Part shown: positions 1 through 64,000 of the stretch, in pieces
How the letters are laid out: every line of letters begins with the position of its first letter
Numbering within the stretch: the stretch's first letter is position 1
Assembly: GCF_023115425.1 (NCBI RefSeq)
Contig: NZ_CP096032.1
Coordinates: 2,294,001 to 2,358,000, forward strand
Direction: 5' to 3'
Source of the DNA: Synechococcus sp. A10-1-5-1
GTDB taxonomy: Bacteria; Cyanobacteriota; Cyanobacteriia; PCC-6307; Cyanobiaceae
DNA length: 64,000 nt
Program-made: the position numbers and the translations under genes
The notes under the pieces: model-generated
Told to the model about the DNA's origin: nothing
Databases searched by the model: none
Seen by the model: the letters and a program-made list of their open reading frames with translations, nothing else

Positions 1-33
1 CCTCCACACCGCCCTGCCTTGAGGAGAGAGTCG

Positions 34-975
34 ATGAGCGATAGCGCCCCCCGTCCCACCCTCTCGCGGCCAGCTTTGGCAGCTCTGCTGGTCTGGGTTG
101 TTCTGCTGCTTGGGTTCAGCCTCTGGATGGGGCAGCAGTCCCACCATTGGCTGCCCGTTCAGGCCTCGACCGCTGCTCCATTGGTGGATGACCTCTTCAG
201 CTTGGAGACCGCCATCGGCACCTTTGTCTTCTTCGGCGTGGTCTCGGTGATGGTCTGGGTGGTGATCTTTAACCGCGCCGAGAAATACGACGAGAGCGAT
301 GCCTTCCCGATCGAAGGGAACACGAAGTTGGAGGTCGTCTGGACTGCGATCCCCTTTGTCCTGGTCATGGCCATTGCCTTCTGGACCATTCGAGCCAGCG
401 ACAAGCTGGGGATGTTGGGCCCGATGGAGCACATCCATCTGCGCGACTCCACCGAGGAGGTGGGGGGGTATCCCGGAGATCGATTGCCCGCCGAACAGGT
501 GGAGGTGATTGCCCGGCAGTGGTCCTGGGAGTTTCGCTATCCCGGCAGCAACGTCTCCTCGACTGAGCTCCACCTGGAGCTGGATCAACCCGTGAGCTTG
601 CGGTTGGTCTCTGAGGACGTGCTCCACAGCCTCTTTATTCCCGCCTTCCGCATCAAGCAAGACGTGGTCCCTGGCCGGGCCATTGATCTCAACCTCACCC
701 CCACCCGGGAGGGGGTCTATCGCCTGCGGGATGCGCAGTTCAGTGGCACCTGGCATGCCGCCAACCAGGCCGATGTGGTGGTGGAGAGCGCGGCGGCCCA
801 TCAGCAGTGGCTTGATCAGGGCGCCCGTCAACCGCTTCAACCGGGCTTGAGCATCGCCGTAGATGAGTTCGCCATCCGTCAGTCCAAGGCCAACCCGGGT
901 TGGGCCACGGTCCCTCCTGCTCCACCCCCTCAGGTGAATGTCCCTGGAGATCCCAAGCAGCCCCATGACGCCTGA
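34..975 (+). CDS. ctaC: Cytochrome oxidase subunit II of an alternative (quinol-type) terminal oxidase
   Basis: Subunit II of a heme-copper oxidase, membrane-bound, acting with the CtaD and CtaE homologues that follow. Two N-terminal membrane segments precede a cupredoxin domain. The CuA site is broken: the family pattern C-x3-C-x3-H-x2-M reads D-AQF-S-GTW-H-AA-N near residues 235-245, so both bridging cysteines and the methionine are lost while His remains. Loss of CuA is the hallmark of the cyanobacterial alternative respiratory terminal oxidase, thought to take electrons from quinol rather than cytochrome c. I chose ATG 34 because GAGGAGAG lies just upstream at 21-28; an upstream TTG at 19 is less likely. 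Confidence 0.88.
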   Translation: MSDSAPRPTLSRPALAALLVWVVLLLGFSLWMGQQSHHWLPVQASTAAPLVDDLFSLETAIGTFVFFGVVSVMVWVVIFNRAEKYDESDAFPIEGNTKLEVVWTAIPFVLVMAIAFWTIRASDKLGMLGPMEHIHLRDSTEEVGGYPGDRLPAEQVEVIARQWSWEFRYPGSNVSSTELHLELDQPVSLRLVSEDVLHSLFIPAFRIKQDVVPGRAIDLNLTPTREGVYRLRDAQFSGTWHAANQADVVVESAAAHQQWLDQGARQPLQPGLSIAVDEFAIRQSKANPGWATVPPAPPPQVNVPGDPKQPHDA

Positions 976-986
976 GCCCTGAGCCG

Positions 987-2663
987 ATGACCATCGCCAC
1001 CTTTCCCCCTGAACCGCCACCGGAGAGCAGCTGGAGGCGCTACTTCAGTTTCTGTACGGATGCCAAGGTCATTGGCATTCAGTACATCGTCACCGCTTTC
1101 TTTTTCTTCCTGATCGGTGGCCTCTTGGCCATGGTGATTCGTGGAGAACTGATTACACCAGCTTCAGATCTGGTTGATCGATCTGTCTACAACGGCATCT
1201 ATACGATGCACGGAACAATCATGTTGTTCCTGTTCATCTTTCCGGTTCTCAATGGCCTCAATAACCTGCTGATCCCCACGATGATTGGCGCACCGGATAT
1301 GGCCTTCCCTCGGCTCAATGCGGTGGCCTTCTGGTTGGTTCCAATCTTTGGAACAATCCTGATCGCTAGCTTTTTTGTCCCCGGTGGTCCGGCCTATGCC
1401 GGATGGTGGAGTTATCCACCTGTCAGTCTTCAGAATCCCGCGGGTCACCTCTTTAACGGCGAGGGGCTGTGGATTACGGCCGTGGCCCTTTCTGGGGTTT
1501 CCTCGATCATGGGCGCAATCAACTTTGTGACCACGATCTTGAGAATGCGGGCGCCGGGGATGACCTTGACCCGGATGCCGGTATTTTGCTGGACCGCCTT
1601 TGCAGCCCAGTGCCTGCAACTGATTGGCCTACCTGCGCTGACCGGCGGAGCGATCATGTTGCTGATGGATCTGAACTTCGGCACCAGCTTTTACCGGGCT
1701 GAGGGTGGTGGCGACCCGGTGCTCTATCAGCACTTCTTCTGGTTCTATTCTCACCCGGCGGTTTATGTGATCATCCTGCCGGTCTTTGGGGTGTTCTCAG
1801 AGCTATTTCCGGTGTATTCCCGGAAGCCACTCTTTGGCTACCTCTATGTCGCCTTTGCCTCCTTCATCATCGTGGGCCTCGGGCTGATCGTCTGGGTGCA
1901 TCACTTTTTCACCAGTGGTGTGGCCCAGTGGATGCGCAATCTATTCATGGTCACGACCATGCTGATCGCCGTCCCGACTGGAGTGAAGGTGTTCGCCTGG
2001 TTGGGGACCCTTTGGGGCGGAAAGTTGCGGCTAACCACCCCGATGCTCTTCTGCCTGGGTGGTCTCTTTAATTTCGTCTTTGCTGGTATCACCGGGATCA
2101 TGTTGGCCACGGTCCCGATCGATATTCACGTCTCGAATACCTATTTCGTTGTCGGTCACTTTCATTACGTGATCTACGGGGCTGCGGTGATGGGCATCTT
2201 TGCGGCGATCTACCACTGGTTCCCGAAGTTCACGGGGCGGATGCCCTACGAAGGTCTGGGAAAATTGCACTGCTTGCTCACCTTCGTTGGGGCGAATCTG
2301 AATTTCCTTCCCATGCATCCCCTGGGGCTGATGGGGATGCCGCGGCGGGTCTCGAGCTACGACCCGGAATTCACCTTCTGGAATGTGATTGCCAGCTTGG
2401 GGGCCTTCCTGTTGGGGGTTTCGATCATTCCATTCCTCCTGAACATGGTGAGCTCCTGGATCCGTGGCCCCAAGGCGACCCACAACCCCTGGAATGCCAT
2501 CGGACTGGAGTGGTTATTGCCCTCTCCGCCACCGGAGGACAACTTTGGTGAAGAGGTTCCCACGGTGATCGCGCGTCCCTACGGTTATGGCAGCGGTGAG
2601 CCTCTGGTGGAGCACCAGGCCGAACTGGAGCGGTCGTTGGCGCTGCAGGAGGCCGGACAATGA
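987..2663 (+). CDS. ctaD: Heme-copper oxidase subunit I of the alternative terminal oxidase
   Basis: Catalytic subunit I, 558 residues with about 12 membrane helices. It carries the low-spin heme ligand region (TMHGTIMLFLF), the CuB His-Tyr region (SHPAVYVIILPVFG), the CuB His pair (WVHHFF) and the two late heme histidines (GHFHYV). It reduces oxygen to water and probably oxidises plastoquinol given the CuA-less partner. It starts 11 bases after ctaC and its end overlaps ctaE by 4 bases (ATGA), so the three genes form one operon. Confidence 0.93.
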   Translation: MTIATFPPEPPPESSWRRYFSFCTDAKVIGIQYIVTAFFFFLIGGLLAMVIRGELITPASDLVDRSVYNGIYTMHGTIMLFLFIFPVLNGLNNLLIPTMIGAPDMAFPRLNAVAFWLVPIFGTILIASFFVPGGPAYAGWWSYPPVSLQNPAGHLFNGEGLWITAVALSGVSSIMGAINFVTTILRMRAPGMTLTRMPVFCWTAFAAQCLQLIGLPALTGGAIMLLMDLNFGTSFYRAEGGGDPVLYQHFFWFYSHPAVYVIILPVFGVFSELFPVYSRKPLFGYLYVAFASFIIVGLGLIVWVHHFFTSGVAQWMRNLFMVTTMLIAVPTGVKVFAWLGTLWGGKLRLTTPMLFCLGGLFNFVFAGITGIMLATVPIDIHVSNTYFVVGHFHYVIYGAAVMGIFAAIYHWFPKFTGRMPYEGLGKLHCLLTFVGANLNFLPMHPLGLMGMPRRVSSYDPEFTFWNVIASLGAFLLGVSIIPFLLNMVSSWIRGPKATHNPWNAIGLEWLLPSPPPEDNFGEEVPTVIARPYGYGSGEPLVEHQAELERSLALQEAGQ

Positions 2664-3238
2664 CCACCACGGCACCGCGGGCTGAGCTGGAGCTTCATCC
2701 GAAGCACAACCTCACCGGTTTCATCATTTTCCTGTGCTCTGAAAGTGTCATCTTTCTGGCCTTCTTTAGCGGCTACGCCCTACTGAAGACATCGGCCCTC
2801 GATTGGCTCCCCCCTGGGGTGGAGGGGTTGGAGTGGAAGACGCCGCTGGTGAACACCGTGGTCTTGGTCTCCAGTTCAGGCACCATCGCCTTGGCGGAGC
2901 ACTTCAAGGCCAAGGAAAACATGGTCCTGTTCCGCAGCTTCTGGTTGCTGAGCATGGCCATGGGGGCCTACTTCCTCTTTGGTCAGGCCGTCGAATGGGG
3001 AGGTCTGAAGTTTGGTTTGACCTCCGGCACCTTTGGCGGCACTTTCTATCTCCTCACCGGTTTTCATGGGCTCCATGTCGCCACCGGAATCCTGTTGATG
3101 GGGTTGATGTTGGTGAAGTCCTTTATCCCCGGCAATTACGCCGCTGGGGAGCAGGGCGTTCAAGCCACATCTTTGTTTTGGCACTTCGTGGATGTCATCT
3201 GGATCATCCTCTTTTTGCTGATCTACGTCTGGCAGTAG
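2660..3238 (+). CDS. ctaE: Heme-copper oxidase subunit III
   Basis: 192-residue, five-helix subunit III. Family landmarks are the ESVIFLAFFSGYA segment near the start, the FHGLHVATG motif around residue 137 and a final helix ending HFVDVIWIILFLLIYVWQ. It stabilises the catalytic subunit and has no redox centre. Translationally coupled to ctaD by a 4-base overlap, and only 10 bases before the next gene, so the oxidase may be co-transcribed with the GMC oxidoreductase downstream. Confidence 0.92.
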   Translation: MTTTAPRAELELHPKHNLTGFIIFLCSESVIFLAFFSGYALLKTSALDWLPPGVEGLEWKTPLVNTVVLVSSSGTIALAEHFKAKENMVLFRSFWLLSMAMGAYFLFGQAVEWGGLKFGLTSGTFGGTFYLLTGFHGLHVATGILLMGLMLVKSFIPGNYAAGEQGVQATSLFWHFVDVIWIILFLLIYVWQ

Positions 3239-3248
3239 CCCTAGAACC

Positions 3249-4763
3249 ATGATCATTGACGACATTCACTACGACGTCATCGTGATCGGCAGCGGTGCTG
3301 CTGGCGGGACGATTGCAGGTCAGTTGGCTGCATCGGGCAAGCGCATCTTGCTGTTGGAACGCGGTGGCGTGATGCCTCTGGCAGATCAGAACGTCGCGGA
3401 CGTCGATCTATTTCGCAAGGACCGCTACCACCCTGGTGAGCAGTGGTTTGGCACCGACGGAGATCCCTTTTCTCCCCAGACGATCTATGCCCTGGGCGGC
3501 AACAGCAAGATTTGGGGTGGCGTTCTCGAGCGGATGCGGGAACGGGAGTTTGGGGGGCTACCCCTACAGGAGGGAGCGGCGCCGAATTGGGAGTTGAGTT
3601 ATGAGGACTTCGCTCCCTATTACGACCGCGCCGAGGATCTCTATCGGGTGCATGGCGAGGCGGGGGTGGATCCAACGGAGCCATCGCGCACAGGGCCCTA
3701 TGGGCATACCCCCCGCTCCTTTGAACCCTGGGTGGTCGAGCTCAAGGCAGCTTTGGAACGTCAGGGGACCCATCCCTACGCCCTGCCATTGAGTTGGTCG
3801 GAATCCGCCGAGGACCCCACCGGGGACGCCGAGCTGTTTGGTGTGGATCTGGCGAAGCAGGCTGCTCAGGTCAGCGTCCGTGATCGGGTCAAGGTGCGTC
3901 GCTTGCACGTCAACCCCAGTGGCAATGAGGTGCGCGCTGTGGAGGCGGAGATCGATGGTCATGCCTGGTTGTTCAGCGGCGATGTGGTGGTGCTGGCCGC
4001 CGGCGCGATCAACAGCGCGGCGATCCTTCTGCGCTCTGCGACCGAGCATCACAGCCGCGGGCTCTCTAACGGTTCTGATCAGGTGGGTCGCAACCTTATG
4101 AAGCCCCAGCTGACCTCGATCATTCAGCTGGCGGCCGCTTCCAACTCCGGTCGCTATGGCCGAAGCCTGGGTATCACCGATTACCTCTGGGGCGACAGCA
4201 ATGTCAGCTTCCCCTTGGGCTCGATTGCCACGGGTGGTGGGGTGCTGCAGGACGCGCTCTTTGCGGAATCACCACCGGTGCTGTCCTTGGTGACCAAGTT
4301 GATGCCCAACTTTGGTTTAGAGCAATTGGCGGCTCGATCGGTCACCTGGTGGGCGATGAGCCCTGTCCTGCCCGATGCCCATAACCGGGTCACCCTGCGG
4401 GGGAATCATCTCCAGATTCACTATCTCCCGAATAACCGGGAGGCCCACGACCGTTTGGTGTACCGCTGGATTGACACCCTCAAGAAGGTGGAGAACGACC
4501 CCCTGTGCCAGGTCGTCAAGCCCGCTCCCACGCACCCCCGAGGCGAGGCGCCGCTGACCGTGATGGGCAGTGTCTGCGGCACCTGCCGCATGGGCTCCAA
4601 TCCTGCGACGTCGGTGGTGGATCTCCAGGGCCGGAGCCATGAGCTGGCCAATCTCTACATCGCCGATGCCAGCGTCTTCCCGAGCTGTCCTGCAGTGGGG
4701 ATGGGGCTAACGGTGATCGCCAATGCCCTGCGGATTGGCGATCGGTTGATGGACGTGCTGTGA
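3249..4763 (+). CDS. GMC-family FAD oxidoreductase, atypical paralogue
   Basis: FAD-dependent glucose-methanol-choline family enzyme, 504 residues. The N-terminal dinucleotide fold reads GSGAAGGTIAGQLA, with LLLERGG about 25 residues later. The C-terminal GTCRMG...SVVD...NLYIADASVFP block is intact. It resembles the second GMC gene at 7504, but two features are altered: the four-cysteine motif seen there is absent, replaced by ESAEDPTGDAELF, and the His preceding GTCRMG is Ser (GSVCGTCRMG). Substrate unknown; sugars or sugar alcohols are plausible from the family and neighbours. Its stop overlaps the next gene (GTGA). Confidence 0.85.
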   Translation: MIIDDIHYDVIVIGSGAAGGTIAGQLAASGKRILLLERGGVMPLADQNVADVDLFRKDRYHPGEQWFGTDGDPFSPQTIYALGGNSKIWGGVLERMREREFGGLPLQEGAAPNWELSYEDFAPYYDRAEDLYRVHGEAGVDPTEPSRTGPYGHTPRSFEPWVVELKAALERQGTHPYALPLSWSESAEDPTGDAELFGVDLAKQAAQVSVRDRVKVRRLHVNPSGNEVRAVEAEIDGHAWLFSGDVVVLAAGAINSAAILLRSATEHHSRGLSNGSDQVGRNLMKPQLTSIIQLAAASNSGRYGRSLGITDYLWGDSNVSFPLGSIATGGGVLQDALFAESPPVLSLVTKLMPNFGLEQLAARSVTWWAMSPVLPDAHNRVTLRGNHLQIHYLPNNREAHDRLVYRWIDTLKKVENDPLCQVVKPAPTHPRGEAPLTVMGSVCGTCRMGSNPATSVVDLQGRSHELANLYIADASVFPSCPAVGMGLTVIANALRIGDRLMDVL

Positions 4764-7465
4764 CCGACGTTTCTCACCAGCCGGTCTCCGAAGCCCGCCG
4801 CATGGCGGAGCGCGATCAGGACCAGGTGCCCTGGGCCCTCTGGGGTAGCTATCTGCCGGAGCGCCAATGGGGAACGGTACGGGAGGACTACTCCGCCGAC
4901 GGCAATGCCTGGAGCTCCTTCCCCCATGACCACGCTCGTTCTCGGGCCTATCGCTGGGGTGAGGACGGGCTACTGGGGATCTGCGATTCCGAGTGCCGGC
5001 TTTGTTTCTCCCTAGCGCTTTGGAATGGCCTGGATCCGATCCTCAAGGAAAGGCCATTTGGCTTGGCTAACGGGGAGGGGAACCACGGGGAGGATCTCAA
5101 GGATTACTACTTCCACCTCGCCAATACCCCCACCCACAGCTTCATGCGTGGGCTCTACAAGTACCCGCAGCAGCGTTTTCCCTACGAGGACCTGATCGCG
5201 GAGAATGCACGGCGCGGCCGCGATGAACCCGAATACGAACTCGTTGACACCGGCATTTTTGACGAGAGCCGGTACTTCGATGTCTTCATTGAGTACGCCA
5301 AGCGCTCACCTCGGGACCTGGCGATTCGCCTTCGCGTGATCAACCGCGGCGATCAGGCGGCTCCCCTGACCCTGCTCCCCACCCTCTGGCTGCGCAACAC
5401 CTGGAGCTGGGGCTATCCCGATGAGCGTGAGCAGCCGATGCAGCTGCAGGGTGATGCGCTGCAGGCCCAGGTTGGCGGCGGCCTCGGCAGCTATCGACTC
5501 CACTGTCGCAACGAGGGGCGTTGGATTTTTACCGACAACGAGACCAACACGGAACGTCTCTATCAGCAGCCGAATGTTCGGCCGTATCAAAAAGATGGTT
5601 TCCATCGCTACCTGATCGACTCCGAGCAGTCGGCGATCAATTCCCAGCAACGGGGGACCAAGGCGGCTCGGCTGTTGCAGCGGACCCTGCAGCCCGGTGA
5701 GGAGTGGCAGGTGGACCTGCGCCTGATGGCTGAGGACGAGGCGGGCGGCGAGGAGGCCTTTGGCCCGCAGACCGATGCGCTCTTTGTGCAGCGGGAGCGG
5801 GAATGGCAGGAGTTCTTCGCGGAGCGGGTCCCGAACCTCTCCAAGGAGGACCGCCTGATCCACAGCAGTGCCGCGGCGGGGTTGCTCTGGTGCAAGAAGT
5901 ACTACGGCTGGAGCGTGTTGCGCTGGCTCGATGGCGATCCGACCTCGCCGCTCCCTCCTGCTGAGCGGTGGGCAACGGACAACGCGGAATGGCAGCGGCT
6001 CCACGCCCACGATGTGATTTCGATGCCGGATGCCTGGGAATACCCCTACTTCTGCCAGTGGGACTTGATGTTCCACGCGGTGGCCTTTGCGGTGTTTGAC
6101 CCGGCGACGGCCAAGCAGCAGGCGATGGTGCTTCGCACCCCCCACTACACGGCCCCCAACGCCCAGACCCCTGCCTACGAGTGGGCGCTCTCCGATCCCA
6201 ATCCCCCCATTGGCGCCTGGGCGGCGATGCGGATCTTTCAGATTGAGCGCAAACAGAACGATGAGGGTGACCTCAGCTTTCTGCATTCAGCCCTGCGCAA
6301 GCTGATCCTGGAATACGGCTGGTGGGCCAACCGCAATGACCGTGGTGGCGACAACCTGTTTGAGGGGGGCTTCCTCGGGCTCGACAACATCGCGGTGTTT
6401 GATCGGCGCTATCCCTTGGCCGATGGCAGCCGTATTGAACAGTGCGATGGCACAGCCTGGATGGCCTCCTTGAGCCTGAACCTGCTCAACATCAGCGTGG
6501 AGCTGACCCGCACGGAGCCTGAGTACGCCGACATCGCGGAGCGGTTCGTCTATGACTTTGTTCAGCTGGCGCTGACGCTGAACCTGCCTGGCAATCGCGG
6601 TTACCTGAATTGGGACGAGCAGGACGGCTTCTATTACGACGTCATCAAACGGCCGGATGGCTCCACGGAATACCTGCGGACGCGCTCGGTCTCCGGCTTG
6701 ATCCCGCTGCTGGCGGTAGCCAGTTTTGACGTCGAGACGGTGAAGCGGCTACCGGTACTGGATGTCACCCAGAGTCTGAAATGGTTCTTGCATGAACGCA
6801 CCAGCCCTGAGTGGTTGCTGGAGCAATTCGGCCAATGGCGCCATGACCGTCTGCTGTTTTCCCTGGTGCCGGAGCAGCGCTTGCGTCGGATCTGTGAGCG
6901 TCTCTTTGACGAGTCGGAATTCCTCTCGCCCTATGGCATTCGTGCCCTCTCCAAGGTCTACGAAGACCATCCCTACACCTTTACTGAGGGGAGCGAGACC
7001 CAAACCCTGGGCTACAGCCCAGCGGACAGTCCGGTGGCGATGTTTGGCGGCAACTCCAATTGGCGTGGTCCTGTGTGGATTCCGATCAACTTCCTCTTGA
7101 TTGAGTCCCTGCAGAAGTTTGGTCATTACTACGGGGATGACCTGAAGGTGGAGTTCCCCACGGGCTCAGGGCGTTGGCTGAACCTTTGGGATGTCTCCCT
7201 GGAATTGCAGCGTCGTTTGGTCAATCTCTTCCGCCGTGATGCCTCCGGCCAGCGGCCGTTCTTGGGCGATGTGGAGCTGTTCCAAAACGATCCCCATTGG
7301 CGGGATTTGATGCTGTTTAACGAGTACTTCCACGGTGACAACGGCCGTGGAGTTGGAGCGAGTCACCAAACCGGCTGGACGGCGATGGTCTGCAAGATGA
7401 TTAATCAGTTGAGCCGTTATCCCGCACCAGGCGCGCCTTCATCACAAACAGCGGACAGCCCTTGA
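4760..7465 (+). CDS. GH63-like (MGH1-type) glycoside hydrolase
   Basis: 901-residue soluble protein of the bacterial GH63-like glucosidase group, with an (alpha/alpha)6 barrel in the C-terminal half. Recognisable segments are CQWDLMFHAVAFAVFDP around residue 433, the conserved glycine/asparagine-rich GGNSNWRGPVWIPINFL near 755-775 and many Trp/Tyr-rich stretches typical of carbohydrate clefts. No signal peptide, so probably cytoplasmic and acting on a glucoside or glucosylglycerate-like compound. GTG start overlaps the upstream GMC stop, making it part of the same operon. Exact substrate cannot be read from sequence. Confidence 0.85.
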   Translation: MTDVSHQPVSEARRMAERDQDQVPWALWGSYLPERQWGTVREDYSADGNAWSSFPHDHARSRAYRWGEDGLLGICDSECRLCFSLALWNGLDPILKERPFGLANGEGNHGEDLKDYYFHLANTPTHSFMRGLYKYPQQRFPYEDLIAENARRGRDEPEYELVDTGIFDESRYFDVFIEYAKRSPRDLAIRLRVINRGDQAAPLTLLPTLWLRNTWSWGYPDEREQPMQLQGDALQAQVGGGLGSYRLHCRNEGRWIFTDNETNTERLYQQPNVRPYQKDGFHRYLIDSEQSAINSQQRGTKAARLLQRTLQPGEEWQVDLRLMAEDEAGGEEAFGPQTDALFVQREREWQEFFAERVPNLSKEDRLIHSSAAAGLLWCKKYYGWSVLRWLDGDPTSPLPPAERWATDNAEWQRLHAHDVISMPDAWEYPYFCQWDLMFHAVAFAVFDPATAKQQAMVLRTPHYTAPNAQTPAYEWALSDPNPPIGAWAAMRIFQIERKQNDEGDLSFLHSALRKLILEYGWWANRNDRGGDNLFEGGFLGLDNIAVFDRRYPLADGSRIEQCDGTAWMASLSLNLLNISVELTRTEPEYADIAERFVYDFVQLALTLNLPGNRGYLNWDEQDGFYYDVIKRPDGSTEYLRTRSVSGLIPLLAVASFDVETVKRLPVLDVTQSLKWFLHERTSPEWLLEQFGQWRHDRLLFSLVPEQRLRRICERLFDESEFLSPYGIRALSKVYEDHPYTFTEGSETQTLGYSPADSPVAMFGGNSNWRGPVWIPINFLLIESLQKFGHYYGDDLKVEFPTGSGRWLNLWDVSLELQRRLVNLFRRDASGQRPFLGDVELFQNDPHWRDLMLFNEYFHGDNGRGVGASHQTGWTAMVCKMINQLSRYPAPGAPSSQTADSP

Positions 7466-7503
7466 GCCCGTTTCTAGCTTGCGGTTAGTGGCCGCTGAAA
7501 TCG

Positions 7504-9087
7504 GTGTTCGACGCACAACTGCAAAAGCCCGATCGCCAAGACTTTGACGTGGTGATTATTGGCAGTGGTGCAGGTGGCGGCACCCTGGCACGCGTGCTGG
7601 CGCCCACGGGACTGAGGATCCTGATCCTGGAGCGGGGGGATTGGCTACCCCAGGAGCCCGAGAATTGGGATGCCGAGGCCGTCTTTCAGAAGGGCCGCTA
7701 TGTCTCCAAAGACATCTGGTACGACGGCAAAGGACAACCCTTTCAACCCGGTAGCCATTACTTCGTGGGCGGCGCCACCAAGATGTATGGCGCCCATCAC
7801 TTCCGCCTGCGGCAGCGGGATTTTGAGCAGCTCCAGCACCGTGATGGAGTCTCCCCGGCTTGGCCCCTGCGCTACAGCGACTTTGAGCCTTATTACCAAA
7901 AGGCCGAGGAGATGTATCACGTCCATGGCCTCCGTGGAGAGGACCCCACCGACCCCCCAAGCTCAGCGCCCTATCCCCATCCGCCGATCTCCCATGAACC
8001 GCGGATTCAGCAGCTCGCCGATGATCTGCGCTCGGCTGGATTGAATCCCTTTCATGCCCCCAGTGGCGTGATGCTCAATGAAGCCAACATGGAGATCAGC
8101 CGTTGCAGGCGCTGCAATAACTGCGATGGTTTTCCTTGCCTGGTGCACGCCAAAGGTGATGCCGAGGTCTGTGGTGTGAGGCCGGCTCTCAAGCAGAGCA
8201 GCAATGTCTCGCTGTTGACCCGTGCTGAGGTGAAGCGCCTAGTGACCAATTCAGAGGGAACGGCGGTCACGGCCGTCGAGGTGGAACGCGATGGTGAACA
8301 GCTCAGCTACCGCGGGGATCTGGTGGTGGTGAGTTGCGGGGCGGCCAACAGCGCCCGGTTGCTCCTGATGTCGGCCAATGATCGCCATCCCCGGGGGGTG
8401 GCCAATGGCTCCGATCAGCTGGGCCGCAACTACATGTTCCACAACAGCAAGGCCGCTGTTGCGCTCTCCCATGAGCCCAATCCCACGGTCTTCCAGAAAA
8501 CAATCTCGATCAACGATTGGTATTTCGGAGATGCTGATTACGACTACCCGATGGGCAATATTCAAATGACGGGAAAAACCCGTGGCGCGATCATGAAGGG
8601 CTATGCCCCACTGGAAACCTTCTTGGTCCCCGGCTGGACGATGGACAAAATCGCCGAGCACGCCCTGGATTTTTGGGTGTCAACCGAGGACCTTCCCGAT
8701 CCCAACAACAGGGTGACCATCGATGCCGGTGGCCACATCCATCTGAACTACAAGGTCAACAACCAGACTTCAGCGGATCGTCTTTGGGGCCGACTGCAGG
8801 GGATCCTCGACAAGCTCTACTTGAAGAAGCACCTGGTGGAGCGCCAGGTCTACATCAAGAACGGAATGGGGATTGCTGCCGTTGGGCATCAAGCCGGAAC
8901 CTGCCGGTTTGGCACCGACCCAGCCAGCTCGGTTCTGGATGTCCATTGCAAGGCCCATGAACTCGACAACCTGTATGTCGTCGATACGAGCTTTTTCCCC
9001 AGCATTGGGGCAGTGAATCCTTCCCTCACCGCCATCGCCAATGCCATTCGTGTGGGCGAGCACCTCCAGGCTCGCCTGAAGACCTAG
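7504..9087 (+). CDS. GMC-family FAD oxidoreductase
   Basis: 527-residue FAD enzyme with dinucleotide fold GSGAGGGTLARVLAP followed by LILERGDW. A cysteine cluster C-x2-C-x2-C-x4-C lies near residue 200 (CRRCNNCDGFPC), followed by a further Cys at AEVC; it is typical of bacterial polyol/gluconate dehydrogenase relatives. The C-terminal block GHQAGTCRFG...NLYVVDTSFFPS is complete. It shares gene order and sequence character with the GMC gene at 3249 and probably arose by duplication. Electron acceptor unknown; a link to the quinone pool and the adjacent oxidase is an inference. GTG start. Confidence 0.87.
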   Translation: MFDAQLQKPDRQDFDVVIIGSGAGGGTLARVLAPTGLRILILERGDWLPQEPENWDAEAVFQKGRYVSKDIWYDGKGQPFQPGSHYFVGGATKMYGAHHFRLRQRDFEQLQHRDGVSPAWPLRYSDFEPYYQKAEEMYHVHGLRGEDPTDPPSSAPYPHPPISHEPRIQQLADDLRSAGLNPFHAPSGVMLNEANMEISRCRRCNNCDGFPCLVHAKGDAEVCGVRPALKQSSNVSLLTRAEVKRLVTNSEGTAVTAVEVERDGEQLSYRGDLVVVSCGAANSARLLLMSANDRHPRGVANGSDQLGRNYMFHNSKAAVALSHEPNPTVFQKTISINDWYFGDADYDYPMGNIQMTGKTRGAIMKGYAPLETFLVPGWTMDKIAEHALDFWVSTEDLPDPNNRVTIDAGGHIHLNYKVNNQTSADRLWGRLQGILDKLYLKKHLVERQVYIKNGMGIAAVGHQAGTCRFGTDPASSVLDVHCKAHELDNLYVVDTSFFPSIGAVNPSLTAIANAIRVGEHLQARLKT

Positions 9088-9599
9088 AGGGTGAGGCCGG
9101 TTTGGAGCACCTGCTCGGTAATGGCGTGGTCCAGCGAGAAAAAGCCGCCGCCGCACCCGATCAGGACGCCACACATCACGACGTACATCGCTGCTTTCTC
9201 CCAGCTGGGGGGCTCGCCAACACCCAGGGGGCCGGCATAGTCACCTTCAGGAATCAGATAGGGGTCAACCGCGACAAAGGGGATCCCACTTCTCATCTCC
9301 AGCACCATGGCGTAGGCCATCGAGACCAGAATTCCAAAGGCCGCAATGGGGGTCAGGAGTCCCGCCACCAGTGCGATGCCGCCGGCCCACATCGATCCGG
9401 CCGAGAGAAAGCAGAGCCAGGCTGGGGTGCCCAGCATTTGCGACCAGGTCTGCAGGTTCTTCAGCTTCGGCCAGCCATGGCGGATGAAGCAGATCCCCGT
9501 GAAGACCCGCAGCACCAGCAAGGAGGCTTCCGCGATGGGTGATGGGGCAAGACCCGCGGGTGCATCTGGCACCAGCAAATTCACCAGGGTGAGGTCCAC
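9084..9599 (-). CDS. DoxX family membrane protein
   Basis: 171-residue protein with four predicted membrane helices and the DoxX signature near the start (LRVFTGICFIRHGWPKL), followed by GGIALVAGLLTPIAAFGILVSM. DoxX proteins are small quinone-associated or redox-partner membrane proteins; specific function unknown. It converges on the GMC gene with a 4-base overlap of stop codons. Context among oxidoreductases and a quinol oxidase suggests a redox role, which is inference. Confidence 0.8.
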   Translation of the reverse strand: MDLTLVNLLVPDAPAGLAPSPIAEASLLVLRVFTGICFIRHGWPKLKNLQTWSQMLGTPAWLCFLSAGSMWAGGIALVAGLLTPIAAFGILVSMAYAMVLEMRSGIPFVAVDPYLIPEGDYAGPLGVGEPPSWEKAAMYVVMCGVLIGCGGGFFSLDHAITEQVLQTGLTL

Positions 9600-9652
9600 A
9601 GCACTTCTGTGTCTTCCTGAAAACTAGTCATCCCTCTCGAAACAGGCCGCGT

Positions 9653-10636
9653 CTAGTCCGTACTCACCAGTTGCAGTTGGTGGCCGTCTGGATCACGCAC
9701 CTGCAGGCCCCTCCGAAACCCCAAAACAGATGCCTGATCGCTGCTCAGGGTGTGGATACCGCCGGAAACGAGAGACCCGCCGAAAGCTTCGAGGCCTTGG
9801 CTGATTGAATTCAGATCAGAGACTTGCAGGCGGATTTGCCAGTGGGCGATGTCCGCTGCTGATTGATCCGCCGGGATGGGCCGGCCCCCGGTGGGCTCGA
9901 TGTAGTTCAGGCATTCGATGCCCGCTCCCCTTGGGCAGCGGTGGGCACTGATGTGGACCTGCGTTCCCTCCAGGCCATCGAGCTGGTCCTGCTCCAGACC
10001 ATGGTTGACTCCATCGCCCCCGAAGCGCAGTCCGAGCAGTTCCCCGTAGAACGCCGCACTGCGGTCGGTATTGGCGTTGGCGATGGCGCTGTGATCAATG
10101 CCCAGGAAGGTTCTCCCCGGGTGGTCTGGATGCCAGCGGGCATCCCCTTTGCCCTTGGGGAACTGCAGCAGCTCGAGGCAGTGCCCTTCCGGGTCATGGA
10201 ATTTGTAGGCCTGAATTCCGGCCGCTGCCTGGTTCCATGCGGGCAGGGTTTGCGGGGCCTTGGAGATGGCCTGCAGCACGCCGGCTTGGACCTTGGCGCT
10301 GATCGGGGCGGCCGCTTGAGCCATGTCGGCGACCACGACGCAGATGTGTTGGAACCAAAGGTCACAACTTCTTGAGTCCTGTGGAATCGGCCGTCCTGGC
10401 CGTAGCTCTGGTCCCAGTTTCAGTACCTCAGTTAATTCAAGTTGCTCCTCGCCCAGTTGCAGGCGATGCAGACGCAAGCGGCTGCCGGCTAAGCCGATCA
10501 GTTCTGCATAGGGACCGCCATGGATCTCAACCGACTCCACTCGGCGGCAGCCCAGATGCTGTTCGTAAAAGTGAGCCAGGGTTTCAGCATCGCTGCAGCT
10601 GAAGCCGACGTTGGCGACCTGGGGGAGAGTGCTCAT
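9653..10636 (-). CDS. Double-domain VOC (glyoxalase/dioxygenase fold) protein
   Basis: 327 residues made of two vicinal-oxygen-chelate units. Unit 1 starts VGFSCSDAETLAHFYEQHLG, unit 2 (about residue 180) reads DHSAIANANTDRSAAFYGELLGL. Each has the beta-alpha-beta-beta-beta pattern, with late EGHCLELLQF and DGHQLQLVS strands bearing candidate metal-binding Glu/His. Such proteins act as glyoxalases, epimerases or ring-cleaving dioxygenases; the reaction here is unknown. Last gene of the reverse operon starting at the cupin; it overlaps the upstream gene by 4 bases. Confidence 0.8.
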   Translation of the reverse strand: MSTLPQVANVGFSCSDAETLAHFYEQHLGCRRVESVEIHGGPYAELIGLAGSRLRLHRLQLGEEQLELTEVLKLGPELRPGRPIPQDSRSCDLWFQHICVVVADMAQAAAPISAKVQAGVLQAISKAPQTLPAWNQAAAGIQAYKFHDPEGHCLELLQFPKGKGDARWHPDHPGRTFLGIDHSAIANANTDRSAAFYGELLGLRFGGDGVNHGLEQDQLDGLEGTQVHISAHRCPRGAGIECLNYIEPTGGRPIPADQSAADIAHWQIRLQVSDLNSISQGLEAFGGSLVSGGIHTLSSDQASVLGFRRGLQVRDPDGHQLQLVSTD

Positions 10637-11058
10637 GCTGTCTCCCCAAGGGCCGAGGCCGCCGATGCAGCAATCGCTGCATCGAGATCGGGCGTCATGC
10701 CTGAGACCCCGATGGCACCGATGCAGAGCCCTTGAACCAGCAGGGGAAGACCACCGCCCATGGCGACGGCTGACTCTTTGAAGACTCCCGCCAGCTGCAG
10801 GAGTGCAGGCCGATGGCCGTTGATGGCTGCTTCTTGATCGGCTGTTGGTTTGCCGTTGAGGGCGGCCATGCGTGCTTTGGCCATGGCGACCGAGGCGCTG
10901 GAGGGACTGGCTCCATCGAGGCGGATCAGGAGGAGAGGGTGGCCGCCGGCATCGCAGATCGCCAGGCTCACCGTGGCCTGATGTTGGATGGCCATCGTCT
11001 CGGCTACCGCGGCGATGCGGCGGCAGTCAGCAAGCTCCAGGGTGGGGACAATACGCAT
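10633..11058 (-). CDS. GlcG/HbpS-like (heme-degrading domain) protein
   Basis: 141 residues matching the GlcG/HbpS family: an early alpha helix (AVAETMAIQHQATVSLAICDAGGH), then LLIRLDGASPSSASVAMAKARMA and the closing GGLPLLVQGLCIGAIGVSGMTPDLD. HbpS members bind heme; GlcG members sit near glycolate or sugar-acid oxidation genes, which fits this operon. Function unassigned. Six bases separate it from the Nif11-like gene before it, and it overlaps the VOC gene after it. Confidence 0.82.
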   Translation of the reverse strand: MRIVPTLELADCRRIAAVAETMAIQHQATVSLAICDAGGHPLLLIRLDGASPSSASVAMAKARMAALNGKPTADQEAAINGHRPALLQLAGVFKESAVAMGGGLPLLVQGLCIGAIGVSGMTPDLDAAIAASAASALGETA

Positions 11059-11064
11059 GGCTCC

Positions 11065-11322
11065 TTACCTCCAGACAATCCTCATGAGCCAGAGGTGTCC
11101 TTCGAGTTCCACCCCAGCTGCCGCTGCTTCGAGATCATCCCGGCTCAGACGCAGGGTGGCTTCGGCCTGGTGCTTCACCAGATCCACGCCGCTGAATTGG
11201 AACCCCTGCTGGGCCCCGAGTTCGGCGATGGCATCGAGGTTCTGGCAGCTGCTCAAGCGCTCCAGCAAGGCGGGATCGCCTTTCGCTGTTTGGAGGAAGG
11301 TCTCAAGTTGGGGATTGGCCAT
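11065..11322 (-). CDS. Nif11-domain protein
   Basis: 85 residues with the Nif11 pattern: an N-terminal amphipathic helix (LETFLQTAKGDPALLERL), then DAIAELGAQQGFQFSG and a variable tail. Nif11 domains occur as leader peptides of modified peptides and as stand-alone small proteins of unknown role in picocyanobacteria. No Gly-Gly cleavage site and no maturation genes nearby, so a stand-alone role is more likely. It is embedded in the cupin-to-VOC operon. Confidence 0.75.
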   Translation of the reverse strand: MANPQLETFLQTAKGDPALLERLSSCQNLDAIAELGAQQGFQFSGVDLVKHQAEATLRLSRDDLEAAAAGVELEGHLWLMRIVWR

Positions 11323-11346
11323 TGGTTGCGTTGGAACAGTGGGTCT

Positions 11347-12273
11347 TCAGCGTTGCCAGGTGGCACCGCGCGTTCCCGTGAACAGGCTGTAGATCGCCGT
11401 TGAGGCGCAGATGAAGAGGCGACTACCGAAGCGATCGCCAAAGCAGAGGTTGGAGACCCGCTGGGGGACCAGTACCTTGCCGATCAGTGCTCCGTCGGGG
11501 GCGATGACGTGTACTCCATCAGCTGCACCGCACCAGAGGTTCCCCGCTTCATCGACGCGGAACCCATCAGCCCAGCCAGAGCTGATTTTGTGAAAGACCT
11601 CTCCGCCGCGCAGTGTTTGGCCATCGCCATTGACGGCGAAGCGGCGGATGTATCGGCGTGGCTTGCTGGCACCAGGTGCTCCTGATTCCGCGACATAGAG
11701 CAGCTGCTCATTGGGAGAGAAGGCCAGCCCGTTGGGTCCATCGAAGTCGGTGGCCACCACGGCTGCAACGCCACTCTCTGGATCAAGGCGGTAGAGGGCT
11801 GGGGGCTGCTCGGAGTCTTGACGTCCCCCCTCGTAGTCATTGAGTAAGCCATAGAGCGGATCGCTGAACCAGATGGAGCCGTCGTTTTTCACCACAAGGT
11901 CGTTGGGTGCATTGAGGCGACGGCCCTGGGCTTCTTGGATCAGGGTTGTGGTGCTGCCGTTGTGCTCAAGTCGGGTCAGCGAGCGGCTGCGGTGATGGCA
12001 TTGGATGAGCCGACCCTGGAGATCGCGGGTCTGGCCGTTGGCGAAGTCCGAAGGCTCCAAAAACGTGCTGACCCCATGCTCTTCGCTCCAGCGCAGGGTG
12101 CGGTTATTGGGAATGTCATTGAACAGAAGGCAGCGCTGATCTCCAAACCACACCGGGCCCTCAACCCAGCGGAAGCCAGCCGCGAGCTGCTCCAGTTCAG
12201 CGTTGAAGAGCACCAGCTCCTCAAATCGAGGGTCATAGGCCTCAGTCCAGTGACTGGGTTTTGAGGTCGGCAT
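11347..12273 (-). CDS. SMP-30/gluconolactonase/LRE family protein
   Basis: 308-residue six-bladed beta-propeller lactonase. Metal-site positions of the family are visible: Glu in WVEGPVWF, Asn in NAPNDLVV and Asp in WADGFRVDEAGNLW. Members hydrolyse sugar lactones such as gluconolactone; the glucose-dehydrogenase-like SDR and the GMC oxidases nearby would make such lactones. Cytoplasmic, no signal peptide. It lies 12 bases after the cupin gene and 24 bases before the Nif11 gene in one operon. Confidence 0.87.
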   Translation of the reverse strand: MPTSKPSHWTEAYDPRFEELVLFNAELEQLAAGFRWVEGPVWFGDQRCLLFNDIPNNRTLRWSEEHGVSTFLEPSDFANGQTRDLQGRLIQCHHRSRSLTRLEHNGSTTTLIQEAQGRRLNAPNDLVVKNDGSIWFSDPLYGLLNDYEGGRQDSEQPPALYRLDPESGVAAVVATDFDGPNGLAFSPNEQLLYVAESGAPGASKPRRYIRRFAVNGDGQTLRGGEVFHKISSGWADGFRVDEAGNLWCGAADGVHVIAPDGALIGKVLVPQRVSNLCFGDRFGSRLFICASTAIYSLFTGTRGATWQR

Positions 12274-12285
12274 GCCTCTGGGGGG

Positions 12286-12723
12286 TTACTGCGCTGGGAT
12301 CGGCGGCAAGGGGACGCCAGGCCCTAACTGGATGAGTAGCAGCACCGCTGGAGAGTCGCCAACAGTCCAGGAGCGGTGGCCCCGTTGGCCATTCCGCTCC
12401 TTGGTGTGTTGATCTGCTCCGAAGGAGACCATCCCAGGACCCATCTCAACCTTTTGACCGTCCATGGTCTCGACTCCCCAGCGTCCTTGAAGGGGGACGA
12501 TCCACTGCGGTGCTGGATTTTCATGCCAATCCCCCTCCCAGCCAGGAGGAAGCACTGTGAACAGCTGTGTCATCGCACCGCTGGTGCGTTCGCCGATCCA
12601 TTGGGGACTTGCACCCCTGCTGATCACATTCATCTCAAGGCCTTGAACGAGACCTTGGCTTTGGTGGCTCATGCCCTGCGAATCAGTCCAGACATGCCAG
12701 TAGGGAATGGATGGTTGCTGCAC
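12286..12723 (-). CDS. Cupin-fold protein
   Basis: 145-residue single-domain cupin. The first motif region is GWEGDWHENPAPQWIVPLQG and the second is MGPGMVSFGADQHT...GHRSW, with candidate metal-binding histidines. First gene of the five-gene reverse operon (cupin, lactonase, Nif11, GlcG-like, VOC). May bind or isomerise a small carbohydrate; no specific activity can be assigned. Confidence 0.72.
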   Translation of the reverse strand: MQQPSIPYWHVWTDSQGMSHQSQGLVQGLEMNVISRGASPQWIGERTSGAMTQLFTVLPPGWEGDWHENPAPQWIVPLQGRWGVETMDGQKVEMGPGMVSFGADQHTKERNGQRGHRSWTVGDSPAVLLLIQLGPGVPLPPIPAQ

Positions 12724-12861
12724 CGTGCCGCCGGGTTGTGCTCATTTCAAAACTAGTAACGCTGCGTCCTTTGTCATCACCTCACAGGACTGTTGCAGTC
12801 TGCGGCGCGAATCAAGCTCGATCACTAGCTTTTTCGTAGTCCGGTAGTTCCTTTGAGTGTC

Positions 12862-13668
12862 ATGGCCAACGCAAACCCACGGGCACTTGAAACCCTTTCC
12901 AATTTCCTTCAAGGAAAGGTGATTATTGTGACGGGCGGAAATAGCGGAATTGGTAAATCGATTGTCGAAACGGTGGCCCGGCTTGGCGCCAAGGTCGTCA
13001 TCGATTACCGCTCCCATCCTGAGGCTACGGAAGAGTTGGAGGCGGAAATTGGCGAGCTGGGTGGCTGTTCCTATGGGGTTCAAGCTGATGTGGGCAAGTT
13101 GGAGGATCTGCAGCGCTTGATCCAAGCGGCTGTGGAGCGCTATGGCCGCATCGATGTCATGGTCAACAACGCTGGGATCGAGACCCGTACATCGATCCTG
13201 GACACCACTCCAGAGGATTTCGACAAGGTCCTCAATGTCAATCTGCGTGGGGTGTTCTTCGCCACGCAGTACGCCGCCAAGCAGATGATTGCTCAGGGCA
13301 GCGGCGGGCGAGTGATCAACATCTCCTCGGTGCATGAGGACTGGCCGATGCCCAACAACACCCCCTATTGCGTGGCCAAGGGTGGTGTGCGGATGTTGAC
13401 CCGAACCGCTGGCGTGGAGCTGGCCTCCAAAGGTGTCACGATCGTGAATGTGGGTCCGGGCGCTGTGGCGACGCCGATCAACGACTCGACGATGAACAAC
13501 CCGGAGTTGCTCGCGAAGCTCAATGCCGCGATCCCGATGGGGCGGATGGCCCAGCCCGATGAAATTGCCAAGGTGGTGGCCTTCTTGGCGAGTGATGCCG
13601 CCAGTTACATCACGGCCACCAGCATTTTTGCCGATGGCGGAATCATGCAGAGCAGCCCTGGTCTGTAA
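12862..13668 (+). CDS. SDR-family glucose 1-dehydrogenase-like oxidoreductase
   Basis: Classical short-chain dehydrogenase. The cofactor site TGGNSGIGKS lies near residue 25, followed by NNAG, catalytic Ser in INISSVHEDW, YCVAK (Tyr-x3-Lys) and the C-terminal FADGG. Closest family type is glucose 1-dehydrogenase, oxidising glucose to gluconolactone with NAD(P). ATG 12862 is preferred over an upstream TTG at 12853. It is divergent from the lactonase-containing operon, so product and next enzyme are neighbours. Confidence 0.87.
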   Translation: MANANPRALETLSNFLQGKVIIVTGGNSGIGKSIVETVARLGAKVVIDYRSHPEATEELEAEIGELGGCSYGVQADVGKLEDLQRLIQAAVERYGRIDVMVNNAGIETRTSILDTTPEDFDKVLNVNLRGVFFATQYAAKQMIAQGSGGRVINISSVHEDWPMPNNTPYCVAKGGVRMLTRTAGVELASKGVTIVNVGPGAVATPINDSTMNNPELLAKLNAAIPMGRMAQPDEIAKVVAFLASDAASYITATSIFADGGIMQSSPGL

Positions 13669-13842
13669 GCGGTGGTTGCTTTTGAAGTGATCTCACCATT
13701 CAGGTGTGAGCCAACCTGTTCATCATCAACGCTCAGCGCTATGTCGCGATTTGGATTGGTTTGATTTTTGAGCCGGTGCATTGCCTTGCCGTGATCTGAT
13801 TCGATTTCAGCGGCATCATGGGCTCGGTTTGAGAGCACGGCA

Positions 13843-15150
13843 GTGGTTCTGCGCACCCGCGAGTTGATCCGCAACCTGTTGCAGTTGTCCCTGTTGGGTG
13901 TGCTGGTGGGTGTGGCCTGCTGGCCGTTCAACATGCTCGACCGCTGGCAGGACCAGCTGCTCAACCTGCTGCCAGCCTTTAGCGGCGAGGAGTGGACGCC
14001 CGCGGCGTTGGCATTGGCCTGCTCACCGCTCGTGGTCGTGCCCGTGCTGCTGCTCTTGCAACGGGGGATTTGGTCGCGGGGAGCCGGCTCTGGCATTCCG
14101 CAAACCATGACCAGCATTGAGCATCCCGCTCAGGCGTCCGCCCTGCTCGGTTGGGCGCCCAGCCTGCAGCGCTTGGCGCTTTGGGGGATCGCCAGCTTGG
14201 CCTTGTTGCCGATTGGCCGGGAGGGACCGGTGGTGCAGGTTGGCGCCTCCGCGGCTCATTTTCTGCGTAAGCGTTTCCCCAATTGGTTCTATGGCTTGGG
14301 GCAGGCCGAGCTTTTAGCTGTGGCCGGTGGCGCTGGTTTGGCCGGTGGTTTCGATACGCCGCTCTTGGGGGTGGTGTTTGTCGTCGAGGAGTTCATCAGT
14401 GCGTTCTCCTCCACCTTGATCTGGCCGGCCATGGTCGTTAGTGGCATGGCCGCCTCCTTCAGCAACCTGGCCGGTCAGCCGATGTTTGCCCTGGGCACCG
14501 TCGGGGTGGAGCCGATGGAATTGGCCCAGGTGCTTTGGGCTCTTCCCGTCGGCCTGCTGGGTGGTCTGGTGGGAGCAGCCTTTGCCCGCTTGCTCTTGGC
14601 TGGTACGCGCCGCGGTGTGGGGTTGGCTCGCCGTTATCCGATTCGTCTGGGCCTTGGGGTCGGTGCCTGCCTCAGTGTCTTCCTGTTGGTGAGTGGCGGA
14701 ACCGGCGGCGGAGACGGGGAGTTGCTGATGGGCCGCCTGCTGTTTGGTTCATCCAATGGCGTTGAGCTGCCCCACGGGTTGTGGACCGATCTGATGACAC
14801 TCCTCTTCCGAGTGATTGGACCGGTTTTGGCCCTCTCCACAGGGATTCCCGGCGGATTGATTGACCCCTCATTCACCTTTGGTGCGGTGATGGGCCAGGT
14901 GATTGCAGATCTCGCCGGTTTGCCCCAGCTCTTTTTGGCCTTGGGCATGGTCGCTGGGCTTTCCGGTGCGACCCAGCTACCGGTGATGTCGGTCCTCTTT
15001 GGTATTCGCTTGGCGGGCGATCAGCAATTGCTGCCGGGTCTGCTGGTGGCTTGCGTCTTGGCGGCCTATGTGAGCCGTCAGTTCGTCACCAAGCCGATCT
15101 ACCACGCGCTGCATGCTCTCTCCGGGGACGCTACGAAGACGTCTCCGTAA
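13843..15150 (+). CDS. ClC-family chloride channel/antiporter
   Basis: 435 residues with the repeated ClC helix pattern. Ion-pathway motifs are GSGIPQ (residue about 83), GREGPVVQVGASAAH (about 125) and the later GIPGGLIDPSFTFGAVMGQ. The E of GREGP is the gating glutamate that in antiporters couples Cl- to H+. It lacks a C-terminal CBS domain. GTG start; convergent with the NADH dehydrogenase gene with a 20-base overlap. Confidence 0.9.
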   Translation: MVLRTRELIRNLLQLSLLGVLVGVACWPFNMLDRWQDQLLNLLPAFSGEEWTPAALALACSPLVVVPVLLLLQRGIWSRGAGSGIPQTMTSIEHPAQASALLGWAPSLQRLALWGIASLALLPIGREGPVVQVGASAAHFLRKRFPNWFYGLGQAELLAVAGGAGLAGGFDTPLLGVVFVVEEFISAFSSTLIWPAMVVSGMAASFSNLAGQPMFALGTVGVEPMELAQVLWALPVGLLGGLVGAAFARLLLAGTRRGVGLARRYPIRLGLGVGACLSVFLLVSGGTGGGDGELLMGRLLFGSSNGVELPHGLWTDLMTLLFRVIGPVLALSTGIPGGLIDPSFTFGAVMGQVIADLAGLPQLFLALGMVAGLSGATQLPVMSVLFGIRLAGDQQLLPGLLVACVLAAYVSRQFVTKPIYHALHALSGDATKTSP

Positions 15151-16453
15151 TCACCAGGGCTGAGCGCTCCCGGGTGGCAATCATCCAGAGCCATTTCGTC
15201 AGCAACGTCAACCGGCTTTCGTTCGCAGGCATGAAGGCCAAATGGGCGAAGCCCCAGAGGATCCAGCCCAGGGTGCCGCTGAGCTTCAGGCCCCTCAGGT
15301 TGGCCACGGCAAAGAGCGGACCGACCACCGCCATGCTGCCGAAGTCAGTGAATTGGAAGGCAGGATTGGCTTGGCTTTGGCACTGGGCCAGGATGTCCTT
15401 GGCCACCCAGCCCCCCATCTGCACCGCCGGACCAGCCATGCCGGGGAGGGGTTTGCCATCGCGGGTGTGGCTGTAGCTGCAGAGGTCCCCAATGACGCGG
15501 ATCTCGCCGTGGCCCTTGATTGAAAAATCGGGCTCCACCACCACGCGGCCGCCCCGGTCCACCTCGCAGCCAGTGCGTTCGGCCAGCAGCTTCCCGAGGG
15601 GGGAGGCGGCGACACCGGCGGTCCAACAGATCGTGCTGGCCTCCAGGCTGACTTCGCCATTGGGCGTTGTGACCACGACCTTGCCGTCGCTGATGTCCTT
15701 GACACGGCCCCCCAGCAGGAGCTCCACGCCTTTGGCTTTGAGGTGGTCTCCAGCCGATTGTGAGAGCTGGGGATCCATCGCCCGCAGGACGCGATCACCG
15801 GGATCCACCAGGGTCACCTTGCAGTGGGTGGGATCGATCTGCATGAAGTCCCGCTCGAGGGTGTGCCGCATCAGATCGTTGAGGGATGCCGCCAGCTCAC
15901 AGCCGGTCGGCCCACCGCCGATGACGACGACGGACTGCAGCCACTTGCGCCGTTCCAGGTCAGGGGTTTGCTCGGCTTCCTCCAGGGACTTGAGGACCTG
16001 GCGCCGGATGGCGTAGGCATCCTCCAGGGTCTTCATGGGAATGGCTTCACTGCGCCATTCGTCATGGCCGAAGTAGCTGCTGGTGGCCCCGGCCGCGAGC
16101 ACGAGGTGGTCGTACCTGTAGCGGCGGTTGTTGAAGACCACCTCCTTCTCATCGGTATTGATGTCCTCCACTTCCCCCATCAGGATTTGGATGTTTTCGG
16201 ACTCGCCCAACATCACGCGCAGGGGGGAGGCGACATCGGTCTGGGAGACCAACCCGGAGGCCACTTGATAGAGCAGCGGCTGGAAGAGGTTGAAGTTGCG
16301 CCTGTCGATCAGGGTGACGCGAACGGTCTTTCCCGCCAGCACGTGGGCCGCCCGTAGACCGGCGAATCCGCCTCCGACGATCACCACATGGGGTGCTGTT
16401 CGCAGCAGTTCAGACGGTGGGGTTAGCTCGAGAAAGAAACGTTCGGGAGCCAT
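15131..16453 (-). CDS. Type II NAD(P)H dehydrogenase (NDH-2)
   Basis: 440-residue two-dinucleotide-fold flavoprotein. The FAD fold is VIVGGGFAGLRAAHVL, the NAD(P)H fold is VVVIGGGPTGCELAASL near residue 175, and the quinone/FAD-proximal motif reads IRVIGDLCSY...MAGPAVQMG. It passes electrons from NAD(P)H to the quinone pool without proton pumping and sits at the membrane surface by its amphipathic C-terminus. A redox-sensing role is proposed for cyanobacterial NDH-2. Single-gene unit on the reverse strand. Confidence 0.9.
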   Translation of the reverse strand: MAPERFFLELTPPSELLRTAPHVVIVGGGFAGLRAAHVLAGKTVRVTLIDRRNFNLFQPLLYQVASGLVSQTDVASPLRVMLGESENIQILMGEVEDINTDEKEVVFNNRRYRYDHLVLAAGATSSYFGHDEWRSEAIPMKTLEDAYAIRRQVLKSLEEAEQTPDLERRKWLQSVVVIGGGPTGCELAASLNDLMRHTLERDFMQIDPTHCKVTLVDPGDRVLRAMDPQLSQSAGDHLKAKGVELLLGGRVKDISDGKVVVTTPNGEVSLEASTICWTAGVAASPLGKLLAERTGCEVDRGGRVVVEPDFSIKGHGEIRVIGDLCSYSHTRDGKPLPGMAGPAVQMGGWVAKDILAQCQSQANPAFQFTDFGSMAVVGPLFAVANLRGLKLSGTLGWILWGFAHLAFMPANESRLTLLTKWLWMIATRERSALVITETSS

Positions 16454-16501
16454 CGGCCAGCGGGTGCTGATTTCAAGCTATCCACGGTTTTCAAAGCTGG
16501 C

Positions 16502-16867
16502 CTAGAGCCCCAGCCGCACTTTCACGGAGCCTTCCGGTTTGACCTGAACCTCCATCGGTTGGTCTTCGCCCACCCTGACCTGCATGGGTTTCTTCTCACT
16601 GACCTCAACCCGGATGGGTTTGGGGTGGCTCATCTTCAGCTGAATCGGTGCGGCTTCTGTCATCCGAACCTGCACCGGTTGCTGCATCAGCAGCTCGTGT
16701 TGCATCGTCCCGCCCACCGCTAAGGGATTGTCAAAGTTCACCTGCAGCCGCAGCTGAATCGGATGCTTGCTGCTCCGAGCGAGCAGGACAAAAACCATGG
16801 CTCCAAGCAGGAGCACGGTGACAGGCCAACGCAGATCCAACAAACGCTTGTCCATCGCGTCAGTCAA
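16502..16867 (-). CDS. Membrane-anchored protein with short beta-type repeats, function unknown
   Basis: 121 residues. One N-terminal membrane helix (LRWPVTVLLLGAMVFVLLA) is followed by about six imperfect repeats of 11-12 residues built around P-(I/V/M)-x-(V/L)-x-(V/M), for example PVQVRM, PIQLKM, PIRVEV, PMQVRV, PMEVQV. Alternating hydrophobic residues predict short beta strands of a coil or solenoid outside the membrane. Not recognised as a known family. Confidence 0.7.
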   Translation of the reverse strand: MTDAMDKRLLDLRWPVTVLLLGAMVFVLLARSSKHPIQLRLQVNFDNPLAVGGTMQHELLMQQPVQVRMTEAAPIQLKMSHPKPIRVEVSEKKPMQVRVGEDQPMEVQVKPEGSVKVRLGL

Positions 16868-17126
16868 GCGCGCTCTGAAGGATTAGTGCTCAACGTCGTC
16901 CCAATAAGTCATCCCAACTGGGTGCACTGCTGCTGGATGGAGGTGAGAGGGGTCTCTTCTGATGAAGAGCGCGCTCGCCGTTTTGGTGTGGTTGGTTGGC
17001 CTGTTTAGGTGCGGTTGTTTGTTCTTTGAGTTGGGGCATGGAATCAAACCGGAATGGGATATCAATTCACGCAGCAGTTGCTGTGGCCGCAAGATAGTTC
17101 GGATTGTTTGACTGGACCAGCTGCTG

Positions 17127-17804
17127 ATGACAACCCAGCCTGTCGTCATCCTGGGCGGATTTTTGATTGGTGTTGAGGCCTATGAGCCGATGCGCTGTTG
17201 GCTTGAGGATTCCCTACAGCAGCCTGTTGTTGTCGTTCCTGCGACGCGGCTGGATTGGTTGTTGACGGCAACAAGCTGGGGTTGGCGTCGTCTGCTGGAT
17301 CGCACGGCTGCCCTGGTGGAGACCGCGGCTGGGCAATCCACCACGGGCAAGGTGACTTTGATTGGCCATAGCTCGGGCGGGGTGATGTTGCGCCTGCTGC
17401 TTAGCTCAGATCCCTGGATGGGACGCTGCTATGGCGCCCAGCGTTGGGTCGATCGCCTTTACACCTTGGGCAGTCCCCACACGGCGCTTCGGGCCACGGC
17501 GATGCGCGCCTTTGTGGATCAGCGCTGGCCGGGAGCCTTCTTTGCTCCGGCCGTTGACTACGTCGCCGTGGCGGGGGAGTTGGCCTTGGAGGAGGGCTTC
17601 GACTTGAGCCGTCGGGTGGCCAAGCGCTCGTACACCGCCATCAGTGGCAAACCGGAGGCCCCTGGGGACGGCTTGGTTCCGGTCGGTTCAGCTTGCTTGG
17701 ACGGATCTCAACAGCTGGTCTTGCCGGGAGTGGCCCATGGCGGAGCCTTTGGACCGCGGTGGTACGGCACTCCAGAGGTGGTGGAGCGCTGGTGGAGGGG
17801 TTGA
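17127..17804 (+). CDS. Lipase-like alpha/beta hydrolase
   Basis: 225-residue alpha/beta hydrolase. It begins PVVILGGFLIG and has the nucleophile elbow GHSSGG near residue 82, a late Asp region (GDGLVPVGSA) and a terminal His (GVAHGGAFG), together a plausible catalytic triad. It resembles the cyanobacterial lipase/PGAP1-like esterase group. No signal peptide. Substrate unknown. Followed by a 234-base gap before the phosphatase gene in which I see no gene. Confidence 0.78.
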   Translation: MTTQPVVILGGFLIGVEAYEPMRCWLEDSLQQPVVVVPATRLDWLLTATSWGWRRLLDRTAALVETAAGQSTTGKVTLIGHSSGGVMLRLLLSSDPWMGRCYGAQRWVDRLYTLGSPHTALRATAMRAFVDQRWPGAFFAPAVDYVAVAGELALEEGFDLSRRVAKRSYTAISGKPEAPGDGLVPVGSACLDGSQQLVLPGVAHGGAFGPRWYGTPEVVERWWRG

Positions 17805-18038
17805 TCCAGCTGGATCAATTCATAGGACCAATGACAACTGAGGGCGGCCAAGAGGCTTTGGCGATCTCCAAAGATCCGGAGCATGTTCGTTGCGTCGCTC
17901 CGCCAAGGCTGGGCCCAGCTGAGGAAGGCGCTGCGGCAAAGGATGCGACCGGGTGCGCCAAAAAGCACAGCTAGCGGTAGCGGTAGCGGCCGGCGGCCTG
18001 ATTGCGTCAACCTGGGTGGACCTTGCCCGATCGAAGCG

Positions 18039-18899
18039 ATGCACCGTCGCGCGCTGCTGCTGCTCTTGGCTGGAGCGGCCACGACCACCGTTGCGGTTGG
18101 ACACAGTTGGGCCCAGGTGGCGACCCCGCCCCCCCTGAGTACGACCCGCTTCTTAGCGGTGGGTGATGTCGGCAGTGGCAATGTCCACCAGCGGGCCGTG
18201 GGCACTCAGATGGCTGCGGTTCATCGCCGCAAGCCCGTCGACCTGGTGCTGCTGGCGGGGGACAACATCTACCCCTCAGGAGACATTCGCAAGGTTCAGT
18301 CCACCTTCTTGCGCCCGTACGCCGCGTTGCTGGAGGCCCAGGTGCCCTTCCATGCGGTCTTGGGGAACCACGACATCCGCACTGCTAACGGCAATCCCCA
18401 GGTGGCCTACAAGCCCTACGGCATGAAGGGGCGCTTCTACAGCGTCCGCCGCGGCGAGGTCGAATTTTTCATGCTGGACACCAACGGCAATGCCCCCTGG
18501 ACGTCCCAGTTGTCCTGGCTGCGTTCGGCCCTAGCCAAGAGCAACGCCCCCTGGAAAGTGGTGGTGGGGCATCACCCGATTTACTCCTCGGGTCTCTACG
18601 GCAACAACCCGGGACTGCGGGGCAAGTTGAGCTCCTTGATGCAGCGCCATGGGGTGCAGCTCTACATCAATGGCCATGAACACCACTACGAGCGCAGCAA
18701 GCCGATCGAGGGCATCACCTATTTGATCGTCGGCGGTGGCGGCGCTTATCTCCGCCCGGTGATTGCCACACCCCAATCTGCCAAGGCGGTCAGTGTCTAC
18801 AGCTTCGCGGAGTTGGAGGCGGGGCCCGACAGCTTGACCATCCGGGGCTGGGACCGCGACGGCAAGCTGATCGACCAGGGCGTGATTGCCCGGCGTTAA
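18039..18899 (+). CDS. Secreted metallophosphoesterase (purple-acid-phosphatase-like)
   Basis: 286 residues from ATG 18039, chosen because MHRRALLLLLAGA starts a clear signal peptide ending near SWAQVA; the frame stays open to 17883. The dimetal motifs occur in order: GDVGSG, LLAGDNIYP, LGNHD, VVVGHHPIYS and NGHEHHYE. This is the calcineurin-like fold of tartrate-resistant/purple acid phosphatases, acting on phosphate esters in the periplasm. Converges on futB with a 4-base overlap. Confidence 0.85.
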   Translation: MHRRALLLLLAGAATTTVAVGHSWAQVATPPPLSTTRFLAVGDVGSGNVHQRAVGTQMAAVHRRKPVDLVLLAGDNIYPSGDIRKVQSTFLRPYAALLEAQVPFHAVLGNHDIRTANGNPQVAYKPYGMKGRFYSVRRGEVEFFMLDTNGNAPWTSQLSWLRSALAKSNAPWKVVVGHHPIYSSGLYGNNPGLRGKLSSLMQRHGVQLYINGHEHHYERSKPIEGITYLIVGGGGAYLRPVIATPQSAKAVSVYSFAELEAGPDSLTIRGWDRDGKLIDQGVIARR

Positions 18900-20419
18900 C
18901 GCTGCTCCAGTCGCTCCAGGCTGGGGATCAATGCGGCAGCAGCGATGAGCCCCAGGCTCAAGATCAGCAGGGCCGGGATCAGGGCGGCGCCCACCCGTTC
19001 ATCACTGGCGTACTGGTAGACCCGCACCGCCAGGGTGTCGAAGTCAAACGGCCGTAGGGCAAAGGTGAGGGGGAGCTCCTTCACCGTGTCGACAAAGACC
19101 AGCAGGCTGCCCATCAGCAAGGGGCCCCGCAACAGCGGCAGATGGATGCGCTGAAGCACGCCCCCCCAACCCTGGCCGAGGGAGGTGGCGGCTTCATCGA
19201 CGCTGGGCGGGATCCGCTCGAGGGCAGCGTCGAGGCCGCCTTTGGAGACCGCGAGGAAGCGATCGACGTAGCCCCAGGCCAGCAGCAGCAGAGGCGCCAG
19301 GGCCAAGGGACCACCAATCAGCATCAGAGCCAGGGCCAGAACAGTTCCGGGGATGGCGTAACCCAGCCCCGCTGCGAAGCTCAGTCGGCGGATGCCGGCG
19401 TTTGGAATCCAACGTTTGGCAATGGACAGCACCAGGCTGACGATCACCGTCAAGACGGCCGCGACCAGGGCCAGGCCAAAGGAGCGCAGCCCGAGCTCCA
19501 GCAGTTCGGCGCTGTCCTCGCCTTGGAGTTGGTCCCAACTGAAGGCCGCCCAGACCAAGGGAAGCCCCAGGCTCAAGAGTGGTGGAGTCAGGCAAAAGAG
19601 TTGGCTCAGCCAGCGCTGATGCCCTTGAAGAGTCCAGCGCTGTTCCGGTTCACGGCCTGCGCTGATGGTCCAGCAGCGGCTGCGGCGTCTCAGGGTCCGC
19701 TCTGCACCCACCAGCAGGCCGACGATCACCAGGGCCATCAGGGCCAGGGCGACCGCTGCTTGGGGATCCCCCTCTTGCTGCCAGCGCATCAAGATCCCGG
19801 AGGAGAGAGTCGGTACCCCGAGCAGCTGCACTGCTCCGAGTTCGTTCACCACTTCCATCCCGGTCAGGGAAACTCCCGCTCCGATGGAGGGCAAGGCCAT
19901 CGGCAGGGCGACCCGCCAGAAGCTTCCCCAGGGGCCCACCCCGAGACTTCGGCAGGCCTCCAGCTGCCGTTTGCCACTGACAGAAAAGCTTTCGGTGGAG
20001 AGCAGGAAGACATAGCTGTAGGTGCTCAGCACCATCACCGCCAGCGTTGGGCTGAAGCCATAGATGCGGTAGCCGAAGCGACTGCCCAGGTCAATCAAGG
20101 TGGCCGCCAGCAAATAGCTAGGAGTGGCCAGGGGCAGCAGCTGCGCCACCCGCAGCAGGCGGCGTCCGGGAAACTCGCATCGGGCGGTCAGCCAGCCCGT
20201 CCCTGTTCCCAGTCCAGCGGCCAGCGCCCCCACCAGGACCACCAATCCCAGGGTGTTGCTCACCTGAAGCGGACCTTCCTCCCCAAGGCCCAAGCTCTCG
20301 ATGCCAGCGCCGCTGAGGGCAAACCAAGTCAGTCCGACCACAGGGGCCAGCGCCGCTGCACAAACCAGCAGGACCCCCACGCTGAGCAGGCTCCGCTGCG
20401 GCAGTTGTCCCCGTGCCAA
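18896..20419 (-). CDS. futB: Ferric iron ABC transporter permease
   Basis: Two fused six-helix permease halves (FbpB/FutB type), about 507 residues from TTG 20419, with two EAA-type loops, LEACRSLGVGPWGSFWRVALP and EAATSLGQGWGGVLQRIHLP, that contact the ATPase. It imports Fe3+ delivered by the divergently encoded FutA. The frame is open to an ATG at 20530, but that start would overlap the futA signal peptide and swallow the shared promoter; TTG 20419 puts the first helix at the N-terminus. No ATPase gene (futC) is next to it, so it must lie elsewhere. Confidence 0.82.
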   Translation of the reverse strand: MARGQLPQRSLLSVGVLLVCAAALAPVVGLTWFALSGAGIESLGLGEEGPLQVSNTLGLVVLVGALAAGLGTGTGWLTARCEFPGRRLLRVAQLLPLATPSYLLAATLIDLGSRFGYRIYGFSPTLAVMVLSTYSYVFLLSTESFSVSGKRQLEACRSLGVGPWGSFWRVALPMALPSIGAGVSLTGMEVVNELGAVQLLGVPTLSSGILMRWQQEGDPQAAVALALMALVIVGLLVGAERTLRRRSRCWTISAGREPEQRWTLQGHQRWLSQLFCLTPPLLSLGLPLVWAAFSWDQLQGEDSAELLELGLRSFGLALVAAVLTVIVSLVLSIAKRWIPNAGIRRLSFAAGLGYAIPGTVLALALMLIGGPLALAPLLLLAWGYVDRFLAVSKGGLDAALERIPPSVDEAATSLGQGWGGVLQRIHLPLLRGPLLMGSLLVFVDTVKELPLTFALRPFDFDTLAVRVYQYASDERVGAALIPALLILSLGLIAAAALIPSLERLEQR

Positions 20420-20461
20420 TGCTTTGCCTGAGGCTGCGGGGCAAAGCCTACGGGGCAGGGA

Positions 20462-20477
20462 TGTAACCAATGTCACA
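20462..20477. promoter_or_regulatory. Candidate Crp-family binding site between futB and futA
   Basis: Imperfect palindrome TGTAACCAATGTCACA with outer TGT...ACA arms, located between the proposed starts of the two iron-transport genes. A Crp-family regulator gene lies directly downstream of futA. In Synechococcus, IdiB, a Crp-type protein, activates idiA(futA), so an IdiB-like target here is plausible. Based on pattern and position only. Confidence 0.35.
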
Positions 20478-20558
20478 GCACGAGGTGGCGAATGATGGGC
20501 CCCTCTCCAGAGGGCGTTGAGGCTGGGCATAGTTCCAGAATTGCTACCCCTTCTGGCC

Positions 20559-21611
20559 TTGGCGTTTCAGCGTCTTCGTTCCTCCATCTCGCCTGAGCGC
20601 CTGGCTTTGGCCACCTTGCTTGGGGCCACGGCAGGGGCTGCGGTGCTCACCTCCCTGGCGAAGGCCAACAGCCAGGAAATCGGGGTCTACTCCGGCCGGC
20701 ACTACAACACCGATAAGGCGCTCTACAAGCAGTTCACCCAGAAGACGGGGATCAAGGTGAAGTTGCTGGAGGCGAAGGATGACGCCTTGATTGAGCGGAT
20801 CAAGCGGGAAGGTGGCAACAGTCCTGCTGATGTGCTGGTCCTCGCCGATGCGGCCCGCCTGGATAAGGCTGCCGATGCCGGGCTGTTCCGTCCCAGCCGT
20901 TCCGTGTCCCTCAATCGGGACGTCCCCGCCAACTTGCGGGATGCCAAGGGGCTTTGGTTCGGTTTGACCCGCCGGGTCCGGGTGGTGGTGGTGAACCCCA
21001 AGGCCGTGAACCCAGGCAGCATCCGCAGCTACGCCGACCTGGCTAACCCGGCCTTGAAAGGTCAGCTCTGCCTGCGCAATCGCAAGAGCGTCTACAACCA
21101 GTCCCTGGTGGCTGATCAGATGATCCTGCGGGGTGACAAGGCTGCATCGGCCTGGGTCAAGGCCATGACCGCCAACGTGACGCAGCCTTACTTCAGTTCG
21201 GATACTCCCTTGATTCGAGCGGTCGCTAATGGCCAGTGCGGCGTCGGCCTGGTCAATTCCTATTACGTCGCTCGGATGTTGGCTGGGGGCAACGGGTCGT
21301 CCGATCAGCAGTTGGCGAATCGGGTGACGGTTCGCTTCCCGGATCCCGCCCACGTGAACATCACCGGCGCCGGGGTGGTCAAAACCTCCAAAAACCCGGA
21401 AGCGGCATTGCGCTTGATCGAGTTTTTGGCGTCGCCGAGCGGTGGTCGCGGTTACGCGGAGGCCAACAACGAATACCCCCTGCGGGGCTTTGGCAACAAC
21501 GCGGTCCTGAAGCGCCTGGGGACGTTCAAGGCCGATGGCGTTTCGGCGCAGCAGATGGGAGCGAAGAACAAGGCTGCCGTGGCCTTGATGCAGGCCGGCG
21601 GTTGGCGCTGA
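20559..21611 (+). CDS. futA: Iron ABC transporter substrate-binding protein
   Basis: Periplasmic Fe3+-binding protein of the FutA/IdiA family. A signal region (ERLALATLLGATAGAAVLTSLAKANSQ) precedes the mature start EIGVYSGRHYNTDKALYKQF. Iron-coordinating tyrosines are expected in the YNTD region and in NSYYVARM, and both segments are present. Length and the closing VALMQAGGWR are family-typical. Start is uncertain: TTG 20559 gives a compact signal peptide, and the frame extends to 20517. Divergent from futB and followed by a strong terminator. Confidence 0.88.
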   Translation: MAFQRLRSSISPERLALATLLGATAGAAVLTSLAKANSQEIGVYSGRHYNTDKALYKQFTQKTGIKVKLLEAKDDALIERIKREGGNSPADVLVLADAARLDKAADAGLFRPSRSVSLNRDVPANLRDAKGLWFGLTRRVRVVVVNPKAVNPGSIRSYADLANPALKGQLCLRNRKSVYNQSLVADQMILRGDKAASAWVKAMTANVTQPYFSSDTPLIRAVANGQCGVGLVNSYYVARMLAGGNGSSDQQLANRVTVRFPDPAHVNITGAGVVKTSKNPEAALRLIEFLASPSGGRGYAEANNEYPLRGFGNNAVLKRLGTFKADGVSAQQMGAKNKAAVALMQAGGWR

Positions 21612-21640
21612 AGCGGCAACACGAAAGTCTGAATCTCATT

Positions 21641-21669
21641 AGCCAGTCGTTCCCGCGGCTGGCTTTTTT
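21641..21669 (+). terminator. Rho-independent terminator after futA
   Basis: Stem AGCCAGTCG / CGGCTGGCT (one mismatch) with a 6-base loop, followed by six T. It lies 30 bases after the futA stop and separates futA transcription from the crp gene. Confidence 0.8.
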
Positions 21670-21711
21670 GTTGCTACGAACACAAAGCATTTGCAGTTGG
21701 TAGCTGCTATT

Positions 21712-21726
21712 GAGAATCGCTTGCAA
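21712..21726. promoter_or_regulatory. Putative iron-responsive (Fur-like) box upstream of crp gene
   Basis: GAGAATCGCTTGCAA, about 60 bases upstream of the Crp-family gene. The same 15-mer with one change occurs at 23342-23356 between ferritin and the Cys-rich small gene. Two near-identical copies, both in promoters of iron-linked genes, suggest a shared operator; Fur is the natural candidate but the match to the classical 19-base Fur box is weak. Confidence 0.45.
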
Positions 21727-21785
21727 AAGGGGGCGCTTCTTGTTTATCTTGCGACGCATTCGCAACTAGCCCGTTTTCGGGGGTC

Positions 21786-22385
21786 ATGTCCTTCCGCTTC
21801 CTCCCTGATGCCCCTGCCAGTGCCGTGCGGATGCCGGTGGGTCAAACCGTCTTGCTGGACCCCGCGCTTCACGCCGGCGGGAGCTGCATTGAGGTCCTGG
21901 AGGGCATGGCCCGTGTCTATTGCCCCTGTGAGGAGACCGAAGGGATGACCTTGGCCTTCTTGCAGCCTGGCGATCAGCTCCGCACCGATCGGCTCTGCAG
22001 TGAGGGTGTCTGTGTGGAGGCCTTGACCCCGTTGGTCTTCAGCAGTGACGCCCAGGCCGCGGGTGGTAGCGGTTTTGATCCCGTCAATGAGTGGACCCTG
22101 CAGCTGCTGCGCATTCGCCACCTGGGTACGGCTGAGCAGCGCTTGCATGCGCTCTTGAGCCTCTTGGTTCATCGTCTGGGTCGCCGCTGCGGCGACTGGT
22201 GCGACCTTCCCTTCCGCTTGACCCATGACCGGATTGGCGAGCTGATTGGCGCCACCCGGGTCACCACGACCCGGATGATCTCCAGGTTTCGTCAGGCCGA
22301 GCTGCTGGAGGCGCCAGTGGGGGAGGGCGGCCTTCGTCTGGCTCCTGCTCTGGTCGACTCTGCCCCTCTTTCAGGAGGGTTCTGA
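21786..22385 (+). CDS. Crp/Fnr-family transcriptional regulator (IdiB-like)
   Basis: 199 residues with a cyclic-nucleotide-binding-like beta barrel in the first half and a C-terminal winged helix-turn-helix, LTHDRIGELIGATRVTTTRMISRF. No recognisable phosphate-binding cassette for cAMP, so the signal is probably not cAMP. Position directly after futA and before ferritin matches the idiA-idiB iron-response arrangement of Synechococcus, where IdiB activates iron-limitation genes. A palindrome TTGCGA-N5-TCGCAA at 21749-21765 lies 20 bases before its start. Confidence 0.82.
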   Translation: MSFRFLPDAPASAVRMPVGQTVLLDPALHAGGSCIEVLEGMARVYCPCEETEGMTLAFLQPGDQLRTDRLCSEGVCVEALTPLVFSSDAQAAGGSGFDPVNEWTLQLLRIRHLGTAEQRLHALLSLLVHRLGRRCGDWCDLPFRLTHDRIGELIGATRVTTTRMISRFRQAELLEAPVGEGGLRLAPALVDSAPLSGGF

Positions 22386-22388
22386 CTC

Positions 22389-22673
22389 ATGCAGCACATC
22401 CTTGACCCTCGGATCTCAATTAGCGCGCTGGGATCGCTGTGCCGCGAAGCACAGGGCTTGAGGTTGCGTTTGGTCCGGATCGACGAGGACCAGGAGCGGT
22501 GCCAAACCCGGGCGCTCTGCCTTCGGTTGCAGCGGGAGTCCGAGCACTTGCTCTCGCGTTTGGCCGAGCTGGGCCGGATCGCCACTTGGTTGCAATCTGC
22601 GCCCGTGGCTGTTGATGAATTGAGCCTGGCTCTGTTTCAGGAGTTGTGCTGGCGGCCGTTGCCCCGTCGTTAG
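22389..22673 (+). CDS. Small helical protein of unknown function
   Basis: 94 residues, three bases after the Crp-family gene and so co-transcribed. Mostly alpha-helical and rich in Arg, Leu and Glu, with cysteines at CREAQGLRLRL, ERCQTRALCLRL and near the end. No family recognised. Its stop overlaps the convergent ferritin stop by 4 bases. Conserved position in an iron block suggests a link to iron response, which is inference. Confidence 0.6.
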   Translation: MQHILDPRISISALGSLCREAQGLRLRLVRIDEDQERCQTRALCLRLQRESEHLLSRLAELGRIATWLQSAPVAVDELSLALFQELCWRPLPRR

Positions 22674-23254
22674 GCCACCGAGGCTGGTGTGCTCTGGCCG
22701 GCGGCCAGTTCTCCATCGATGACCAGGAGCGCCGCGGCGTCGGAGTGCGTGAAGGCAATGCGATCCAGCAGGTGGGCCGCGCGATTTTCCGCATCGATTT
22801 GCCCCTGAACCATGGGATCGAGGAAGACGGTGGTGCGGACATCGCCACTCCGCTCAGCCATGGCGTAAAGCTGATGCAAGGAGGTGGTGACCTCGGCTTC
22901 CATTTGGAAGATGCCGCAGAAGACCTCTTCGACGCAGCTCCAGCTCTGGCGTGGAGCGCTGAGGGGTTCAAGGGCGACTGACTGGCCGCGGGCAATGAGA
23001 TAGTCCGCAAACAGGCCGGCGTGGTGCTGTTCTTCGGTGGATTCTTGTTTCAAGAAGGCGCTGAAGCCCCGTAGGCCGCGCTCAGCAAACCAGATCGAGA
23101 GCGCCCAGTAGGCGGTGCTGGCTTGGCGCTCCATGGTGAGGTGCTCTTGGAGGGCGCCGAGAAGATCGGCGGCCATCGGCTGAGCCATGGCCCGCCCAGC
23201 TGGCCCACGAGCAATCGCTTGATTGCTATCTCCGCGAACGATGGATTGGGTCAT
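22670..23254 (-). CDS. Ferritin (SynFtn-type)
   Basis: 194 residues forming a ferritin four-helix bundle. Ferroxidase ligands are visible in LTMERQASTAYWAL (Glu and Tyr), in ESTEEQHHAGLFADYL (E-x2-H type) and in MEAEVTTSLHQLY. The FLDPMVQGQIDAE segment is typical of cyanobacterial ferritin. It stores iron as a mineral core in the cytoplasm. Start 23254 has TAAGG upstream and an N-terminal extension ending GRAMAQPM that cyanobacterial ferritins share. The Fur-like box at 23342 lies about 90 bases upstream. Confidence 0.88.
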   Translation of the reverse strand: MTQSIVRGDSNQAIARGPAGRAMAQPMAADLLGALQEHLTMERQASTAYWALSIWFAERGLRGFSAFLKQESTEEQHHAGLFADYLIARGQSVALEPLSAPRQSWSCVEEVFCGIFQMEAEVTTSLHQLYAMAERSGDVRTTVFLDPMVQGQIDAENRAAHLLDRIAFTHSDAAALLVIDGELAAGQSTPASVA

Positions 23255-23341
23255 GCCTTAACGGGCGGAGCTAGCTGCAAGCTACGGGCTCCATTGGGGT
23301 CATGCAAATCGGCCCTGACAATGGCCACTGCTTGCGCAAAA

Positions 23342-23356
23342 GAGAATCGATTGCAA
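23342..23356. promoter_or_regulatory. Putative iron-responsive (Fur-like) box, divergent promoter
   Basis: GAGAATCGATTGCAA, 14 of 15 identical to the copy at 21712-21726. It lies between the reverse-strand ferritin gene and the forward-strand 46-residue Cys-rich gene (start 23395), so it could control both. Confidence 0.45.
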
Positions 23357-23394
23357 TAAGATGGGTCCATTGAGATCCAGCTCGTTTCGACCTG

Positions 23395-23535
23395 ATGGCC
23401 CAATCCATTGGCCCTTCTTCGGATCTGCCTCCTCAGCCCCAGCGCAGGGTTGAGGCCTGCGCCAAGAAAAAAGGCTGCAAGCAAAAGAAGTGCTCGAAAT
23501 GGAAGGGCGGCAAGTGCCGCTGCGGAAGGGACTAG
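23395..23535 (+). CDS. 46-residue Cys/Lys-rich small protein
   Basis: ATG 23395 to TAG 23533. The first 20 residues are Pro/Gln/Ser-rich. The tail is strongly basic, with five cysteines spaced C-x5-C-x4-C-x7-C-x-C (ACAKKKGCKQKKCSKWKGG then KCRCGRD). The cysteine density suggests metal or Fe-S binding, or metal sensing. It follows the Fur-like box by about 40 bases. Not matched to a known family from memory; a metallothionein-like or iron-chaperone role is speculation. Its end overlaps the convergent TauE gene stop. Confidence 0.6.
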   Translation: MAQSIGPSSDLPPQPQRRVEACAKKKGCKQKKCSKWKGGKCRCGRD

Positions 23536-24362
23536 GCCGTTAGGTGCCTCTTGCGCTGGGGGCTGATCAGTTCTTCCCTGGCGAGTGCCTCAGGGGACTG
23601 GCGTTTCCAGGCTTCGACCCCGCTGAGAAGGGCTGAGGCCATCAGCAAAAAAGAGAAGCCGCGCCGCAGATGGCGATCGCTCAGATGGGGGGCAAGCCGT
23701 TGACCGACCACAGCCCCCGCTGCCCCCCCCAGCAGTAGAGGGATCAGTAGAGGCAGGCTGGCCTGTGGCCAATGGCCGAGAGCGGCCAGGGCTACCAGCG
23801 CGTTGACGGCGATCAGCAACAAGCTGGTGCCGCTGGCCAGTGCCATCGGTAGGCCCGCCAGCAGAACGAGCGCTGGAACGATCGCGAAGCCCCCGCCGAC
23901 GCCGGCGATGCCCGTGAGAAGGCCGATTAAGAGACCCTGCAGCAACAGAAGTGGTTCGGCCGCTGGACCTCGGCCTCGATGGGGTTGGGCTTGGCTCCGG
24001 AGGAGAAGCCATGAGGCCAGGACCGCCGCAATGGCAAAAACGCTGAGTTGAACGGCTTCTGGGATCAGGCCAGCTTTGACCCAGCTCCCACCGATCCAGC
24101 TCCCGGCGAGGGCCGGGAGCCCCAGGAGTAGGGCCTGCCTGGGGGCGAACTGGCCGCGGCGCAGGTAAGGCCCCAGATTCGCGAGGGCCAGGATCATCAC
24201 GACGATTAAGGAGAGCGGAACGGCCTCCCGGGTGGGCAGGGCGGCCCCAGTGACCAACAGAGGCAACAGCAGGATTGAGCCCCCGGCCCCCAGGACGGAG
24301 AGCAAAAAGCCAATCAGACCTCCCCCTAGTCCCAGTAGGACAGCGGCGCTCAGGCTGATCAC
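23532..24362 (-). CDS. TauE/SafE family membrane exporter
   Basis: 276 residues, about eight membrane helices in two repeats. The first opens GLGGGLIGFLLSVLGAGGSILLLP and the second GLLTGIAGVGGGFAIVPALV, the paired Gly-rich hallmark of TauE/SafE proteins. Members export sulfite, sulfoacetate or other small sulfur anions. It is the last gene of an operon with a persulfide-dioxygenase-like fusion and a rhodanese, so sulfite export after sulfide oxidation is the likely job. Overlaps the rhodanese gene by 4 bases. Confidence 0.87.
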   Translation of the reverse strand: MISLSAAVLLGLGGGLIGFLLSVLGAGGSILLLPLLVTGAALPTREAVPLSLIVVMILALANLGPYLRRGQFAPRQALLLGLPALAGSWIGGSWVKAGLIPEAVQLSVFAIAAVLASWLLLRSQAQPHRGRGPAAEPLLLLQGLLIGLLTGIAGVGGGFAIVPALVLLAGLPMALASGTSLLLIAVNALVALAALGHWPQASLPLLIPLLLGGAAGAVVGQRLAPHLSDRHLRRGFSFLLMASALLSGVEAWKRQSPEALAREELISPQRKRHLTA

Positions 24363-24880
24363 AGGGACACCCGGTTCCAGGGCATCACGGCCAGCAGCCT
24401 GGCCATGCCGCAGAAGCCGCTGACACCGGCGAAGGTCAGGCCTGCACCCACGAACCAGGTGAGGGCAATCCAGCCGGGGGCAACGGTGTTGCTGAGGATC
24501 AGGCCCAGCAGGATCAGCGATCCAGCGGCGATTTGCACCTGACGCATCAGCGGCAGGGGTGCATTTTTGAGTTTGCGTACGGGGAAGCCGGCCCCTTGCC
24601 AGCTGGGCAGTCCCCCCTGCAATTCGCTCAGGGGGTGGGGATGGCCTTGGGCCATCAATTGGCTCAGGCCGCGATTGCTGCGTTTGCCGCTTTGGCAGAC
24701 GAGCACCAGAGGGCCCTGGGGAAGATCCGCCTGCAGGAGTCGATGGAGTGGGACGTTCAGGCTGCCGCTGATGTGACCGCTGGCGTACTCCATTGGTTCG
24801 CGGACATCAATCACGCTGACGCGTTTGGCGGTGAGTTGATCGGCCAGGTCCTGGGCGTTGATGGCTTGGGCGTGGGTCAT
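24359..24880 (-). CDS. Rhodanese with C-terminal membrane domain (YgaP-like)
   Basis: 173 residues. The rhodanese domain has VIDVREPMEYASGHISG and the active-site loop VCQSGKRSN with catalytic Cys near residue 80. Two membrane helices (GSLILLGLILSN and WIALTWFVGAGLTFAGV) follow, as in YgaP/DUF2892 proteins. It transfers sulfane sulfur at the inner membrane. Thirty bases after the metallo-beta-lactamase-rhodanese gene, in the sulfide-detoxification operon. Confidence 0.87.
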   Translation of the reverse strand: MTHAQAINAQDLADQLTAKRVSVIDVREPMEYASGHISGSLNVPLHRLLQADLPQGPLVLVCQSGKRSNRGLSQLMAQGHPHPLSELQGGLPSWQGAGFPVRKLKNAPLPLMRQVQIAAGSLILLGLILSNTVAPGWIALTWFVGAGLTFAGVSGFCGMARLLAVMPWNRVSL

Positions 24881-24910
24881 GGGATCGGGTGCTGTGGTGC
24901 GAATGGCGAT

Positions 24911-26032
24911 TCAGTGGTTTACGGAGCCAATGAGCGGGTAGCCCTCGTCGCTCCAGCGCAGGAGGCCGCCGCGGAGATTGGCGACCCGCTCAAAGCCGGC
25001 CTTCAGGAGCTGTTGGGTCGCCAGGGCTGAGCGACTCCCCGCATGGCAGACCACGACGAGGGGGCGCTCGCCGGGCAGTTCCCCCTGGCGCTGCTCCAGC
25101 TCCGGCAGCGGGATGTTGAGGCTGGTTTCGATCCGGCCATCCGGCCCGTCCACCTCGTCCTCAGAGCGGACATCGAGAACGGTGACGTCGCTGCTGTGTT
25201 CAGCCAGCCAGCTGGGGAGGAGCTCGGGTAACCCAGCAAAGCTGCGCTGAATCGGGGCCCAGTGCTGAACGGGCTGCTCCTCTGGCGGCTGGCCCGAGCG
25301 CATATTCCCGGGGAGGGCGATGGCGATCTGGCCCGGGTGGGGGAGCTTCATGTTGGTCATGTGGCCAACGAAGTCCCGTTCATCGGCTCCCCCACCCAGG
25401 CGTGCGTTGAAGGCTTTCTCCTCGGCGACCGAGGAGAGCGTGCGGCCGGTGTAGTCGTGGCCGGGGTAGAGCAGGCAGCTGTTGGGCAGGCTGAAGATCT
25501 GCTCGGTGATCGAACGCCAGAGGGTATGGGGGTCTCCCTGCTGGAAGTCGCAGCGACCGCAGCCTCGAACCAGCAGGGCGTCGCCGGTGAACGCCGCCGA
25601 CTGGTCGTCGAGGACGTAGGTGATGTAGCCATCGGTGTGGCCAGGGGTACTGCGCACGTGCAGGTGCCGACCGCCAAAGCTCACCTGATCCCCGTGCTGA
25701 AGGGGGAGGGTGACGTTCTTGGCTCGTGTGGCCTTGGCCAGGCCGATGGCGCAGCCGGTGGCTTGCTGCATGAGCCAGCTGCCGGTGACGTGATCCGCGT
25801 GGGCATGGGTATCCAGGGTGGCGACCAGCTCGATGCCCAGCTCTCGAATCAAGGAGAGATCCCGGTCGTGTTGTTCAAACACGGAGTCGATGAGCACGCC
25901 CTGGCCGGAGGCGACATCGGCCAGTAAGTAGGTGTAGGTCCCTGTCGTCGCATCGAACAGTTGGCGATGCAGCAGGGGGTGCCCGCCTGCTGCATCCAGG
26001 AGCACGATCGGGGATGGCGCGGTGGAGACCAT
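24911..26032 (-). CDS. Persulfide-dioxygenase-like metallo-beta-lactamase fused to rhodanese
   Basis: 373 residues. The N-terminal ETHE1/Blh-type domain has THAHADHVTGS near residue 75, GHTDGYITY, and LYPGHDYTGRT. The C-terminal rhodanese domain has VLDVRSEDEVDGPDGRI and the active loop CHAGSRSA. Such fusions oxidise glutathione persulfide to sulfite and shuttle sulfane sulfur. First gene of the operon with rhodanese and TauE. An ArsR-type operator (26050-26068) sits in its promoter. Confidence 0.88.
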   Translation of the reverse strand: MVSTAPSPIVLLDAAGGHPLLHRQLFDATTGTYTYLLADVASGQGVLIDSVFEQHDRDLSLIRELGIELVATLDTHAHADHVTGSWLMQQATGCAIGLAKATRAKNVTLPLQHGDQVSFGGRHLHVRSTPGHTDGYITYVLDDQSAAFTGDALLVRGCGRCDFQQGDPHTLWRSITEQIFSLPNSCLLYPGHDYTGRTLSSVAEEKAFNARLGGGADERDFVGHMTNMKLPHPGQIAIALPGNMRSGQPPEEQPVQHWAPIQRSFAGLPELLPSWLAEHSSDVTVLDVRSEDEVDGPDGRIETSLNIPLPELEQRQGELPGERPLVVVCHAGSRSALATQQLLKAGFERVANLRGGLLRWSDEGYPLIGSVNH

Positions 26033-26049
26033 GGGCCCCTCTTCAGTCT

Positions 26050-26068
26050 TGTATGACTATAAGCGCAT
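26050..26068. promoter_or_regulatory. Operator-like element, copy 1 (persulfide operon promoter)
   Basis: TGTATGACTATAAGCGCAT, 18 bases before the start of the persulfide operon. The reverse complement of 26705-26723 matches it at 16 of 19 positions, and that copy precedes the ArsR-family gene. Shared sequence in both promoters points to one regulator, most likely the encoded ArsR protein. Confidence 0.6.
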
Positions 26069-26081
26069 AAAGCCTTTGTGG

Positions 26082-26687
26082 TCACGTTGTCTTCTTCTGG
26101 CCGAAGGCTTGGACGACGGCGCTCTGGCCTTGGTGGAGGGGGCCTTCCTCGATCCAGCGTTCGGTTTCCTGCAGTGCGAGCCAGGTCAGCCCTTGGAGTT
26201 CCTCTTGGAGTTGCGCCGCTGTGATGAGCAGCTCCGGGTTGGGTGGTCCGCCGGTTCCGTGCTGAAGCTGGCCTGGGTTGTAGGCCTCGAGGATCAGGTG
26301 CCCGCCGGGCTTCAGGGCGTCAACGGCGCGCCTGTGAACCAGGGCGCGCAGTTCCGGCTCGAGGTGCATCCAGATGGCGACAACGAGATCGACGCTTTCG
26401 GCTTCGGGGGTGAAGTCCCGCAGATCTCCGCAGCTGCAGAGGAGCGTTACCCCTTTTTTCTGTGCAAGCTGTTGGGCTTTCTCGAGGCCGATCGGGCTGA
26501 GGTCTTGGGCGGTCACGCGATGCCCCTGTTGGGCCAGATGAACCGCGTTGCGACCACCCCCTTCAGCCAGGCAGAGGGCATCCCCAGGGGGGAGAGCTGC
26601 CGCCTTGGCTCTGAGGAAGTCGTTGGGCTGGGTTCCGTAGGCGTAGTGGCTCTCGCGGAAGCGCTGATCCCAGAACTCCTGATCCAT
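26082..26687 (-). CDS. Class I SAM-dependent methyltransferase
   Basis: About 201 residues from ATG 26687 (MDQEFWDQRF), the usual N-terminus of this small TehB/thiol-methyltransferase-like group. The SAM site is ALCLAEGGGRNAVHLAQQG, followed by AQDLSPIGLEKAQQLA and DLVVAIWMHL. The acceptor may be a thiol, chalcogen or small toxic compound; its divergent pairing with a sulfide-type ArsR regulator suggests a sulfur or metalloid substrate. An upstream in-frame ATG at 26750 is less likely because it lies inside the regulator gene. Confidence 0.78.
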   Translation of the reverse strand: MDQEFWDQRFRESHYAYGTQPNDFLRAKAAALPPGDALCLAEGGGRNAVHLAQQGHRVTAQDLSPIGLEKAQQLAQKKGVTLLCSCGDLRDFTPEAESVDLVVAIWMHLEPELRALVHRRAVDALKPGGHLILEAYNPGQLQHGTGGPPNPELLITAAQLQEELQGLTWLALQETERWIEEGPLHQGQSAVVQAFGQKKTT

Positions 26688-26704
26688 TGACGAGGCCAGG
26701 CATA

Positions 26705-26723
26705 ATGCGTCTATCGTCATACA
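26705..26723. promoter_or_regulatory. Operator-like element, copy 2 (arsR/methyltransferase divergent promoter)
   Basis: ATGCGTCTATCGTCATACA on the forward strand, inverted relative to copy 1 (26050) with 16 of 19 positions shared. It sits 9 bases before the proposed ArsR start and 18 bases from the methyltransferase start, suiting autoregulation of both divergent genes. Confidence 0.6.
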
Positions 26724-26731
26724 GCATTGCA

Positions 26732-27070
26732 ATGGGTGCCTCGGGCGCAATGCCCTCCCAGGAGTTGCTGGAGGAGTTCAGTCAGTTTTTTCGGCTTCTG
26801 AGCGAGCCGGCTCGGCTGCAGCTGCTCTGTCACCTCAAGCTGGGTCCAACCGATGTCGCCTCATTGATCGAGGCCACGGGGTTTTCCCAGTCCCACATCA
26901 GCCGGCAGCTTGGTCAGCTGCAGCGGGCTGGCTTGGTTCGCTGCGAGCGCGAGGGGACGCGCACGATCTGGCAGGCGGATGGCGATTTGGTGGATGACCT
27001 CTGTTCCTTGGTTCAGAACAGGCTCAGGCAAAGGCTTCAGGCCCAGCTGGATCAGCTTCAATCGGCCTAA
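26732..27070 (+). CDS. ArsR-family regulator, BigR/SqrR-like
   Basis: 112 residues with an ArsR winged helix-turn-helix: LSEPARLQLLCHLKLGPTDVASLIEATGFSQSHISRQLGQL. No metal-binding ELCVCDL-type motif, but Cys33 (LLCHL) falls at the position of the reactive Cys of BigR/SqrR and a second Cys92 lies in the last helix, fitting a persulfide-forming dithiol sensor. Start ATG 26732 is preferred, as earlier in-frame starts (26687, 26705) would lie in or before the operator copy. Predicted repressor of the persulfide operon, the methyltransferase and itself. Confidence 0.8.
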   Translation: MGASGAMPSQELLEEFSQFFRLLSEPARLQLLCHLKLGPTDVASLIEATGFSQSHISRQLGQLQRAGLVRCEREGTRTIWQADGDLVDDLCSLVQNRLRQRLQAQLDQLQSA

Positions 27071-27176
27071 GGGCGGATTGAGCTTGCGCGTCCTGTTCTC
27101 AATGCTTAAGCGCCCCTTGATTTTTGTTTGATCGGCGGTAATCGGCGTAGGTTGGTCTTCTTCGGTAAAGGGGGCG

Positions 27177-27437
27177 ATGCAGGTCACGCACCGGTCTGAG
27201 GACAGCGTCCAGATCACGATGAGCCGCGAAGAAGTGGCGATGCTTGTCGATCTCTGCCATGCGGCGGCCTTCTCCGACCTCCTGCCTCAGCGCCGGGAGT
27301 CCCAGGTTCGGGTTCAGCGCTTCGTCTGGGACGTGCAGAACACCCTCTTTGATGCGGCCCAGTCGGTTTGGCGGGCCAAGCGTCACTTGACCATGCCGGT
27401 GCCCTCAGCTCAGCGCCGCTCGTCCGTGGCGGCTTGA
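27177..27437 (+). CDS. Small helical protein, function unknown
   Basis: 86 residues, soluble and helical: VQITMSREEVAMLVDLCHAAAF then LLPQRRESQVRVQRFVWDVQNTLFDAAQSVW. No motif recognised. Monocistronic on the forward strand, its end four bases short of the convergent flavoprotein stop. Codon use resembles neighbours, so I take it as a real lineage gene. Confidence 0.6.
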   Translation: MQVTHRSEDSVQITMSREEVAMLVDLCHAAAFSDLLPQRRESQVRVQRFVWDVQNTLFDAAQSVWRAKRHLTMPVPSAQRRSSVAA

Positions 27438-27440
27438 GGC

Positions 27441-28664
27441 CTAGAGCTTCTCAAGCAGTTCTTCGGCTAATGCCTCAGCGCTGCTGAGCGCCCCCTCGAT
27501 CCGGCCAAAGCCGTCACCTGACAGGTTGTCGCCGCAGAAACCGATGGCGCTGGCAGGGCAGACCCGATGGCTGGGGTCCAGGCCTGGAGCGATGGGGAAG
27601 GCGGCTCCCCAACGCATCAGTTGTCTTGCGGCTCCTTCGAGCGGCAGTTCAGTCAGATCCGTGAGGGCCTGGGCAAGGGCATCCAGCACGCGGGTTTCGG
27701 CGGAGGGATCGGGTTTGGCCCGCAGCAGTTGGGCCGCCGATGAGCGTGAGCCATAGATATCGAGATGGTCTGCGGCAAAGGCGGGACTGGATTCCGCCAC
27801 AACCGCACAGCGCCCATCGGCAAGCGGTTGAACGCTGATCCGGCGCAGTCCCCAACGCTCCTGTGCGGTTGGGGTGCATTGCAGCAGTCGCCAAGGAAGC
27901 GCAAGCCAGGCGCTGGCGGCCTCCTGGGGAAGGGTCACCAGCAGGTTGCAGCTGGCTTGGGCGTCGATCGAGGCCAGCTGGGCTTGGGCCGCGTCTAGCT
28001 CGGGGTCAGCCAAACTCCGGGCTGCTTGCTCAAGCGGGATGTCGTCCCAGCCAAAAACCTGCTGACTACGGGGATGGGCCAGGAGGGTGCCGCTCAGCAC
28101 AAGCCAGCGGGCCTTCACCAAGGCCCCGCCCGCGTCGTCTTGCAGGGTCCAACTCAGACCGGCATCCAAGCGCTCGGGCCTCAGGTGGCGTACCAGCGTT
28201 CCAAAGCGTCTGCGGAGTGATCCGCCCTGTTCCATGGCCAGCTCCAGCAGCTGTGCACAGAGCTGATCCATCGCTCCATGGCCCTGCCAGAGCGTGCCGT
28301 CGCTGAATCCATCCTCAATCGCAGAGCCCAGTGTCCGCTCTGCATCCAGGCTCCGAATGGGTCCGCGGAAGGGGCTGATCGCAGCACGTTCCGCGAGTGC
28401 GTTCAGCAGGCGAGGAGGGGTCTGGGCTCGAATGTTGAAGAGCGGCGCCCCATGGTTGATCCGCAGGTCTGGGTCCTGGCGGGAATAGCGGGTCGCGGCA
28501 CGCCCCCCGGGCCCCCGGCCGATCTCCAGCAGTTCGATGGAACCGCGCCAGCCACGGCTACGCAGTGATGCCGCAAGCGCACAACCCGACACCCCTGCGC
28601 CAACGATGGCGAGATCAGCGTGCGGGGTGGCTGAGGGCAACGGGATGGAGCAGAACTTGTCCAT
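27441..28664 (-). CDS. FAD-dependent oxidoreductase (renalase/amine-oxidase-like)
   Basis: 407 residues. The N-terminal FAD fold is LAIVGAGVSGCALAASLRSRG followed by LEIGRGPGGRAATR, and the C-terminal FAD-binding motif is IGFCGDNLSGDGFGRIEGALSSAEALAEEL. Both motifs are typical of the renalase-like NAD(P)/FAD group in cyanobacteria. Substrate unknown. Divergent from the fibrillin-like gene with only 23 bases between the starts. Confidence 0.82.
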   Translation of the reverse strand: MDKFCSIPLPSATPHADLAIVGAGVSGCALAASLRSRGWRGSIELLEIGRGPGGRAATRYSRQDPDLRINHGAPLFNIRAQTPPRLLNALAERAAISPFRGPIRSLDAERTLGSAIEDGFSDGTLWQGHGAMDQLCAQLLELAMEQGGSLRRRFGTLVRHLRPERLDAGLSWTLQDDAGGALVKARWLVLSGTLLAHPRSQQVFGWDDIPLEQAARSLADPELDAAQAQLASIDAQASCNLLVTLPQEAASAWLALPWRLLQCTPTAQERWGLRRISVQPLADGRCAVVAESSPAFAADHLDIYGSRSSAAQLLRAKPDPSAETRVLDALAQALTDLTELPLEGAARQLMRWGAAFPIAPGLDPSHRVCPASAIGFCGDNLSGDGFGRIEGALSSAEALAEELLEKL

Positions 28665-28687
28665 GCTGGGTCTTTGCTTGGGCTGTC

Positions 28688-29188
28688 GTGGCGGAAGGGG
28701 CGGATCAATCCATCACGGCCGCGGCTTTGCTGGACGAGGAGGGGCGCGTTCGAGCGCAGGGAACGGGCATCCAGGCGACGGACCTGCTGGGCTGCTGGCA
28801 GTTGGAGCAGGTCTGGCCCAAGGGGAAGCGCCAGGCGGCCCAGTTCTCCGGTGTTCTGTTGCGGGGCCTGGCGGCGCAGTTGGAGATCCGGGAGCAGGAC
28901 GGGGACCTGCAACTGCGAAACAGCGTGCGGCTGGGCGGGGTCGAACTGTTTTTCGAGGGTCCAGGAACACTGACGGGGCGACGCCCCCTGCTGCAGTTCC
29001 AGTTCCTGCGCATGGGATTACGCGTCGCCGGCCGGCAGTGGTGGGGGCGTGCGCTGCCTGCTCCGTCTCCCCAGCGGATGCCCTTTTTTGCCTTGATCTG
29101 CCGTGATTCGTCCGGTTGGCTGGCGGCCCGGGGGCGTGGGGGCGGTCTCGCCCAATGGCGGCTCTCTCGCCAAGATGGGCGGAGTTGA
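28688..29188 (+). CDS. Fibrillin/PAP-like (plastid-lipid-associated type) protein
   Basis: 166 residues from GTG 28688. The body has the cyanobacterial PAP-like pattern: DLLGCWQLEQVWPKG, a central beta-rich lipocalin-like stretch and the closing WLAARGRGGGLAQWRL. Homologues bind lipids or pigments at thylakoids and are linked to photoprotection. The frame is open to 28565, but that part lies inside the divergent flavoprotein gene, so GTG 28688 is favoured. Family assignment is from overall pattern and moderately sure. Confidence 0.6.
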   Translation: MAEGADQSITAAALLDEEGRVRAQGTGIQATDLLGCWQLEQVWPKGKRQAAQFSGVLLRGLAAQLEIREQDGDLQLRNSVRLGGVELFFEGPGTLTGRRPLLQFQFLRMGLRVAGRQWWGRALPAPSPQRMPFFALICRDSSGWLAARGRGGGLAQWRLSRQDGRS

Positions 29189-29202
29189 GCGCTGGATGGG
29201 CG

Positions 29203-29466
29203 ATGGGGTGCCCCCGCTGCGGGAGTTGGTCGGTGAAATCCGATCGGAGCTTGGGAGGCCGGATGGTCTGCGGCCGCTGCGGCACTCCCCTCGATGGGGT
29301 TGCCCAGCGGGGCCGGGGTCCGATGCCCAGGCTCTCCGGGATGACCTGTCAACCCTGGCGTGTTGGCTTGATTGCCTTGGTTGCTTTGGCCGCATTGTTT
29401 GCCGCCTGGAATCCCCGCCAGCCTGTTCCTCAGCAACGCACCCCGGCTTCCCAGGGGTTCCTCTGA
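29203..29466 (+). CDS. Small zinc-ribbon membrane protein
   Basis: 87 residues. An N-terminal zinc ribbon has two CxxC knuckles: CPRCGS at residue 3 and CGRCGTPLDG near residue 23. One membrane helix (VGLIALVALAALFAAW) and a short Pro/Gln-rich tail follow. ATG 29203 places the first knuckle right at the N-terminus, the arrangement I expect for this cyanobacterial family. Cytoplasmic zinc domain anchored to the membrane; function unknown. Confidence 0.7.
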   Translation: MGCPRCGSWSVKSDRSLGGRMVCGRCGTPLDGVAQRGRGPMPRLSGMTCQPWRVGLIALVALAALFAAWNPRQPVPQQRTPASQGFL

Positions 29467-29503
29467 CCGGTCAGGGTGGGGGTGTTAGCGCGACTGCTTA
29501 TCG

Positions 29504-29893
29504 ATGGCCGATGCCCCTTATCTGATCGTCCTGGCGTTGCTGGAGCAAGGAGGACAGAGGGCGATGCCTTTGCAGGGAAAGTCCCTGCGTGAGGCCTTGC
29601 CGGCAGGCGCTGATCCGGGCGAGGTGGGGTGCCAACAGGCCTTGGATTTGTTGGTTCGCATCTGGCAGCGCAGCGACCAGGGCAGCCTGCGTCGCGCTGC
29701 CGGTGAGCAGAGTCTGTTGATGGTCACCGTTCCCATTGAGTCACTGCAAGATCAGCTGCCGGCCCTAAAGGCCCAGTGGCTGAGTGACGGCGACACCGCG
29801 GCTTTGATTGCTGCCTTGAACGACCTAGGCAGTGGACTGTGGTCGCTGACCATGGAGCACCGCCAGCCCCTGGCCTATCAGGCGTTGGGGTAG
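29504..29893 (+). CDS. Conserved-looking hypothetical protein
   Basis: 129 residues, soluble, no signal peptide. Pattern alternates short strands and helices (MADAPYLIVLALLEQGGQRAMPLQG, then LDLLVRIWQRSDQG). No motif recognised. Follows the zinc-ribbon gene by 37 bases on the same strand and converges on a Nif11 gene. Confidence 0.55.
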   Translation: MADAPYLIVLALLEQGGQRAMPLQGKSLREALPAGADPGEVGCQQALDLLVRIWQRSDQGSLRRAAGEQSLLMVTVPIESLQDQLPALKAQWLSDGDTAALIAALNDLGSGLWSLTMEHRQPLAYQALG

Positions 29894-29897
29894 GCGT

Positions 29898-30113
29898 TCA
29901 GTTGTATTCGCCGGGCATGTCGTTCTTCAGGACGGTGACCCGGTCGAATGTCTTGCCAGAGACCCGCAGCAGTTCATCGCCGGAGAACTCAAAGCCCAGC
30001 TTCAGTCCGATCTGGGCGACGTCATCGGCGGTGGCGGCTGCCAGGACCTGCTGCTTCAGGGGTTCATCGGCCTGGACGCGTGCCAGGAAAGCCTTCAGTT
30101 GATCGAGCGACAT
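29898..30113 (-). CDS. Nif11-domain protein
   Basis: 71 residues from ATG 30113: MSLDQLKAFLARVQADEPLKQQV, then ADDVAQIGLKLGFEFSGDEL, which is the Nif11 signature. Same family as the gene at 11065 with a different C-terminus (VTVLKNDMPGEYN). The frame is open to 30185 but the Nif11 domain begins at MSLDQL. No Gly-Gly leader cleavage site, so a stand-alone protein of unknown role. Confidence 0.72.
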   Translation of the reverse strand: MSLDQLKAFLARVQADEPLKQQVLAAATADDVAQIGLKLGFEFSGDELLRVSGKTFDRVTVLKNDMPGEYN

Positions 30114-30153
30114 GGCAGGGCCGGGCCGACTGGCGCACCAGTCTCCCAGAGCC

Positions 30154-30672
30154 TCAGAGCCAGTGATGGGGGTAGTGCTCAGCACCCGGCTGGAGGCGGC
30201 TGTAGGCCACGGCGATCAGCATCATTACCAGCGAGCCACTGAGCACGGGCATCCAGATGAAGCTGGGTTGAGCCTTGAGCAGGACCCCCAGCAAGGCCAC
30301 GGCCCCCGCCGGTGGATGGAGGCAACGCAGCACTTGCCCCAGGGCAATGGTCAGGGCCACGGCCAGACCCATGACCCAAGGGCCATCACCAAGGGCCATG
30401 ACGCAGCTGACGCTGACCACGGCGGCCAGGGTGTTTCCCAGCACCACATTCCGCGGTTGTGCCAGGGGACTGGAGGGGTGGCCAAAGAGCAGCACGGTGG
30501 AGGCGCCGAAGGGTGCTACGACCAGCGGGTAGTTGCTCCAGAGACTGATCAAGCCCAGGGCTGTGATCGCCAGCAGGGCCCCCAGCCAGGAACCGATGAC
30601 CTGGCGCTGCTGGAAGCGCGGTTGATAGTCCCGTCCCCGTTGACGTTCTGACTGGATTCGCTTCCAGACCAT
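30154..30672 (-). CDS. HPP-family integral membrane protein
   Basis: 172 residues with about four membrane helices. It carries the family signature APFGASTVLLFGHPSSPLAQPRNVVLGN and the name-giving LHPPAGAVALLG. A cyanobacterial HPP protein (NitM type) transports nitrite, so nitrite or another small anion is a fair guess. Eight bases downstream of the AhpC/TSA-like gene, on the same strand. Confidence 0.82.
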   Translation of the reverse strand: MVWKRIQSERQRGRDYQPRFQQRQVIGSWLGALLAITALGLISLWSNYPLVVAPFGASTVLLFGHPSSPLAQPRNVVLGNTLAAVVSVSCVMALGDGPWVMGLAVALTIALGQVLRCLHPPAGAVALLGVLLKAQPSFIWMPVLSGSLVMMLIAVAYSRLQPGAEHYPHHWL

Positions 30673-30679
30673 CTCGTCT

Positions 30680-31363
30680 TCAGTCCAGATAAGGGTCCAG
30701 GAAAGACAGCGGTCGATTCATGGTTGCGGAGAAACCCAGCATTCCCCGATCCAGGTGCTGATACAGCAGAGCGTCGTCAGCGTCCAGCAGGTAAGTAGCG
30801 CCGCGTTGGGTGATGAAGTCGTCCTGGGGGACATAGGTCCGCCACTTCCCCAGCACCTCGGTCATGTTCCGCAGGCGGACGGTGGCCAGCTCAAAGGGCC
30901 GCTGGAATCCGTCGCCACCCGCCAGTCGGAACAGGGGACTGTCGAACCGTTGCGGCGCTGTGCGGTCGCCCGTGTAACCACGAAAGACCTCGCTCAAGGT
31001 TCCCGGGGAACCAATGCCGGCACACATCAAGAGCAATCCAGGCCAGGGCCCGCCTGGGGTCTGTAGGCCGGCGTAGAGCCCAAGGCCGCGGTGCAACCTG
31101 GGTTCAGCCTCCACCTTGAGGTTGCTCCGGGGAAAGCCGGTGAATTGGCAGAACCGCTCGGCTCCTGCGGCATCGCCAATGCCAATCGCCAGGGTCTTGA
31201 TTCCCGCCTGCTCCAGCTTGGGCAGGGCCGGCGCCAGGGCCTGGGCGTATTCGAGCGAATCGAAATCTCCCAGCTGGGTCATCAGGATCACCAGCCGCTT
31301 GGAACCGGACTCCATCCCAGGGATTTCAGCGATCTCGTTCAGCAGTGCCTCAGGTGCTCTCAT
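30680..31363 (-). CDS. AhpC/TSA-like (thioredoxin-fold) protein with island-supplied N-terminus
   Basis: 227 residues of the cyanobacterial AhpC/TSA-related family. It has a thioredoxin-like fold (KRLVILMTQLGDFDSLEYAQ, LAIGIGDAAGAERFC) but no obvious peroxidatic PxxxTxxC motif, so peroxidase activity is doubtful. The first 16 codons (MRAPEALLNEIAEIPG) belong to the integrated element. The original 5' end, encoding MHAPDVLLDSLRSIPG, is stranded at 51,597-51,644. The joint is inside the 71-bp repeat 31254-31324. The gene therefore remains full length but is now expressed from element DNA that also holds recombinase-arm-like sites. Confidence 0.82.
   Translation of the reverse strand: MRAPEALLNEIAEIPGMESGSKRLVILMTQLGDFDSLEYAQALAPALPKLEQAGIKTLAIGIGDAAGAERFCQFTGFPRSNLKVEAEPRLHRGLGLYAGLQTPGGPWPGLLLMCAGIGSPGTLSEVFRGYTGDRTAPQRFDSPLFRLAGGDGFQRPFELATVRLRNMTEVLGKWRTYVPQDDFITQRGATYLLDADDALLYQHLDRGMLGFSATMNRPLSFLDPYLD
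31254..31324 (+). repeat. Attachment-site repeat, left copy
   Basis: 71 bp, identical to 51535-51605 except at 31268. It lies inside the AhpC/TSA-like coding sequence, codons about 14-37, and encodes GMESGSKRLVILMTQLGDFDS on the reverse strand. Product of site-specific recombination. Confidence 0.9.
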
Positions 31364-31369
31364 TTGTCC

Positions 31370-31405
31370 GTTGACATCCCGGTTGACATAGATCCCTTTG
31401 TCAAC
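31370..31405. promoter_or_regulatory. Candidate recombinase arm-type sites, left end
   Basis: Three copies of one heptamer within 36 bases: GTTGACA at 31370 and 31382, and the inverted TTGTCAAC at 31398. The same motif recurs three times at 51421-51460 beside the recombinase gene. Matching short repeats near both attachment cores are typical integrase arm sites. They also sit just before the AhpC/TSA-like start. Confidence 0.55.
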
Positions 31406-31646
31406 GCCGTACCCAACCGGTCTACCTCCATACAGACCTGGAATCGCCAGAGCATTCCCCCAGGTGCCGCCCCATCCAGGTCAGGCCTGAAGCCACCGTC
31501 TCCGGGTCCTTGGAGCTCATCGACAGCGCCCAGGATGTCGCCATCCGGGCCGCGTGCTCCGCCTCTTCCCTGGCGGTCCAGGCGGTGAATGAATCGCTCT
31601 GGCTCAAGGTGCTCGACGGGACTCCATCCGCTCAGTTTGGCGAGGC

Positions 31647-31760
31647 TCATCGACTCGCCAGCATCTGCTCCGCTTCGTTCGTCAGCTCATACAGGTAACG
31701 CCGAGCCTCCCGTGGATCGCGGCGTGACGCGACGAGTCCGTAGCCAACCAGGCACTTCAC
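31647..31760 (-). pseudogene. Truncated winged-helix regulator fragment
   Basis: Short reverse-strand frame (GTG 31760 to TGA 31647) reading VKCLVGYGLVASRRDPREARRYLYELTNEAEQ. This resembles the wing and last helix of a MarR/PadR-type regulator. Upstream the frame is closed by a stop near 31780, so the DNA-binding part is missing. Probably a remnant gene at the element's left edge; the rest of 31406-31646 holds no convincing gene. Confidence 0.35.
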
Positions 31761-31796
31761 TCTTGTAATGGGGCAGACAGCTCTGGACTACCACTA

Positions 31797-32924
31797 ATGG
31801 CGTGGGCATTCCGTAGAAGGATCAAAGTCATCCCGGGTGTCTCCATCAACCTCAGCAAGAGCGGGATCAGTGCTAGCGCAGGAGTTAGGGGCGCGTCTTT
31901 GACCTTCAGGTCAGATGGGATCTATCGGAATCTCGGTCTTCCTGGGACTGGGCTCTACAGCAGGCAAAAGGTAGGGAACTATGGAGGCGGAACTCCTGCA
32001 GACGAGCCCGACCAAGGTTTTTTGCCTGACGAGGGGTTTGATGAGACGGCACCTGACTACTCCTTCATCAGCGCGGATCCGCTTGAGGTCACCAGCGAGG
32101 GACTTCAAGGACTCCAGCAGGCAGTCATCGATGCCAACCGTCAACGAGATGAACTGAAGAGAGATGCCGCATCCATACGGGACTCGCTTTCTCTCATTCG
32201 CTTTGGAGCAATTCTTTCGAAGCTCTGCTTGGTCTATTTCCTTTTGCCTTCCCTTAAAAGGGCGATCCAGGCAGGGATCAAAGCGCGGCAGGACGCTCTC
32301 AGGGAAGTCAGCTCATCCATTGAGCTGTCTGTGGTCTCTCTTGCTGTGGAGATGGATGCCGAATGCCGTGCTTCATACCTGCAGTGCCAGCACTCTTTCG
32401 ATGCGCTGACCCGCTGCGCGTCTATCTGGGACGTCACCTCAGGCAGTGATGTGGATCGTGTGAGATCTCGCTCTGCTGCCGCTATGAGCATTGAGCGATC
32501 GACCACCAAGTGCCTTCGTCAGGGTGTTCCTGGTATCTCCTCGCCAGAGTTGCCGTTGGTCTTCCTGAATCGGAATGGTGCAGACATCTACGTGTACCCA
32601 GGGTTCTTTGTCATGTACGAGTCACCATCTCGGATGGGAATCCTTGATATGGCAGAGCTTGAGGTCTCTTACGAGTCAACACGGTTTATAGAGACCGAGG
32701 CGGTTCCTCCAGATAGCAGCAGGGTCGGGGAGGTCTGGGAAAAATCGAACAAGGATGGAAGCAGAGACAAGCGTTACGCCGAGAATCGGCAGCTACCCGT
32801 CATGGAGTACGGCGAGATCACCTTCAGGTCAAGGTCAGGTATTTACGAGAAATACATGTTCAGTGATGCCAGACAAGCAGGGAGCTTCTTTGATGCTCTT
32901 CAGGGATTCAAGAGTCTTCTTTAG
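31797..32924 (+). CDS. DUF4236-domain protein
   Basis: 375 residues. The first 55 match DUF4236 (FRRRIKVIPGVSINLSKSGISASAGVRGASLTF, then NLGLPGTGLYSRQKVG). A coiled region with a hydrophobic stretch (LCLVYFLLPSLKRAIQAGI) follows, then a C-terminal beta-rich domain of unknown type. DUF4236 proteins occur in islands and prophages with no assigned function. First cargo gene of the element, convergent with a 4-base overlap on the channel gene. Codon use is visibly less GC-rich than the flanking chromosome. Confidence 0.75.
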   Translation: MAWAFRRRIKVIPGVSINLSKSGISASAGVRGASLTFRSDGIYRNLGLPGTGLYSRQKVGNYGGGTPADEPDQGFLPDEGFDETAPDYSFISADPLEVTSEGLQGLQQAVIDANRQRDELKRDAASIRDSLSLIRFGAILSKLCLVYFLLPSLKRAIQAGIKARQDALREVSSSIELSVVSLAVEMDAECRASYLQCQHSFDALTRCASIWDVTSGSDVDRVRSRSAAAMSIERSTTKCLRQGVPGISSPELPLVFLNRNGADIYVYPGFFVMYESPSRMGILDMAELEVSYESTRFIETEAVPPDSSRVGEVWEKSNKDGSRDKRYAENRQLPVMEYGEITFRSRSGIYEKYMFSDARQAGSFFDALQGFKSLL

Positions 32925-33667
32925 GACCTTTCGGAGCCAAGAGACTCGGTAAATCCAGCGGAAATAATTCCGATTGGGATTGCGATCACTGCAACACCAC
33001 AGATTGCAGTTAAGGCAGCAATAAGTCGCCCGAAAAAGGTGACTGGATAAACATCCCCGTAGCCAACGGTTGTCACAGTCACGATTGACCACCACAGGCA
33101 CCTTGGGATTGATCCAAACTGTTCTTGCTGGACGGGTCCTTCCGCGATATACATCAGAATGCTACTAACAAAGATGACGATCCCGGTGTAGACAGCAGAG
33201 ATCTGTAGTTCTTCCTTCTTTGATGTAATTGCATGATTGAAATGCTTGATACTCTTTCTGAATCGCTTAGATCGCCCAATGCGACTTATTCGCGCAAGGC
33301 GAATGATGCGCAAGAGATATAGCTCTGGAGTTACGAAGCCCAAAATGGTTGGGGCAATTGCAAGCAGGTCAAGGATGGCAAGAGGGGTTAACGCATAATT
33401 CAGCGCGCCCCTTCCTCCCCCTCTTGTGTTCCTTCTTAGCGGGGCTACCCAGAGCCTAAGAATGTATTCGGTGAAGAACAGTACGGCAACTGCTATATCA
33501 AGCTTTGTCAGTAAGCTTCCATAGACGCCTCGTGCTATTGGCTCAGTAGAAATAACCGCCAGTCCAACCGAAAAGGCAATTAATACACCAATGGCTTTCC
33601 CAAGGTTAGTCGTCTTCTCCTTCTCCTCTCCCAGCCAAAGGAATAGCTTTTCACGAAAAAGACGCAC
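32921..33667 (-). CDS. Voltage-gated-type potassium channel
   Basis: 248 residues, six membrane helices. S4 carries regularly spaced arginines (LLRIIRLARISRIGRSKRFRKS), and the pore has the selectivity filter TVGYGDVYP followed by an S6 helix. It conducts K+ and has no C-terminal regulatory domain. GC-poor relative to the chromosome. In a satellite, a channel may serve membrane-depolarising defence or host-control, but that is inference. Convergent with the DUF4236 gene. Confidence 0.87.
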   Translation of the reverse strand: MRLFREKLFLWLGEEKEKTTNLGKAIGVLIAFSVGLAVISTEPIARGVYGSLLTKLDIAVAVLFFTEYILRLWVAPLRRNTRGGGRGALNYALTPLAILDLLAIAPTILGFVTPELYLLRIIRLARISRIGRSKRFRKSIKHFNHAITSKKEELQISAVYTGIVIFVSSILMYIAEGPVQQEQFGSIPRCLWWSIVTVTTVGYGDVYPVTFFGRLIAALTAICGVAVIAIPIGIISAGFTESLGSERS

Positions 33668-34333
33668 AGCATTGATCGATATACGAATCCATTGTGTCGA
33701 TACGGACTAGCGCGCGCCAGGTGCAAGTAAGAGCTGTAGTCGCAATCTCATCTCAACTCGTTACTGCTGCCGACTCCATCGGAGAAGCCATGGAGCTGGC
33801 AGAACGCACCGTCACCACGCTAGACGTGATCCAAATGCCTACCCACTCCTTGGTGACGGGCTGGCTCATGCCCATAGAGACTTCCTCCTCTGGCTATGGA
33901 GGGACCAAGGAGCCCATGTCCCTATGTCCGTGCAGAGAATTCCTTTGACCTTCTGAGGAAGGGCAGCTAGCCATCAACCTTCATGTCGCTTTTGGCGTCA
34001 GGGGTAGAGGACGGGCCCCGCGGCAGGAGCTGGAGTTACCACAGATAGCTCTGCGACTTGGGAATCTCGGCCCGGGGTTGCAAAGCTGATCCAGTGATCA
34101 GAGACCAGGGGCAGGGTCTCCATCACGGCACCCCTGGACATCTGGATTTAGGTGCCCGTAAAGCCAATAATGCAGTATCTGCATAACCGTGCCGTCCCGA
34201 AGTAAGCAACTCTGTAAAGGTCTGGCCGGGACGACTCCTTTTGATTCAGACTGTCAACGGAGGCCAGCCACCTTGCTCTTCCTTTATCTCTCAGGCAGGT
34301 TTGGCGCCTTGGCGGCTTGTTTGAGGGGTACTC
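33668..34333. other. 666-base intergenic stretch upstream of the four-gene operon
   Basis: No convincing gene. An open frame at 33694-33948 has no recognisable motif or start signal. The stretch contains a perfect 6-3-6 palindrome (34170-34184) and a 7-bp inverted repeat CGTCCCG/CGGGACG (34193-34199 and 34227-34233), so it probably holds the promoter and control region of the downstream operon. GAGGGG precedes the start at 34334. Confidence 0.5.
34170..34184. promoter_or_regulatory. Perfect palindrome, candidate operator of the four-gene operon
   Basis: ATGCAG-TAT-CTGCAT, 150 bases before the AAA+ gene. Perfect arms and promoter position suggest a repressor site; no regulator gene adjoins it. 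Confidence 0.4.
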
Positions 34334-36205
34334 ATGTCTGCAGACGCCGCTGTAATCAAGGCGCTTGAGTTGCCGCGCTGGAGCCGCGACCTTTTACGCT
34401 TCCTTCCACTTAAAAGTCAGTTCTTACTCACCGGCAACGTCCGAGACCGCTATCCATGGAAGGACGCCGGCAAGGAGCGAGCACGACCATTGCCCCTGCA
34501 GGGTTACCTCGCAACCTTGCTACGCACCGTGGGGGTGAGCCATGTGCTCGCTTTCGATCCGGTCAACGGTTTTTCCATCCCCCTGGGAGAGGGGGTGGAT
34601 CTGGCAGCAGAAATAGAAGCACTTCGCTTCCTGGATTTGAGTTGGAGCGCAACTGGGCGAGCAGCGGCCACGCCACCCCGGTTCTTCGAGCTACTGCCAT
34701 CGATCCTTAACAATGCTGGCGACCGCATTGGTCTCCTGGCGGATTTCTCGTCTCGTTATCTCTGCCGGGTGGACCTGCCCACCGCCGATGAGCACTACTG
34801 GTTCACCACCGCTTTGGTGTTGTCCCATGAAGTGCGGTCCCAGCCAGTCGGACCTGATCAAACGCCACTCTTCAATCCGCTGCTGTGGATTGCCGATAAA
34901 GAGGGAGATCTGCCCCCCTGGTTGGTGGTCAATAACCCTCGCCTGCGGTCCATCACCCTGCCGCCGCCGGATCGCGCTAGCAGACGTCTGCTGGCCAGCA
35001 CTCTGGTGGCTGGGCTACCGGGAGTGGCCCAGGCCAGTGCTGCTGAAATCAAGACTGCGGAAGCCACCCTGATCGAGCAATGCGATGGACTTCTTCTGGT
35101 CGACCTGGTTGCCATTGCTGAACTCTGCCGGAGGGAGTCGGTTCCACTCACTGAAATTGGCGATGGCATCCGCCGGTACAAGCTTGGCGTCACAGAAAAC
35201 CCGTGGGCTTCTCTCGATCGCGAGCGAATCCGCAGCGCCGACGCGGTGATCGCCCGACGAATCAAGGGCCAAACCCACGCTGTTACCAAGATGCTTGACA
35301 TCGTCAAGCGTGCAGTCATCGGTCTAACTGATGAGCGGGGCCGCCTCGGCCGCCCCCGCGGGGTGGCTTTCCTGGCAGGCCCTACCGGCACGGGCAAGAC
35401 GGAACTCGCCAAGACCATCACCGAACTTCTGTTTGGAGATGAGAGCGCCTATATCCGCTTTGACATGAGCGAGTTCTCAGCAGAGCACTCAGATCAGCGT
35501 CTCATTGGTGCTCCTCCAGGTTATGTCGGTTATGACACCGGAGGTGAACTTACCAATGCCATTCGTGAAAAGCCTTTCTCGGTGGTGTTGTTTGATGAGA
35601 TTGAGAAAGCTCATCCACGCATTCTTGACAAGTTCCTGCAGATACTCGATGACGGTGTGCTCACATCAGGGCAAGGGGAACGGGTCTACTTCTCGGAATC
35701 ATTTCTAATCTTCACATCCAACCTTGGGATCTATCGCCGAGACGCTTCTGGCGAACGAGTCGCCAACACTAGCCAGGATGATGATTTCGAGATAGTGGAG
35801 CGGAAGGTTTCCTCAGAGATCGATCGCTATTTCAAGCTAGAACTTGGGCGGCCGGAGATCCTTAACCGGATTGGAGAGAACGTAATCATATTCGACTTTG
35901 TTCGCCCCGATGTTGCTGATCAGATCTTCTCGATGATGTTAGAGGCCATCATCGAGCGGGTTGTGCGGGCTTCCGGTCGAGAGGTTCGACTCAGTGATTC
36001 TGTTCGCTTGAGGCTGCATGAAATCTGCCTTAATGATCTTTCTGATGGCGGGCGTGGAATACGCAACCAGCTTGAGGCCCATCTACTAAATCCACTAGCA
36101 CGTTTGCTTTTTGATGATCCCGGCGTTGGGCCTCTGCTAATCAACACAATCACTGTGGAATGTGGCCTCACCGTGCTGCACCCCGCTGCCGCAGTAGAGG
36201 GCTGA
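34334..36205 (+). CDS. Clp-type AAA+ unfoldase with N-terminal degenerate AAA-like domain
   Basis: 623 residues. Residues about 15-240 form a Rossmann/AAA-like domain without a Walker A (LKSQFLLTGNVRD, IGLLADFSSRYL). Residues 310-620 are a ClpA/B D2-type AAA+ module: Walker A GPTGTGKTE near 350, pore loop PPGYVGYD, Walker B VVLFDEIEKAH near 416, sensor 1 FTSNLG and sensor 2 GGRGIRNQ. It should remodel or thread a protein. No ClpP gene is nearby. First gene of a tightly coupled operon; one base separates it from the radical-SAM gene. Confidence 0.85.
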   Translation: MSADAAVIKALELPRWSRDLLRFLPLKSQFLLTGNVRDRYPWKDAGKERARPLPLQGYLATLLRTVGVSHVLAFDPVNGFSIPLGEGVDLAAEIEALRFLDLSWSATGRAAATPPRFFELLPSILNNAGDRIGLLADFSSRYLCRVDLPTADEHYWFTTALVLSHEVRSQPVGPDQTPLFNPLLWIADKEGDLPPWLVVNNPRLRSITLPPPDRASRRLLASTLVAGLPGVAQASAAEIKTAEATLIEQCDGLLLVDLVAIAELCRRESVPLTEIGDGIRRYKLGVTENPWASLDRERIRSADAVIARRIKGQTHAVTKMLDIVKRAVIGLTDERGRLGRPRGVAFLAGPTGTGKTELAKTITELLFGDESAYIRFDMSEFSAEHSDQRLIGAPPGYVGYDTGGELTNAIREKPFSVVLFDEIEKAHPRILDKFLQILDDGVLTSGQGERVYFSESFLIFTSNLGIYRRDASGERVANTSQDDDFEIVERKVSSEIDRYFKLELGRPEILNRIGENVIIFDFVRPDVADQIFSMMLEAIIERVVRASGREVRLSDSVRLRLHEICLNDLSDGGRGIRNQLEAHLLNPLARLLFDDPGVGPLLINTITVECGLTVLHPAAAVEG

Positions 36206-36206
36206 T

Positions 36207-36866
36207 ATGCAAGTAAGTCATTCTGAGACTAAGCAAACAATCAACATCAATAGGCTGCACTTTCCTGTAAGCACTTTGGGATTTGGCCAGAGGGTGGCTA
36301 TCTGGGTGCAGGGCTGCTCTCTGCAATGCCCTGGATGCATCAGCCGTGACACTTGGGTGCATGGCCAGGGAAATGTTGCATTCAAAGCCTTAACAAACAA
36401 TCTTGAGCACTGGCTTCCGCAGTCCGACGGACTAACAGTGTCCGGTGGCGAACCTTTTGAACAGCCTATTGCCTTGGAAATACTACTGAGTTGGTGGCGC
36501 GAGCACCACAAAGGCGACATTCTCGTGTTCTCTGGATTAAGCAGAGAGCAAATCGAGATGCAGCATTCCCGAATATTGGCACTAATCGATGTTCTGATCA
36601 GCGATCCATACCAAGAAGAGGCAGAGCACACCCTGGCCTTGCGGGGCTCAGACAACCAGCGGATGCATTTGTTGACTCCGCTTGCAGCCCAGCGCTACCG
36701 CGTACTGCCCAGCGAAAGGGCCTTAGACATCTGCTGGGATGGTGACCGGGTCTGGATGGCTGGAATTCCCAACCCCGCCGATCTGAAGGAGCTGCACCGA
36801 CGACTTCAGGCACAAGGGCTTTCATTCCAAAGCTCTGATCAGCCCTTCGTTGAGGTGTTGCCATGA
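36207..36866 (+). CDS. NrdG-like radical-SAM activating enzyme
   Basis: 219 residues. The cluster motif is C-x3-C-x2-C (GCSLQCPGC) around residue 35, followed by the SAM-binding SGGEPFEQP near 78: the short radical-SAM 4Fe-4S domain typical of NrdG/PflA activases. No anaerobic ribonucleotide reductase or pyruvate formate-lyase is nearby, so it has been recruited for another substrate, possibly installing a glycyl radical or other modification on an operon partner. ATGA overlap with the giant helicase gene indicates coupled translation. Confidence 0.83.
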   Translation: MQVSHSETKQTININRLHFPVSTLGFGQRVAIWVQGCSLQCPGCISRDTWVHGQGNVAFKALTNNLEHWLPQSDGLTVSGGEPFEQPIALEILLSWWREHHKGDILVFSGLSREQIEMQHSRILALIDVLISDPYQEEAEHTLALRGSDNQRMHLLTPLAAQRYRVLPSERALDICWDGDRVWMAGIPNPADLKELHRRLQAQGLSFQSSDQPFVEVLP

Positions 36867-39800
36867 ACCACCGTCTGATCAAGCGCTGCCCAGCCTGCGG
36901 TCATGCCAACGATCCCGCCGAGATCTACTGCCAGGGGATGAAAGCGACCGGCACAAGTTGTCAATACAACCTCCTTGATGTGGATCCGACTGGGCTGGAG
37001 CCGGCACTAGTACCAGACCCTGCTCGTGCAAACGATCTGGCCCCGCAGGCATGCGATCAGGAAGAACTCCCACTTCTTAATGGAACAGATCATCGGAACT
37101 GTCTTAATGGGCACCCTCTGGCACCCACCGATTTGCTGTGCCTGTTGTGTGGTGCTGAGCCGGCTCAAGAACTTTGTTCTGAAGGACATGCAGACCCCTC
37201 ACCCGCCTTTCAGCTATCAGGCACTCGCTTGAGCGATTTGTCCCCCGACGAACGTCAAAGCACAGAGCTCTTGCGTGCCGTCGTGAGCCAGGTGGATACC
37301 CTGCTTTTCAACCTGCAGCGGCAGGGACGATGCGCTCCTGATCTTTCCCCAGAACAGGTTCTGCTCGTCTCCCGTGCCCCCTTCAGGCTTTCCTTGTCGC
37401 CAGGTTCGGAGCGAGACGACTTTTCGTCGGGTGGAGATCTAAGCGCCAGCCAAAGCGGAGCAACGGGACGTCATTCCGCTCCGGAACGTCTGGTGGGCAT
37501 TCAGGCGCCCAGCTCTGATTGGTGGAGCCTTGGCCTCACGATTCTGGAGCTGCTGGTTGGCCCCGCCCTCTGGCAGGACATCCACCCTCAGGCATGGCAG
37601 CTTCAGGTCATCACAAATGGGGTGACAATTCCAGAATCGATCACAGACCCTTGGCGCACGCTGTTGCGAGGGCTGCTCACGCGTGATCCCCAGAGCCGCT
37701 GGGGTCATAGCGAGATCATTCGCTGGCTCGATGGTGACTGCGACATTCCTCTGTTAGAGGACACACCGCAAGGCGAGAGCGAAGGGACGCTTATCCGGCT
37801 TGCCGGTCAGCGTCATCGCAGCCCTACCAGATATGCACTGGCAGCTGCCCAATCGGACGCGTGGGAAGAGTCCCTCGACCAATTGCAACAGGGCGAGTTG
37901 CTCACCTGGCTTGAGGAAAACAATCTGGAAAGCACCAGCCTCGCGGAGGTGCGGCGACTGGCGGCAGACGAATGCCTTGAGCCAGACGAACGTTTGATGC
38001 TCGTGTTGATCCTGCTTAATCCCAACCTGCCACTTTGTTTGCGCGGAGAACTCATCGGTAGGGGCACTCTCCCAGCTAATCCACAGCGAGCCCAGGCTTG
38101 GTTGAAGGGAGTTCTTCCAAGCCGGCTGAGGCGGATTGGGCGGCAAACCTGGCTCACAGATCTGGCCGTGCGTCGCGAGGGAGCACTGAGCCAGGCCAGG
38201 GCACTGGGGATAAACCTCGATGAACCTCGCCTTGAGGCCGCGGCTCTTGTTTCCGATCGGCGGCGTCTTGAACAGGCCTGGGGCGAGCGGCGCCAGGAGT
38301 GGCCCGCCGCGCTTCATAACGGACTCAGCAATCTCATTTCAAGGGGGCGCCACAGCGAGGAACACTTGCTTGTGCTTCTTAGTGCCCAACTAGAGCAATT
38401 CCGGTCAGCGGCCGATGTCCTGAAAGAAGCTGAGTTGCTTGCTGGTCGCGCCAAGGTCTCTGACCACTGGGACGAGGCTGCTGCGCGCCGCTGGTTATCT
38501 CACAGCCAGCGTGAGATTTTTGAAGCACTTCAGGAACACCTGGCTGATTTCGTCCGCTGCGGCCTGAAGCAACCGGATGATTGGGCGGATCAGTTCCGCA
38601 GTGATCAGCGGCTTCCTCTGGAGCAGGCACTGCTTTTGCTGTCGATACCAGCAGATATTTGGATCAAGCCAGAGGGTGGGGAGCATTGGCAGAGATTGCT
38701 GCATTTCTTTCGGCGTCGTGTCTTGTCAGGTATCCAGCGGGGGCCCTTGCTGGCGCTCTCGGTAAGGCCTGGCGGCAAGAGGGTGGATCTTGCTGAACTC
38801 AACACCGAGGCATTGCCCGCCACCACGTTGCTCAACCATTTGGTTGGTAGGCAGTCCAAGCCCCGCAGCCTTGATCCTGAATTGCTGGAGACCAATCCGG
38901 CCCTTAACCAAAGGCTGCGACGTCTACGGCAGGAGGCTGATGCATATCAACGAGAGACAGGGATCCAGGCTCTACATCTGGGATACCCTCTCTTGCTCAA
39001 AAGGGACGGCCCCACTCGGAACCGCGAGGCGCGAAAGCCAAAGCTGATTCCTTTGCTGCTGTGGCCAGTACGACTTGGTGTCACCGCTCAGGGGAACCTT
39101 CCCCAGTTGGGATACGACCGCGATCGTGGGAGTGGTGATGGTATTCAGCTCAACCCCGCCCTTGAAGGTGTCCTTTCGGTTCGCCAGTTTCGAGAGTTGA
39201 AGGAAGCACTGGAGGAGCTGCAGCAGCGCAGTGCTCTTACTGGTACTCAGGTAATAGATGCTCTTGGCACAATCTTCCCTAATGGCGAAGGGGTCCTGGA
39301 GCCCTGCCCCCCGAACCCATCGCTACCAGACGGTAGTGATGAAAGCTTGGTTCCCTCAGGTGTGCTGTTCCTATGCAGTTTTTCCGCACAAACACTTGCG
39401 CATGAATTAGCGCAGCTTGAGCAGCGGCCTTGCCTGGAGGGACCTATGGCTGCTTTGCTTCGACTTTCCAACAACGCTGACCTAACGGCAGAGCAGCACA
39501 GTTCACCACTAGAAAGTGATCGCTTCCTGGTTACTCCAGCAGATCCCTCTCAGAAGCGAGCCGTTTGGGCTTCCCGTCAACAACCTGGCGTGCTCATCCA
39601 GGGGCCACCTGGTACAGGTAAGAGTCAGACCATTGTCAACATTGTGGCTGATGCATTGGGCCGGCATGAGCGTGTGCTGGTGGTCTGTCAAAAGCAGGCA
39701 GCCCTTGAAGTTGTATGTAACCGGTTGGAGGCAGCTCAGTTGGGAGACCGCCTCTGTCTGATCACCGATCCATCACGCGACCGGAAGCCGCTGCTCAGAA

Positions 39801-42800
39801 AGTTGCGCCATCAATTGGATAGTTGGGACCCAACACGACGCCGCGACGAGCTGAGTCGTGAGCGCATTGCAATTGCCACAGATCTCACCCGCCTTGAAAA
39901 CGAGCTTGACGGCATCTATCGGGCTATGGCTACTCCATTGCTCAGTAGCGGCCTTAATGATCAGAAAGTGATCGATTCATTGATGCAGCTGGGCAAGAAC
40001 CCAAATGCGCCAGCCCTCACTGCTTTACGACCTGTTCTACACAACTGCCACGTGGAAGAGGTTCGGACCATCGCCCGTCAGTGCGCCGACATTGCAGGAC
40101 TCTGGTTAAGGGCTCGTCCAGAGAACAGTCCTTTGCAGGTACTCCTTTGGTTCTCAGTTGACGAGAGCACTCTTTCGGCACTCACGCAAGCATTTCAACA
40201 GCTTCGGCAGCATGATCGGGCCCTCGCTGCAGACCTGAACGCCTTTCCCAACGCAATTGAAAGCCCTCAACCTGATGTTGTTCAGGCCTGGATCAACACC
40301 TTCAGCGCAATTCTTCAGGATGTGGACGGCAAGTTGGCAAGTCTACTCACCATTTGGTTACCACTGTTTTCAGATGACAGCGGCAATCAGGTCCGTGTTC
40401 AGTTAGACACCCTTGCCCGTGAGCGAAGGGTAGTTCAGGAACCCGGGGCTGCCCTGCGCTGGCAAAAAGTTTTGCAGCCTCTTGCTGACGCCGACCTCGA
40501 GGCTGTTGCTAAGGCTCTAGAGATCTGGTGTCGGGGGCGTAGCTCTTTCCTCAGTTTGCTCAACCCTGCCTTCCACCGCGCCAGAAGCTTGTTGCAGCAA
40601 CAGGTACCCCAAGTGATGTGCGACGACTTCAATCTGAGCATCTCACTACAGAACTCGCTGGTCTATGAAATCCAACTTCGGGGTGACTGCCGTCGCTACG
40701 AGTCGCTGAGACGTGACCTTGGACTGCCTCAAAGTTCTGCAAATCTCCGTCAGCAGGAGCTTTTGACAGCAGTTGACAGGCTGTTGGATCAGTTCGATCA
40801 GGCATCTGATGTTGTTGAGGCCATGCGCAACTGCCCTCTGCGGCAGCAGGCCGATCAGGCTCTTTGCAGTGGACGGGCTGAACAAATCAGAGATTTTGTG
40901 GCCAGCCTGCAGTCTGGCGTGCGTCGACAGGTGCTTCGAGGACAATGCCGTCAATCTTTGGTTGAGCTTGCGCCCTGGACCGATCCGAAATGGCTAAAGG
41001 CTTTAGAGCAACGAATTACCAGTGGAGAGCCAATAACTGCTGAACTTGACAGCATTCACGAGAGCTGGGACTCACTGGTCGATTTCCAGCGTTACAGGAG
41101 TAGATCAGCCACCTTGAGTACCAATGAGCATGCCGTGATGGCTGTGCTTGCGGCTAAACGGAACCATTGGCTGTCTCTTAAGCCGGAACAACTGTCAGAG
41201 GCCATTCGGTTCACCATTGAGCGGGAAGCGCTGTTGGGGTGGCAGGCAGTATCGGAAGCTCAGGAGCCGGCTCTCCTTCTTACACGGCAGGACGTCGATC
41301 GTCGTACCAAGCAACTGGCAACTCAGGACGCCCGTTTGCTCGAACTTAATAAACATCTCACAGCTACTCCTGCCGCACCAGAGAGGGTGCATCTTCGGCC
41401 TCGTTGGGATGACGTTGTCATGCTCACAGGGCCACGTGCTCGCAAGCTGCGAGAGGTAGTAGAACTAGGTGAAGACCGGGGCCTTTTCGAACTCTGCCCT
41501 GTTTGGCTAGCCAATCCTGAAACGGTATCTCAGATATTTCCGTTGCGGCAGGGTCTCTTTGATCTGGTGATCTTTGATGAGGCTTCCCAGTTACCGGTTG
41601 AAAGTGCCATTCCGGCAATGTACCGTGCTAATCGCATCGTCATCAGTGGCGATGAGAAACAGCTGCCTCCGACGAGGTTCTTCAGCAGTGGCTTCATTGA
41701 CGAAAGCGATGAGGAAATCATTGCTGAGGAGGAGGTAGCAGATCCCGACACGATTGCCGACAACCATATAGCTGCCGAAACACGCAGGCAGGTAAAAGAC
41801 TGTAGCGACCTGCTGGAACTTGGTAGTGCGGCGGGATTGACCCATGTCTCCCTTGATATTCACTATCGCTCTCGTTTCCGGGCTCTGATCGCCCATTCCA
41901 ATGCAGCCTTCTACCAAAACAAGCTGAGCATCCCTGTGCTGCACCCTGCCGATGAGATTCGTCGCACAAGACCTTTGCAGCTGGAGCTCGTCAATGGGAC
42001 TTACATCAACCAGAGCAATCGTGATGAGGCAATGGCTGTGGTCGCATTCCTGGAAAACCTTTGGTGCGGCCCTAACACTGCTGATCCAAGTTGCCTGCCC
42101 ACAACAGGGGTCGTCACTTTCAACAAAAACCAAGCGGATCTGATTGAAGATTTGCTTGACCGCTTTTCCCAGGAAACCCCTCTGTTTCACCAAGCCTTGG
42201 AGCGGGAGCGGCAGCGGCGATTCCACAGCGAAGACTGTGGATTCTTCGTCAAGAACCTCGAAAATGTGCAGGGTGATGAACGAGATCTGATTCTCTTCTC
42301 TACTACCTTTGGACGTGATGAATCCGAGAGATTCCTGCGTCGTTTCGGTGCTCTCGGTCAAAAGGGCGGCGAGCGGCGCCTGAATGTGGCGACATCAAGG
42401 GCACGCGACAAGGTGGTGATCTTTTCCTCAATGCCGATTGAGGAAATTAGTGACGCTCACCGACAGCGCAAGACCCCACAAAGCCCCCGCGACTTTCTTC
42501 AATCTTATCTTCTGTATGCCAAAAGCATCTCAGATGGACATCTCGATGAAGCTGAGCTTCTGCTTAATCGGCTGCACCGCAGCAGTCCCTCAAGTTCAGC
42601 CGCCCAAAGTGATCGTTCCCAGCGCTTCTTTGTCCAGTCTGTGTCTGAGTACTTGCGCAGCAAAGGGCTGACTGTGGAAGTACCTTCCGCTGTCGATGCT
42701 TTCGCTTTTGATCTTGCAATACGAAATCCCGAAACGGGGCTATTTGCCATAGGGATTGAATGCGACCCCCCGCGCCACCAGGATTTAGTGCATGCCAGGG

Positions 42801-42955
42801 ATCGGGAAATTTGGCGACCTCGAGTGCTCCAGTCTTCGTTGCCACAAGTTCATCGTGTCTGGTCAAGGCTCTGGCTCGCTGAACCATCGAAAGAGCAAAG
42901 GCGACTGAATGAGGCGGTTCGTCGGGCTCTTCCATCCCTAGGAGCAACAGCATGA
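36863..42955 (+). CDS. Giant zinc-ribbon/kinase-like/SF1 helicase/nuclease protein
   Basis: 2,030 residues. Zinc knuckles lie at residues 9-35 and 75-105 (RCPACGHAND, LLCLLCGAE). A protein-kinase-like C-lobe follows (RCAPDLSPEQVLL near 155, then SAPERLVGIQ and DWWSLGLTILELL near 205-225); no glycine loop or VAIK lysine is seen, so probably a pseudokinase. Residues 890-1880 are a Upf1/Dna2-type SF1 helicase: QGPPGTGKSQT near 913, FDEASQLPVES near 1570, GDEKQLPPTRF and a late GDERDLILFSTTFGRDE. The C-terminus (1925-2015) is a PD-(D/E)xK/Vsr-like nuclease (FDLAI...GIECD...RDREIW...VHRVWSRLW). It overlaps both neighbours by 4 bases. Confidence 0.85.
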   Translation: MNHRLIKRCPACGHANDPAEIYCQGMKATGTSCQYNLLDVDPTGLEPALVPDPARANDLAPQACDQEELPLLNGTDHRNCLNGHPLAPTDLLCLLCGAEPAQELCSEGHADPSPAFQLSGTRLSDLSPDERQSTELLRAVVSQVDTLLFNLQRQGRCAPDLSPEQVLLVSRAPFRLSLSPGSERDDFSSGGDLSASQSGATGRHSAPERLVGIQAPSSDWWSLGLTILELLVGPALWQDIHPQAWQLQVITNGVTIPESITDPWRTLLRGLLTRDPQSRWGHSEIIRWLDGDCDIPLLEDTPQGESEGTLIRLAGQRHRSPTRYALAAAQSDAWEESLDQLQQGELLTWLEENNLESTSLAEVRRLAADECLEPDERLMLVLILLNPNLPLCLRGELIGRGTLPANPQRAQAWLKGVLPSRLRRIGRQTWLTDLAVRREGALSQARALGINLDEPRLEAAALVSDRRRLEQAWGERRQEWPAALHNGLSNLISRGRHSEEHLLVLLSAQLEQFRSAADVLKEAELLAGRAKVSDHWDEAAARRWLSHSQREIFEALQEHLADFVRCGLKQPDDWADQFRSDQRLPLEQALLLLSIPADIWIKPEGGEHWQRLLHFFRRRVLSGIQRGPLLALSVRPGGKRVDLAELNTEALPATTLLNHLVGRQSKPRSLDPELLETNPALNQRLRRLRQEADAYQRETGIQALHLGYPLLLKRDGPTRNREARKPKLIPLLLWPVRLGVTAQGNLPQLGYDRDRGSGDGIQLNPALEGVLSVRQFRELKEALEELQQRSALTGTQVIDALGTIFPNGEGVLEPCPPNPSLPDGSDESLVPSGVLFLCSFSAQTLAHELAQLEQRPCLEGPMAALLRLSNNADLTAEQHSSPLESDRFLVTPADPSQKRAVWASRQQPGVLIQGPPGTGKSQTIVNIVADALGRHERVLVVCQKQAALEVVCNRLEAAQLGDRLCLITDPSRDRKPLLRKLRHQLDSWDPTRRRDELSRERIAIATDLTRLENELDGIYRAMATPLLSSGLNDQKVIDSLMQLGKNPNAPALTALRPVLHNCHVEEVRTIARQCADIAGLWLRARPENSPLQVLLWFSVDESTLSALTQAFQQLRQHDRALAADLNAFPNAIESPQPDVVQAWINTFSAILQDVDGKLASLLTIWLPLFSDDSGNQVRVQLDTLARERRVVQEPGAALRWQKVLQPLADADLEAVAKALEIWCRGRSSFLSLLNPAFHRARSLLQQQVPQVMCDDFNLSISLQNSLVYEIQLRGDCRRYESLRRDLGLPQSSANLRQQELLTAVDRLLDQFDQASDVVEAMRNCPLRQQADQALCSGRAEQIRDFVASLQSGVRRQVLRGQCRQSLVELAPWTDPKWLKALEQRITSGEPITAELDSIHESWDSLVDFQRYRSRSATLSTNEHAVMAVLAAKRNHWLSLKPEQLSEAIRFTIEREALLGWQAVSEAQEPALLLTRQDVDRRTKQLATQDARLLELNKHLTATPAAPERVHLRPRWDDVVMLTGPRARKLREVVELGEDRGLFELCPVWLANPETVSQIFPLRQGLFDLVIFDEASQLPVESAIPAMYRANRIVISGDEKQLPPTRFFSSGFIDESDEEIIAEEEVADPDTIADNHIAAETRRQVKDCSDLLELGSAAGLTHVSLDIHYRSRFRALIAHSNAAFYQNKLSIPVLHPADEIRRTRPLQLELVNGTYINQSNRDEAMAVVAFLENLWCGPNTADPSCLPTTGVVTFNKNQADLIEDLLDRFSQETPLFHQALERERQRRFHSEDCGFFVKNLENVQGDERDLILFSTTFGRDESERFLRRFGALGQKGGERRLNVATSRARDKVVIFSSMPIEEISDAHRQRKTPQSPRDFLQSYLLYAKSISDGHLDEAELLLNRLHRSSPSSSAAQSDRSQRFFVQSVSEYLRSKGLTVEVPSAVDAFAFDLAIRNPETGLFAIGIECDPPRHQDLVHARDREIWRPRVLQSSLPQVHRVWSRLWLAEPSKEQRRLNEAVRRALPSLGATA

Positions 42956-44343
42956 GTGGACCCAAAATCGTAGACATTCGCGTAGTTGAAGCCATTCAGG
43001 AGAGACAGCGGCGCCTGATGCGTGAACGCTTCAAACAGATGCAAAATCAGTGGCAGCAGCAGCGTCAGCGTATTGAAGCTGCCCTGGTAGAGATCCGATC
43101 GCTTAATGAGGCTGATGTAATCAGAGCCATCGAGCGGTCGATTTTCGACATGGATCGGAGCTTTGCGCAGCTCAATGGAGACCAATCTCTGCAGGAACTT
43201 GAAGCCCGTGGGGCTGCACGGTTGGCCTTCATGGAGGCACAGCTTGAGCGGATTAACCAACAGATCAAAGACTCGGTTCTCGAGGCGCGTCAGCGAGCTC
43301 GGTCTCTGCAGGCAGCTGTAAATGACCTAGCCAATCGACTCCAGGCAGCAGGTATGCAGCATGAGCGCAAGCTGCTATTGGCGGAGCGATCCGTTGGTGC
43401 CATAGAGCGTGCGGCTCAAATACTTATTTCCTACGAACAAGATCTCCAGAAGGAACAAAGCAATCAGGAGATGCATGAGGCGCTTATGGATCTGGGAATC
43501 AGCGCGATATCCCGCCACTTAAACGCCGACTTTCGCGATCCAACTCAGGAAAGAATCGAGCAGCTTCTTGTGCAACTGGAACTACTCGATACTGGTTCTG
43601 TTGCTACCAATCTGCATGCTGCTATTAACGCTTTGGATGGGGAATTAGATCCACATCAACGCCGGGTTCGTCTGGATTCACTTGCACTCCAAATATCGGA
43701 AGCACTGCAACAAGGCAAAGAAGCTGCTGAGCGTCTCGCCACCCTCAATGATCTAGAAGCCCAGTTGGGTGTATTTGACACTGTCCCTGCGAGACTGTTG
43801 GATGCCATAGCTGACCAACGCAGAAGCAAGAAAGGTGTTTCAACCCTCAAGGAGCTCCGTCAAGAAGTCGAGAGTTGGTGTGAAGAGGAGGCTCGGCGTG
43901 TTGATGGCGAGCGTATGCGCAGCGTGGTGCTCGGTTCTCTTCGGGACCTCGGCTATGAGCTCCGCGAAGGCATGGCGACTGGATGGGTAGAGGGTGACTC
44001 CATTGTCATTCAGAAAGAAGGTAATAGCGGCTACGCGGTTGAACTGCAAGATCTAAACGGGCGATTGCGTAGTCAGGTGATCCGGTATGGGGATCCCAGT
44101 CTTCCCGCAAATGATCAACAACGTCAGCGGGACACTGAAGTTGAGAAGCAATGGTGCAGTGCGCATGCTCAAACCCTGGACAATCTGCGTCAACAAGGAA
44201 TAGAAGCGCAAATTATGGCTAAAAGAGAGCCCGGTGACGTCCCTCTGGTTGTGGTTCGCACAGGTGATGCTAGCCACTCGTCCCGTAGGAGTGACCTGGC
44301 TGGTAATTTAAATCAGAGTCAAAGGGGTCGACGAAAACATTAA
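42952..44343 (+). CDS. Coiled-coil protein, fourth gene of the operon
   Basis: 463 residues. Long heptad-rich helices occupy about residues 10-190 (QERQRRLMRERFKQMQNQWQ; then RINQQIKDSVLEARQRARSL) and 260-330, followed by a small C-terminal alpha/beta domain (GYELREGMATGWVEGDSIVIQ...GYAVELQDL) and a basic tail. No catalytic motif. ATGA overlap with the helicase-nuclease gene. Likely a structural or bridging partner of the complex; function unknown. Confidence 0.75.
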   Translation: MSGPKIVDIRVVEAIQERQRRLMRERFKQMQNQWQQQRQRIEAALVEIRSLNEADVIRAIERSIFDMDRSFAQLNGDQSLQELEARGAARLAFMEAQLERINQQIKDSVLEARQRARSLQAAVNDLANRLQAAGMQHERKLLLAERSVGAIERAAQILISYEQDLQKEQSNQEMHEALMDLGISAISRHLNADFRDPTQERIEQLLVQLELLDTGSVATNLHAAINALDGELDPHQRRVRLDSLALQISEALQQGKEAAERLATLNDLEAQLGVFDTVPARLLDAIADQRRSKKGVSTLKELRQEVESWCEEEARRVDGERMRSVVLGSLRDLGYELREGMATGWVEGDSIVIQKEGNSGYAVELQDLNGRLRSQVIRYGDPSLPANDQQRQRDTEVEKQWCSAHAQTLDNLRQQGIEAQIMAKREPGDVPLVVVRTGDASHSSRRSDLAGNLNQSQRGRRKH

Positions 44344-44425
44344 TCCAAGCCGGCAACTCTTTGCACGCTGTATGCCTCTTCTGGACGATACGACGATTCA
44401 TTTCATCCATTCAATCCGATTACTA

Positions 44426-45088
44426 ATGCCCGCATCACTGCTACTGCGGGGTTGTGCATTGTTGGCAGCGGTGCCCATGTTTTCACTTGCCTGCACGGCT
44501 GGTGCTGGTGCGGGTTCGGTAAAAGTCCTATCGATCGGTGACGGTGACACGCTTGCAGTCTCATTGAACACAAAGCGCATCACAGTCAGACTTGCTTGTA
44601 TTGATGCCCCAGAAGCGGCCCAGGCCCCCTACGGGAGACAGGCGAAGAATTATCTTCAACAATTAGCACCAGTTGGTGTTGAGGTTCTACTCCCTGGGAT
44701 TAAAAAGGATCGATACGGTCGTACGGTTTCAGAAATCTTTCGAGGAGATACCAACGTCAATCTTGAGCTAGTGCGTCGTGGCCAGGCATTTGTCTACCGC
44801 CAATATTTGCAAGGTTGTGATCGTGAGGCATATCTGACTGCAGAGCGCCACGCCGAAGCGTCTCGTGCCGGGGTGTGGTCTTTACCAGGTGGAGTGACGC
44901 GCCCATGGGACTGGCGCAAGGGAAGAATGTCTCGCTCTAAGGAGACTTCCAGCTTGCATCGTACTAATTCCAAGAGGTATCGATGTTCTGCCATTGGCAA
45001 TTGGCACAGGGCCCAGGAACTTCTAAAGCACGGACACACCTACCTAGACCGAGATGACGACGGAGAGGCTTGCGAAAACCTCCGATAG
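44426..45088 (+). CDS. Secreted thermonuclease-like lipoprotein with excalibur domain
   Basis: 220 residues from ATG 44426. Signal peptide with a lipobox-like FSLAC, then a Staphylococcal-nuclease fold: IGDGDTLAV, RLACIDAPEA, PYGRQAKNYL and KKDRYGRTVSEIF supply the Ca2+/Arg/Glu catalytic set. The C-terminal excalibur motif reads YLDRDDDGEACENLR. It should cut nucleic acid outside the cytoplasmic membrane in a calcium-dependent way. It lies 82 bases after the coiled-coil gene and may share its transcript. The frame is open to 44372, but the hydrophobic signal begins at MPASLLL. Confidence 0.82.
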   Translation: MPASLLLRGCALLAAVPMFSLACTAGAGAGSVKVLSIGDGDTLAVSLNTKRITVRLACIDAPEAAQAPYGRQAKNYLQQLAPVGVEVLLPGIKKDRYGRTVSEIFRGDTNVNLELVRRGQAFVYRQYLQGCDREAYLTAERHAEASRAGVWSLPGGVTRPWDWRKGRMSRSKETSSLHRTNSKRYRCSAIGNWHRAQELLKHGHTYLDRDDDGEACENLR

Positions 45089-45177
45089 TTGGCTGTGGTC
45101 AGCGACCTTGAAAGGTAGAGGGAGCAATGAGCTCTGGGTTCTCGCTATGAGCGCGATGTCGAGTCAGCATCTCTCCT

Positions 45178-45495
45178 TCAAACCAGCTGAGCGAGTTCAG
45201 CGCCTAGGCGGACAGCACCTACGGCAGCACTCAGCTGGCCGCACTTGATTGCCTTTTGCGCGACACAGTCCAGCACGGCAAGGCGACTGGCCAGGTAGTC
45301 AGCACGCTCCTGTGAGTAGTCGTCTCGAATGATTTGCCGGGCACGAGCTAGGTAGGTCTCGGCCGTTCGTTTGCTGACACCCCACTCCACCGCTGCATAG
45401 CGCAAGGCCTGGCTTGTCGTTGCAGCGTTCATCAATAGCCGAGCTAGGGCATCTACGCGGCGATCGATTTCAATTCTTGTGGAGCGAGTAGCCAT
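45178..45495 (-). CDS. Terminase-small-subunit-like DNA-binding protein
   Basis: 105 residues, all helical, with an N-terminal helix-turn-helix of the phage terminase small-subunit type: RRVDALARLLMNAATTSQALRYAAVEWGVSKRTAETYLARARQIIRDD. Satellites use such proteins to redirect a helper phage's packaging machine to their own DNA. Furthest gene of the reverse-strand core, 156 bases beyond the primase gene. Assignment is by pattern; an element-specific regulator is the main alternative. Confidence 0.65.
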   Translation of the reverse strand: MATRSTRIEIDRRVDALARLLMNAATTSQALRYAAVEWGVSKRTAETYLARARQIIRDDYSQERADYLASRLAVLDCVAQKAIKCGQLSAAVGAVRLGAELAQLV

Positions 45496-45552
45496 GACCC
45501 AGTTTGCCGGGCTTCAGAAGGAGGTACCAGCAGTGTCATCCGCACAGTCCTC

Positions 45553-45790
45553 TTGCCAACCTTGCTGTTTTTGCCAACCATTTTCGCGGTCTGAAAGTTC
45601 CCCAGTATTAATTGCGATTTGGGAGGGCTCTTCTTTATTTTCTTTCTACCTTTAAAGAAAAAGGTTGGTAAGGATGGCATCAGGCTTGAGAACCCTTGCC
45701 GCCAGGGGGCTTAGGTCTTGCCAACCTTCTTGCCAACCCTGGTCAGAGGTTGGTGAATCCGTCTGAGGTTGGTTGCCAGCGTTGCCAACC
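45553..45790. repeat. Iteron-like cluster, candidate replication origin of the element
   Basis: The nonamer TTGCCAACC occurs five times on the forward strand (45553, 45571, 45718, 45730, 45782), with inverted or near copies GGTTGGTAA at 45663, AGGTTGGTG at 45747 and GAGGTTGGTTGCC at 45765. An A/T-rich stretch (about 45605-45660) lies between the two groups. The right group overlaps the 3' end of the primase gene, where two copies encode GWQEGWQD. This layout beside a replication gene is typical of satellite and plasmid origins. Confidence 0.6.
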
Positions 45791-48012
45791 CACTCGTAAC
45801 CGCGTTTGAGGATCTTCGTGGTGGGATCCGTCCGTCTTCTGGGCTTCCAGGCTTTGCCGACGGCGGCCTTAATGGCGCGGGAGAGCTTCATCGTGTCGGC
45901 GCGTTCTTGGCGATCGAGGGGCACACCGATCCGCTCCAGAAGTAGATCGGAGGAGACGAATGTTTCACCAAGGCTGCGTGCTGCTTCGAGGGTGTCAGCG
46001 ACCTTGACTTCCCAGGGTTCTGCGATGGTGGCGCCGAGGGCTCTGGTGCGAATGGCACCAGAGCGCGGATGTGATTCCGGGAAATAGGTGCGCATGCCAT
46101 TAGCGAGCAGGGTCATGACGGTGCGCCAGATGCCGTCTCGATTGGCAGCGATCCACTGAGGCTTGGCCTCTCTCTCCACGAGGCAGACCCAGAAGCGTCG
46201 AGCTCCGGTTGGATCGGTCAGGACCTCGTCTTCGTTGGTGGTGCCGAACATGACGGACCGGCGGGGGTGACGGATGGCGACCTTCTCGTGCTTCTCGACG
46301 TATTTGTCCTCATGGAAGGTGAGCCAGGCTTTGAACTCGGAAGCGGAGCGGGAGATGGTCATCTTTTCCAGCTCGGCGATTTCGAAGAGCCAGGCGGAGT
46401 TGATGCGAGAGAGGAAGTCCTTGGCCTCAAGATCACCGACGTTGCAGGCGGCATCGACCCAGCGCCTGGTGGGCACCAAGGCCGCGATGGAGGAGGACTT
46501 GAGGAAGCCCTGCGCGCCAGAGAGCACAAGCAGGGTGTCGTGCTGAGCTCCGGGGGTGATGCCGCGATTAACGGCACCGCCGAGCTGTCGCCACATCAGC
46601 TCAATAGAGAGGTCATCGTCGCGATCGAAGCCAAAGGCATCGGCGAGCTCATCACTGGTGACCAGCTCAAGGTCAGGACGATCAACCAGTCCGAGCAGGT
46701 ATTCACGGATTGGGTTGAAGGGGTTGCCGTTGGCCAGGTATTCGATGGCGCTCATGGCATCGGACCGGGTGGTCTCCATCTGATGAACGTGAGCCAGCAG
46801 CTGGTGAGCGAGGTGGGGCTTTTCGACCATGTTCCCGTCGACTTCAATGACGCGATCCAGTTCGTTGAAGCGGATCTGGTGTTTGAAGTTGAGGAACTGC
46901 TGGAGCATCAGCAGGGTCGGGGCTGATTTGTCGATTTCGGGCTCAACGACCAAGTGGCCATCGATGTCATTGCTGGTGGTGACGAGCAGATCAGCGCGGA
47001 TTTGAGCTTCGACCTTTGAGAGCCGCTGCTCGATCCGAGCGTTGATTTCACGCTTGGGGACTCCCAGGCCATTGGGCTTGGCTCCAAGGACATCACGGAG
47101 AGCGCCGCGGTTGAGCTTGTTGCTTGGTGAGGCATCAGCAATGGCGGAGGCGCCGTTGTTGAGGATGACCCGATGGTCGGGCCAGGCCAGGTGGAGCTCT
47201 TGATGCCAGCGGCTGAACTCCTCCTCAAGGAACTCAACGGGATCGAGGAGGTTTTCGGAGAGGTCAGCGATGACCTTGGCCGCGGCAACGGGACCGAGGT
47301 CTGTGATGAGCTCCTCCATGCCGGCCTTGGCATCAGCGTGGAGATCGCGGTGTCTGGTGACGGCGTAGTTGTGCCCTTGGCGGAAGGGAAGGATTTGGAG
47401 CTTGAGGCCACGGCGGCGTGCCTGGCCGATCACGGTGCCGAGCAGGTTGGGGGCAATGCCGGTATCGCAATCGCCGATGTAGCCCTTGCACCAACGGGGC
47501 AGCCCTGAGCCATAGAGGTGACCGGGGGCAGTCAGTCCGATGCAGGGGATGCCAGCCAGCAGGGTGCAGGCCATGGCATCAAAGAAGCCTTCAGTAGCGA
47601 TCTTGGCAAGGCCGATCGGATTGCCATCCGGGCCCTCAAGGTTGGAGGGATCAAAGGGTTGGCAGGCGCCGGTCTTGGTTGCGACTTCGGCGTCAGGGTT
47701 GAGGCGATCGCCGGTGACGGGATCTTCAGAACCCTTGGGGTAGAGGTATTTCGCATGGCGTTCCCGTTCGGCGTCCCATGGTGGGGAATCGCAGCGCAGG
47801 GAGTAGGTGGGTGCTTTGGCCTTGGGGTTGAAGCAGATGAGGATGCCGCCGGTTTCGGTTTCACGGGCCCGGCCGAAGATGTCGAGCCAATCGGCTTCGA
47901 CCTCCTCCCAGGTCAGAGAACGGAGGAAGCCCTGGGCCACCATCCAGTTGATCTGCTCATCGTTGAAACCACGCTTGTGGATCTGCTGGCGGTGTTGATC
48001 AGAGAGGGTCAT
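45652..48012 (-). CDS. TOPRIM-like/VapE-type primase-helicase
   Basis: 786 residues. The N-terminal third (about 100-240) has a TOPRIM-like layout (ATEGFFDAMACTLLAGIPCIGL, then GYIGDCDTG), typical of primases. The C-terminal half is a VapE/SF3-type ATPase with Walker A-like SGAQGFLKSS near residue 505, FEIAELEKM and FGTTNEDEVLTDPTGARRFW. It should initiate replication of the excised element at the adjacent iterons. It overlaps the helicase gene by one base. The tail is rich in Gln/Gly because the iterons are encoded there. Confidence 0.85.
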   Translation of the reverse strand: MTLSDQHRQQIHKRGFNDEQINWMVAQGFLRSLTWEEVEADWLDIFGRARETETGGILICFNPKAKAPTYSLRCDSPPWDAERERHAKYLYPKGSEDPVTGDRLNPDAEVATKTGACQPFDPSNLEGPDGNPIGLAKIATEGFFDAMACTLLAGIPCIGLTAPGHLYGSGLPRWCKGYIGDCDTGIAPNLLGTVIGQARRRGLKLQILPFRQGHNYAVTRHRDLHADAKAGMEELITDLGPVAAAKVIADLSENLLDPVEFLEEEFSRWHQELHLAWPDHRVILNNGASAIADASPSNKLNRGALRDVLGAKPNGLGVPKREINARIEQRLSKVEAQIRADLLVTTSNDIDGHLVVEPEIDKSAPTLLMLQQFLNFKHQIRFNELDRVIEVDGNMVEKPHLAHQLLAHVHQMETTRSDAMSAIEYLANGNPFNPIREYLLGLVDRPDLELVTSDELADAFGFDRDDDLSIELMWRQLGGAVNRGITPGAQHDTLLVLSGAQGFLKSSSIAALVPTRRWVDAACNVGDLEAKDFLSRINSAWLFEIAELEKMTISRSASEFKAWLTFHEDKYVEKHEKVAIRHPRRSVMFGTTNEDEVLTDPTGARRFWVCLVEREAKPQWIAANRDGIWRTVMTLLANGMRTYFPESHPRSGAIRTRALGATIAEPWEVKVADTLEAARSLGETFVSSDLLLERIGVPLDRQERADTMKLSRAIKAAVGKAWKPRRRTDPTTKILKRGYEWVGNAGNQPQTDSPTSDQGWQEGWQDLSPLAARVLKPDAILTNLFL

Positions 48013-49448
48013 CAGCCCTGCACCTCCGCATCAGCGATCAGGTGAACGGCGCGTTGAGCTCGGGTGAAGGCGGTGTACCAAAGGCGGCGGCGTTCTGCTG
48101 CGCCACCGGCAGCGCGGTCCATTTCGCGGCCCTGAATGAAGACGTTGTGGAACTGGGAGCCCTGAGCCTTGTGGCAGGTCATGCACCAGTAGGGCTGGAG
48201 CTCAGCGAAGGAATCCCGGAGGTTCCAGAACTCATCCCAGGCGCCTTGGCCTTGGCCGCGGCCCATCTTTTCCTTGGCCTCTTCCCTGAGGGCTTCAATG
48301 GCGATCAGAAGGCGGCCCTGGTGACTGGGGTCAATGGTTCGTATCCAGCGCGGCGGGTCGCCGTCATCGGATTGAACGAGGAGATACCAAGAGAGGAAGG
48401 GCTTGCCGTCGCTGCAGGCGGGATGGAGGAAGTCGGCCTGCTGTGCCTGCTCAATTACGAGCTCACGACTGGAGCCATAGAGCAGTTCGCTGTGGTCATC
48501 GGGGGCTTTGACGCCGTCCTGGGTGACGACCCGTTCACCTGCCAGGAAAGGTGCAGCCTGGCGACCGTAGACATGGCGGCGGATGCCGGCATTGAGGCGA
48601 GCGACCTCTTCATTGGTGAAGGCGATCACGCGGAAGGCATCAGGGTCATCCTTCTCGTGATGCTCGGCAGCCATCTCCAGGAAGGCGTGCTGCCATTCCT
48701 TTTTGTCGGCGTAGACAAAGATCGAGGAGTCGTCGCCGATGACGGACTTGGTGAACTTGGGCCGCCAGGTGTTGCCGGTGGTCTGACGGATGGCGGTGGC
48801 GGCATCGAGCACGGCCCCGTCATGGCGCATCACCTTGGTGAGGTCGAAGCGTGGGGTGCAGCGCAGCGCCGGTGAAACCCGCCCGAACTTCACGGGGGCG
48901 AGCTGGGCCTGATCACCGATGAAGACGATCTTGGTCCAGAAGTCCGCAGCGTCCTCGATGTAACCGAGGAGCTTGGGGTGCATCATCGAGGCTTCATCTG
49001 CCAGCCAGATGTCGTTCTCATCGAGGCGGGGTTTGGAGCCGTATTGAGGGACGAAATCGACTTCGTCCTTCTTCTTCTGTTCGCGGAGTCCGAGCAGGGA
49101 CGCGAAGGTGGCCGTCTCTGATTTGGCGACGCCGCAGGCCTTGGCGAGAACATCGCAGGCCTTGTGGGTTGGAGCGCAGAGCCCAACGCTGTAACCGGCA
49201 GCCATTAGGGCTTCACGGATTAAGCGAGAGGTGGTGGATTTGCCGCTTCCGGCTGGGCCGTTGAAGGAGGAAAAGGTGCCACCACCGTCCTGGCGACACC
49301 AGGCGATTAGGCCATTGATTGCAGCCTGCTGTTCTGTTGTTGCGGAGAAGGCTTGGAGCTTGTTGGCGAGAACCGCAGTAATATGGGCATTGCGCTCAGC
49401 CTGCTCTTGCTGTGCTCGCCGTGCGGAGGGGGTGATGCCAGCTGTCAT
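48012..49448 (-). CDS. Dda/RecD2-like SF1 DNA helicase
   Basis: 478 residues. Walker A FNGPAGSGKSTTSRLI lies near residue 65, then CAPTHKACDVLAKACG, Walker B IWLADEASMM, GDQAQLAPVKFG, and the late motif WCMTCHKAQGSQFHNVF with YTAFTRAQ. Order and length fit T4 Dda-type 5'-3' helicases. Likely unwinds element DNA during replication with the primase gene. Overlaps both neighbours, so the core is one operon. Confidence 0.87.
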   Translation of the reverse strand: MTAGITPSARRAQQEQAERNAHITAVLANKLQAFSATTEQQAAINGLIAWCRQDGGGTFSSFNGPAGSGKSTTSRLIREALMAAGYSVGLCAPTHKACDVLAKACGVAKSETATFASLLGLREQKKKDEVDFVPQYGSKPRLDENDIWLADEASMMHPKLLGYIEDAADFWTKIVFIGDQAQLAPVKFGRVSPALRCTPRFDLTKVMRHDGAVLDAATAIRQTTGNTWRPKFTKSVIGDDSSIFVYADKKEWQHAFLEMAAEHHEKDDPDAFRVIAFTNEEVARLNAGIRRHVYGRQAAPFLAGERVVTQDGVKAPDDHSELLYGSSRELVIEQAQQADFLHPACSDGKPFLSWYLLVQSDDGDPPRWIRTIDPSHQGRLLIAIEALREEAKEKMGRGQGQGAWDEFWNLRDSFAELQPYWCMTCHKAQGSQFHNVFIQGREMDRAAGGAAERRRLWYTAFTRAQRAVHLIADAEVQG

Positions 49449-49696
49449 GTCTCACCTCCCTGCATCGTTTCGATGACGGCAGGATCAAACCGCTTAAAGC
49501 TGCTGAAGGCTTCATCGGTCGGGGCTGGAAACCAGCGCACCGGCGCAGCGGTGCTGATGCCCTGGAAGCGGTAGTGAATGCCGAGTTGAAATGGGCTGCC
49601 GGGTTGCTTGCGCAGCCGCAGCAGTAGTTTTTGCGAGATGCCGAGCGCCTTGGCCATCGCCTCGGTGCTGAGCGTCTCGCGGACGCTAGTTTTCAT
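49445..49696 (-). CDS. Small DNA-binding protein, possible excisionase
   Basis: 83 residues. The N-terminus carries a helix-turn-helix-like segment, LSTEAMAKALGISQKLLLRLRKQPGSPF, followed by GIHYRFQG and WFPAPTDEAF, resembling MerR/AlpA-type excisionases. It overlaps the helicase gene by 4 bases and begins the replication operon. Directionality factor or regulator; not provable from sequence. Confidence 0.6.
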   Translation of the reverse strand: MKTSVRETLSTEAMAKALGISQKLLLRLRKQPGSPFQLGIHYRFQGISTAAPVRWFPAPTDEAFSSFKRFDPAVIETMQGGET

Positions 49697-49730
49697 TGAT
49701 AGCCAGATCAGATGGTCTGGCTGCCTGTCG

Positions 49731-50015
49731 CTATCGCTGCGCCTGCAAGGACTTAATCCATGCGAGGTGTCGTTGCCGGTAGGCCCGCATTACCGCCTTG
49801 GGCATGGACACGATCACAAAGTTGCAACCCTCAGGGAGAGGTTGTGACTTGAAACCGTTGTCTTCCTCGTCCTGCAGGAACTGCTCCACTTCACCGGCGG
49901 AATAGCCGGCGGACTTGGGCAAGCGAACTTCAGAACGAGAACGTGAGCGGGGCAAGGCCAGCGCGAAGAAACTGCGGTAGCGGCAAACCCCGACTCGATT
50001 CCAACCCGCTGCCAT
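49731..50015 (-). CDS. Small element-encoded protein, function unknown
   Basis: 94 residues. N-terminus rich in Arg and Ser; middle acidic (GYSAGEVEQFLQDEEDNGF); then NFVIVSMPKAVMRAYRQRHLAWIKSL, which is helical and basic. No family recognised. Lies between the recombinase and the possible excisionase on the same strand, a usual place for regulators. Confidence 0.5.
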   Translation of the reverse strand: MAAGWNRVGVCRYRSFFALALPRSRSRSEVRLPKSAGYSAGEVEQFLQDEEDNGFKSQPLPEGCNFVIVSMPKAVMRAYRQRHLAWIKSLQAQR

Positions 50016-50179
50016 GCGGATTGGCTCAGACCGCGACTGTGTAGGTCGCTGGGGCGGAGGGCTGAGGGATCAGCGGTCCGCCCATCGGTTGTCGATTTAT
50101 AACAGGGTCAGCGGAGGTCCGCAAGCATCTGCACACTAATTGTGTTGTGCCGGGCGGTACGGCACCTCTACAGGTGGTG

Positions 50180-51400
50180 TCAGCCTGCATCCGCAAAGGC
50201 CGCTGCAAATGCCGCCGCAGTGTTCTCCTCGCTGGCCCAGCGGTAATTGCTGGAGTGAACGGCAACGCTGTGCCCCATGCTCAGCGCCACGCTGCCAACT
50301 TCAATCCCCTGCTGGTGAGCTCGCAGGCTGTAGCTGTCGCGGTAGACGTAAGGCCTCAGCCATTCGCCACGGGCGGCGCATTGCTCATCCAGAGCCTTCC
50401 ATTCCGGCATCGACTCCAGGTAGCGGAGGACGGACTTCCCCTCCAGCTTGCGGAGCTCACCGTCTCGACCTTTCGGTAGATCGAGGAGGCCCGCCTGCAT
50501 GGCCGCGGCCAGGTTCCAGCGAAGCGGCTCGCCAAAGCCATCACGGAGGAAGCACGGTTCAATCCAGCGCGGTGCTGTCTTCGTGGCGCCGCAGGTCTTG
50601 CGATAGCTGCACCACATCCCGAGCGAGCCGTCTTCACGTTGCTTGGGCTGCAGGTGTTGGAGCTCGATGGGGCGCAGGCCGTAGAGCGCCATCAGGCGCA
50701 GCACGTTGGCCCATTGCTGATTGCGCTGCTCCAGGCTCTCGATCATCGAGAGGATCTGGGCATCGGTGAGCGTGGCTTTGATGCGCTTGGCCGGGCGCTT
50801 TCCCTTTAGCTCCTTGACGTCGGTGCTGGTGATCTCCCAGCTTCTGGCCATGCCATGACGAGCGACGCCGTGCTTGGTCAGGGCCTTGAGAGCTCCGCAG
50901 CAGGCAATCCGTGAATCAGCCTTGCCCTCCCACTGCTTCAACGTCTCACGCAGCAGGCTGTATCCATCGGTGACCTTGCCAGCGTTCACCAGGGAAATGG
51001 CGTGGTCGATGTAGATCCCGTAGTTGTATCGCCAGGTCTTGTCGTTGATCTCGTTGCCGCCGGATTGCAGGGAATGGCGCAGGCTTTCGGTGACGGTCTC
51101 CCAATTCACCTGACGGCGCATGGTGGTGGAGCTGTCCTGGGCCGCGGCCAGTGCTCCCTTGAGGGTGGCCTGGTCACTGCTGAGGATCATCTGAGCGATG
51201 CGGTTGCTCAGCAGCAGGATCTTCTCGGTGTTGGCCTTGGCCCAGTCGAGCGGCAAGACGCAGCTGTCGGGCTTGCCCTCAGGGGGGCGGTAACGCAGCA
51301 AGGCGCGGCCACGAGTTTGGGAGACGGTGAAGCCGGGCTTATTGCGGACGGAGCTGCGGATGGCTTGTTCCCAAGGGGCGCCGGCGAGGGTGCGGGGCAT
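50180..51400 (-). CDS. int: Tyrosine recombinase (integrase) of the element
   Basis: About 406 residues from ATG 51400, which has AAGGAA upstream; an in-frame TTG at 51427 is weaker and would lie in an arm-type site. A core-binding domain occupies residues 90-200. The catalytic domain shows YGLRPIELQHL (first Arg), YVYRDSYSLRAHQQG (R/H box II variant), MGHSVAVHSSNYRW (His and nucleophile Tyr). Arrangement matches integrases of picocyanobacterial islands. It sits 134 bases from the right attachment repeat and presumably recombines the 71-bp sites. Confidence 0.9.
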   Translation of the reverse strand: MPRTLAGAPWEQAIRSSVRNKPGFTVSQTRGRALLRYRPPEGKPDSCVLPLDWAKANTEKILLLSNRIAQMILSSDQATLKGALAAAQDSSTTMRRQVNWETVTESLRHSLQSGGNEINDKTWRYNYGIYIDHAISLVNAGKVTDGYSLLRETLKQWEGKADSRIACCGALKALTKHGVARHGMARSWEITSTDVKELKGKRPAKRIKATLTDAQILSMIESLEQRNQQWANVLRLMALYGLRPIELQHLQPKQREDGSLGMWCSYRKTCGATKTAPRWIEPCFLRDGFGEPLRWNLAAAMQAGLLDLPKGRDGELRKLEGKSVLRYLESMPEWKALDEQCAARGEWLRPYVYRDSYSLRAHQQGIEVGSVALSMGHSVAVHSSNYRWASEENTAAAFAAAFADAG

Positions 51401-51420
51401 TGGGAGTATTCCTTGATCTG

Positions 51421-51460
51421 TTGTCAACGATTGTTGTCAACAGGTGTCACCTATGTCAAC
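51421..51460. promoter_or_regulatory. Candidate recombinase arm-type sites, right end
   Basis: TTGTCAAC at 51421 and 51434, and ATGTCAAC at 51453, with a degenerate GTGTCAC between. The same motif clusters at 31370-31405 at the other end. Located just upstream of the recombinase start, so it may also autoregulate it. Confidence 0.55.
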
Positions 51461-51506
51461 AGAGGTCAGAGCAGGTCCGAGCACGTCCTTGTAGTCGCAA
51501 GGGGTT

Positions 51507-51644
51507 TTAGTCGTGGGCTGACTGGGAGTTTCCCAGCGAATCGAAATCCCCCAGCTGGGTCATCAGGATCACCAGCCGCTTGGAACCGGACTCCATCCCA
51601 GGGATCGAGCGGAGGGAGTCCAGGAGGACGTCGGGCGCGTGCAT
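51507..51644 (-). pseudogene. Stranded original 5' end of the AhpC/TSA-like gene
   Basis: ATG 51644 reads MHAPDVLLDSLRSIPGMESG and stays in frame with the repeat-encoded part up to LGDFDSL, then runs into element sequence and stops at 51507 after 45 codons. It aligns with the replacement N-terminus at 31363 (shared M-x-A-P, LL, IPGMESG). This is the start of the host gene before integration, with its native promoter region to the right. Confidence 0.85.
51535..51605 (+). repeat. Attachment-site repeat, right copy
   Basis: 71 bp, 70 identical to 31254-31324. Beyond 51605 the sequence is the host gene's own 5' part; before 51535 it is element DNA. Confidence 0.9.
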
Positions 51645-51819
51645 GGGTCGGAGGCGATCGCCTGAACGTCCCCTCAGCCTCGCTGATGGGTGGGGCGAGA
51701 TGCACCTCGCCCCGGTTGAGGCGCGTCTGACGAAGAGAGCAGCCTCAATCCATTGATGCCATCAACCCTGGCGATTGACCAGGAATTTTTTTGTGCCGTG
51801 ACGAACCAGGCGGAGTCAT

Positions 51820-51851
51820 AAAAAACTCCGCTGGTCGGCTGACCGGCGGAG
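51820..51851 (-). terminator. Reverse-strand intrinsic terminator with no obvious gene before it
   Basis: Stem CTCCGCTGGTC/GACCGGCGGAG with loop GGCT at 51826-51851, followed on the reverse strand by six T (51820-51825). The CTCCGC arm can also pair with GCGGAGT at 51810-51816, giving a mutually exclusive hairpin. It lies about 180 bases before the original AhpC/TSA start and reads toward it: a leader attenuator or the end of a small RNA from 51852-51944. The rest of 51645-51944 holds no protein gene that I can support. Confidence 0.5.
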
Positions 51852-51944
51852 GTGCGTCTCTTCGTCAGAAGCGCAGTTCTTTCCTACGAACGCGACCTGC
51901 CCCAGCGCCATAGGTATTTGTTCCCGCTGCAGACTGGGTTCGGC

Positions 51945-52220
51945 ATGGCCGCAAAGCCCCAGATGTCTCCACAACCCGAACGGGCCAAGCGTGTCTCGGT
52001 CAGTCTTCCCCCCGACTTGTATGGGCGCCTCGCGGCCTTGGCTGAGGAGGATCGTCGATCGGTTGCGAGTTGGGCGGCTGTCCAGTTGGAGTTGGCGGTG
52101 ATCGAGGCCGAAGAGAAACTCCGCCAGGGACGAAAACTGAAGGATCGCCTGGAGGACGAGAGCCAGCGATTCACCGCTTGGTATCGGGATGAATCCCTCG
52201 CTGAGAAGAAGGCCGGCTGA
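51945..52220 (+). CDS. Ribbon-helix-helix/CopG-like protein
   Basis: 91 residues from ATG 51945. Core RAKRVSVSLPPDLYGRLAALAEEDRRSVASWAAVQLELAV has the short strand plus two helices of an RHH DNA-binding fold, followed by a charged coiled tail. Could be an antitoxin-type or general regulator; no toxin gene adjoins it. The frame is open to 51852, but the RHH pattern favours the later start. Confidence 0.65.
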   Translation: MAAKPQMSPQPERAKRVSVSLPPDLYGRLAALAEEDRRSVASWAAVQLELAVIEAEEKLRQGRKLKDRLEDESQRFTAWYRDESLAEKKAG

Positions 52221-52233
52221 CGGATCCACCACA

Positions 52234-52398
52234 ATGGCCAGCAAGGGAGACCTGGACATGCGTCGTCAACGTTGGCTGCTGTTGATCGCAGCGCTGGCCT
52301 GCATCGGGAGCCTGCTGCTCTGGTTTGCTGAGATTGATGTGGGGATTGAAGAGTCCCTCCCTGCCCAGCCCCCAGTCGCTTCCCCCTCGAATCCATGA
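52234..52398 (+). CDS. Small single-span membrane protein
   Basis: 54 residues from ATG 52234 (ATG 52258 also possible). RRQRWLLLIAALACIGSLLLWF is one membrane helix with a positive N-terminal flank, followed by an acidic/Pro-rich tail. It overlaps the DUF1499 gene by 4 bases (ATGA), which supports it being real. Function unknown. Confidence 0.5.
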   Translation: MASKGDLDMRRQRWLLLIAALACIGSLLLWFAEIDVGIEESLPAQPPVASPSNP

Positions 52399-52802
52399 CC
52401 GCTCTGTTCTCCCAGGTCCTGCTGGTGCTCACCCTGGGTCTGTTTCACGTGGTCGGACCAGTTCCTGCGGATCTAGGGGTGCAGAACGGCTCGCTTTCCC
52501 CCTGTGCCAGTCCGGCCCATTGCGCCCGGGTGGATTGGACGGTGGCTGATCCAGAGGCTGCACTGAAGTCCTTGGTGCCTGTTGTTGCAGCCACACCTCG
52601 GACCGAGATCGTTGAGCAGGGCAATGGCTACTTGCATGCGACGGCCAGCAGCGCTCTGTTCGGTTTCGTCGACGATCTTGAGCTCTATGCCGACTCCAGT
52701 CGTGGGGTGCTTCAGGCTCGCTCGGTGTCGCGCTTGGGGGATTCCGACCTGGGGGTGAATGCCGGCCGTCTGCAGGCTCTGGCGGATCAGCTCAGGGATT
52801 AA
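52395..52802 (+). CDS. DUF1499 family protein, probably exported
   Basis: 135 residues. Signal-like N-terminus (LFSQVLLVLTLGLFHVVGP), then the DUF1499 core: SLSPCASPAHCARVDW, TEIVEQGNGYLHATASSALFGFVDDLELY and a closing SRLGDSDLGVNAGRLQALA. Family function is unknown; plant and cyanobacterial members associate with thylakoids. Coupled to the small membrane protein before it. Confidence 0.82.
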   Translation: MTALFSQVLLVLTLGLFHVVGPVPADLGVQNGSLSPCASPAHCARVDWTVADPEAALKSLVPVVAATPRTEIVEQGNGYLHATASSALFGFVDDLELYADSSRGVLQARSVSRLGDSDLGVNAGRLQALADQLRD

Positions 52803-53358
52803 GTCGCTCCTCGCGCCAGTCCTGCTCCAGACGCCAGCGGCGTCGCTGGTGGGGATGGCCCTTGAGCTCCAAGAGCTCCACCTGCTCCACCTGGATCCGC
52901 ACGAGTTCAAAACTCTCTGGCTGCGGGACCTCGTCGCTGAGGGCCTCAGGAAACGGTCCCAGCGGATCAAAGGGTGCCCCAGGTTGGGGCCAGCCCCAGA
53001 GGCTGCGGGCGCCGGGTTGGAGTTGCTGCCAGTGCTGATCCCGGGCGCGTTGATCGGTCTCGGCGCCCAGGGCCAGGCGATGGCCTCTGAGCCGAAATTG
53101 TGATTTCGCTTTCGGCAGAAGCCAGCAGAGCTCGACCCTGGGTTCGTGGGCGAGTTCAGCGCTTTTCTCGCTGCGGCGATCCGTTAGGAGGTCCAGCTGG
53201 GATGGGCCGCCCCAGCCGCGGAAGACCAAGGTGCGCACCCGTGGTGCTCCATCGCTCCCAAGGGTGGCCAGCTGCAGCCAGCGGGCCTGGGGCGACCGTC
53301 CTTCCCGCTGGCGGGCTCCCCGCAGAAGTGCCCTCCAGGGGGGCAGCGCTTCAATCAT
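52792..53358 (-). CDS. Pyridoxamine 5'-phosphate oxidase-related flavoprotein
   Basis: 188 residues of the PNPOx-like split-barrel family, cyanobacterial subgroup. WLQLATLGSDGAPRVRTLVFRGW near residue 27 and LTDRRSEKSAEL form the FMN site, with FELVRIQVEQVELLEL late. True pyridoxine synthesis is not certain; these relatives may bind FMN or F420/heme. Overlaps convergently with DUF1499 by 11 bases and follows the secreted protein gene with a 4-base overlap. Confidence 0.8.
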   Translation of the reverse strand: MIEALPPWRALLRGARQREGRSPQARWLQLATLGSDGAPRVRTLVFRGWGGPSQLDLLTDRRSEKSAELAHEPRVELCWLLPKAKSQFRLRGHRLALGAETDQRARDQHWQQLQPGARSLWGWPQPGAPFDPLGPFPEALSDEVPQPESFELVRIQVEQVELLELKGHPHQRRRWRLEQDWREERLNP

Positions 53359-53708
53359 GCGGCGGCTTCACAGCGGTATCGGGCGATCTCACCGCCACCG
53401 CGCTTCCGTTCAGCAAAGTCCGGGCGTTCTGGATCGGCGGCCTGCCACCACCAGTGCCCATCGGTGTAGCTCGGAGCTCCGGCGTTGTTGGTGCGAGGGA
53501 GTTGCAGACTGACGCCGCGCCAGGCGATCACCACAAAGGCCCCGGGGACGGTTCCGCCAACTGTGTTGGGGATCTCGGTTGCATCGACGGCCCCTTGGTG
53601 GACCTCTGCGGTGAGTGGATCCCCCTCGCAGACGTACTGCGCGGCGATCGCGGGGTACGGGAGAAGCAAGAGCAGCAGCGCCAATCCCAGGTTGAGCAAC
53701 GTGGTCAC
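53355..53708 (-). CDS. Small secreted protein, possibly lysozyme-inhibitor-like
   Basis: 117 residues from GTG 53708, chosen because it places TTLLNLGLALLLLLLPYPAIAA as signal peptide; the frame is open to 53741. The mature part starts QYVCEGDPL and ends ARYRCEAAA, giving one likely disulfide, with beta-rich YTDGHWWWQAAD between. The pattern weakly recalls MliC/PliC lysozyme inhibitors. Exported; function unproven. Confidence 0.6.
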   Translation of the reverse strand: MTTLLNLGLALLLLLLPYPAIAAQYVCEGDPLTAEVHQGAVDATEIPNTVGGTVPGAFVVIAWRGVSLQLPRTNNAGAPSYTDGHWWWQAADPERPDFAERKRGGGEIARYRCEAAA

Positions 53709-53740
53709 GGCAGGGGCAGAGCGGTGATCAGGATGGCGCA

Positions 53741-54151
53741 ATGAGCCTGACCCTGGTGTACGACGGCGGTTGTCCGTTTTGCCGGCACTTCGCGTTGCGT
53801 AGCGAGCTGGTGGGTGGGCTTCCGGATCTGGTCATTCGCGATGGGCGAGGCGATCACGCCCTGCGGACCGAGCTGAAGCAGCGGGGATTGGATCTGGCCT
53901 GGGGGGCCGTGCTGCTCGAGGGCAATCAGGCCTGGCATGGGGCCGAGGCAATCGCTCAACTCTGCAGCCGTCTACGTCCGAGCGATCCCCTGTTGGCCCT
54001 GCTGCGTCAGCTCTTCGCTGCACCGCCCCAGGCCCGGCGTCTCTATCCCCTTTTGCTCTGGGCTCGGCGGCAGGCCCTGCAATGGAAAGGTCTGCCTGAG
54101 GATCCCGATCAATCCCCAGATGAGGATCGTCGCCGGCCCTACGTTCAGTGA
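53741..54151 (+). CDS. DCC-family (DUF393) thiol-disulfide oxidoreductase-like protein
   Basis: 136 residues. The name-giving motif YDGGCPFCRHF at residue 7 supplies a CxxC redox pair, followed by a thioredoxin-like alpha/beta fold and WHGAEAIAQL. Often associated with small-molecule redox reactions. Its stop overlaps the arsM start (GTGA), so the two are translated together. Confidence 0.82.
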   Translation: MSLTLVYDGGCPFCRHFALRSELVGGLPDLVIRDGRGDHALRTELKQRGLDLAWGAVLLEGNQAWHGAEAIAQLCSRLRPSDPLLALLRQLFAAPPQARRLYPLLLWARRQALQWKGLPEDPDQSPDEDRRRPYVQ

Positions 54152-55212
54152 GCGCCCACTGCCCAGGCATGCAAGACGTCGTTCAGGCCTATTACGGCAA
54201 GGAACTGCAGAGCACCGCTGATCTCAAGACCAGTGCCTGCTGCGATGCCGATGCGGTCCCGGACTGGCTCAAGCCCCTGCTAAGCCGGGTCCATCCTGAG
54301 GTGAGTAGCCGCTACTACGGCTGCGGTTTGGTCTGCCCGCCGCTGCTGGAGGGCTGCCGCGTTCTGGACCTCGGCAGCGGCAGTGGCCGCGATGTCTATC
54401 TGCTCTCGCAGTTGGTGGGGACCTCCGGTGAGGTGGTCGGGGTGGATATGACCCCTGAACAGTTGGCGGTGGCTCGGGAGTATCTCCCGTTCCACGCCGA
54501 TCAATTTGGCTATGCCAATGTCCGCTTCCTCGAGGGCCAGATCGAGCGACTGGAGGAGCTGGATCTGGAGCCCGGAAGCTTTGACGTCATCGTCAGCAAC
54601 TGCGTCCTGAACCTCTCCACCGACAAGCCGGCGGTCCTTCGGGGTATTCAGCGACTGCTCAAGCCCGGCGGCGAGTTCTACTTTTCAGACGTCTACGTCG
54701 ATCGACGTTTGCCTGAGTCCGTTCAGCGCCATCCGGTGCTCTACGGCGAATGTCTGGGTGGGGCGCTCTATTGGAATGATTTCCTGCGGATGGCCCGCGG
54801 GGCGGCTTTCACGGACCCGCGCCTGGTCAGCGACCGTCCACTTGAGATCACCGAGCCCCAACTGGCGGCCCTGGTGGGTGAGGCCCGCTTCTATTCCGCG
54901 ACCTACCGGCTCTTCAACATCCCTGAACTGGAGGATGCCTGCGAAGACCACGGTCAGGCCGTCATCTACCTGGGCTCCATCGACCAAGCGCCCACGCGGC
55001 TGGAGTTCGATAAGCACCACAGCATCGAAGTCGGGAAGGTGTTCCCGGTCTGCGGCAATACCTATCGGATGCTGCAGCAGACCCGCTTCGCCCCCCACTT
55101 CCAGTTCATGGGCGATTTCGAGCGTCACTACGGCCTGTTTGAAGGCTGCGGTTCAGCCATTCCCTTTGATCAGGACCGTGCTGTGACCGGGGCGGCCGCC
55201 AGCTGCTGCTGA
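54148..55212 (+). CDS. arsM: Arsenite S-adenosylmethionine methyltransferase
   Basis: 354 residues. The SAM motif VLDLGSGSGRDVYLLSQLVG follows the As-binding cysteine region (SACC near residue 32, YYGCGLVCPP near 58); the third active-site Cys is in IVSNCVLNL. The C-terminal domain ends with a Cys pair. It methylates As(III) to volatile or less toxic forms in the cytoplasm. GTG 54148 overlaps the upstream stop; ATG 54169 (MQDVVQAYYG) is an equally plausible start. Followed by a metallo-beta-lactamase gene overlapping by one base. Confidence 0.9.
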   Translation: MSAHCPGMQDVVQAYYGKELQSTADLKTSACCDADAVPDWLKPLLSRVHPEVSSRYYGCGLVCPPLLEGCRVLDLGSGSGRDVYLLSQLVGTSGEVVGVDMTPEQLAVAREYLPFHADQFGYANVRFLEGQIERLEELDLEPGSFDVIVSNCVLNLSTDKPAVLRGIQRLLKPGGEFYFSDVYVDRRLPESVQRHPVLYGECLGGALYWNDFLRMARGAAFTDPRLVSDRPLEITEPQLAALVGEARFYSATYRLFNIPELEDACEDHGQAVIYLGSIDQAPTRLEFDKHHSIEVGKVFPVCGNTYRMLQQTRFAPHFQFMGDFERHYGLFEGCGSAIPFDQDRAVTGAAASCC

Positions 55213-56081
55213 TGGCCAACGCGCCGGGTCCCTTTACCGTCAACCACCGCTGCATCGATTGCGGCACCTGTTGGCAATTCGATCCGCAGCACTTCGCCCC
55301 CACAGGCAGTCGCTCCCAGGTCATTCGCCAGCCCGAGGGAGCGGTGGAATCGCGCCAGGCCCTGCTGGCGCTGCAGGCCTGTCCGGTGGCGGCCATCGGC
55401 ACGACCGCGGAGCTGCGCCAGCAAACCCCCATCGATGGCTTCCCTGCCCTGGTCACCCGCCACGCGGCTGGTGACGTGTACTACTGCGGCTGGGCGTCGC
55501 GCCGCAGTTTTGGTGCCAGCAGTTGGCTGGTGGTCCGGCCCGAAGGCAATGTCCTGATCGACTCGCCCCGCTGGAGTGCCCCCTTGGCTCGGCGCATCTC
55601 CGCGTTGGGCGGCCTTCAAACCATGGTGTTGACCCACCGCGACGACGTGGCCGATCACCAGCGCTGGGCCAAGGCCTTTGGCTGCAGTCGTTGGATTCAC
55701 CAGGCCGATGCCGATGCCGCTCCAGGGGCTGAGCATCAGGTCAGCGGTCTCACGGCCGTGGCCCTCGATGGGCCGATGCAGTTGATCCCCTGCCCCGGGC
55801 ACACGGCGGGATCCATGGCCGTCCTGCTGGGTGAGAGCCGGCAGGTGCTCTTCAGCGGTGATCACCTCTGGTGGCGTCCGGCGCAAGCGGTCGTTGTCGC
55901 TTCGGAGCGTTACTGCTGGTGGGATTTCCAGGAGCAGCTCCGCTCGGTGGAACGCTTGCAGGAGCTGGATGTGGCCTGGCTCCTTCCAGGCCACGGCCAT
56001 GCCCACTCGTTTGCGCCAGGGGAGTGGCGGTCGGCCTTAGGGCAGACCTTGGTGTTTAACCGAAGAAGCCCTTGCTGTTGA
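55212..56081 (+). CDS. Ferredoxin-like domain fused to metallo-beta-lactamase fold
   Basis: 289 residues. An N-terminal ferredoxin-like cluster site (CIDCGTCW at about residue 14, ACPVAAIG near 58) is joined to a metallo-beta-lactamase domain. In that domain the usual HxHxDH reads LTHRDDVADHQRW, and later CPGHTAGSMAVLL, FSGDHLWW and LLPGHGHAH are present. The first His of HxHxDH is replaced, as in some redox-linked members. Coupled to arsM; could handle an oxidised or thiolated by-product. Substrate unknown. Confidence 0.82.
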   Translation: MANAPGPFTVNHRCIDCGTCWQFDPQHFAPTGSRSQVIRQPEGAVESRQALLALQACPVAAIGTTAELRQQTPIDGFPALVTRHAAGDVYYCGWASRRSFGASSWLVVRPEGNVLIDSPRWSAPLARRISALGGLQTMVLTHRDDVADHQRWAKAFGCSRWIHQADADAAPGAEHQVSGLTAVALDGPMQLIPCPGHTAGSMAVLLGESRQVLFSGDHLWWRPAQAVVVASERYCWWDFQEQLRSVERLQELDVAWLLPGHGHAHSFAPGEWRSALGQTLVFNRRSPCC

Positions 56082-56244
56082 GCCACAGTCCCAAGGCCAG
56101 CATCGGCACGAAGACGGCCCCAGCGATCTGAAGCTTGATGCGCATGGCCGAGGGCTCAGCTTTAGCGGGCTTGGGGGCTGGTGCTTTGGCTTTGGCTTTG
56201 CTTTTGGCCACGGTCTTGTTCAGTCTGCGAGGCCAGGTTGCCAT
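56056..56244 (-). CDS. Small Lys/Ala/Pro-rich tail-anchored membrane protein
   Basis: 62 residues from ATG 56244, with AAGGA 8 bases upstream. Basic N-terminal half (KSKAKAKAPAPKPAKAEPS) and one C-terminal membrane helix (LQIAGAVFVPMLALGLWL). Overlaps the convergent lactamase-like gene by 26 bases. Typical small cyanobacterial membrane protein; function unknown. Confidence 0.55.
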   Translation of the reverse strand: MATWPRRLNKTVAKSKAKAKAPAPKPAKAEPSAMRIKLQIAGAVFVPMLALGLWLNSKGFFG

Positions 56245-56512
56245 CGCTTGGGTCCTTGCCATCACTGAGGCGTTGAACTCGCTTTCTTTAGCAAGTTCCA
56301 AGATTTGCTCTGAAGTCCTTCCTGGCCTTCGATGTTGGAGACCCGCGAATCTCGTGCCTTCGCTCTGTCACGTGATGTGCACTGACAGGGCCAGAGGCCA
56401 TCGATAGGTTGCGGCCAAGACACAGCCCAAACGGTCGAGCTGTTTTCTTGAGGAACCCTCCAGCTTGGATTCATCCATGTCGCTGTTGTTTGGCGCGTTT
56501 TAGAGATCGCTC

Positions 56513-56638
56513 ATGGAGTCCTTCGCCGGCGCGGTGGTGATTTTTGTGGTGGGCGGTGTCGTCACCTTGGCCACCACCGTGATGGTGATTCAGGGCCATC
56601 TGCATTGGCGCGGCCGTGATCCCTGGGGGCAGGGATAA
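56513..56638 (+). CDS. 41-residue membrane peptide upstream of the sodium symporter
   Basis: ATG 56513 to TAA 56636. AVVIFVVGGVVTLATTVMVIQ forms one membrane helix followed by a basic, Trp-containing tail (LHWRGRDPWGQG). Its stop lies three bases before the ATG of the symporter gene, strongly suggesting co-translation and a possible accessory subunit of the transporter. Confidence 0.6.
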   Translation: MESFAGAVVIFVVGGVVTLATTVMVIQGHLHWRGRDPWGQG

Positions 56639-56641
56639 GTG

Positions 56642-58081
56642 ATGACTTCCGGCCTCACTTTTGCGGTGCAGCCCTTCTTGGCCCCAGGTATTGCCTGGGC
56701 CCTTGTGGTCATCTTTTCGGTGCTCTGGATTGCCCTCGGGGTCTCCTGGGGACGGCGTGGTTCAGGTGATGCCGATGACTACATGCTGGCCGGCCGCAAC
56801 ATCGGTTTGGCCCTGAGCACGGCCACCTTGATGGCCTCCTGGGTGACTGGTAACACCACCTTGTTGGCGCCGGAGTTTGGTTACCGGAACGGCCTCTGGG
56901 GGATGTTCAGTTACGCCCTGGCCGGTCTGGGCTTGGTCTTGTTCGCGCCGTTGGCCCTGCGGATCAAAACCCTGATGCCCAAGGGGCGCACCAGCGGCGA
57001 TTTCATTCGCCTGCGCTACGGCCGCGCGGCCTGGTGGGTCTTCATGGTGATCACCGCGATCTACACCCTGGGCTTCCTGATGACCCAGGCGATGGGGGCC
57101 GGGATTCTGCTGGAGGCCCTCTCGGGTTTCGACTACCGCCTGGGGATGGTTCTGGTGATTGGTGTTTCCACGATCTACACCCTCTATGGCGGCATGCGCG
57201 CTGTGGTGGGAACCGACTTCATTCAATCCCTATTGATCATGGGGCTGCTGGTCTTGGTCGCCCTGCTGGCGCTGCAGCAGTTCCCGGTTTCTGAGCTCCA
57301 TCGCGCCTTGGCGGCGGAACACCCGGAGCGACTGAATTTGCTCTTGCCGGCGGGTTTATTGATCGCTTGGAACTCCGCCCTTTTCTCCATGGGCGAGGTC
57401 TTTCACAACAACATCTGGTGGTCGCGGGTTTTCTCCAGTCGCGCCTCCGTCGTCTTCACGTCATTTGTGCTGGGCGGATTGGCCTGGATGACGGTGCCGC
57501 TGGTGACCGGCTCCATTGGCCTGGTGGCCTTGGCCCAGTCGGTGGAACTGCCCCAGGTGAACATGCTCTTTCCGGTGGTGGCCTCTCAGCTCTTGGGGGC
57601 AGGGGGTGCGGCCTTGGTCTTTGTGGTGGTCTTTGCCTCGTTGACCTCCACCTTGGATTCCCTGCTGGCTTCGACGGCGGATTTGGTGGCCGAAGACGTG
57701 GTCTTCAAGCTGCTGAATCCCAACTTGAGTGATGCCCAGTTACGGCAGGCCACGCGCATGGTGGTCTTGGGCCTGGGGCTGTTGACCTTGCTCCTGTCCT
57801 GGCCGCGGCTTGATTCTTTGGCGTCGGTGCTCTTCTTCACGGGTGCCCTCGTGGCCTCCACGATTTGGCCAGTGGCCTACGGCCTGTATTGGTCCAGCGC
57901 GAACCGTTGGGCCGCCATTGCCGCGATGGTGTCTGGCAGCGCCGTGGGTTTGGGTGCCTATTTCCTGATCGCTCCCTACTGCGCGGCTTTGCTCTCTGCA
58001 GCGGTTTCAGCAGTGGTGATGGCTGTGGGGACCCAGCTGCAGCCCGAGCGCTTCAACTGGCTCACGCTGAAGGAGGGATAG
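56642..58081 (+). CDS. Sodium:solute symporter (SSS family)
   Basis: 479 residues, about 13 membrane helices. SSS landmarks are DDYMLAGRNIGLALSTATLMASWVTG near residue 40, YTLYGGMRAVVGTDFIQ near 180 and the Na+-site helix VVFASLTSTLDSLLAST near 330. It drives uptake of a small organic solute with Na+. Substrate unknown; the downstream nitrogen operon suggests a nitrogenous compound. ATG 56642 is used; GTG 56639 is adjacent. Confidence 0.87.
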   Translation: MTSGLTFAVQPFLAPGIAWALVVIFSVLWIALGVSWGRRGSGDADDYMLAGRNIGLALSTATLMASWVTGNTTLLAPEFGYRNGLWGMFSYALAGLGLVLFAPLALRIKTLMPKGRTSGDFIRLRYGRAAWWVFMVITAIYTLGFLMTQAMGAGILLEALSGFDYRLGMVLVIGVSTIYTLYGGMRAVVGTDFIQSLLIMGLLVLVALLALQQFPVSELHRALAAEHPERLNLLLPAGLLIAWNSALFSMGEVFHNNIWWSRVFSSRASVVFTSFVLGGLAWMTVPLVTGSIGLVALAQSVELPQVNMLFPVVASQLLGAGGAALVFVVVFASLTSTLDSLLASTADLVAEDVVFKLLNPNLSDAQLRQATRMVVLGLGLLTLLLSWPRLDSLASVLFFTGALVASTIWPVAYGLYWSSANRWAAIAAMVSGSAVGLGAYFLIAPYCAALLSAAVSAVVMAVGTQLQPERFNWLTLKEG

Positions 58082-58084
58082 GCC

Positions 58085-58309
58085 ATGGAACGGTTCCGGA
58101 TGACAACCAGCTGGGCCCTCTCCCTTGCCGTGTTGGCCTTCCTGTTGCCCGTTGCCAGGGCCGGCGAATCGAGCGTGCCACCGCGCTGGCTTGCGGATCT
58201 GCCCTTGCTGCAGTTGCTCGTCTACGGAAGTGTTGTGGGCCTGGCCCTCTCGGTGCTGATCCTGTTGATCATTTGGTGGAAAGAGTGGAGGCGCGGTGAT
58301 GTTTGGTAG
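58085..58309 (+). CDS. Small membrane protein after the symporter
   Basis: 74 residues: a cleavable-type signal (TTSWALSLAVLAFLLPVARAGE) and a second hydrophobic helix (YGSVVGLALSVLILLIIWW) ending in a short charged tail. Three bases after the symporter stop, so co-transcribed. Together with the 41-residue peptide before the symporter it may form part of the transport complex. Confidence 0.6.
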   Translation: MERFRMTTSWALSLAVLAFLLPVARAGESSVPPRWLADLPLLQLLVYGSVVGLALSVLILLIIWWKEWRRGDVW

Positions 58310-58352
58310 CACCTTCCTTTTGACCTCCGGCTGCAACTCAACCCTTAATTGC

Positions 58353-58366
58353 GTAGTAATCGCTAC
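58353..58366. promoter_or_regulatory. Perfect NtcA box (GTA-N8-TAC)
   Basis: GTAGTAATCGCTAC, 133 bases before the carbamoyltransferase-like gene. NtcA, the cyanobacterial nitrogen regulator, recognises GTA-N8-TAC, usually about 22 bases before a -10 element; TTTTAAG at about 58380-58386 could serve. It implies activation of the following operon under nitrogen limitation. Confidence 0.65.
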
Positions 58367-58498
58367 ACAAAAGGCCTCCGTTTTAAGCCTCTTGAATTTG
58401 AAGAAAGTGATGTGGCAGGGTGGATTTTGGATTGAGACTCAGTGCGACCAACTCCGCTGTGCTGCTTTGCGGCAGTGGGCCTGGGTCCCCTAATCGCT

Positions 58499-59617
58499 AT
58501 GACGACACTCTCTTCCCTCACGACGAGCGCCGGCGTCGACGCATCCATGCGTTTTGAGCCCATGGGTCCGGATGTGTTCGGCGCGGCCTCACCCCAGGCG
58601 CTGTTGGGGGCGATTCAAGAGGACGGCGAGGCACTCCAGGACCTGGTGGGTCAGCACGTGATCTCGATCCAGCCCTTCCAGCCCGAGACCCTGCTGCAAC
58701 TGTTTCGTTTGGCGGCCAAGTTCGAGAGCAATCCCGACCGTTACACGGCCCACAACACGCCGCTGAAGGGAAAGATCCTGATTAACGCCTTCTACGAGCC
58801 CAGCACCCGCACGCGCTTGTCCTTTGACAGCGCCTGGCACCGGCTCGGCGGTGACTCGATCAACATCACCGACAGGGCTACCACCGGGTTGGCGAAGGGG
58901 GAGTCCTTAGAAGACGTCGCCCACATGTTCAACAACTACGGCGATTGCATCGTTCTGCGGGACAACGACTCCCAGGCCATCTATTCGATGACCGACACCC
59001 TGCGGATCCCGATCATCAACGCCGGCAATGGGATTGATGAACATCCCACCCAGGCCATGGCCGACCTTTACACGATTCTCAAGTGGCGTCCGGCCTTGGC
59101 GGCCCCTGAGGTCCCCGCTGATCAGCGGGCGCGTATTGGCGTGGTTGGCATCCCCAGCCGAATGCGCACGGTGCGATCGCTCCTGCGGATCCTCTCCAAA
59201 TTCCCGCAGATGGTGGAGGAGTTGGTCCTCATCCACGACCCGGCCAAGAATGCCACCGATGAGTTGTTTGATCCCGGGCAACTGGAGGAGCTGCAGCAGG
59301 CGGGGCTGAAGGTGCGCTGGTCCGGGGACCTGCAGGCCGAGATCCCAGGGCTGGATGTCATCTACATCAATGCCATCGCCTGGGTGGGGGATAGCTACGA
59401 GGTGCACGGCAATGCCTTCCGGCTGACTCGGGATCTGCCCTACAAGCCAGACGCCATCGTTCTGCATCCCCTGGCTCGAGGGCCGGAGCTCAGCACCTGC
59501 CTCGATGACACCCCCCACAACTGGTACTTCAGTCAGGCCCGGGGAGCGGTCTTTTTGCGGATGGCGCTGCTCACCTGCATGGTGGGCCGCACCAACCGGG
59601 TCATGGATGTGATCTGA
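58499..59617 (+). CDS. Aspartate-carbamoyltransferase-like enzyme with unknown acceptor
   Basis: 372 residues from ATG 58499. The carbamoyl-phosphate site is intact: EPSTRTRLSF, AKGES (the catalytic-loop Lys) and HPTQAMADL. The C-terminal HPLARGPEL...TPHNWYFSQARGAVFLRMALL is of ATCase type. The aspartate-binding stretch, Y-x-x-R-x-Q in PyrB, reads YINAIAW here, so the second substrate is probably not aspartate. A 50-residue N-terminal extension is unusual. Twelve bases before the AsnB-like gene; NtcA box upstream. Confidence 0.85.
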   Translation: MTTLSSLTTSAGVDASMRFEPMGPDVFGAASPQALLGAIQEDGEALQDLVGQHVISIQPFQPETLLQLFRLAAKFESNPDRYTAHNTPLKGKILINAFYEPSTRTRLSFDSAWHRLGGDSINITDRATTGLAKGESLEDVAHMFNNYGDCIVLRDNDSQAIYSMTDTLRIPIINAGNGIDEHPTQAMADLYTILKWRPALAAPEVPADQRARIGVVGIPSRMRTVRSLLRILSKFPQMVEELVLIHDPAKNATDELFDPGQLEELQQAGLKVRWSGDLQAEIPGLDVIYINAIAWVGDSYEVHGNAFRLTRDLPYKPDAIVLHPLARGPELSTCLDDTPHNWYFSQARGAVFLRMALLTCMVGRTNRVMDVI

Positions 59618-59629
59618 GGAGGTACGCGC

Positions 59630-61678
59630 ATGTGTGGAATTGGTGGTGTCTTCAGCACTAGGGCGGATCAACCCGTTGATCCGCAGCTGCTGGTCAACAT
59701 GGCGGCGATCCAGGAGCATCGCGGTCCTGACGGCTTTGGCTATCGCACGCTCGATGCGTCTGGGGTGGGCTTTTGCCACGCCCGCCTCTCGATCATTGAT
59801 CTCAACGAGACCAGGGCGCGCCAACCGTTCCTGAGCGGAGAGCCGGGGTCGGGAGCGCGGGTCTTGATGGCCCACAACGGCGAGTTCTATGACTTTCAGC
59901 GGATTCGCGCCGATCTGACGGCCCGCGGCGTTCGCTTCAGCAGCAAGAGCGATTCCGAGATCCTGCTGCGCCTCTATCAACAGCAGGGTTTAAAGGCGAC
60001 CCTGCCTCAACTCCGGGGTGAGTTCGCCTTCGCGATCTACGACGAAGCCGGTGATGTTTTGCATCTGGTCCGGGATCGCTTCGGCATCAAGCCCCAGTAC
60101 TGGACGATGACACCCCAGGGCTTGGTCTTCGGCTCCGAGTTGAAGGTGCTGTTTGCCCATCCGGCGGTGGAGCGCCGCTTCACCTCGGAAGGGCTCTTCC
60201 ACCAGTTGATGCAAACGATGGTCCCCGGGACCACGGCCTTTGAAGGGATTCACCAGGTGCCGCCTGGCCACGGCATCAGCGTGCGCCGCCGGAACGGCAG
60301 TCTCCAGGTCGAGACGTGGAAGTACTGGGATATGGACTTCCCGCGCCAGGGCGAGCGGGACAGCACCAGGAGCGAGGCCGATCACATTGAGGCGATTCGC
60401 GCGGCGCTGCTGGAAGCAGTGGAGCTGCGGATGGTCGCCGATGTGCCGGTGGGTTGTTACCTCTCCGGGGGCATCGACAGTTGCTCCATCCTCGGGCTGG
60501 CCGCCGCCGTGAGCCAGAGCCCGGTGAAGGCCTTCACCATTGGTTTCGACGACGCCCGCTACGACGAGTCGCCGATTGCTAAGGAGATGGCCGAGGCCAC
60601 TGCGGCCGAGCAGGACGTCATGCGTCTGTCGGGCAAGGAGCTCTACGGCTGGATGGAGCGCACCCTCTGGCACACCGAGCGCACGATCTACAACACCTTG
60701 GCGGTGGCGAAATTCCTGATGAGCCGCCACGTCAACCAGGTCAACTACAAGGTGGTGATGACCGGGGAGGGCTCCGATGAGCTCTTTGGTGGCTACCCGG
60801 CGTTCCGCCGCGACATGTTTCTGCATGGTCTGCAGGACCTGCCTAAGCAGGAGCGCAAAGTCTGGGAAGGCCTGTTGCAGCAGTCCAATGCTCTGGTGCA
60901 GGGGGCGATGTTGGCGGCGGATCAAGTGGATGATCCGGACCTCGATGCGGTTGTGGGTTTCACCCCCAGTTGTCTCCAACCGTGGTTGGCCTGTGCGCCG
61001 CTGGTGCCGGCCCTGCTGGCGGACGCCCATCGCCAGGCCCTCAGCGGCTATTCCCCGGGCAAGGCCATCGCCAAGACCCTGGATCCCGAACAACTGGAGG
61101 GACGCCACGCCCTCGACAAGGCCCAGTACGTCTGGATCAAGACGATGTTGGAGGGCCAAATCCTGACCTGGGGCGGTGACCGGGTGGACATGGCCAACTC
61201 CATGGAGGCCCGTCCGGCTTTCTTGGATCACCACCTCGCCGCAGCGGCGGTTCAGGTGCCGCCGGAGTTACGGATCAAGGGCAAGACGGAGAAGTACGTC
61301 CTGCGCGAAGCCATGGCCGGCTTGCTGCCGGAGGTGCTCTACAAACGCGAAAAATTCGCCTTCATGGCTCCGCCGGCCCACACCGAGCCCGAGAAGTGGG
61401 AGCAGATGAAGCAGTTGGCCAATGACTACCTCAGCGATGAGGCGATCGAGGCCGCGGGACTACTCAGCGTCGAGGGTGTTCGGGCCCTCTTCGCCCGCCA
61501 TGACGACCCGTCGACGACCGATGCCGACCGGGTACAGATGGACGCAATGATCAACCACCTTCTCGGGGTGCAGATGCTGCACCGGATGTTCATTGCCGCG
61601 GATGTACCGGCCCAGGCCCGGGCCAAGGCCGATGCCCTCGGCTGGCACCCAGCTCGGGAGGCTGCGGTCGTTTGCTGA
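59630..61678 (+). CDS. Asparagine-synthase-like glutamine amidotransferase
   Basis: 682 residues. N-terminal class II glutaminase with catalytic Cys2 (MCGIGGVF), HRGPDG and AHNGEFYD; C-terminal PP-loop synthetase with LSGGIDS near residue 282, TGEGSDELFGGYP near 380 and YKREKFAF. Ammonia from glutamine is passed to an adenylated carboxylate. It lies in an operon with a carbamoyltransferase and an amidohydrolase, so it may amidate a compound other than aspartate. Good RBS (GAGGA) upstream. Confidence 0.88.
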   Translation: MCGIGGVFSTRADQPVDPQLLVNMAAIQEHRGPDGFGYRTLDASGVGFCHARLSIIDLNETRARQPFLSGEPGSGARVLMAHNGEFYDFQRIRADLTARGVRFSSKSDSEILLRLYQQQGLKATLPQLRGEFAFAIYDEAGDVLHLVRDRFGIKPQYWTMTPQGLVFGSELKVLFAHPAVERRFTSEGLFHQLMQTMVPGTTAFEGIHQVPPGHGISVRRRNGSLQVETWKYWDMDFPRQGERDSTRSEADHIEAIRAALLEAVELRMVADVPVGCYLSGGIDSCSILGLAAAVSQSPVKAFTIGFDDARYDESPIAKEMAEATAAEQDVMRLSGKELYGWMERTLWHTERTIYNTLAVAKFLMSRHVNQVNYKVVMTGEGSDELFGGYPAFRRDMFLHGLQDLPKQERKVWEGLLQQSNALVQGAMLAADQVDDPDLDAVVGFTPSCLQPWLACAPLVPALLADAHRQALSGYSPGKAIAKTLDPEQLEGRHALDKAQYVWIKTMLEGQILTWGGDRVDMANSMEARPAFLDHHLAAAAVQVPPELRIKGKTEKYVLREAMAGLLPEVLYKREKFAFMAPPAHTEPEKWEQMKQLANDYLSDEAIEAAGLLSVEGVRALFARHDDPSTTDADRVQMDAMINHLLGVQMLHRMFIAADVPAQARAKADALGWHPAREAAVVC

Positions 61679-61685
61679 CGTTCAT

Positions 61686-61711
61686 CCCGTAACGGTCACA
61701 ACCGTTACGGG
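61686..61711. promoter_or_regulatory. Perfect 11-bp inverted repeat inside the operon
   Basis: CCCGTAACGGT-CACA-ACCGTTACGGG, eight bases after the AsnB-like stop. No T-run follows, so it is not a standard intrinsic terminator; it may be a protein-binding palindrome, an mRNA-stabilising hairpin or an internal promoter operator. Confidence 0.5.
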
Positions 61712-61768
61712 GCCTCTGGGACCTCTCCTGGATGGTGGGGATGCTCTTTTGAACGGAAAGGTCTCCGG

Positions 61769-63049
61769 TTGGTTCTCTCTGCCCCGGGCTTAGACACCCT
61801 CGTCACCACCCAACAGCGGCGGCCTACTCCAAATGCCATGCGACTGCTGGCGTCCTTGGAGGCCATGGCGGAGGTGGGACTGCAGCCTGATGGTTCGATT
61901 TGCCGTCGCGGCTTCAGTGCAGAAGATCGCCAGGGCCGCGAACGGCTGAGCGAGTGGATGATCGATGCAGGCTTGAGCCTGCGGATCGATGCCGCTGGAA
62001 ATCTGATTGGCCGGCTTGAGGGCCTGGATCCAAGCCTCCCGGCTCTGGTCACCGGCTCACACCTCGACACCGTTCCAACGGGGGGCCGCTACGACGGCAC
62101 CCTCGGCGTCTTGGCGGGCTTGGAGTTGGTTCGCTCTCTTCAGGATGCTTCGCTTCGCCTCCGGCATCCCTTTGAGTTGATCGTCTTTGCCGACGAGGAG
62201 TCCACGATGGTGGGCTGCAAGGGGATGGCCGGCACCGCTAGCGGTGATCCCAGCGATTACGCCACCAGCAACGGTGAGCCGATCCAGCGGAACCTGGCCC
62301 GTCTGGGGGGGGATTGGGAACGGCTTGCCAGCGCCGCCCGCAGTGATGACGCGATTGCAGCTTTTGTCGAACTGCATGTGGAGCAGGGGGCCGTGCTCGA
62401 GCGGCGTGGGGACAGCATTGGTGTTGTCCAGGGCGTTGTTGGACAACGGCGTTTCACGATTCGGGTGAGCGGCCAGGCCAACCATGCGGGCACCACGCCG
62501 ATGGATCAGCGTCAGGACGCCCTAGTGGCTGCTTCCCAGGTGGTCTTGGCTGTTCAGGCCCTGGCCCTGGAGCATCCCGGTGATCCCGTGGCCACGGTTG
62601 GCAAGTTTGAGGTCTGGCCGAATGCCGCCAATGTCGTTCCCGGCGAGGTGCAGTGCAGCGTCGATCTGCGTGATCTGGATCCCGAGGTGTTGTCCTCTTT
62701 GACGGCAGAGCTCCAGCGGCGCCTTGCCTTCATCGCTGAGGCGACCGCTTGCAGTGTGACGATGGACCCTCAGTTTTCCGTCGACCCCACTCCGGCTGCC
62801 CCGGTGCTGATGGACGCGATTGCCGACGCGGCCCGAGAACTGGGCCTCTCCCACAGCCCGCTGCCCAGTCGTGCCAGCCATGACGCCCAAGAACTCGGCC
62901 GGCGTTGGCCAATGGGCATGGTCTTTGTCCCCAGCCATCGGGGACTCAGCCATTCCTCGGCGGAATACACCAGCCTTGAGCAGTGCGTGGCCGGGACATC
63001 GGTGCTGCTTTCGGCGTTCCTGCGACTCGACGCGCAGCTTCAGGGATGA
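61769..63049 (+). CDS. AllC-type Zn-dependent amidohydrolase (M20; N-carbamoyl/allantoate type)
   Basis: 426 residues of the allantoate amidohydrolase/N-carbamoyl-L-amino-acid hydrolase family. Metal ligands occur at GSHLDTVPTGGRYDG, ADEESTMVG and ELHVEQGAVLE; the dimerisation loop contains GQANHAGTTPMDQRQDA, and the C-terminus has SRASHDAQELG and HRGLSHS. It releases ammonia or carbamate from ureido compounds. TTG 61769 is possible; ATG 61838 would shorten the protein by 23 residues. Overlaps the DUF1028 gene (ATGA). Confidence 0.87.
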   Translation: MVLSAPGLDTLVTTQQRRPTPNAMRLLASLEAMAEVGLQPDGSICRRGFSAEDRQGRERLSEWMIDAGLSLRIDAAGNLIGRLEGLDPSLPALVTGSHLDTVPTGGRYDGTLGVLAGLELVRSLQDASLRLRHPFELIVFADEESTMVGCKGMAGTASGDPSDYATSNGEPIQRNLARLGGDWERLASAARSDDAIAAFVELHVEQGAVLERRGDSIGVVQGVVGQRRFTIRVSGQANHAGTTPMDQRQDALVAASQVVLAVQALALEHPGDPVATVGKFEVWPNAANVVPGEVQCSVDLRDLDPEVLSSLTAELQRRLAFIAEATACSVTMDPQFSVDPTPAAPVLMDAIADAARELGLSHSPLPSRASHDAQELGRRWPMGMVFVPSHRGLSHSSAEYTSLEQCVAGTSVLLSAFLRLDAQLQG

Positions 63050-63765
63050 CCTTTTCGATCCTGGCGCGTGATCCCTCCAACGGCCGCTTTGGCGTGGCCG
63101 TGGCCACCTGTCATCTCGCCGTTGGATCGACCGTGCCCCATATCCGCTCCGGTGTCGGCGCCGTGGCCACCCAGGCCCATACGAACCCCCACCTCGGCAT
63201 CTGCGGTCTGGAGCGGATGGAGCAGAACCGCGATGCGGAGGCGGTCCTGGCGAGCCTGCTGCGGGACGATCCCCAAATCGAGCACCGCCAACTGCACCTG
63301 ATTGATGCCTGCGGCCGCACGGCGGGTTGGACCGGTAGGGCCTGCGGACCCTACGCCAGTCATCGCTGCCATTCCGATCTGGCCGTCGCGGGGAACTTGC
63401 TCACCGGTGAAGCGATTCTGCTGGCGATGGAGGAGGCCTTTCTCTTGAGTGACCCCTCTTGGAAGTTGGGGCGACGCCTGCTCACAGCCCTGCGGGCGGG
63501 TGAGGAGGCCGGTGGAGATCTGCGCTCCACTCATGCGACCTCTGCTGCCCTACAGGTCAGTGGTGAAGCCGCTTTCCCTCTGTTGGATCTGCGGGTGGAT
63601 TTCGAGGAGCGCGCTGTTGATTCTTTGACTGCGCTGTATGAGCGCAGTCAGCAACTCTGGGTGCAGCAATGGCGTGATTCCTTTGCTGAACTTCCCAATC
63701 CCGCCAGCAAGGCCTTAAACCGAACCGTCGCTCCACTGTTTAGGGAGGACTCTTCGGTTGCTTAG
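63046..63765 (+). CDS. DUF1028 family protein
   Basis: 239 residues from ATG 63046 (MTFSILARDPSNGRFGVAVATCHLAVG), the typical DUF1028 N-terminus, with GVGAVATQAHTNPHLG, GRACGPYASHRCHSDLAVAGNLL and DLRSTHATSAALQV. The family is predicted to have an Ntn-hydrolase-like fold and is often next to N-carbamoyl amide hydrolases, as here. Last gene of the NtcA-controlled operon. Activity unknown. Confidence 0.85.
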   Translation: MTFSILARDPSNGRFGVAVATCHLAVGSTVPHIRSGVGAVATQAHTNPHLGICGLERMEQNRDAEAVLASLLRDDPQIEHRQLHLIDACGRTAGWTGRACGPYASHRCHSDLAVAGNLLTGEAILLAMEEAFLLSDPSWKLGRRLLTALRAGEEAGGDLRSTHATSAALQVSGEAAFPLLDLRVDFEERAVDSLTALYERSQQLWVQQWRDSFAELPNPASKALNRTVAPLFREDSSVA

Positions 63766-63865
63766 GCGATGAGTCCTGGACCAGACCTGTTGCCGGGCGG
63801 GCCAGGACCGGGTTCGGCAATTTGGCCTGGATCCAGCCATTAATGGTCTCCCCCATGACCGCCAT
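63740..63865 (-). CDS. Possible 41-residue protein at the right edge
   Basis: Reverse frame from ATG 63865 (MAVMGETINGWIQAKLPNPV) to TAA 63740; the frame is open further upstream to a stop near 63939 without a standard start, reading RNCRPKQLSKILDSELFTM before the ATG. It overlaps the DUF1028 3' end by 26 bases. The amphipathic start looks protein-like but no family is recognised. It could be a real small gene or chance. Confidence 0.35.
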   Translation of the reverse strand: MAVMGETINGWIQAKLPNPVLARPATGLVQDSSPKQPKSPP

Positions 63866-63956
63866 GGTGAAGAGCTCGCTGTCAAGGATTTTGCTCAGTT
63901 GCTTCGGCCGACAATTACGGGTGCTGAGCTGTGCCGTTCAGCGACTGTTTTGGGGC

Positions 63957-63970
63957 GTAACGCTGACTAC
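63957..63970. promoter_or_regulatory. Perfect GTA-N8-TAC (NtcA-type) box near window edge
   Basis: GTAACGCTGACTAC. On the forward strand GAATAC follows at about 15-20 bases, a possible -10 for a gene beyond the window; on the reverse strand it would face the small frame at 63740-63865. A second NtcA-type site close to the nitrogen operon supports a nitrogen-regulated neighbourhood. Confidence 0.5.
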
Positions 63971-64000
63971 GTCAACCCTTAGCCGAATACGGCTCAATTA

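What the first reader, a model, noticed from the sequence alone, without database searches (positions are those of the whole stretch)
34334..44343. Four-gene coupled cargo: Clp-type AAA+, radical-SAM activase, giant kinase-like/helicase/nuclease and coiled-coil protein
Seen directly: the four frames are separated by 1 base or overlap by ATGA, are confined to an integrated element, and combine a protein unfoldase, an NrdG-like radical-SAM enzyme with no reductase to activate, a 2,030-residue helicase-nuclease and a coiled-coil protein. Known families: helicases with kinase-like domains (as in the Mokosh defence helicase) and PD-(D/E)xK-tailed SF1 helicases act against phage. The radical-SAM plus unfoldase pairing is not a defence composition I can name. 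Inference: an element-borne immune or anti-rival system in which the activase modifies the helicase or coiled-coil protein and the unfoldase resets or activates the complex.
Basis: partly seen in the sequence, partly recalled or inferred. Interest (0 to 1): 0.92.

Follow-up and report, generated by a model that had tools for sequence, protein, structure and literature searches.

The report
Mobile four-gene unfoldase–radical-SAM–helicase-nuclease operon
A mobile DNA element in a small cyanobacterium carries four tightly linked genes, a protein-unfolding machine, a radical enzyme, a giant DNA helicase-nuclease and a coiled-coil protein, and the same four genes recur in the same order in bacteria of several phyla, most likely as an undescribed defence against invading DNA.

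Summary
In detail: four frames at 34334-44343, 1 bp apart or overlapping by ATGA, inside a 20.3-kb integrated element (integrase, VapE primase-helicase, 84-bp flanking repeats). The genes are a real unit. In the best 80 of at least 538 radical-SAM relatives from genome contigs, 64 loci carry AAA–rSAM–helicase–coiled-coil in that order. Of the other 16, ten are cut or broken, four reordered and two show the rSAM only. Six phyla are represented among the 64. Distances of the four proteins correlate.

Refinements: the "Clp" is a two-ring Hsp100 with a dead first ring and no ClpP-type loop. The rSAM is PflA/NrdG-like in a genome without NrdD or a glycyl-radical domain. The kinase-like part is a pseudokinase. 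The helicase-nuclease is a distant relative of antiphage Hhe and ProA and fails both cut-offs. Known defence genes (Hachiman, Lamassu, Olokun, a CBASS-type cyclase) lie beside a few copies; that enrichment is modest.

Published traces: one review sentence on a P. aeruginosa operon of this make-up, and a paper using what look like the same genes as a defence-hotspot border. Neither gives a function. Best reading: a new, unassayed anti-invader system. The rSAM substrate is the open question.

The parts
34334..36205 (+). Hsp100-type AAA+ unfoldase, 623 aa: residues about 11-285 a degenerate D1 ring without Walker A; about 290-600 an active-looking D2 ring; no room for a Clp N-domain; no IGL/F-like loop
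36207..36866 (+). radical-SAM activase-like protein (Fer4_12; C37-x3-C41-x2-C44, GGEPF, LRGSDNQ)
36863..42955 (+). 2030-aa zinc-ribbon / pseudokinase / DUF4011-SF1 helicase / MTES_1575 nuclease protein
36887..37150 (+). two N-terminal zinc-ribbon-like Cys clusters (Cys invariant in 47 sequences)
37205..37732 (+). pseudokinase, C-lobe only in this member (APE, SDWWSLG kept; N-lobe columns are gaps)
39542..42433 (+). SF1 helicase core (GPPGTGKSQT, DEASQ, SGDEKQ, NVQGDERD, GGERRLNVATSRAR)
42629..42916 (+). MTES_1575 (Vsr-like, recalled) nuclease domain, GIECD...H
42952..44343 (+). coiled-coil protein, N-terminal MSGPK, long helices and a small alpha+beta C-terminal domain
31241..31324 (.). left attachment-site repeat, in the 5' part of the AhpC/TSA-like gene 30680-31363(-)
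51522..51605 (.). right attachment-site repeat, in the displaced N-terminal fragment of the same gene
50180..51427 (-). integrase of the element (phrog_1, phrog_216)
48012..49448 (-). RecD/Dda-like SF1 helicase of the element
45652..48012 (-). VapE-like primase-helicase of the element

Best explanation
The four genes encode one horizontally moving anti-invader system whose effector is the giant helicase-nuclease. Shown here: the genes form a conserved, ordered, co-inherited cassette, and the catalytic motifs of the Hsp100 D2 ring, rSAM, SF1 helicase and nuclease are kept across phyla. Inferred: the helicase-nuclease loads on foreign or damaged nucleic acid through its zinc ribbons and helicase and cuts with its nuclease domain. 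Its pseudokinase is a non-catalytic docking or switch module. The coiled-coil protein is the adaptor that links the helicase to the Hsp100 ring, because that ring lacks the N-domain by which Clp proteins take substrate. The Hsp100, without a ClpP-type loop, remodels the helicase–coiled-coil complex (releases or resets it) rather than feeding a protease. The rSAM enzyme installs a single radical-made modification on a peptide of the coiled-coil protein or the helicase and so licenses or arms the complex.
For: Order and coupling: of the best 80 of at least 538 rSAM relatives, 64 loci read AAA-rSAM-HEL-CC on one strand. Measured from longest frames, the AAA-rSAM gap is at most 7 bp and rSAM-HEL at most 30 bp in 64 of 64; HEL and CC overlap by 4 bases in 46 of 64. 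In plasmids the 8 records with helicase cover of at least 80% are the same 8 that head the rSAM list. Distance matrices of the four proteins (65 rows) correlate in all 6 pairs (Spearman 0.61-0.90, 0 of 300 permutations as high). Motif conservation in 65 sequences. Effector kinship: NCBIfam antiphage_ProA 508.9 bits and Hhe 306.2 bits, both under their cut-offs; PADLOC PDC-S37 506.9, Hhe 208.3, MkoA 128.3. Mobility: integrated element here; large plasmids; 7 of 199 sampled genomes of the Pseudomonas piscis genus with a near-full-length helicase at 70% identity or more, the query's genome included; close rSAM kin in 2 other genomes of 300 in the family; a 100/100 group of three Chlamydiota and one Legionella row. 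Defence neighbours: Hachiman A+B beside L114 and Lamassu A+B beside L143, Olokun A+B beside L147, a CBASS-type cyclase beside L126 and Ppl beside L104. By my sorting 13 of 270 sampled flank frames against 2 of 255 control frames, p 0.007; with every unverified name merged, at least 10 of 270, p 0.037. Dead D1: Walker A in the D1 region in 0 of 65, IGL-like loop in 0 of 65; structural match to ClpC/ClpB/Hsp104 over residues 11-622. Pseudokinase: DFG Asp in 4 of 47, beta3 Lys in 1 of 47.
Against: No phenotype is known. At the level of loci with a verified pair of a known system the flank test is weak: 3 of 61 against 0 of 40 control regions, p 0.28. The sorting of hits into specific and generic was mine and made after seeing them; the two rounds used different E-value limits (1e-10 and 1e-25) and frame lengths; the second control was drawn mostly from hosts of set 1, not of set 2; and controls also ring, with a type II methyltransferase among them. 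In P. aeruginosa the apparent homologue of the helicase gene is in every isolate (PMC10250203, passages), unusual for a defence system. No copy was found on viral contigs. The coiled-coil model has no PDB match at E <= 0.001, so the adaptor role rests on order and co-inheritance only. The rSAM substrate is unknown.
Confidence: 0.5

Rival explanations
1. A cellular genome-maintenance or stress system (for example clearing stalled replication or R-loops) that also travels on elements; the Hsp100 and rSAM mature or recycle a repair helicase-nuclease.
For: The apparent same helicase gene is core in P. aeruginosa; the best PDB sequence match of the helicase protein is SMUBP-2.
Against: Patchy presence elsewhere: 7 of 199 genomes in the P. 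piscis genus, 3 of 300 in the window's family counting itself; carriage on an integrase element and large plasmids.
Confidence: 0.2
2. Element-borne weapon against rival mobile elements (plasmids, other integrative elements) rather than phages: the host element uses it to exclude competitors.
For: Carried by an element with its own replication genes and no structural-gene match among its eight frames scanned against PHROGs, and by plasmids typed as conjugative.
Against: Most of the 80 genome loci were not tested for element ends, so the link to elements is shown for few copies; a special case of the best explanation rather than its opposite.
Confidence: 0.2
3. The rSAM makes a glycyl radical in the coiled-coil or helicase protein and the radical itself is the effector or an oxygen-sensitive switch.
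For: rSAM is closest to PFL-activating enzyme in the PDB and to NrdG in NCBIfam; N-terminal MSGPK in 55 of 64 coiled-coil proteins, G334-Y335 invariant in 63.
Against: 9 of 64 coiled-coil proteins (Enterobacterales) start MSSS or MSAS without that glycine; a GRE-like motif is found in 1 of 64 coiled-coil and 15 of 64 helicase proteins, 0 of 64 in the other two; one host is an oxygenic phototroph.
Confidence: 0.05
4. rSAM and Hsp100 are constitutive assembly factors that build an active helicase-coiled-coil complex once; there is no infection-triggered regulation.
For: AAA is the most conserved component (median identity 61%, rSAM 52%, helicase 45%, coiled coil 31%), as expected of a chassis serving a fast-evolving effector; the rSAM+AAA pair recurs with other partners.
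Against: Pseudokinase, and FHA, kinase and phosphatase genes in the Aristaeella relative, point to regulation.
Confidence: 0.2

Closest known systems
Hhe and ProA antiphage helicase-nucleases (NCBIfam NF042953, NF058533; PADLOC Hhe, PDC-S37)
   Same: shared SF1 helicase and C-terminal nuclease region (best stretches 884-2023 for ProA, 1317-2012 for Hhe)
   Different: scores far below both NCBIfam cut-offs (306.2 of 2000, 508.9 of 1500); the ProA match begins at profile position 641, so the zinc-ribbon/pseudokinase front is not in it; extra rSAM, Hsp100 and coiled-coil genes
Mokosh (MkoA helicase; kinase association recalled)
   Same: SF1 helicase; MkoA 128.3 bits, best over the helicase end
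   Different: no cut-off to judge by; pseudokinase instead of kinase; no rSAM or Hsp100 in Mokosh (recalled)
DLHK pseudokinase family and its P. aeruginosa operon (PMC12599244, section 13 read)
   Different: the review gives one sentence on the operon and no function; no sequence comparison with it was made here
P. aeruginosa cDHS1 right flank (PMC10250203, passages)
   Same: small hypothetical, large DUF4011 gene and radical SAM gene in a row beside a defence hotspot
   Different: described as flanking core genes, not as a system; the AAA gene is not mentioned in the passages seen
ClpB/ClpC/Hsp104 (Hsp100)
   Same: two-ring fold, D2 motifs, GYVGY pore loop, arginine finger
   Different: no Walker A in the D1 region, no IGL-like loop, no room for an N-domain (model residue 11 aligns near ClpB residue 181); M-domain not assessed
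NrdG / PflA radical activases
   Same: CxxxCxxC, GGE, best hits by NCBIfam and PDB
   Different: below the NrdG cut-off; no NrdD or glycyl-radical domain found in the genome

Membership tests
NCBIfam antiphage_ProA (NF058533) / Hhe (NF042953) | curated whole-protein score cut-off (1500 / 2000 bits) | tested here: not met
   508.9 and 306.2 bits
PADLOC PDC-S37 | full-length match to the candidate single-gene model (1550 positions) | tested here: inconclusive
   506.9 bits, best stretch positions 285-1341; no curated cut-off given; the model also rings in 8 of 14 control genomes
Mokosh | MkoA-type helicase over the whole model | tested here: inconclusive
   128.3 bits in three stretches, best 789-1076 of 1112 positions; no cut-off given
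NrdG | NCBIfam TIGR02491 cut-off 126.1 bits | tested here: not met
   88.5 bits
NrdG | partner NrdD in the genome | tested here: not met
   0 matches to PF13597
radical SAM superfamily | CxxxCxxC cluster motif and GGE motif | tested here: met
   conserved in 65 sequences
glycyl-radical enzyme activases | glycyl-radical substrate protein present | tested here: not met
   0 matches to PF01228 in the genome; no shared GRE motif in the cassette proteins
Hsp100 (ClpA/B/C) | two AAA+ rings in one chain | tested here: met
   VIA-align Z 23.9-27.2 in the 50 listed rows, two-ring chains aligned over about 11-622
Hsp100 (ClpA/B/C) | ATP-binding Walker A in both rings | tested here: not met
   0 of 65 have it in the D1 region
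ClpP-partner unfoldases | IGL/IGF-like ClpP-binding loop | tested here: not met
   0 of 65, (simple pattern in the aligned region)
DLHK pseudokinases | HRD Asp kept, beta3 Lys and DFG degraded, helicase fusion, operon with ATPase and radical activase | tested here: inconclusive
   features fit (and section 13 of PMC12599244); their alignment was not available for comparison
anti-phage defence system | reduces phage or plasmid success when expressed | not testable with these tools
   needs experiment

The most novel reading that the evidence does not exclude
An immune effector gated by a radical-SAM post-translational modification: the rSAM enzyme writes a covalent mark on the coiled-coil or helicase protein and a pseudo-D1 Hsp100 reads or removes the marked state. 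The rSAM + Hsp100 pair would then be a reusable chassis that different bacteria join to different effectors (helicase-nuclease; helicase + PIN; kinase/FHA/phosphatase sets).
Probability: 0.25. Interest if true: 0.93.

Novelty: new variant of a known kind. Interest (0 to 1): 0.77.

Why it matters
A four-gene operon kept in order across six phyla, with the motifs of all its enzymes conserved, has no function that I could find in print; in the searches I made (of an open-access library without preprints) it appears only as passing remarks on P. aeruginosa. If it is an anti-invader system it would be, to my knowledge, the first that uses an activase-type radical-SAM enzyme and an Hsp100 remodeller, and it would give dead-ring Hsp100s and bacterial pseudokinases a testable role. 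The operon can be moved to laboratory hosts, so the question can be settled directly.

Tried and rejected
Glycyl-radical substrate: an early look at ten coiled-coil proteins showed invariant MSGPK, and the window's own SGYAV resembles the PFL motif (motif recalled). SGYAV is not conserved and 9 of 64 relatives lack the MSGPK glycine, so I dropped it as a leading idea.

Common coiled-coil component in the wider rSAM+AAA operons: the Aristaeella protein aligns with MSGPK and GY at 15% identity, but profile comparison with the MSGEK proteins of filamentous cyanobacteria and with the Moellerella/Acinetobacter/Photobacterium/Polaromonas proteins was not significant. Not claimed.

Fold of the coiled-coil protein: good model (mean pLDDT 87), no PDB match at E <= 0.001; the listed rows look chance-level.

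Viral origin: of 39 viral-contig rSAM hits none showed a second cassette gene by my profiles; none of 21 candidate stretches encodes the helicase front. E. coli: 0 of 5426 genomes with at least 80% of the Serratia AAA+rSAM stretch at distant-blastn sensitivity.

A first scan of genome contigs with the window rSAM alone found no relative; the alignment did.

Identity with P. aeruginosa PA2725-PA2728: locus tags recalled. A search of 199 genomes of the P. piscis genus (unnamed; the one inspected, G641, had other neighbours) and the 14 named control genomes gave no P. aeruginosa sequence that I could recognise, so identity rests on the two papers' wording.

Promoter scan: no sigma-70-like site in 33660-45600; no conclusion.

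Defence-neighbour test, what was left out: frames of 120 aa or more (round 1) or 150 aa or more (round 2), up to 1500 aa, sampled at random: 130 of 167 and 126 of 151 control, 140 of 263 from 41 loci and 129 of 184 control. Only 25 of 51 families of round 1 were listed. Of the ten set-2 frames checked singly, four rang (OloA, OloB, cyclase, Ppl) and six did not; where the E2, PD-Lambda-4_B and Upx/DrmD/MkoC hits lie was not found out.

Rows dropped: conservation and co-inheritance used the 64 ordered loci of 80 plus the window. The other 16: L098, L120, L133 (end before CC), L101, L109, L131 (helicase in two frames), L070 (broken rSAM and helicase frames, contig end), L089 and L141 (split or mis-ordered frames near a contig end), L137 (split helicase, no CC found), L074 and L075 (rSAM only), and four variants in another order, all Verrucomicrobiota by title (L076, L080, L091, L130). 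Structure alignments used 63 (CC) and 47 (AAA) rows.
Full report
WHAT IS THERE. The window (C1:2294001-2358000 of a 2,404,104-base single-contig genome) holds four frames on the + strand: 34334-36205, 36207-36866, 36863-42955 and 42952-44343, one base apart or overlapping by ATGA. They sit in an integrated element of about 20.3 kb. An 84-bp direct repeat, 94% identical, lies at 31241-31324 and 51522-51605. The first copy is in the 5' part of an AhpC/TSA-like gene (30680-31363, minus), the second in a displaced N-terminal fragment of the same gene: the whole-genome search finds residues 1-48 again at 65% identity at that place, and both read IPGMESGSKRLVILMTQLGDFDSL. So the element most likely entered this gene and supplied it with a new start. 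Towards the right repeat lie an integrase, a RecD/Dda-like helicase and a VapE primase-helicase. Eight frames of the element were given to PHROGs and none matched a capsid, tail or terminase family (the four cassette proteins were not given). G+C falls from about 0.62-0.65 to 0.52-0.59 over the cassette.

IT IS A REAL UNIT. With my own profiles for the four proteins, 64 of the 80 carry AAA-rSAM-HEL-CC in that order on one strand. Of the other 16, three have the helicase in two frames, seven are cut by contig ends or broken, two show the rSAM only, and four are reordered variants, all Verrucomicrobiota by title. Measured from longest frames, so that overlaps are exaggerated, the AAA-rSAM gap is at most 7 bp and rSAM-HEL at most 30 bp in 64 of 64; HEL and CC overlap by four bases in 46 of 64. 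By title the 64 are 54 Pseudomonadota, 3 Cyanobacteriota, 3 Chlamydiota, 2 Acidobacteriota, 1 Verrucomicrobiota and 1 Bacteroidota. In plasmids, the eight records with at least 80% helicase cover are the same eight that head the rSAM list: seven Rhizobium and one Caballeronia. I read five of the eight: the order is the same in all five, with the helicase split in two of them and the rSAM shortened in one. Distances between the proteins correlate for all six pairs (Spearman 0.61-0.90; 0 of 300 permutations as high). Median identities are AAA 61%, rSAM 52%, helicase 45%, coiled coil 31%.

IT MOVES. In the window's family, 4 of 300 genomes match the rSAM, one being itself and one a weak 32% match; the two close ones, G187 and G209, appear to be the same records as L072 and L073. 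7 of 199 genomes of the P. piscis genus hold a near-full-length helicase at 70% identity or more, the piscis genome counted. In an AAA tree the window groups with three cyanobacterial rows (100/100) and then with a Verrucomicrobiota row (99/99); three Chlamydiota rows and a Legionella quateirensis row form one group (100/100). The tree tool warns that more than one change is no proof of transfer.

THE PARTS. (1) Hsp100: the window protein is 49-73% identical to 46 relatives. D2 has Walker A, Walker B, pore loop GYVGY, sensor 1, arginine finger and GGRGIRN, largely invariant (the pore loop itself is modelled at low confidence). The model (mean pLDDT 86) aligns from residue 11 to 622 with ClpC, ClpB, Hsp104 and ClpA; Z is 23.9-27.2 in the 50 rows listed, rmsd about 6.5-13 Å for two-ring chains and about 3.4-4.3 Å for ClpB D2-only chains. 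No Walker A in the D1 region and no IGL-like loop in any of 65. (2) rSAM: CxxxCxGC, GGEPF and LRGSDNQ conserved in 65 sequences; best NCBIfam hit NrdG, 88.5 bits under a 126.1 cut-off; best PDB relative PFL-activating enzyme. No NrdD and no Gly_radical domain in the genome. Of 29 other host genomes, four have a second match with E <= 1e-11. (3) Helicase-nuclease: two Cys clusters invariant in 47 sequences. In the pseudokinase, APE reads A 44, P 47, E 47 of 47 and SDWWS 46-47 of 47, while the DFG Asp is kept in 4 of 47, the column I take for the beta3 Lys in 1 of 47, and the HRD Asp in 38 of 47; the window's copy lacks the N-lobe. SF1 helicase and MTES_1575 motifs are conserved. (4) Coiled coil: MSGPK start in 55 of 64, MSSS or MSAS in 9; M1, S2, G334, Y335, E364, C402 and G428 invariant in 63; long helices and a small alpha+beta end; no PDB match.

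WIDER KIN. The rSAM+AAA pair recurs with other partners. Acinetobacter, Moellerella, Photobacterium and Polaromonas plasmids have helicase–PIN protein–hypothetical–AAA–rSAM; the AAA of the first two is 32.6 and 33.7% identical to the window's over about 600 residues. An Aristaeella plasmid has DUF4011 helicase–Ser/Thr kinase–MSGPK protein–FHA–rSAM–AAA–phosphatase, AAA 38.5% identical over 623 residues. Whether the third proteins are homologous to the window's coiled coil was not shown.

DEFENCE CONTEXT. I scanned sampled flanking frames with PADLOC against control regions elsewhere in host genomes. Round 1: 130 frames of 20 loci against 126 control frames of the same 20 genomes, E <= 1e-10. 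Round 2: 140 frames of 41 other loci against 129 control frames, E <= 1e-25; this second control comes from 19 host genomes of round 1 and one of round 2, so it is not matched. Round 1 shows Hachiman A+B at L114 and Lamassu A+B at L143 (verified), a REase_II, PDC-S20 and mad3; only 25 of 51 families were listed. Round 2 shows Olokun A+B at L147, a CBASS-type cyclase at L126 and Ppl at L104 (verified), and an E2, PD-Lambda-4_B, Upx/DrmD/MkoC and mad3 not traced to a frame. Controls show mad3 (3 and 6 frames), RtcR in both rounds, an amino-acid transporter, a type II methyltransferase, WYL, PDC-M62B, PDC-M37B/DolB, mad2 and an orphan methyltransferase model. Setting aside as generic mad2, mad3, RtcR, WYL, PDC-M37B/DolB and the transporter, and taking the methyltransferase models as one frame, I count 13 of 270 against 2 of 255 (p 0.007), or at least 10 of 270 if untraced names share frames (p 0.037); by loci with a verified pair, 3 of 61 against 0 of 40 (p 0.28). 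The sorting was made after seeing the hits, so this is supportive, not proof. L100 also has a caspase-like neighbour (2.5e-14).

LITERATURE. PMC12599244 (section 13 read in full; other passages) says that in P. [quoted passage not shown] the flanking marker genes (merR and the DUF4011 gene) were found in every P. aeruginosa isolate. Together these fit this operon; I recall the locus tags PA2725-PA2728 but compared no sequence. PMC7159879 (passages) has one mention of a radical SAM effector beside vWA-MoxR-FtsH systems, a different setting. PMC10853773, PMC13391042 and PMC4918941, passages only, gave nothing on this operon's function. No title or abstract listed describes the four-gene set as a system. 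The name ProA of NF058533 was not traced to a paper.

VERDICT. The four genes are a conserved, mobile, functionally unassigned operon. Anti-invader function is the best reading (about 0.5 with the mechanism sketched; the existence of the unit itself is near certain). Shown: unit, order, co-inheritance, conserved motifs, dead D1, pseudokinase, absence of classical rSAM partners in the genome. Inferred: target, trigger, adaptor role, substrate and purpose of the radical chemistry.

Noticed in passing
window 31797-33667; L041 7815-8711 and 9410-10762; L036 7020-8741; L088 6658-7959: A DUF4236 protein and an ion-channel gene sit just upstream of the cassette in the window; relatives of both lie beside the Aristaeella relative, and relatives of the DUF4236 protein beside two Caballeronia cassettes. 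Possibly a separate defence module or an accessory.
   Followed up: partly
window 44372-45088; L071 17664-18419; L136 18504-19142; L147 17960-18727; L035 5521-6366: A staphylococcal-nuclease-like gene lies near the cassette in the window and in several relatives.
   Followed up: partly
L065, L066, L255, L256: A five-gene relative (SF1-like helicase, PIN protein, hypothetical, AAA, rSAM) on plasmids of Acinetobacter, Moellerella, Photobacterium and Polaromonas; in Moellerella near ArdA and a phage-type lysis gene.
   Followed up: partly
L062, L064, L067, L068: Another rSAM operon: AAA, DUF1257 or hypothetical, DUF2997, in three of four a further gene, rSAM; Bacillota and Actinomycetota plasmids.
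   Followed up: no
L069: Treponema succinifaciens plasmid: an rSAM and an AAA gene inside a contractile-injection baseplate cluster.
   Followed up: no
L037, L039, L040: Decaying copies: split helicase in R. leguminosarum Ta1k, short rSAM and split helicase in Rhizobium sp. C104, helicase cut at an ISKra4 transposase in Microvirga.
   Followed up: no
G209:C3:103652-104260: A second, stop-ridden AAA fragment (63% identity) in a close relative that also has a cassette on another contig: probably a remnant of an earlier copy.
   Followed up: no
L130: Opitutia bin with three helicase-like genes in a row before the coiled-coil and rSAM genes.
   Followed up: no
window 56832-56925: ARAGORN's only tRNA call in the window (tRNA-Ala, 94 nt) lies inside a long open frame and is probably false.
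   Followed up: no
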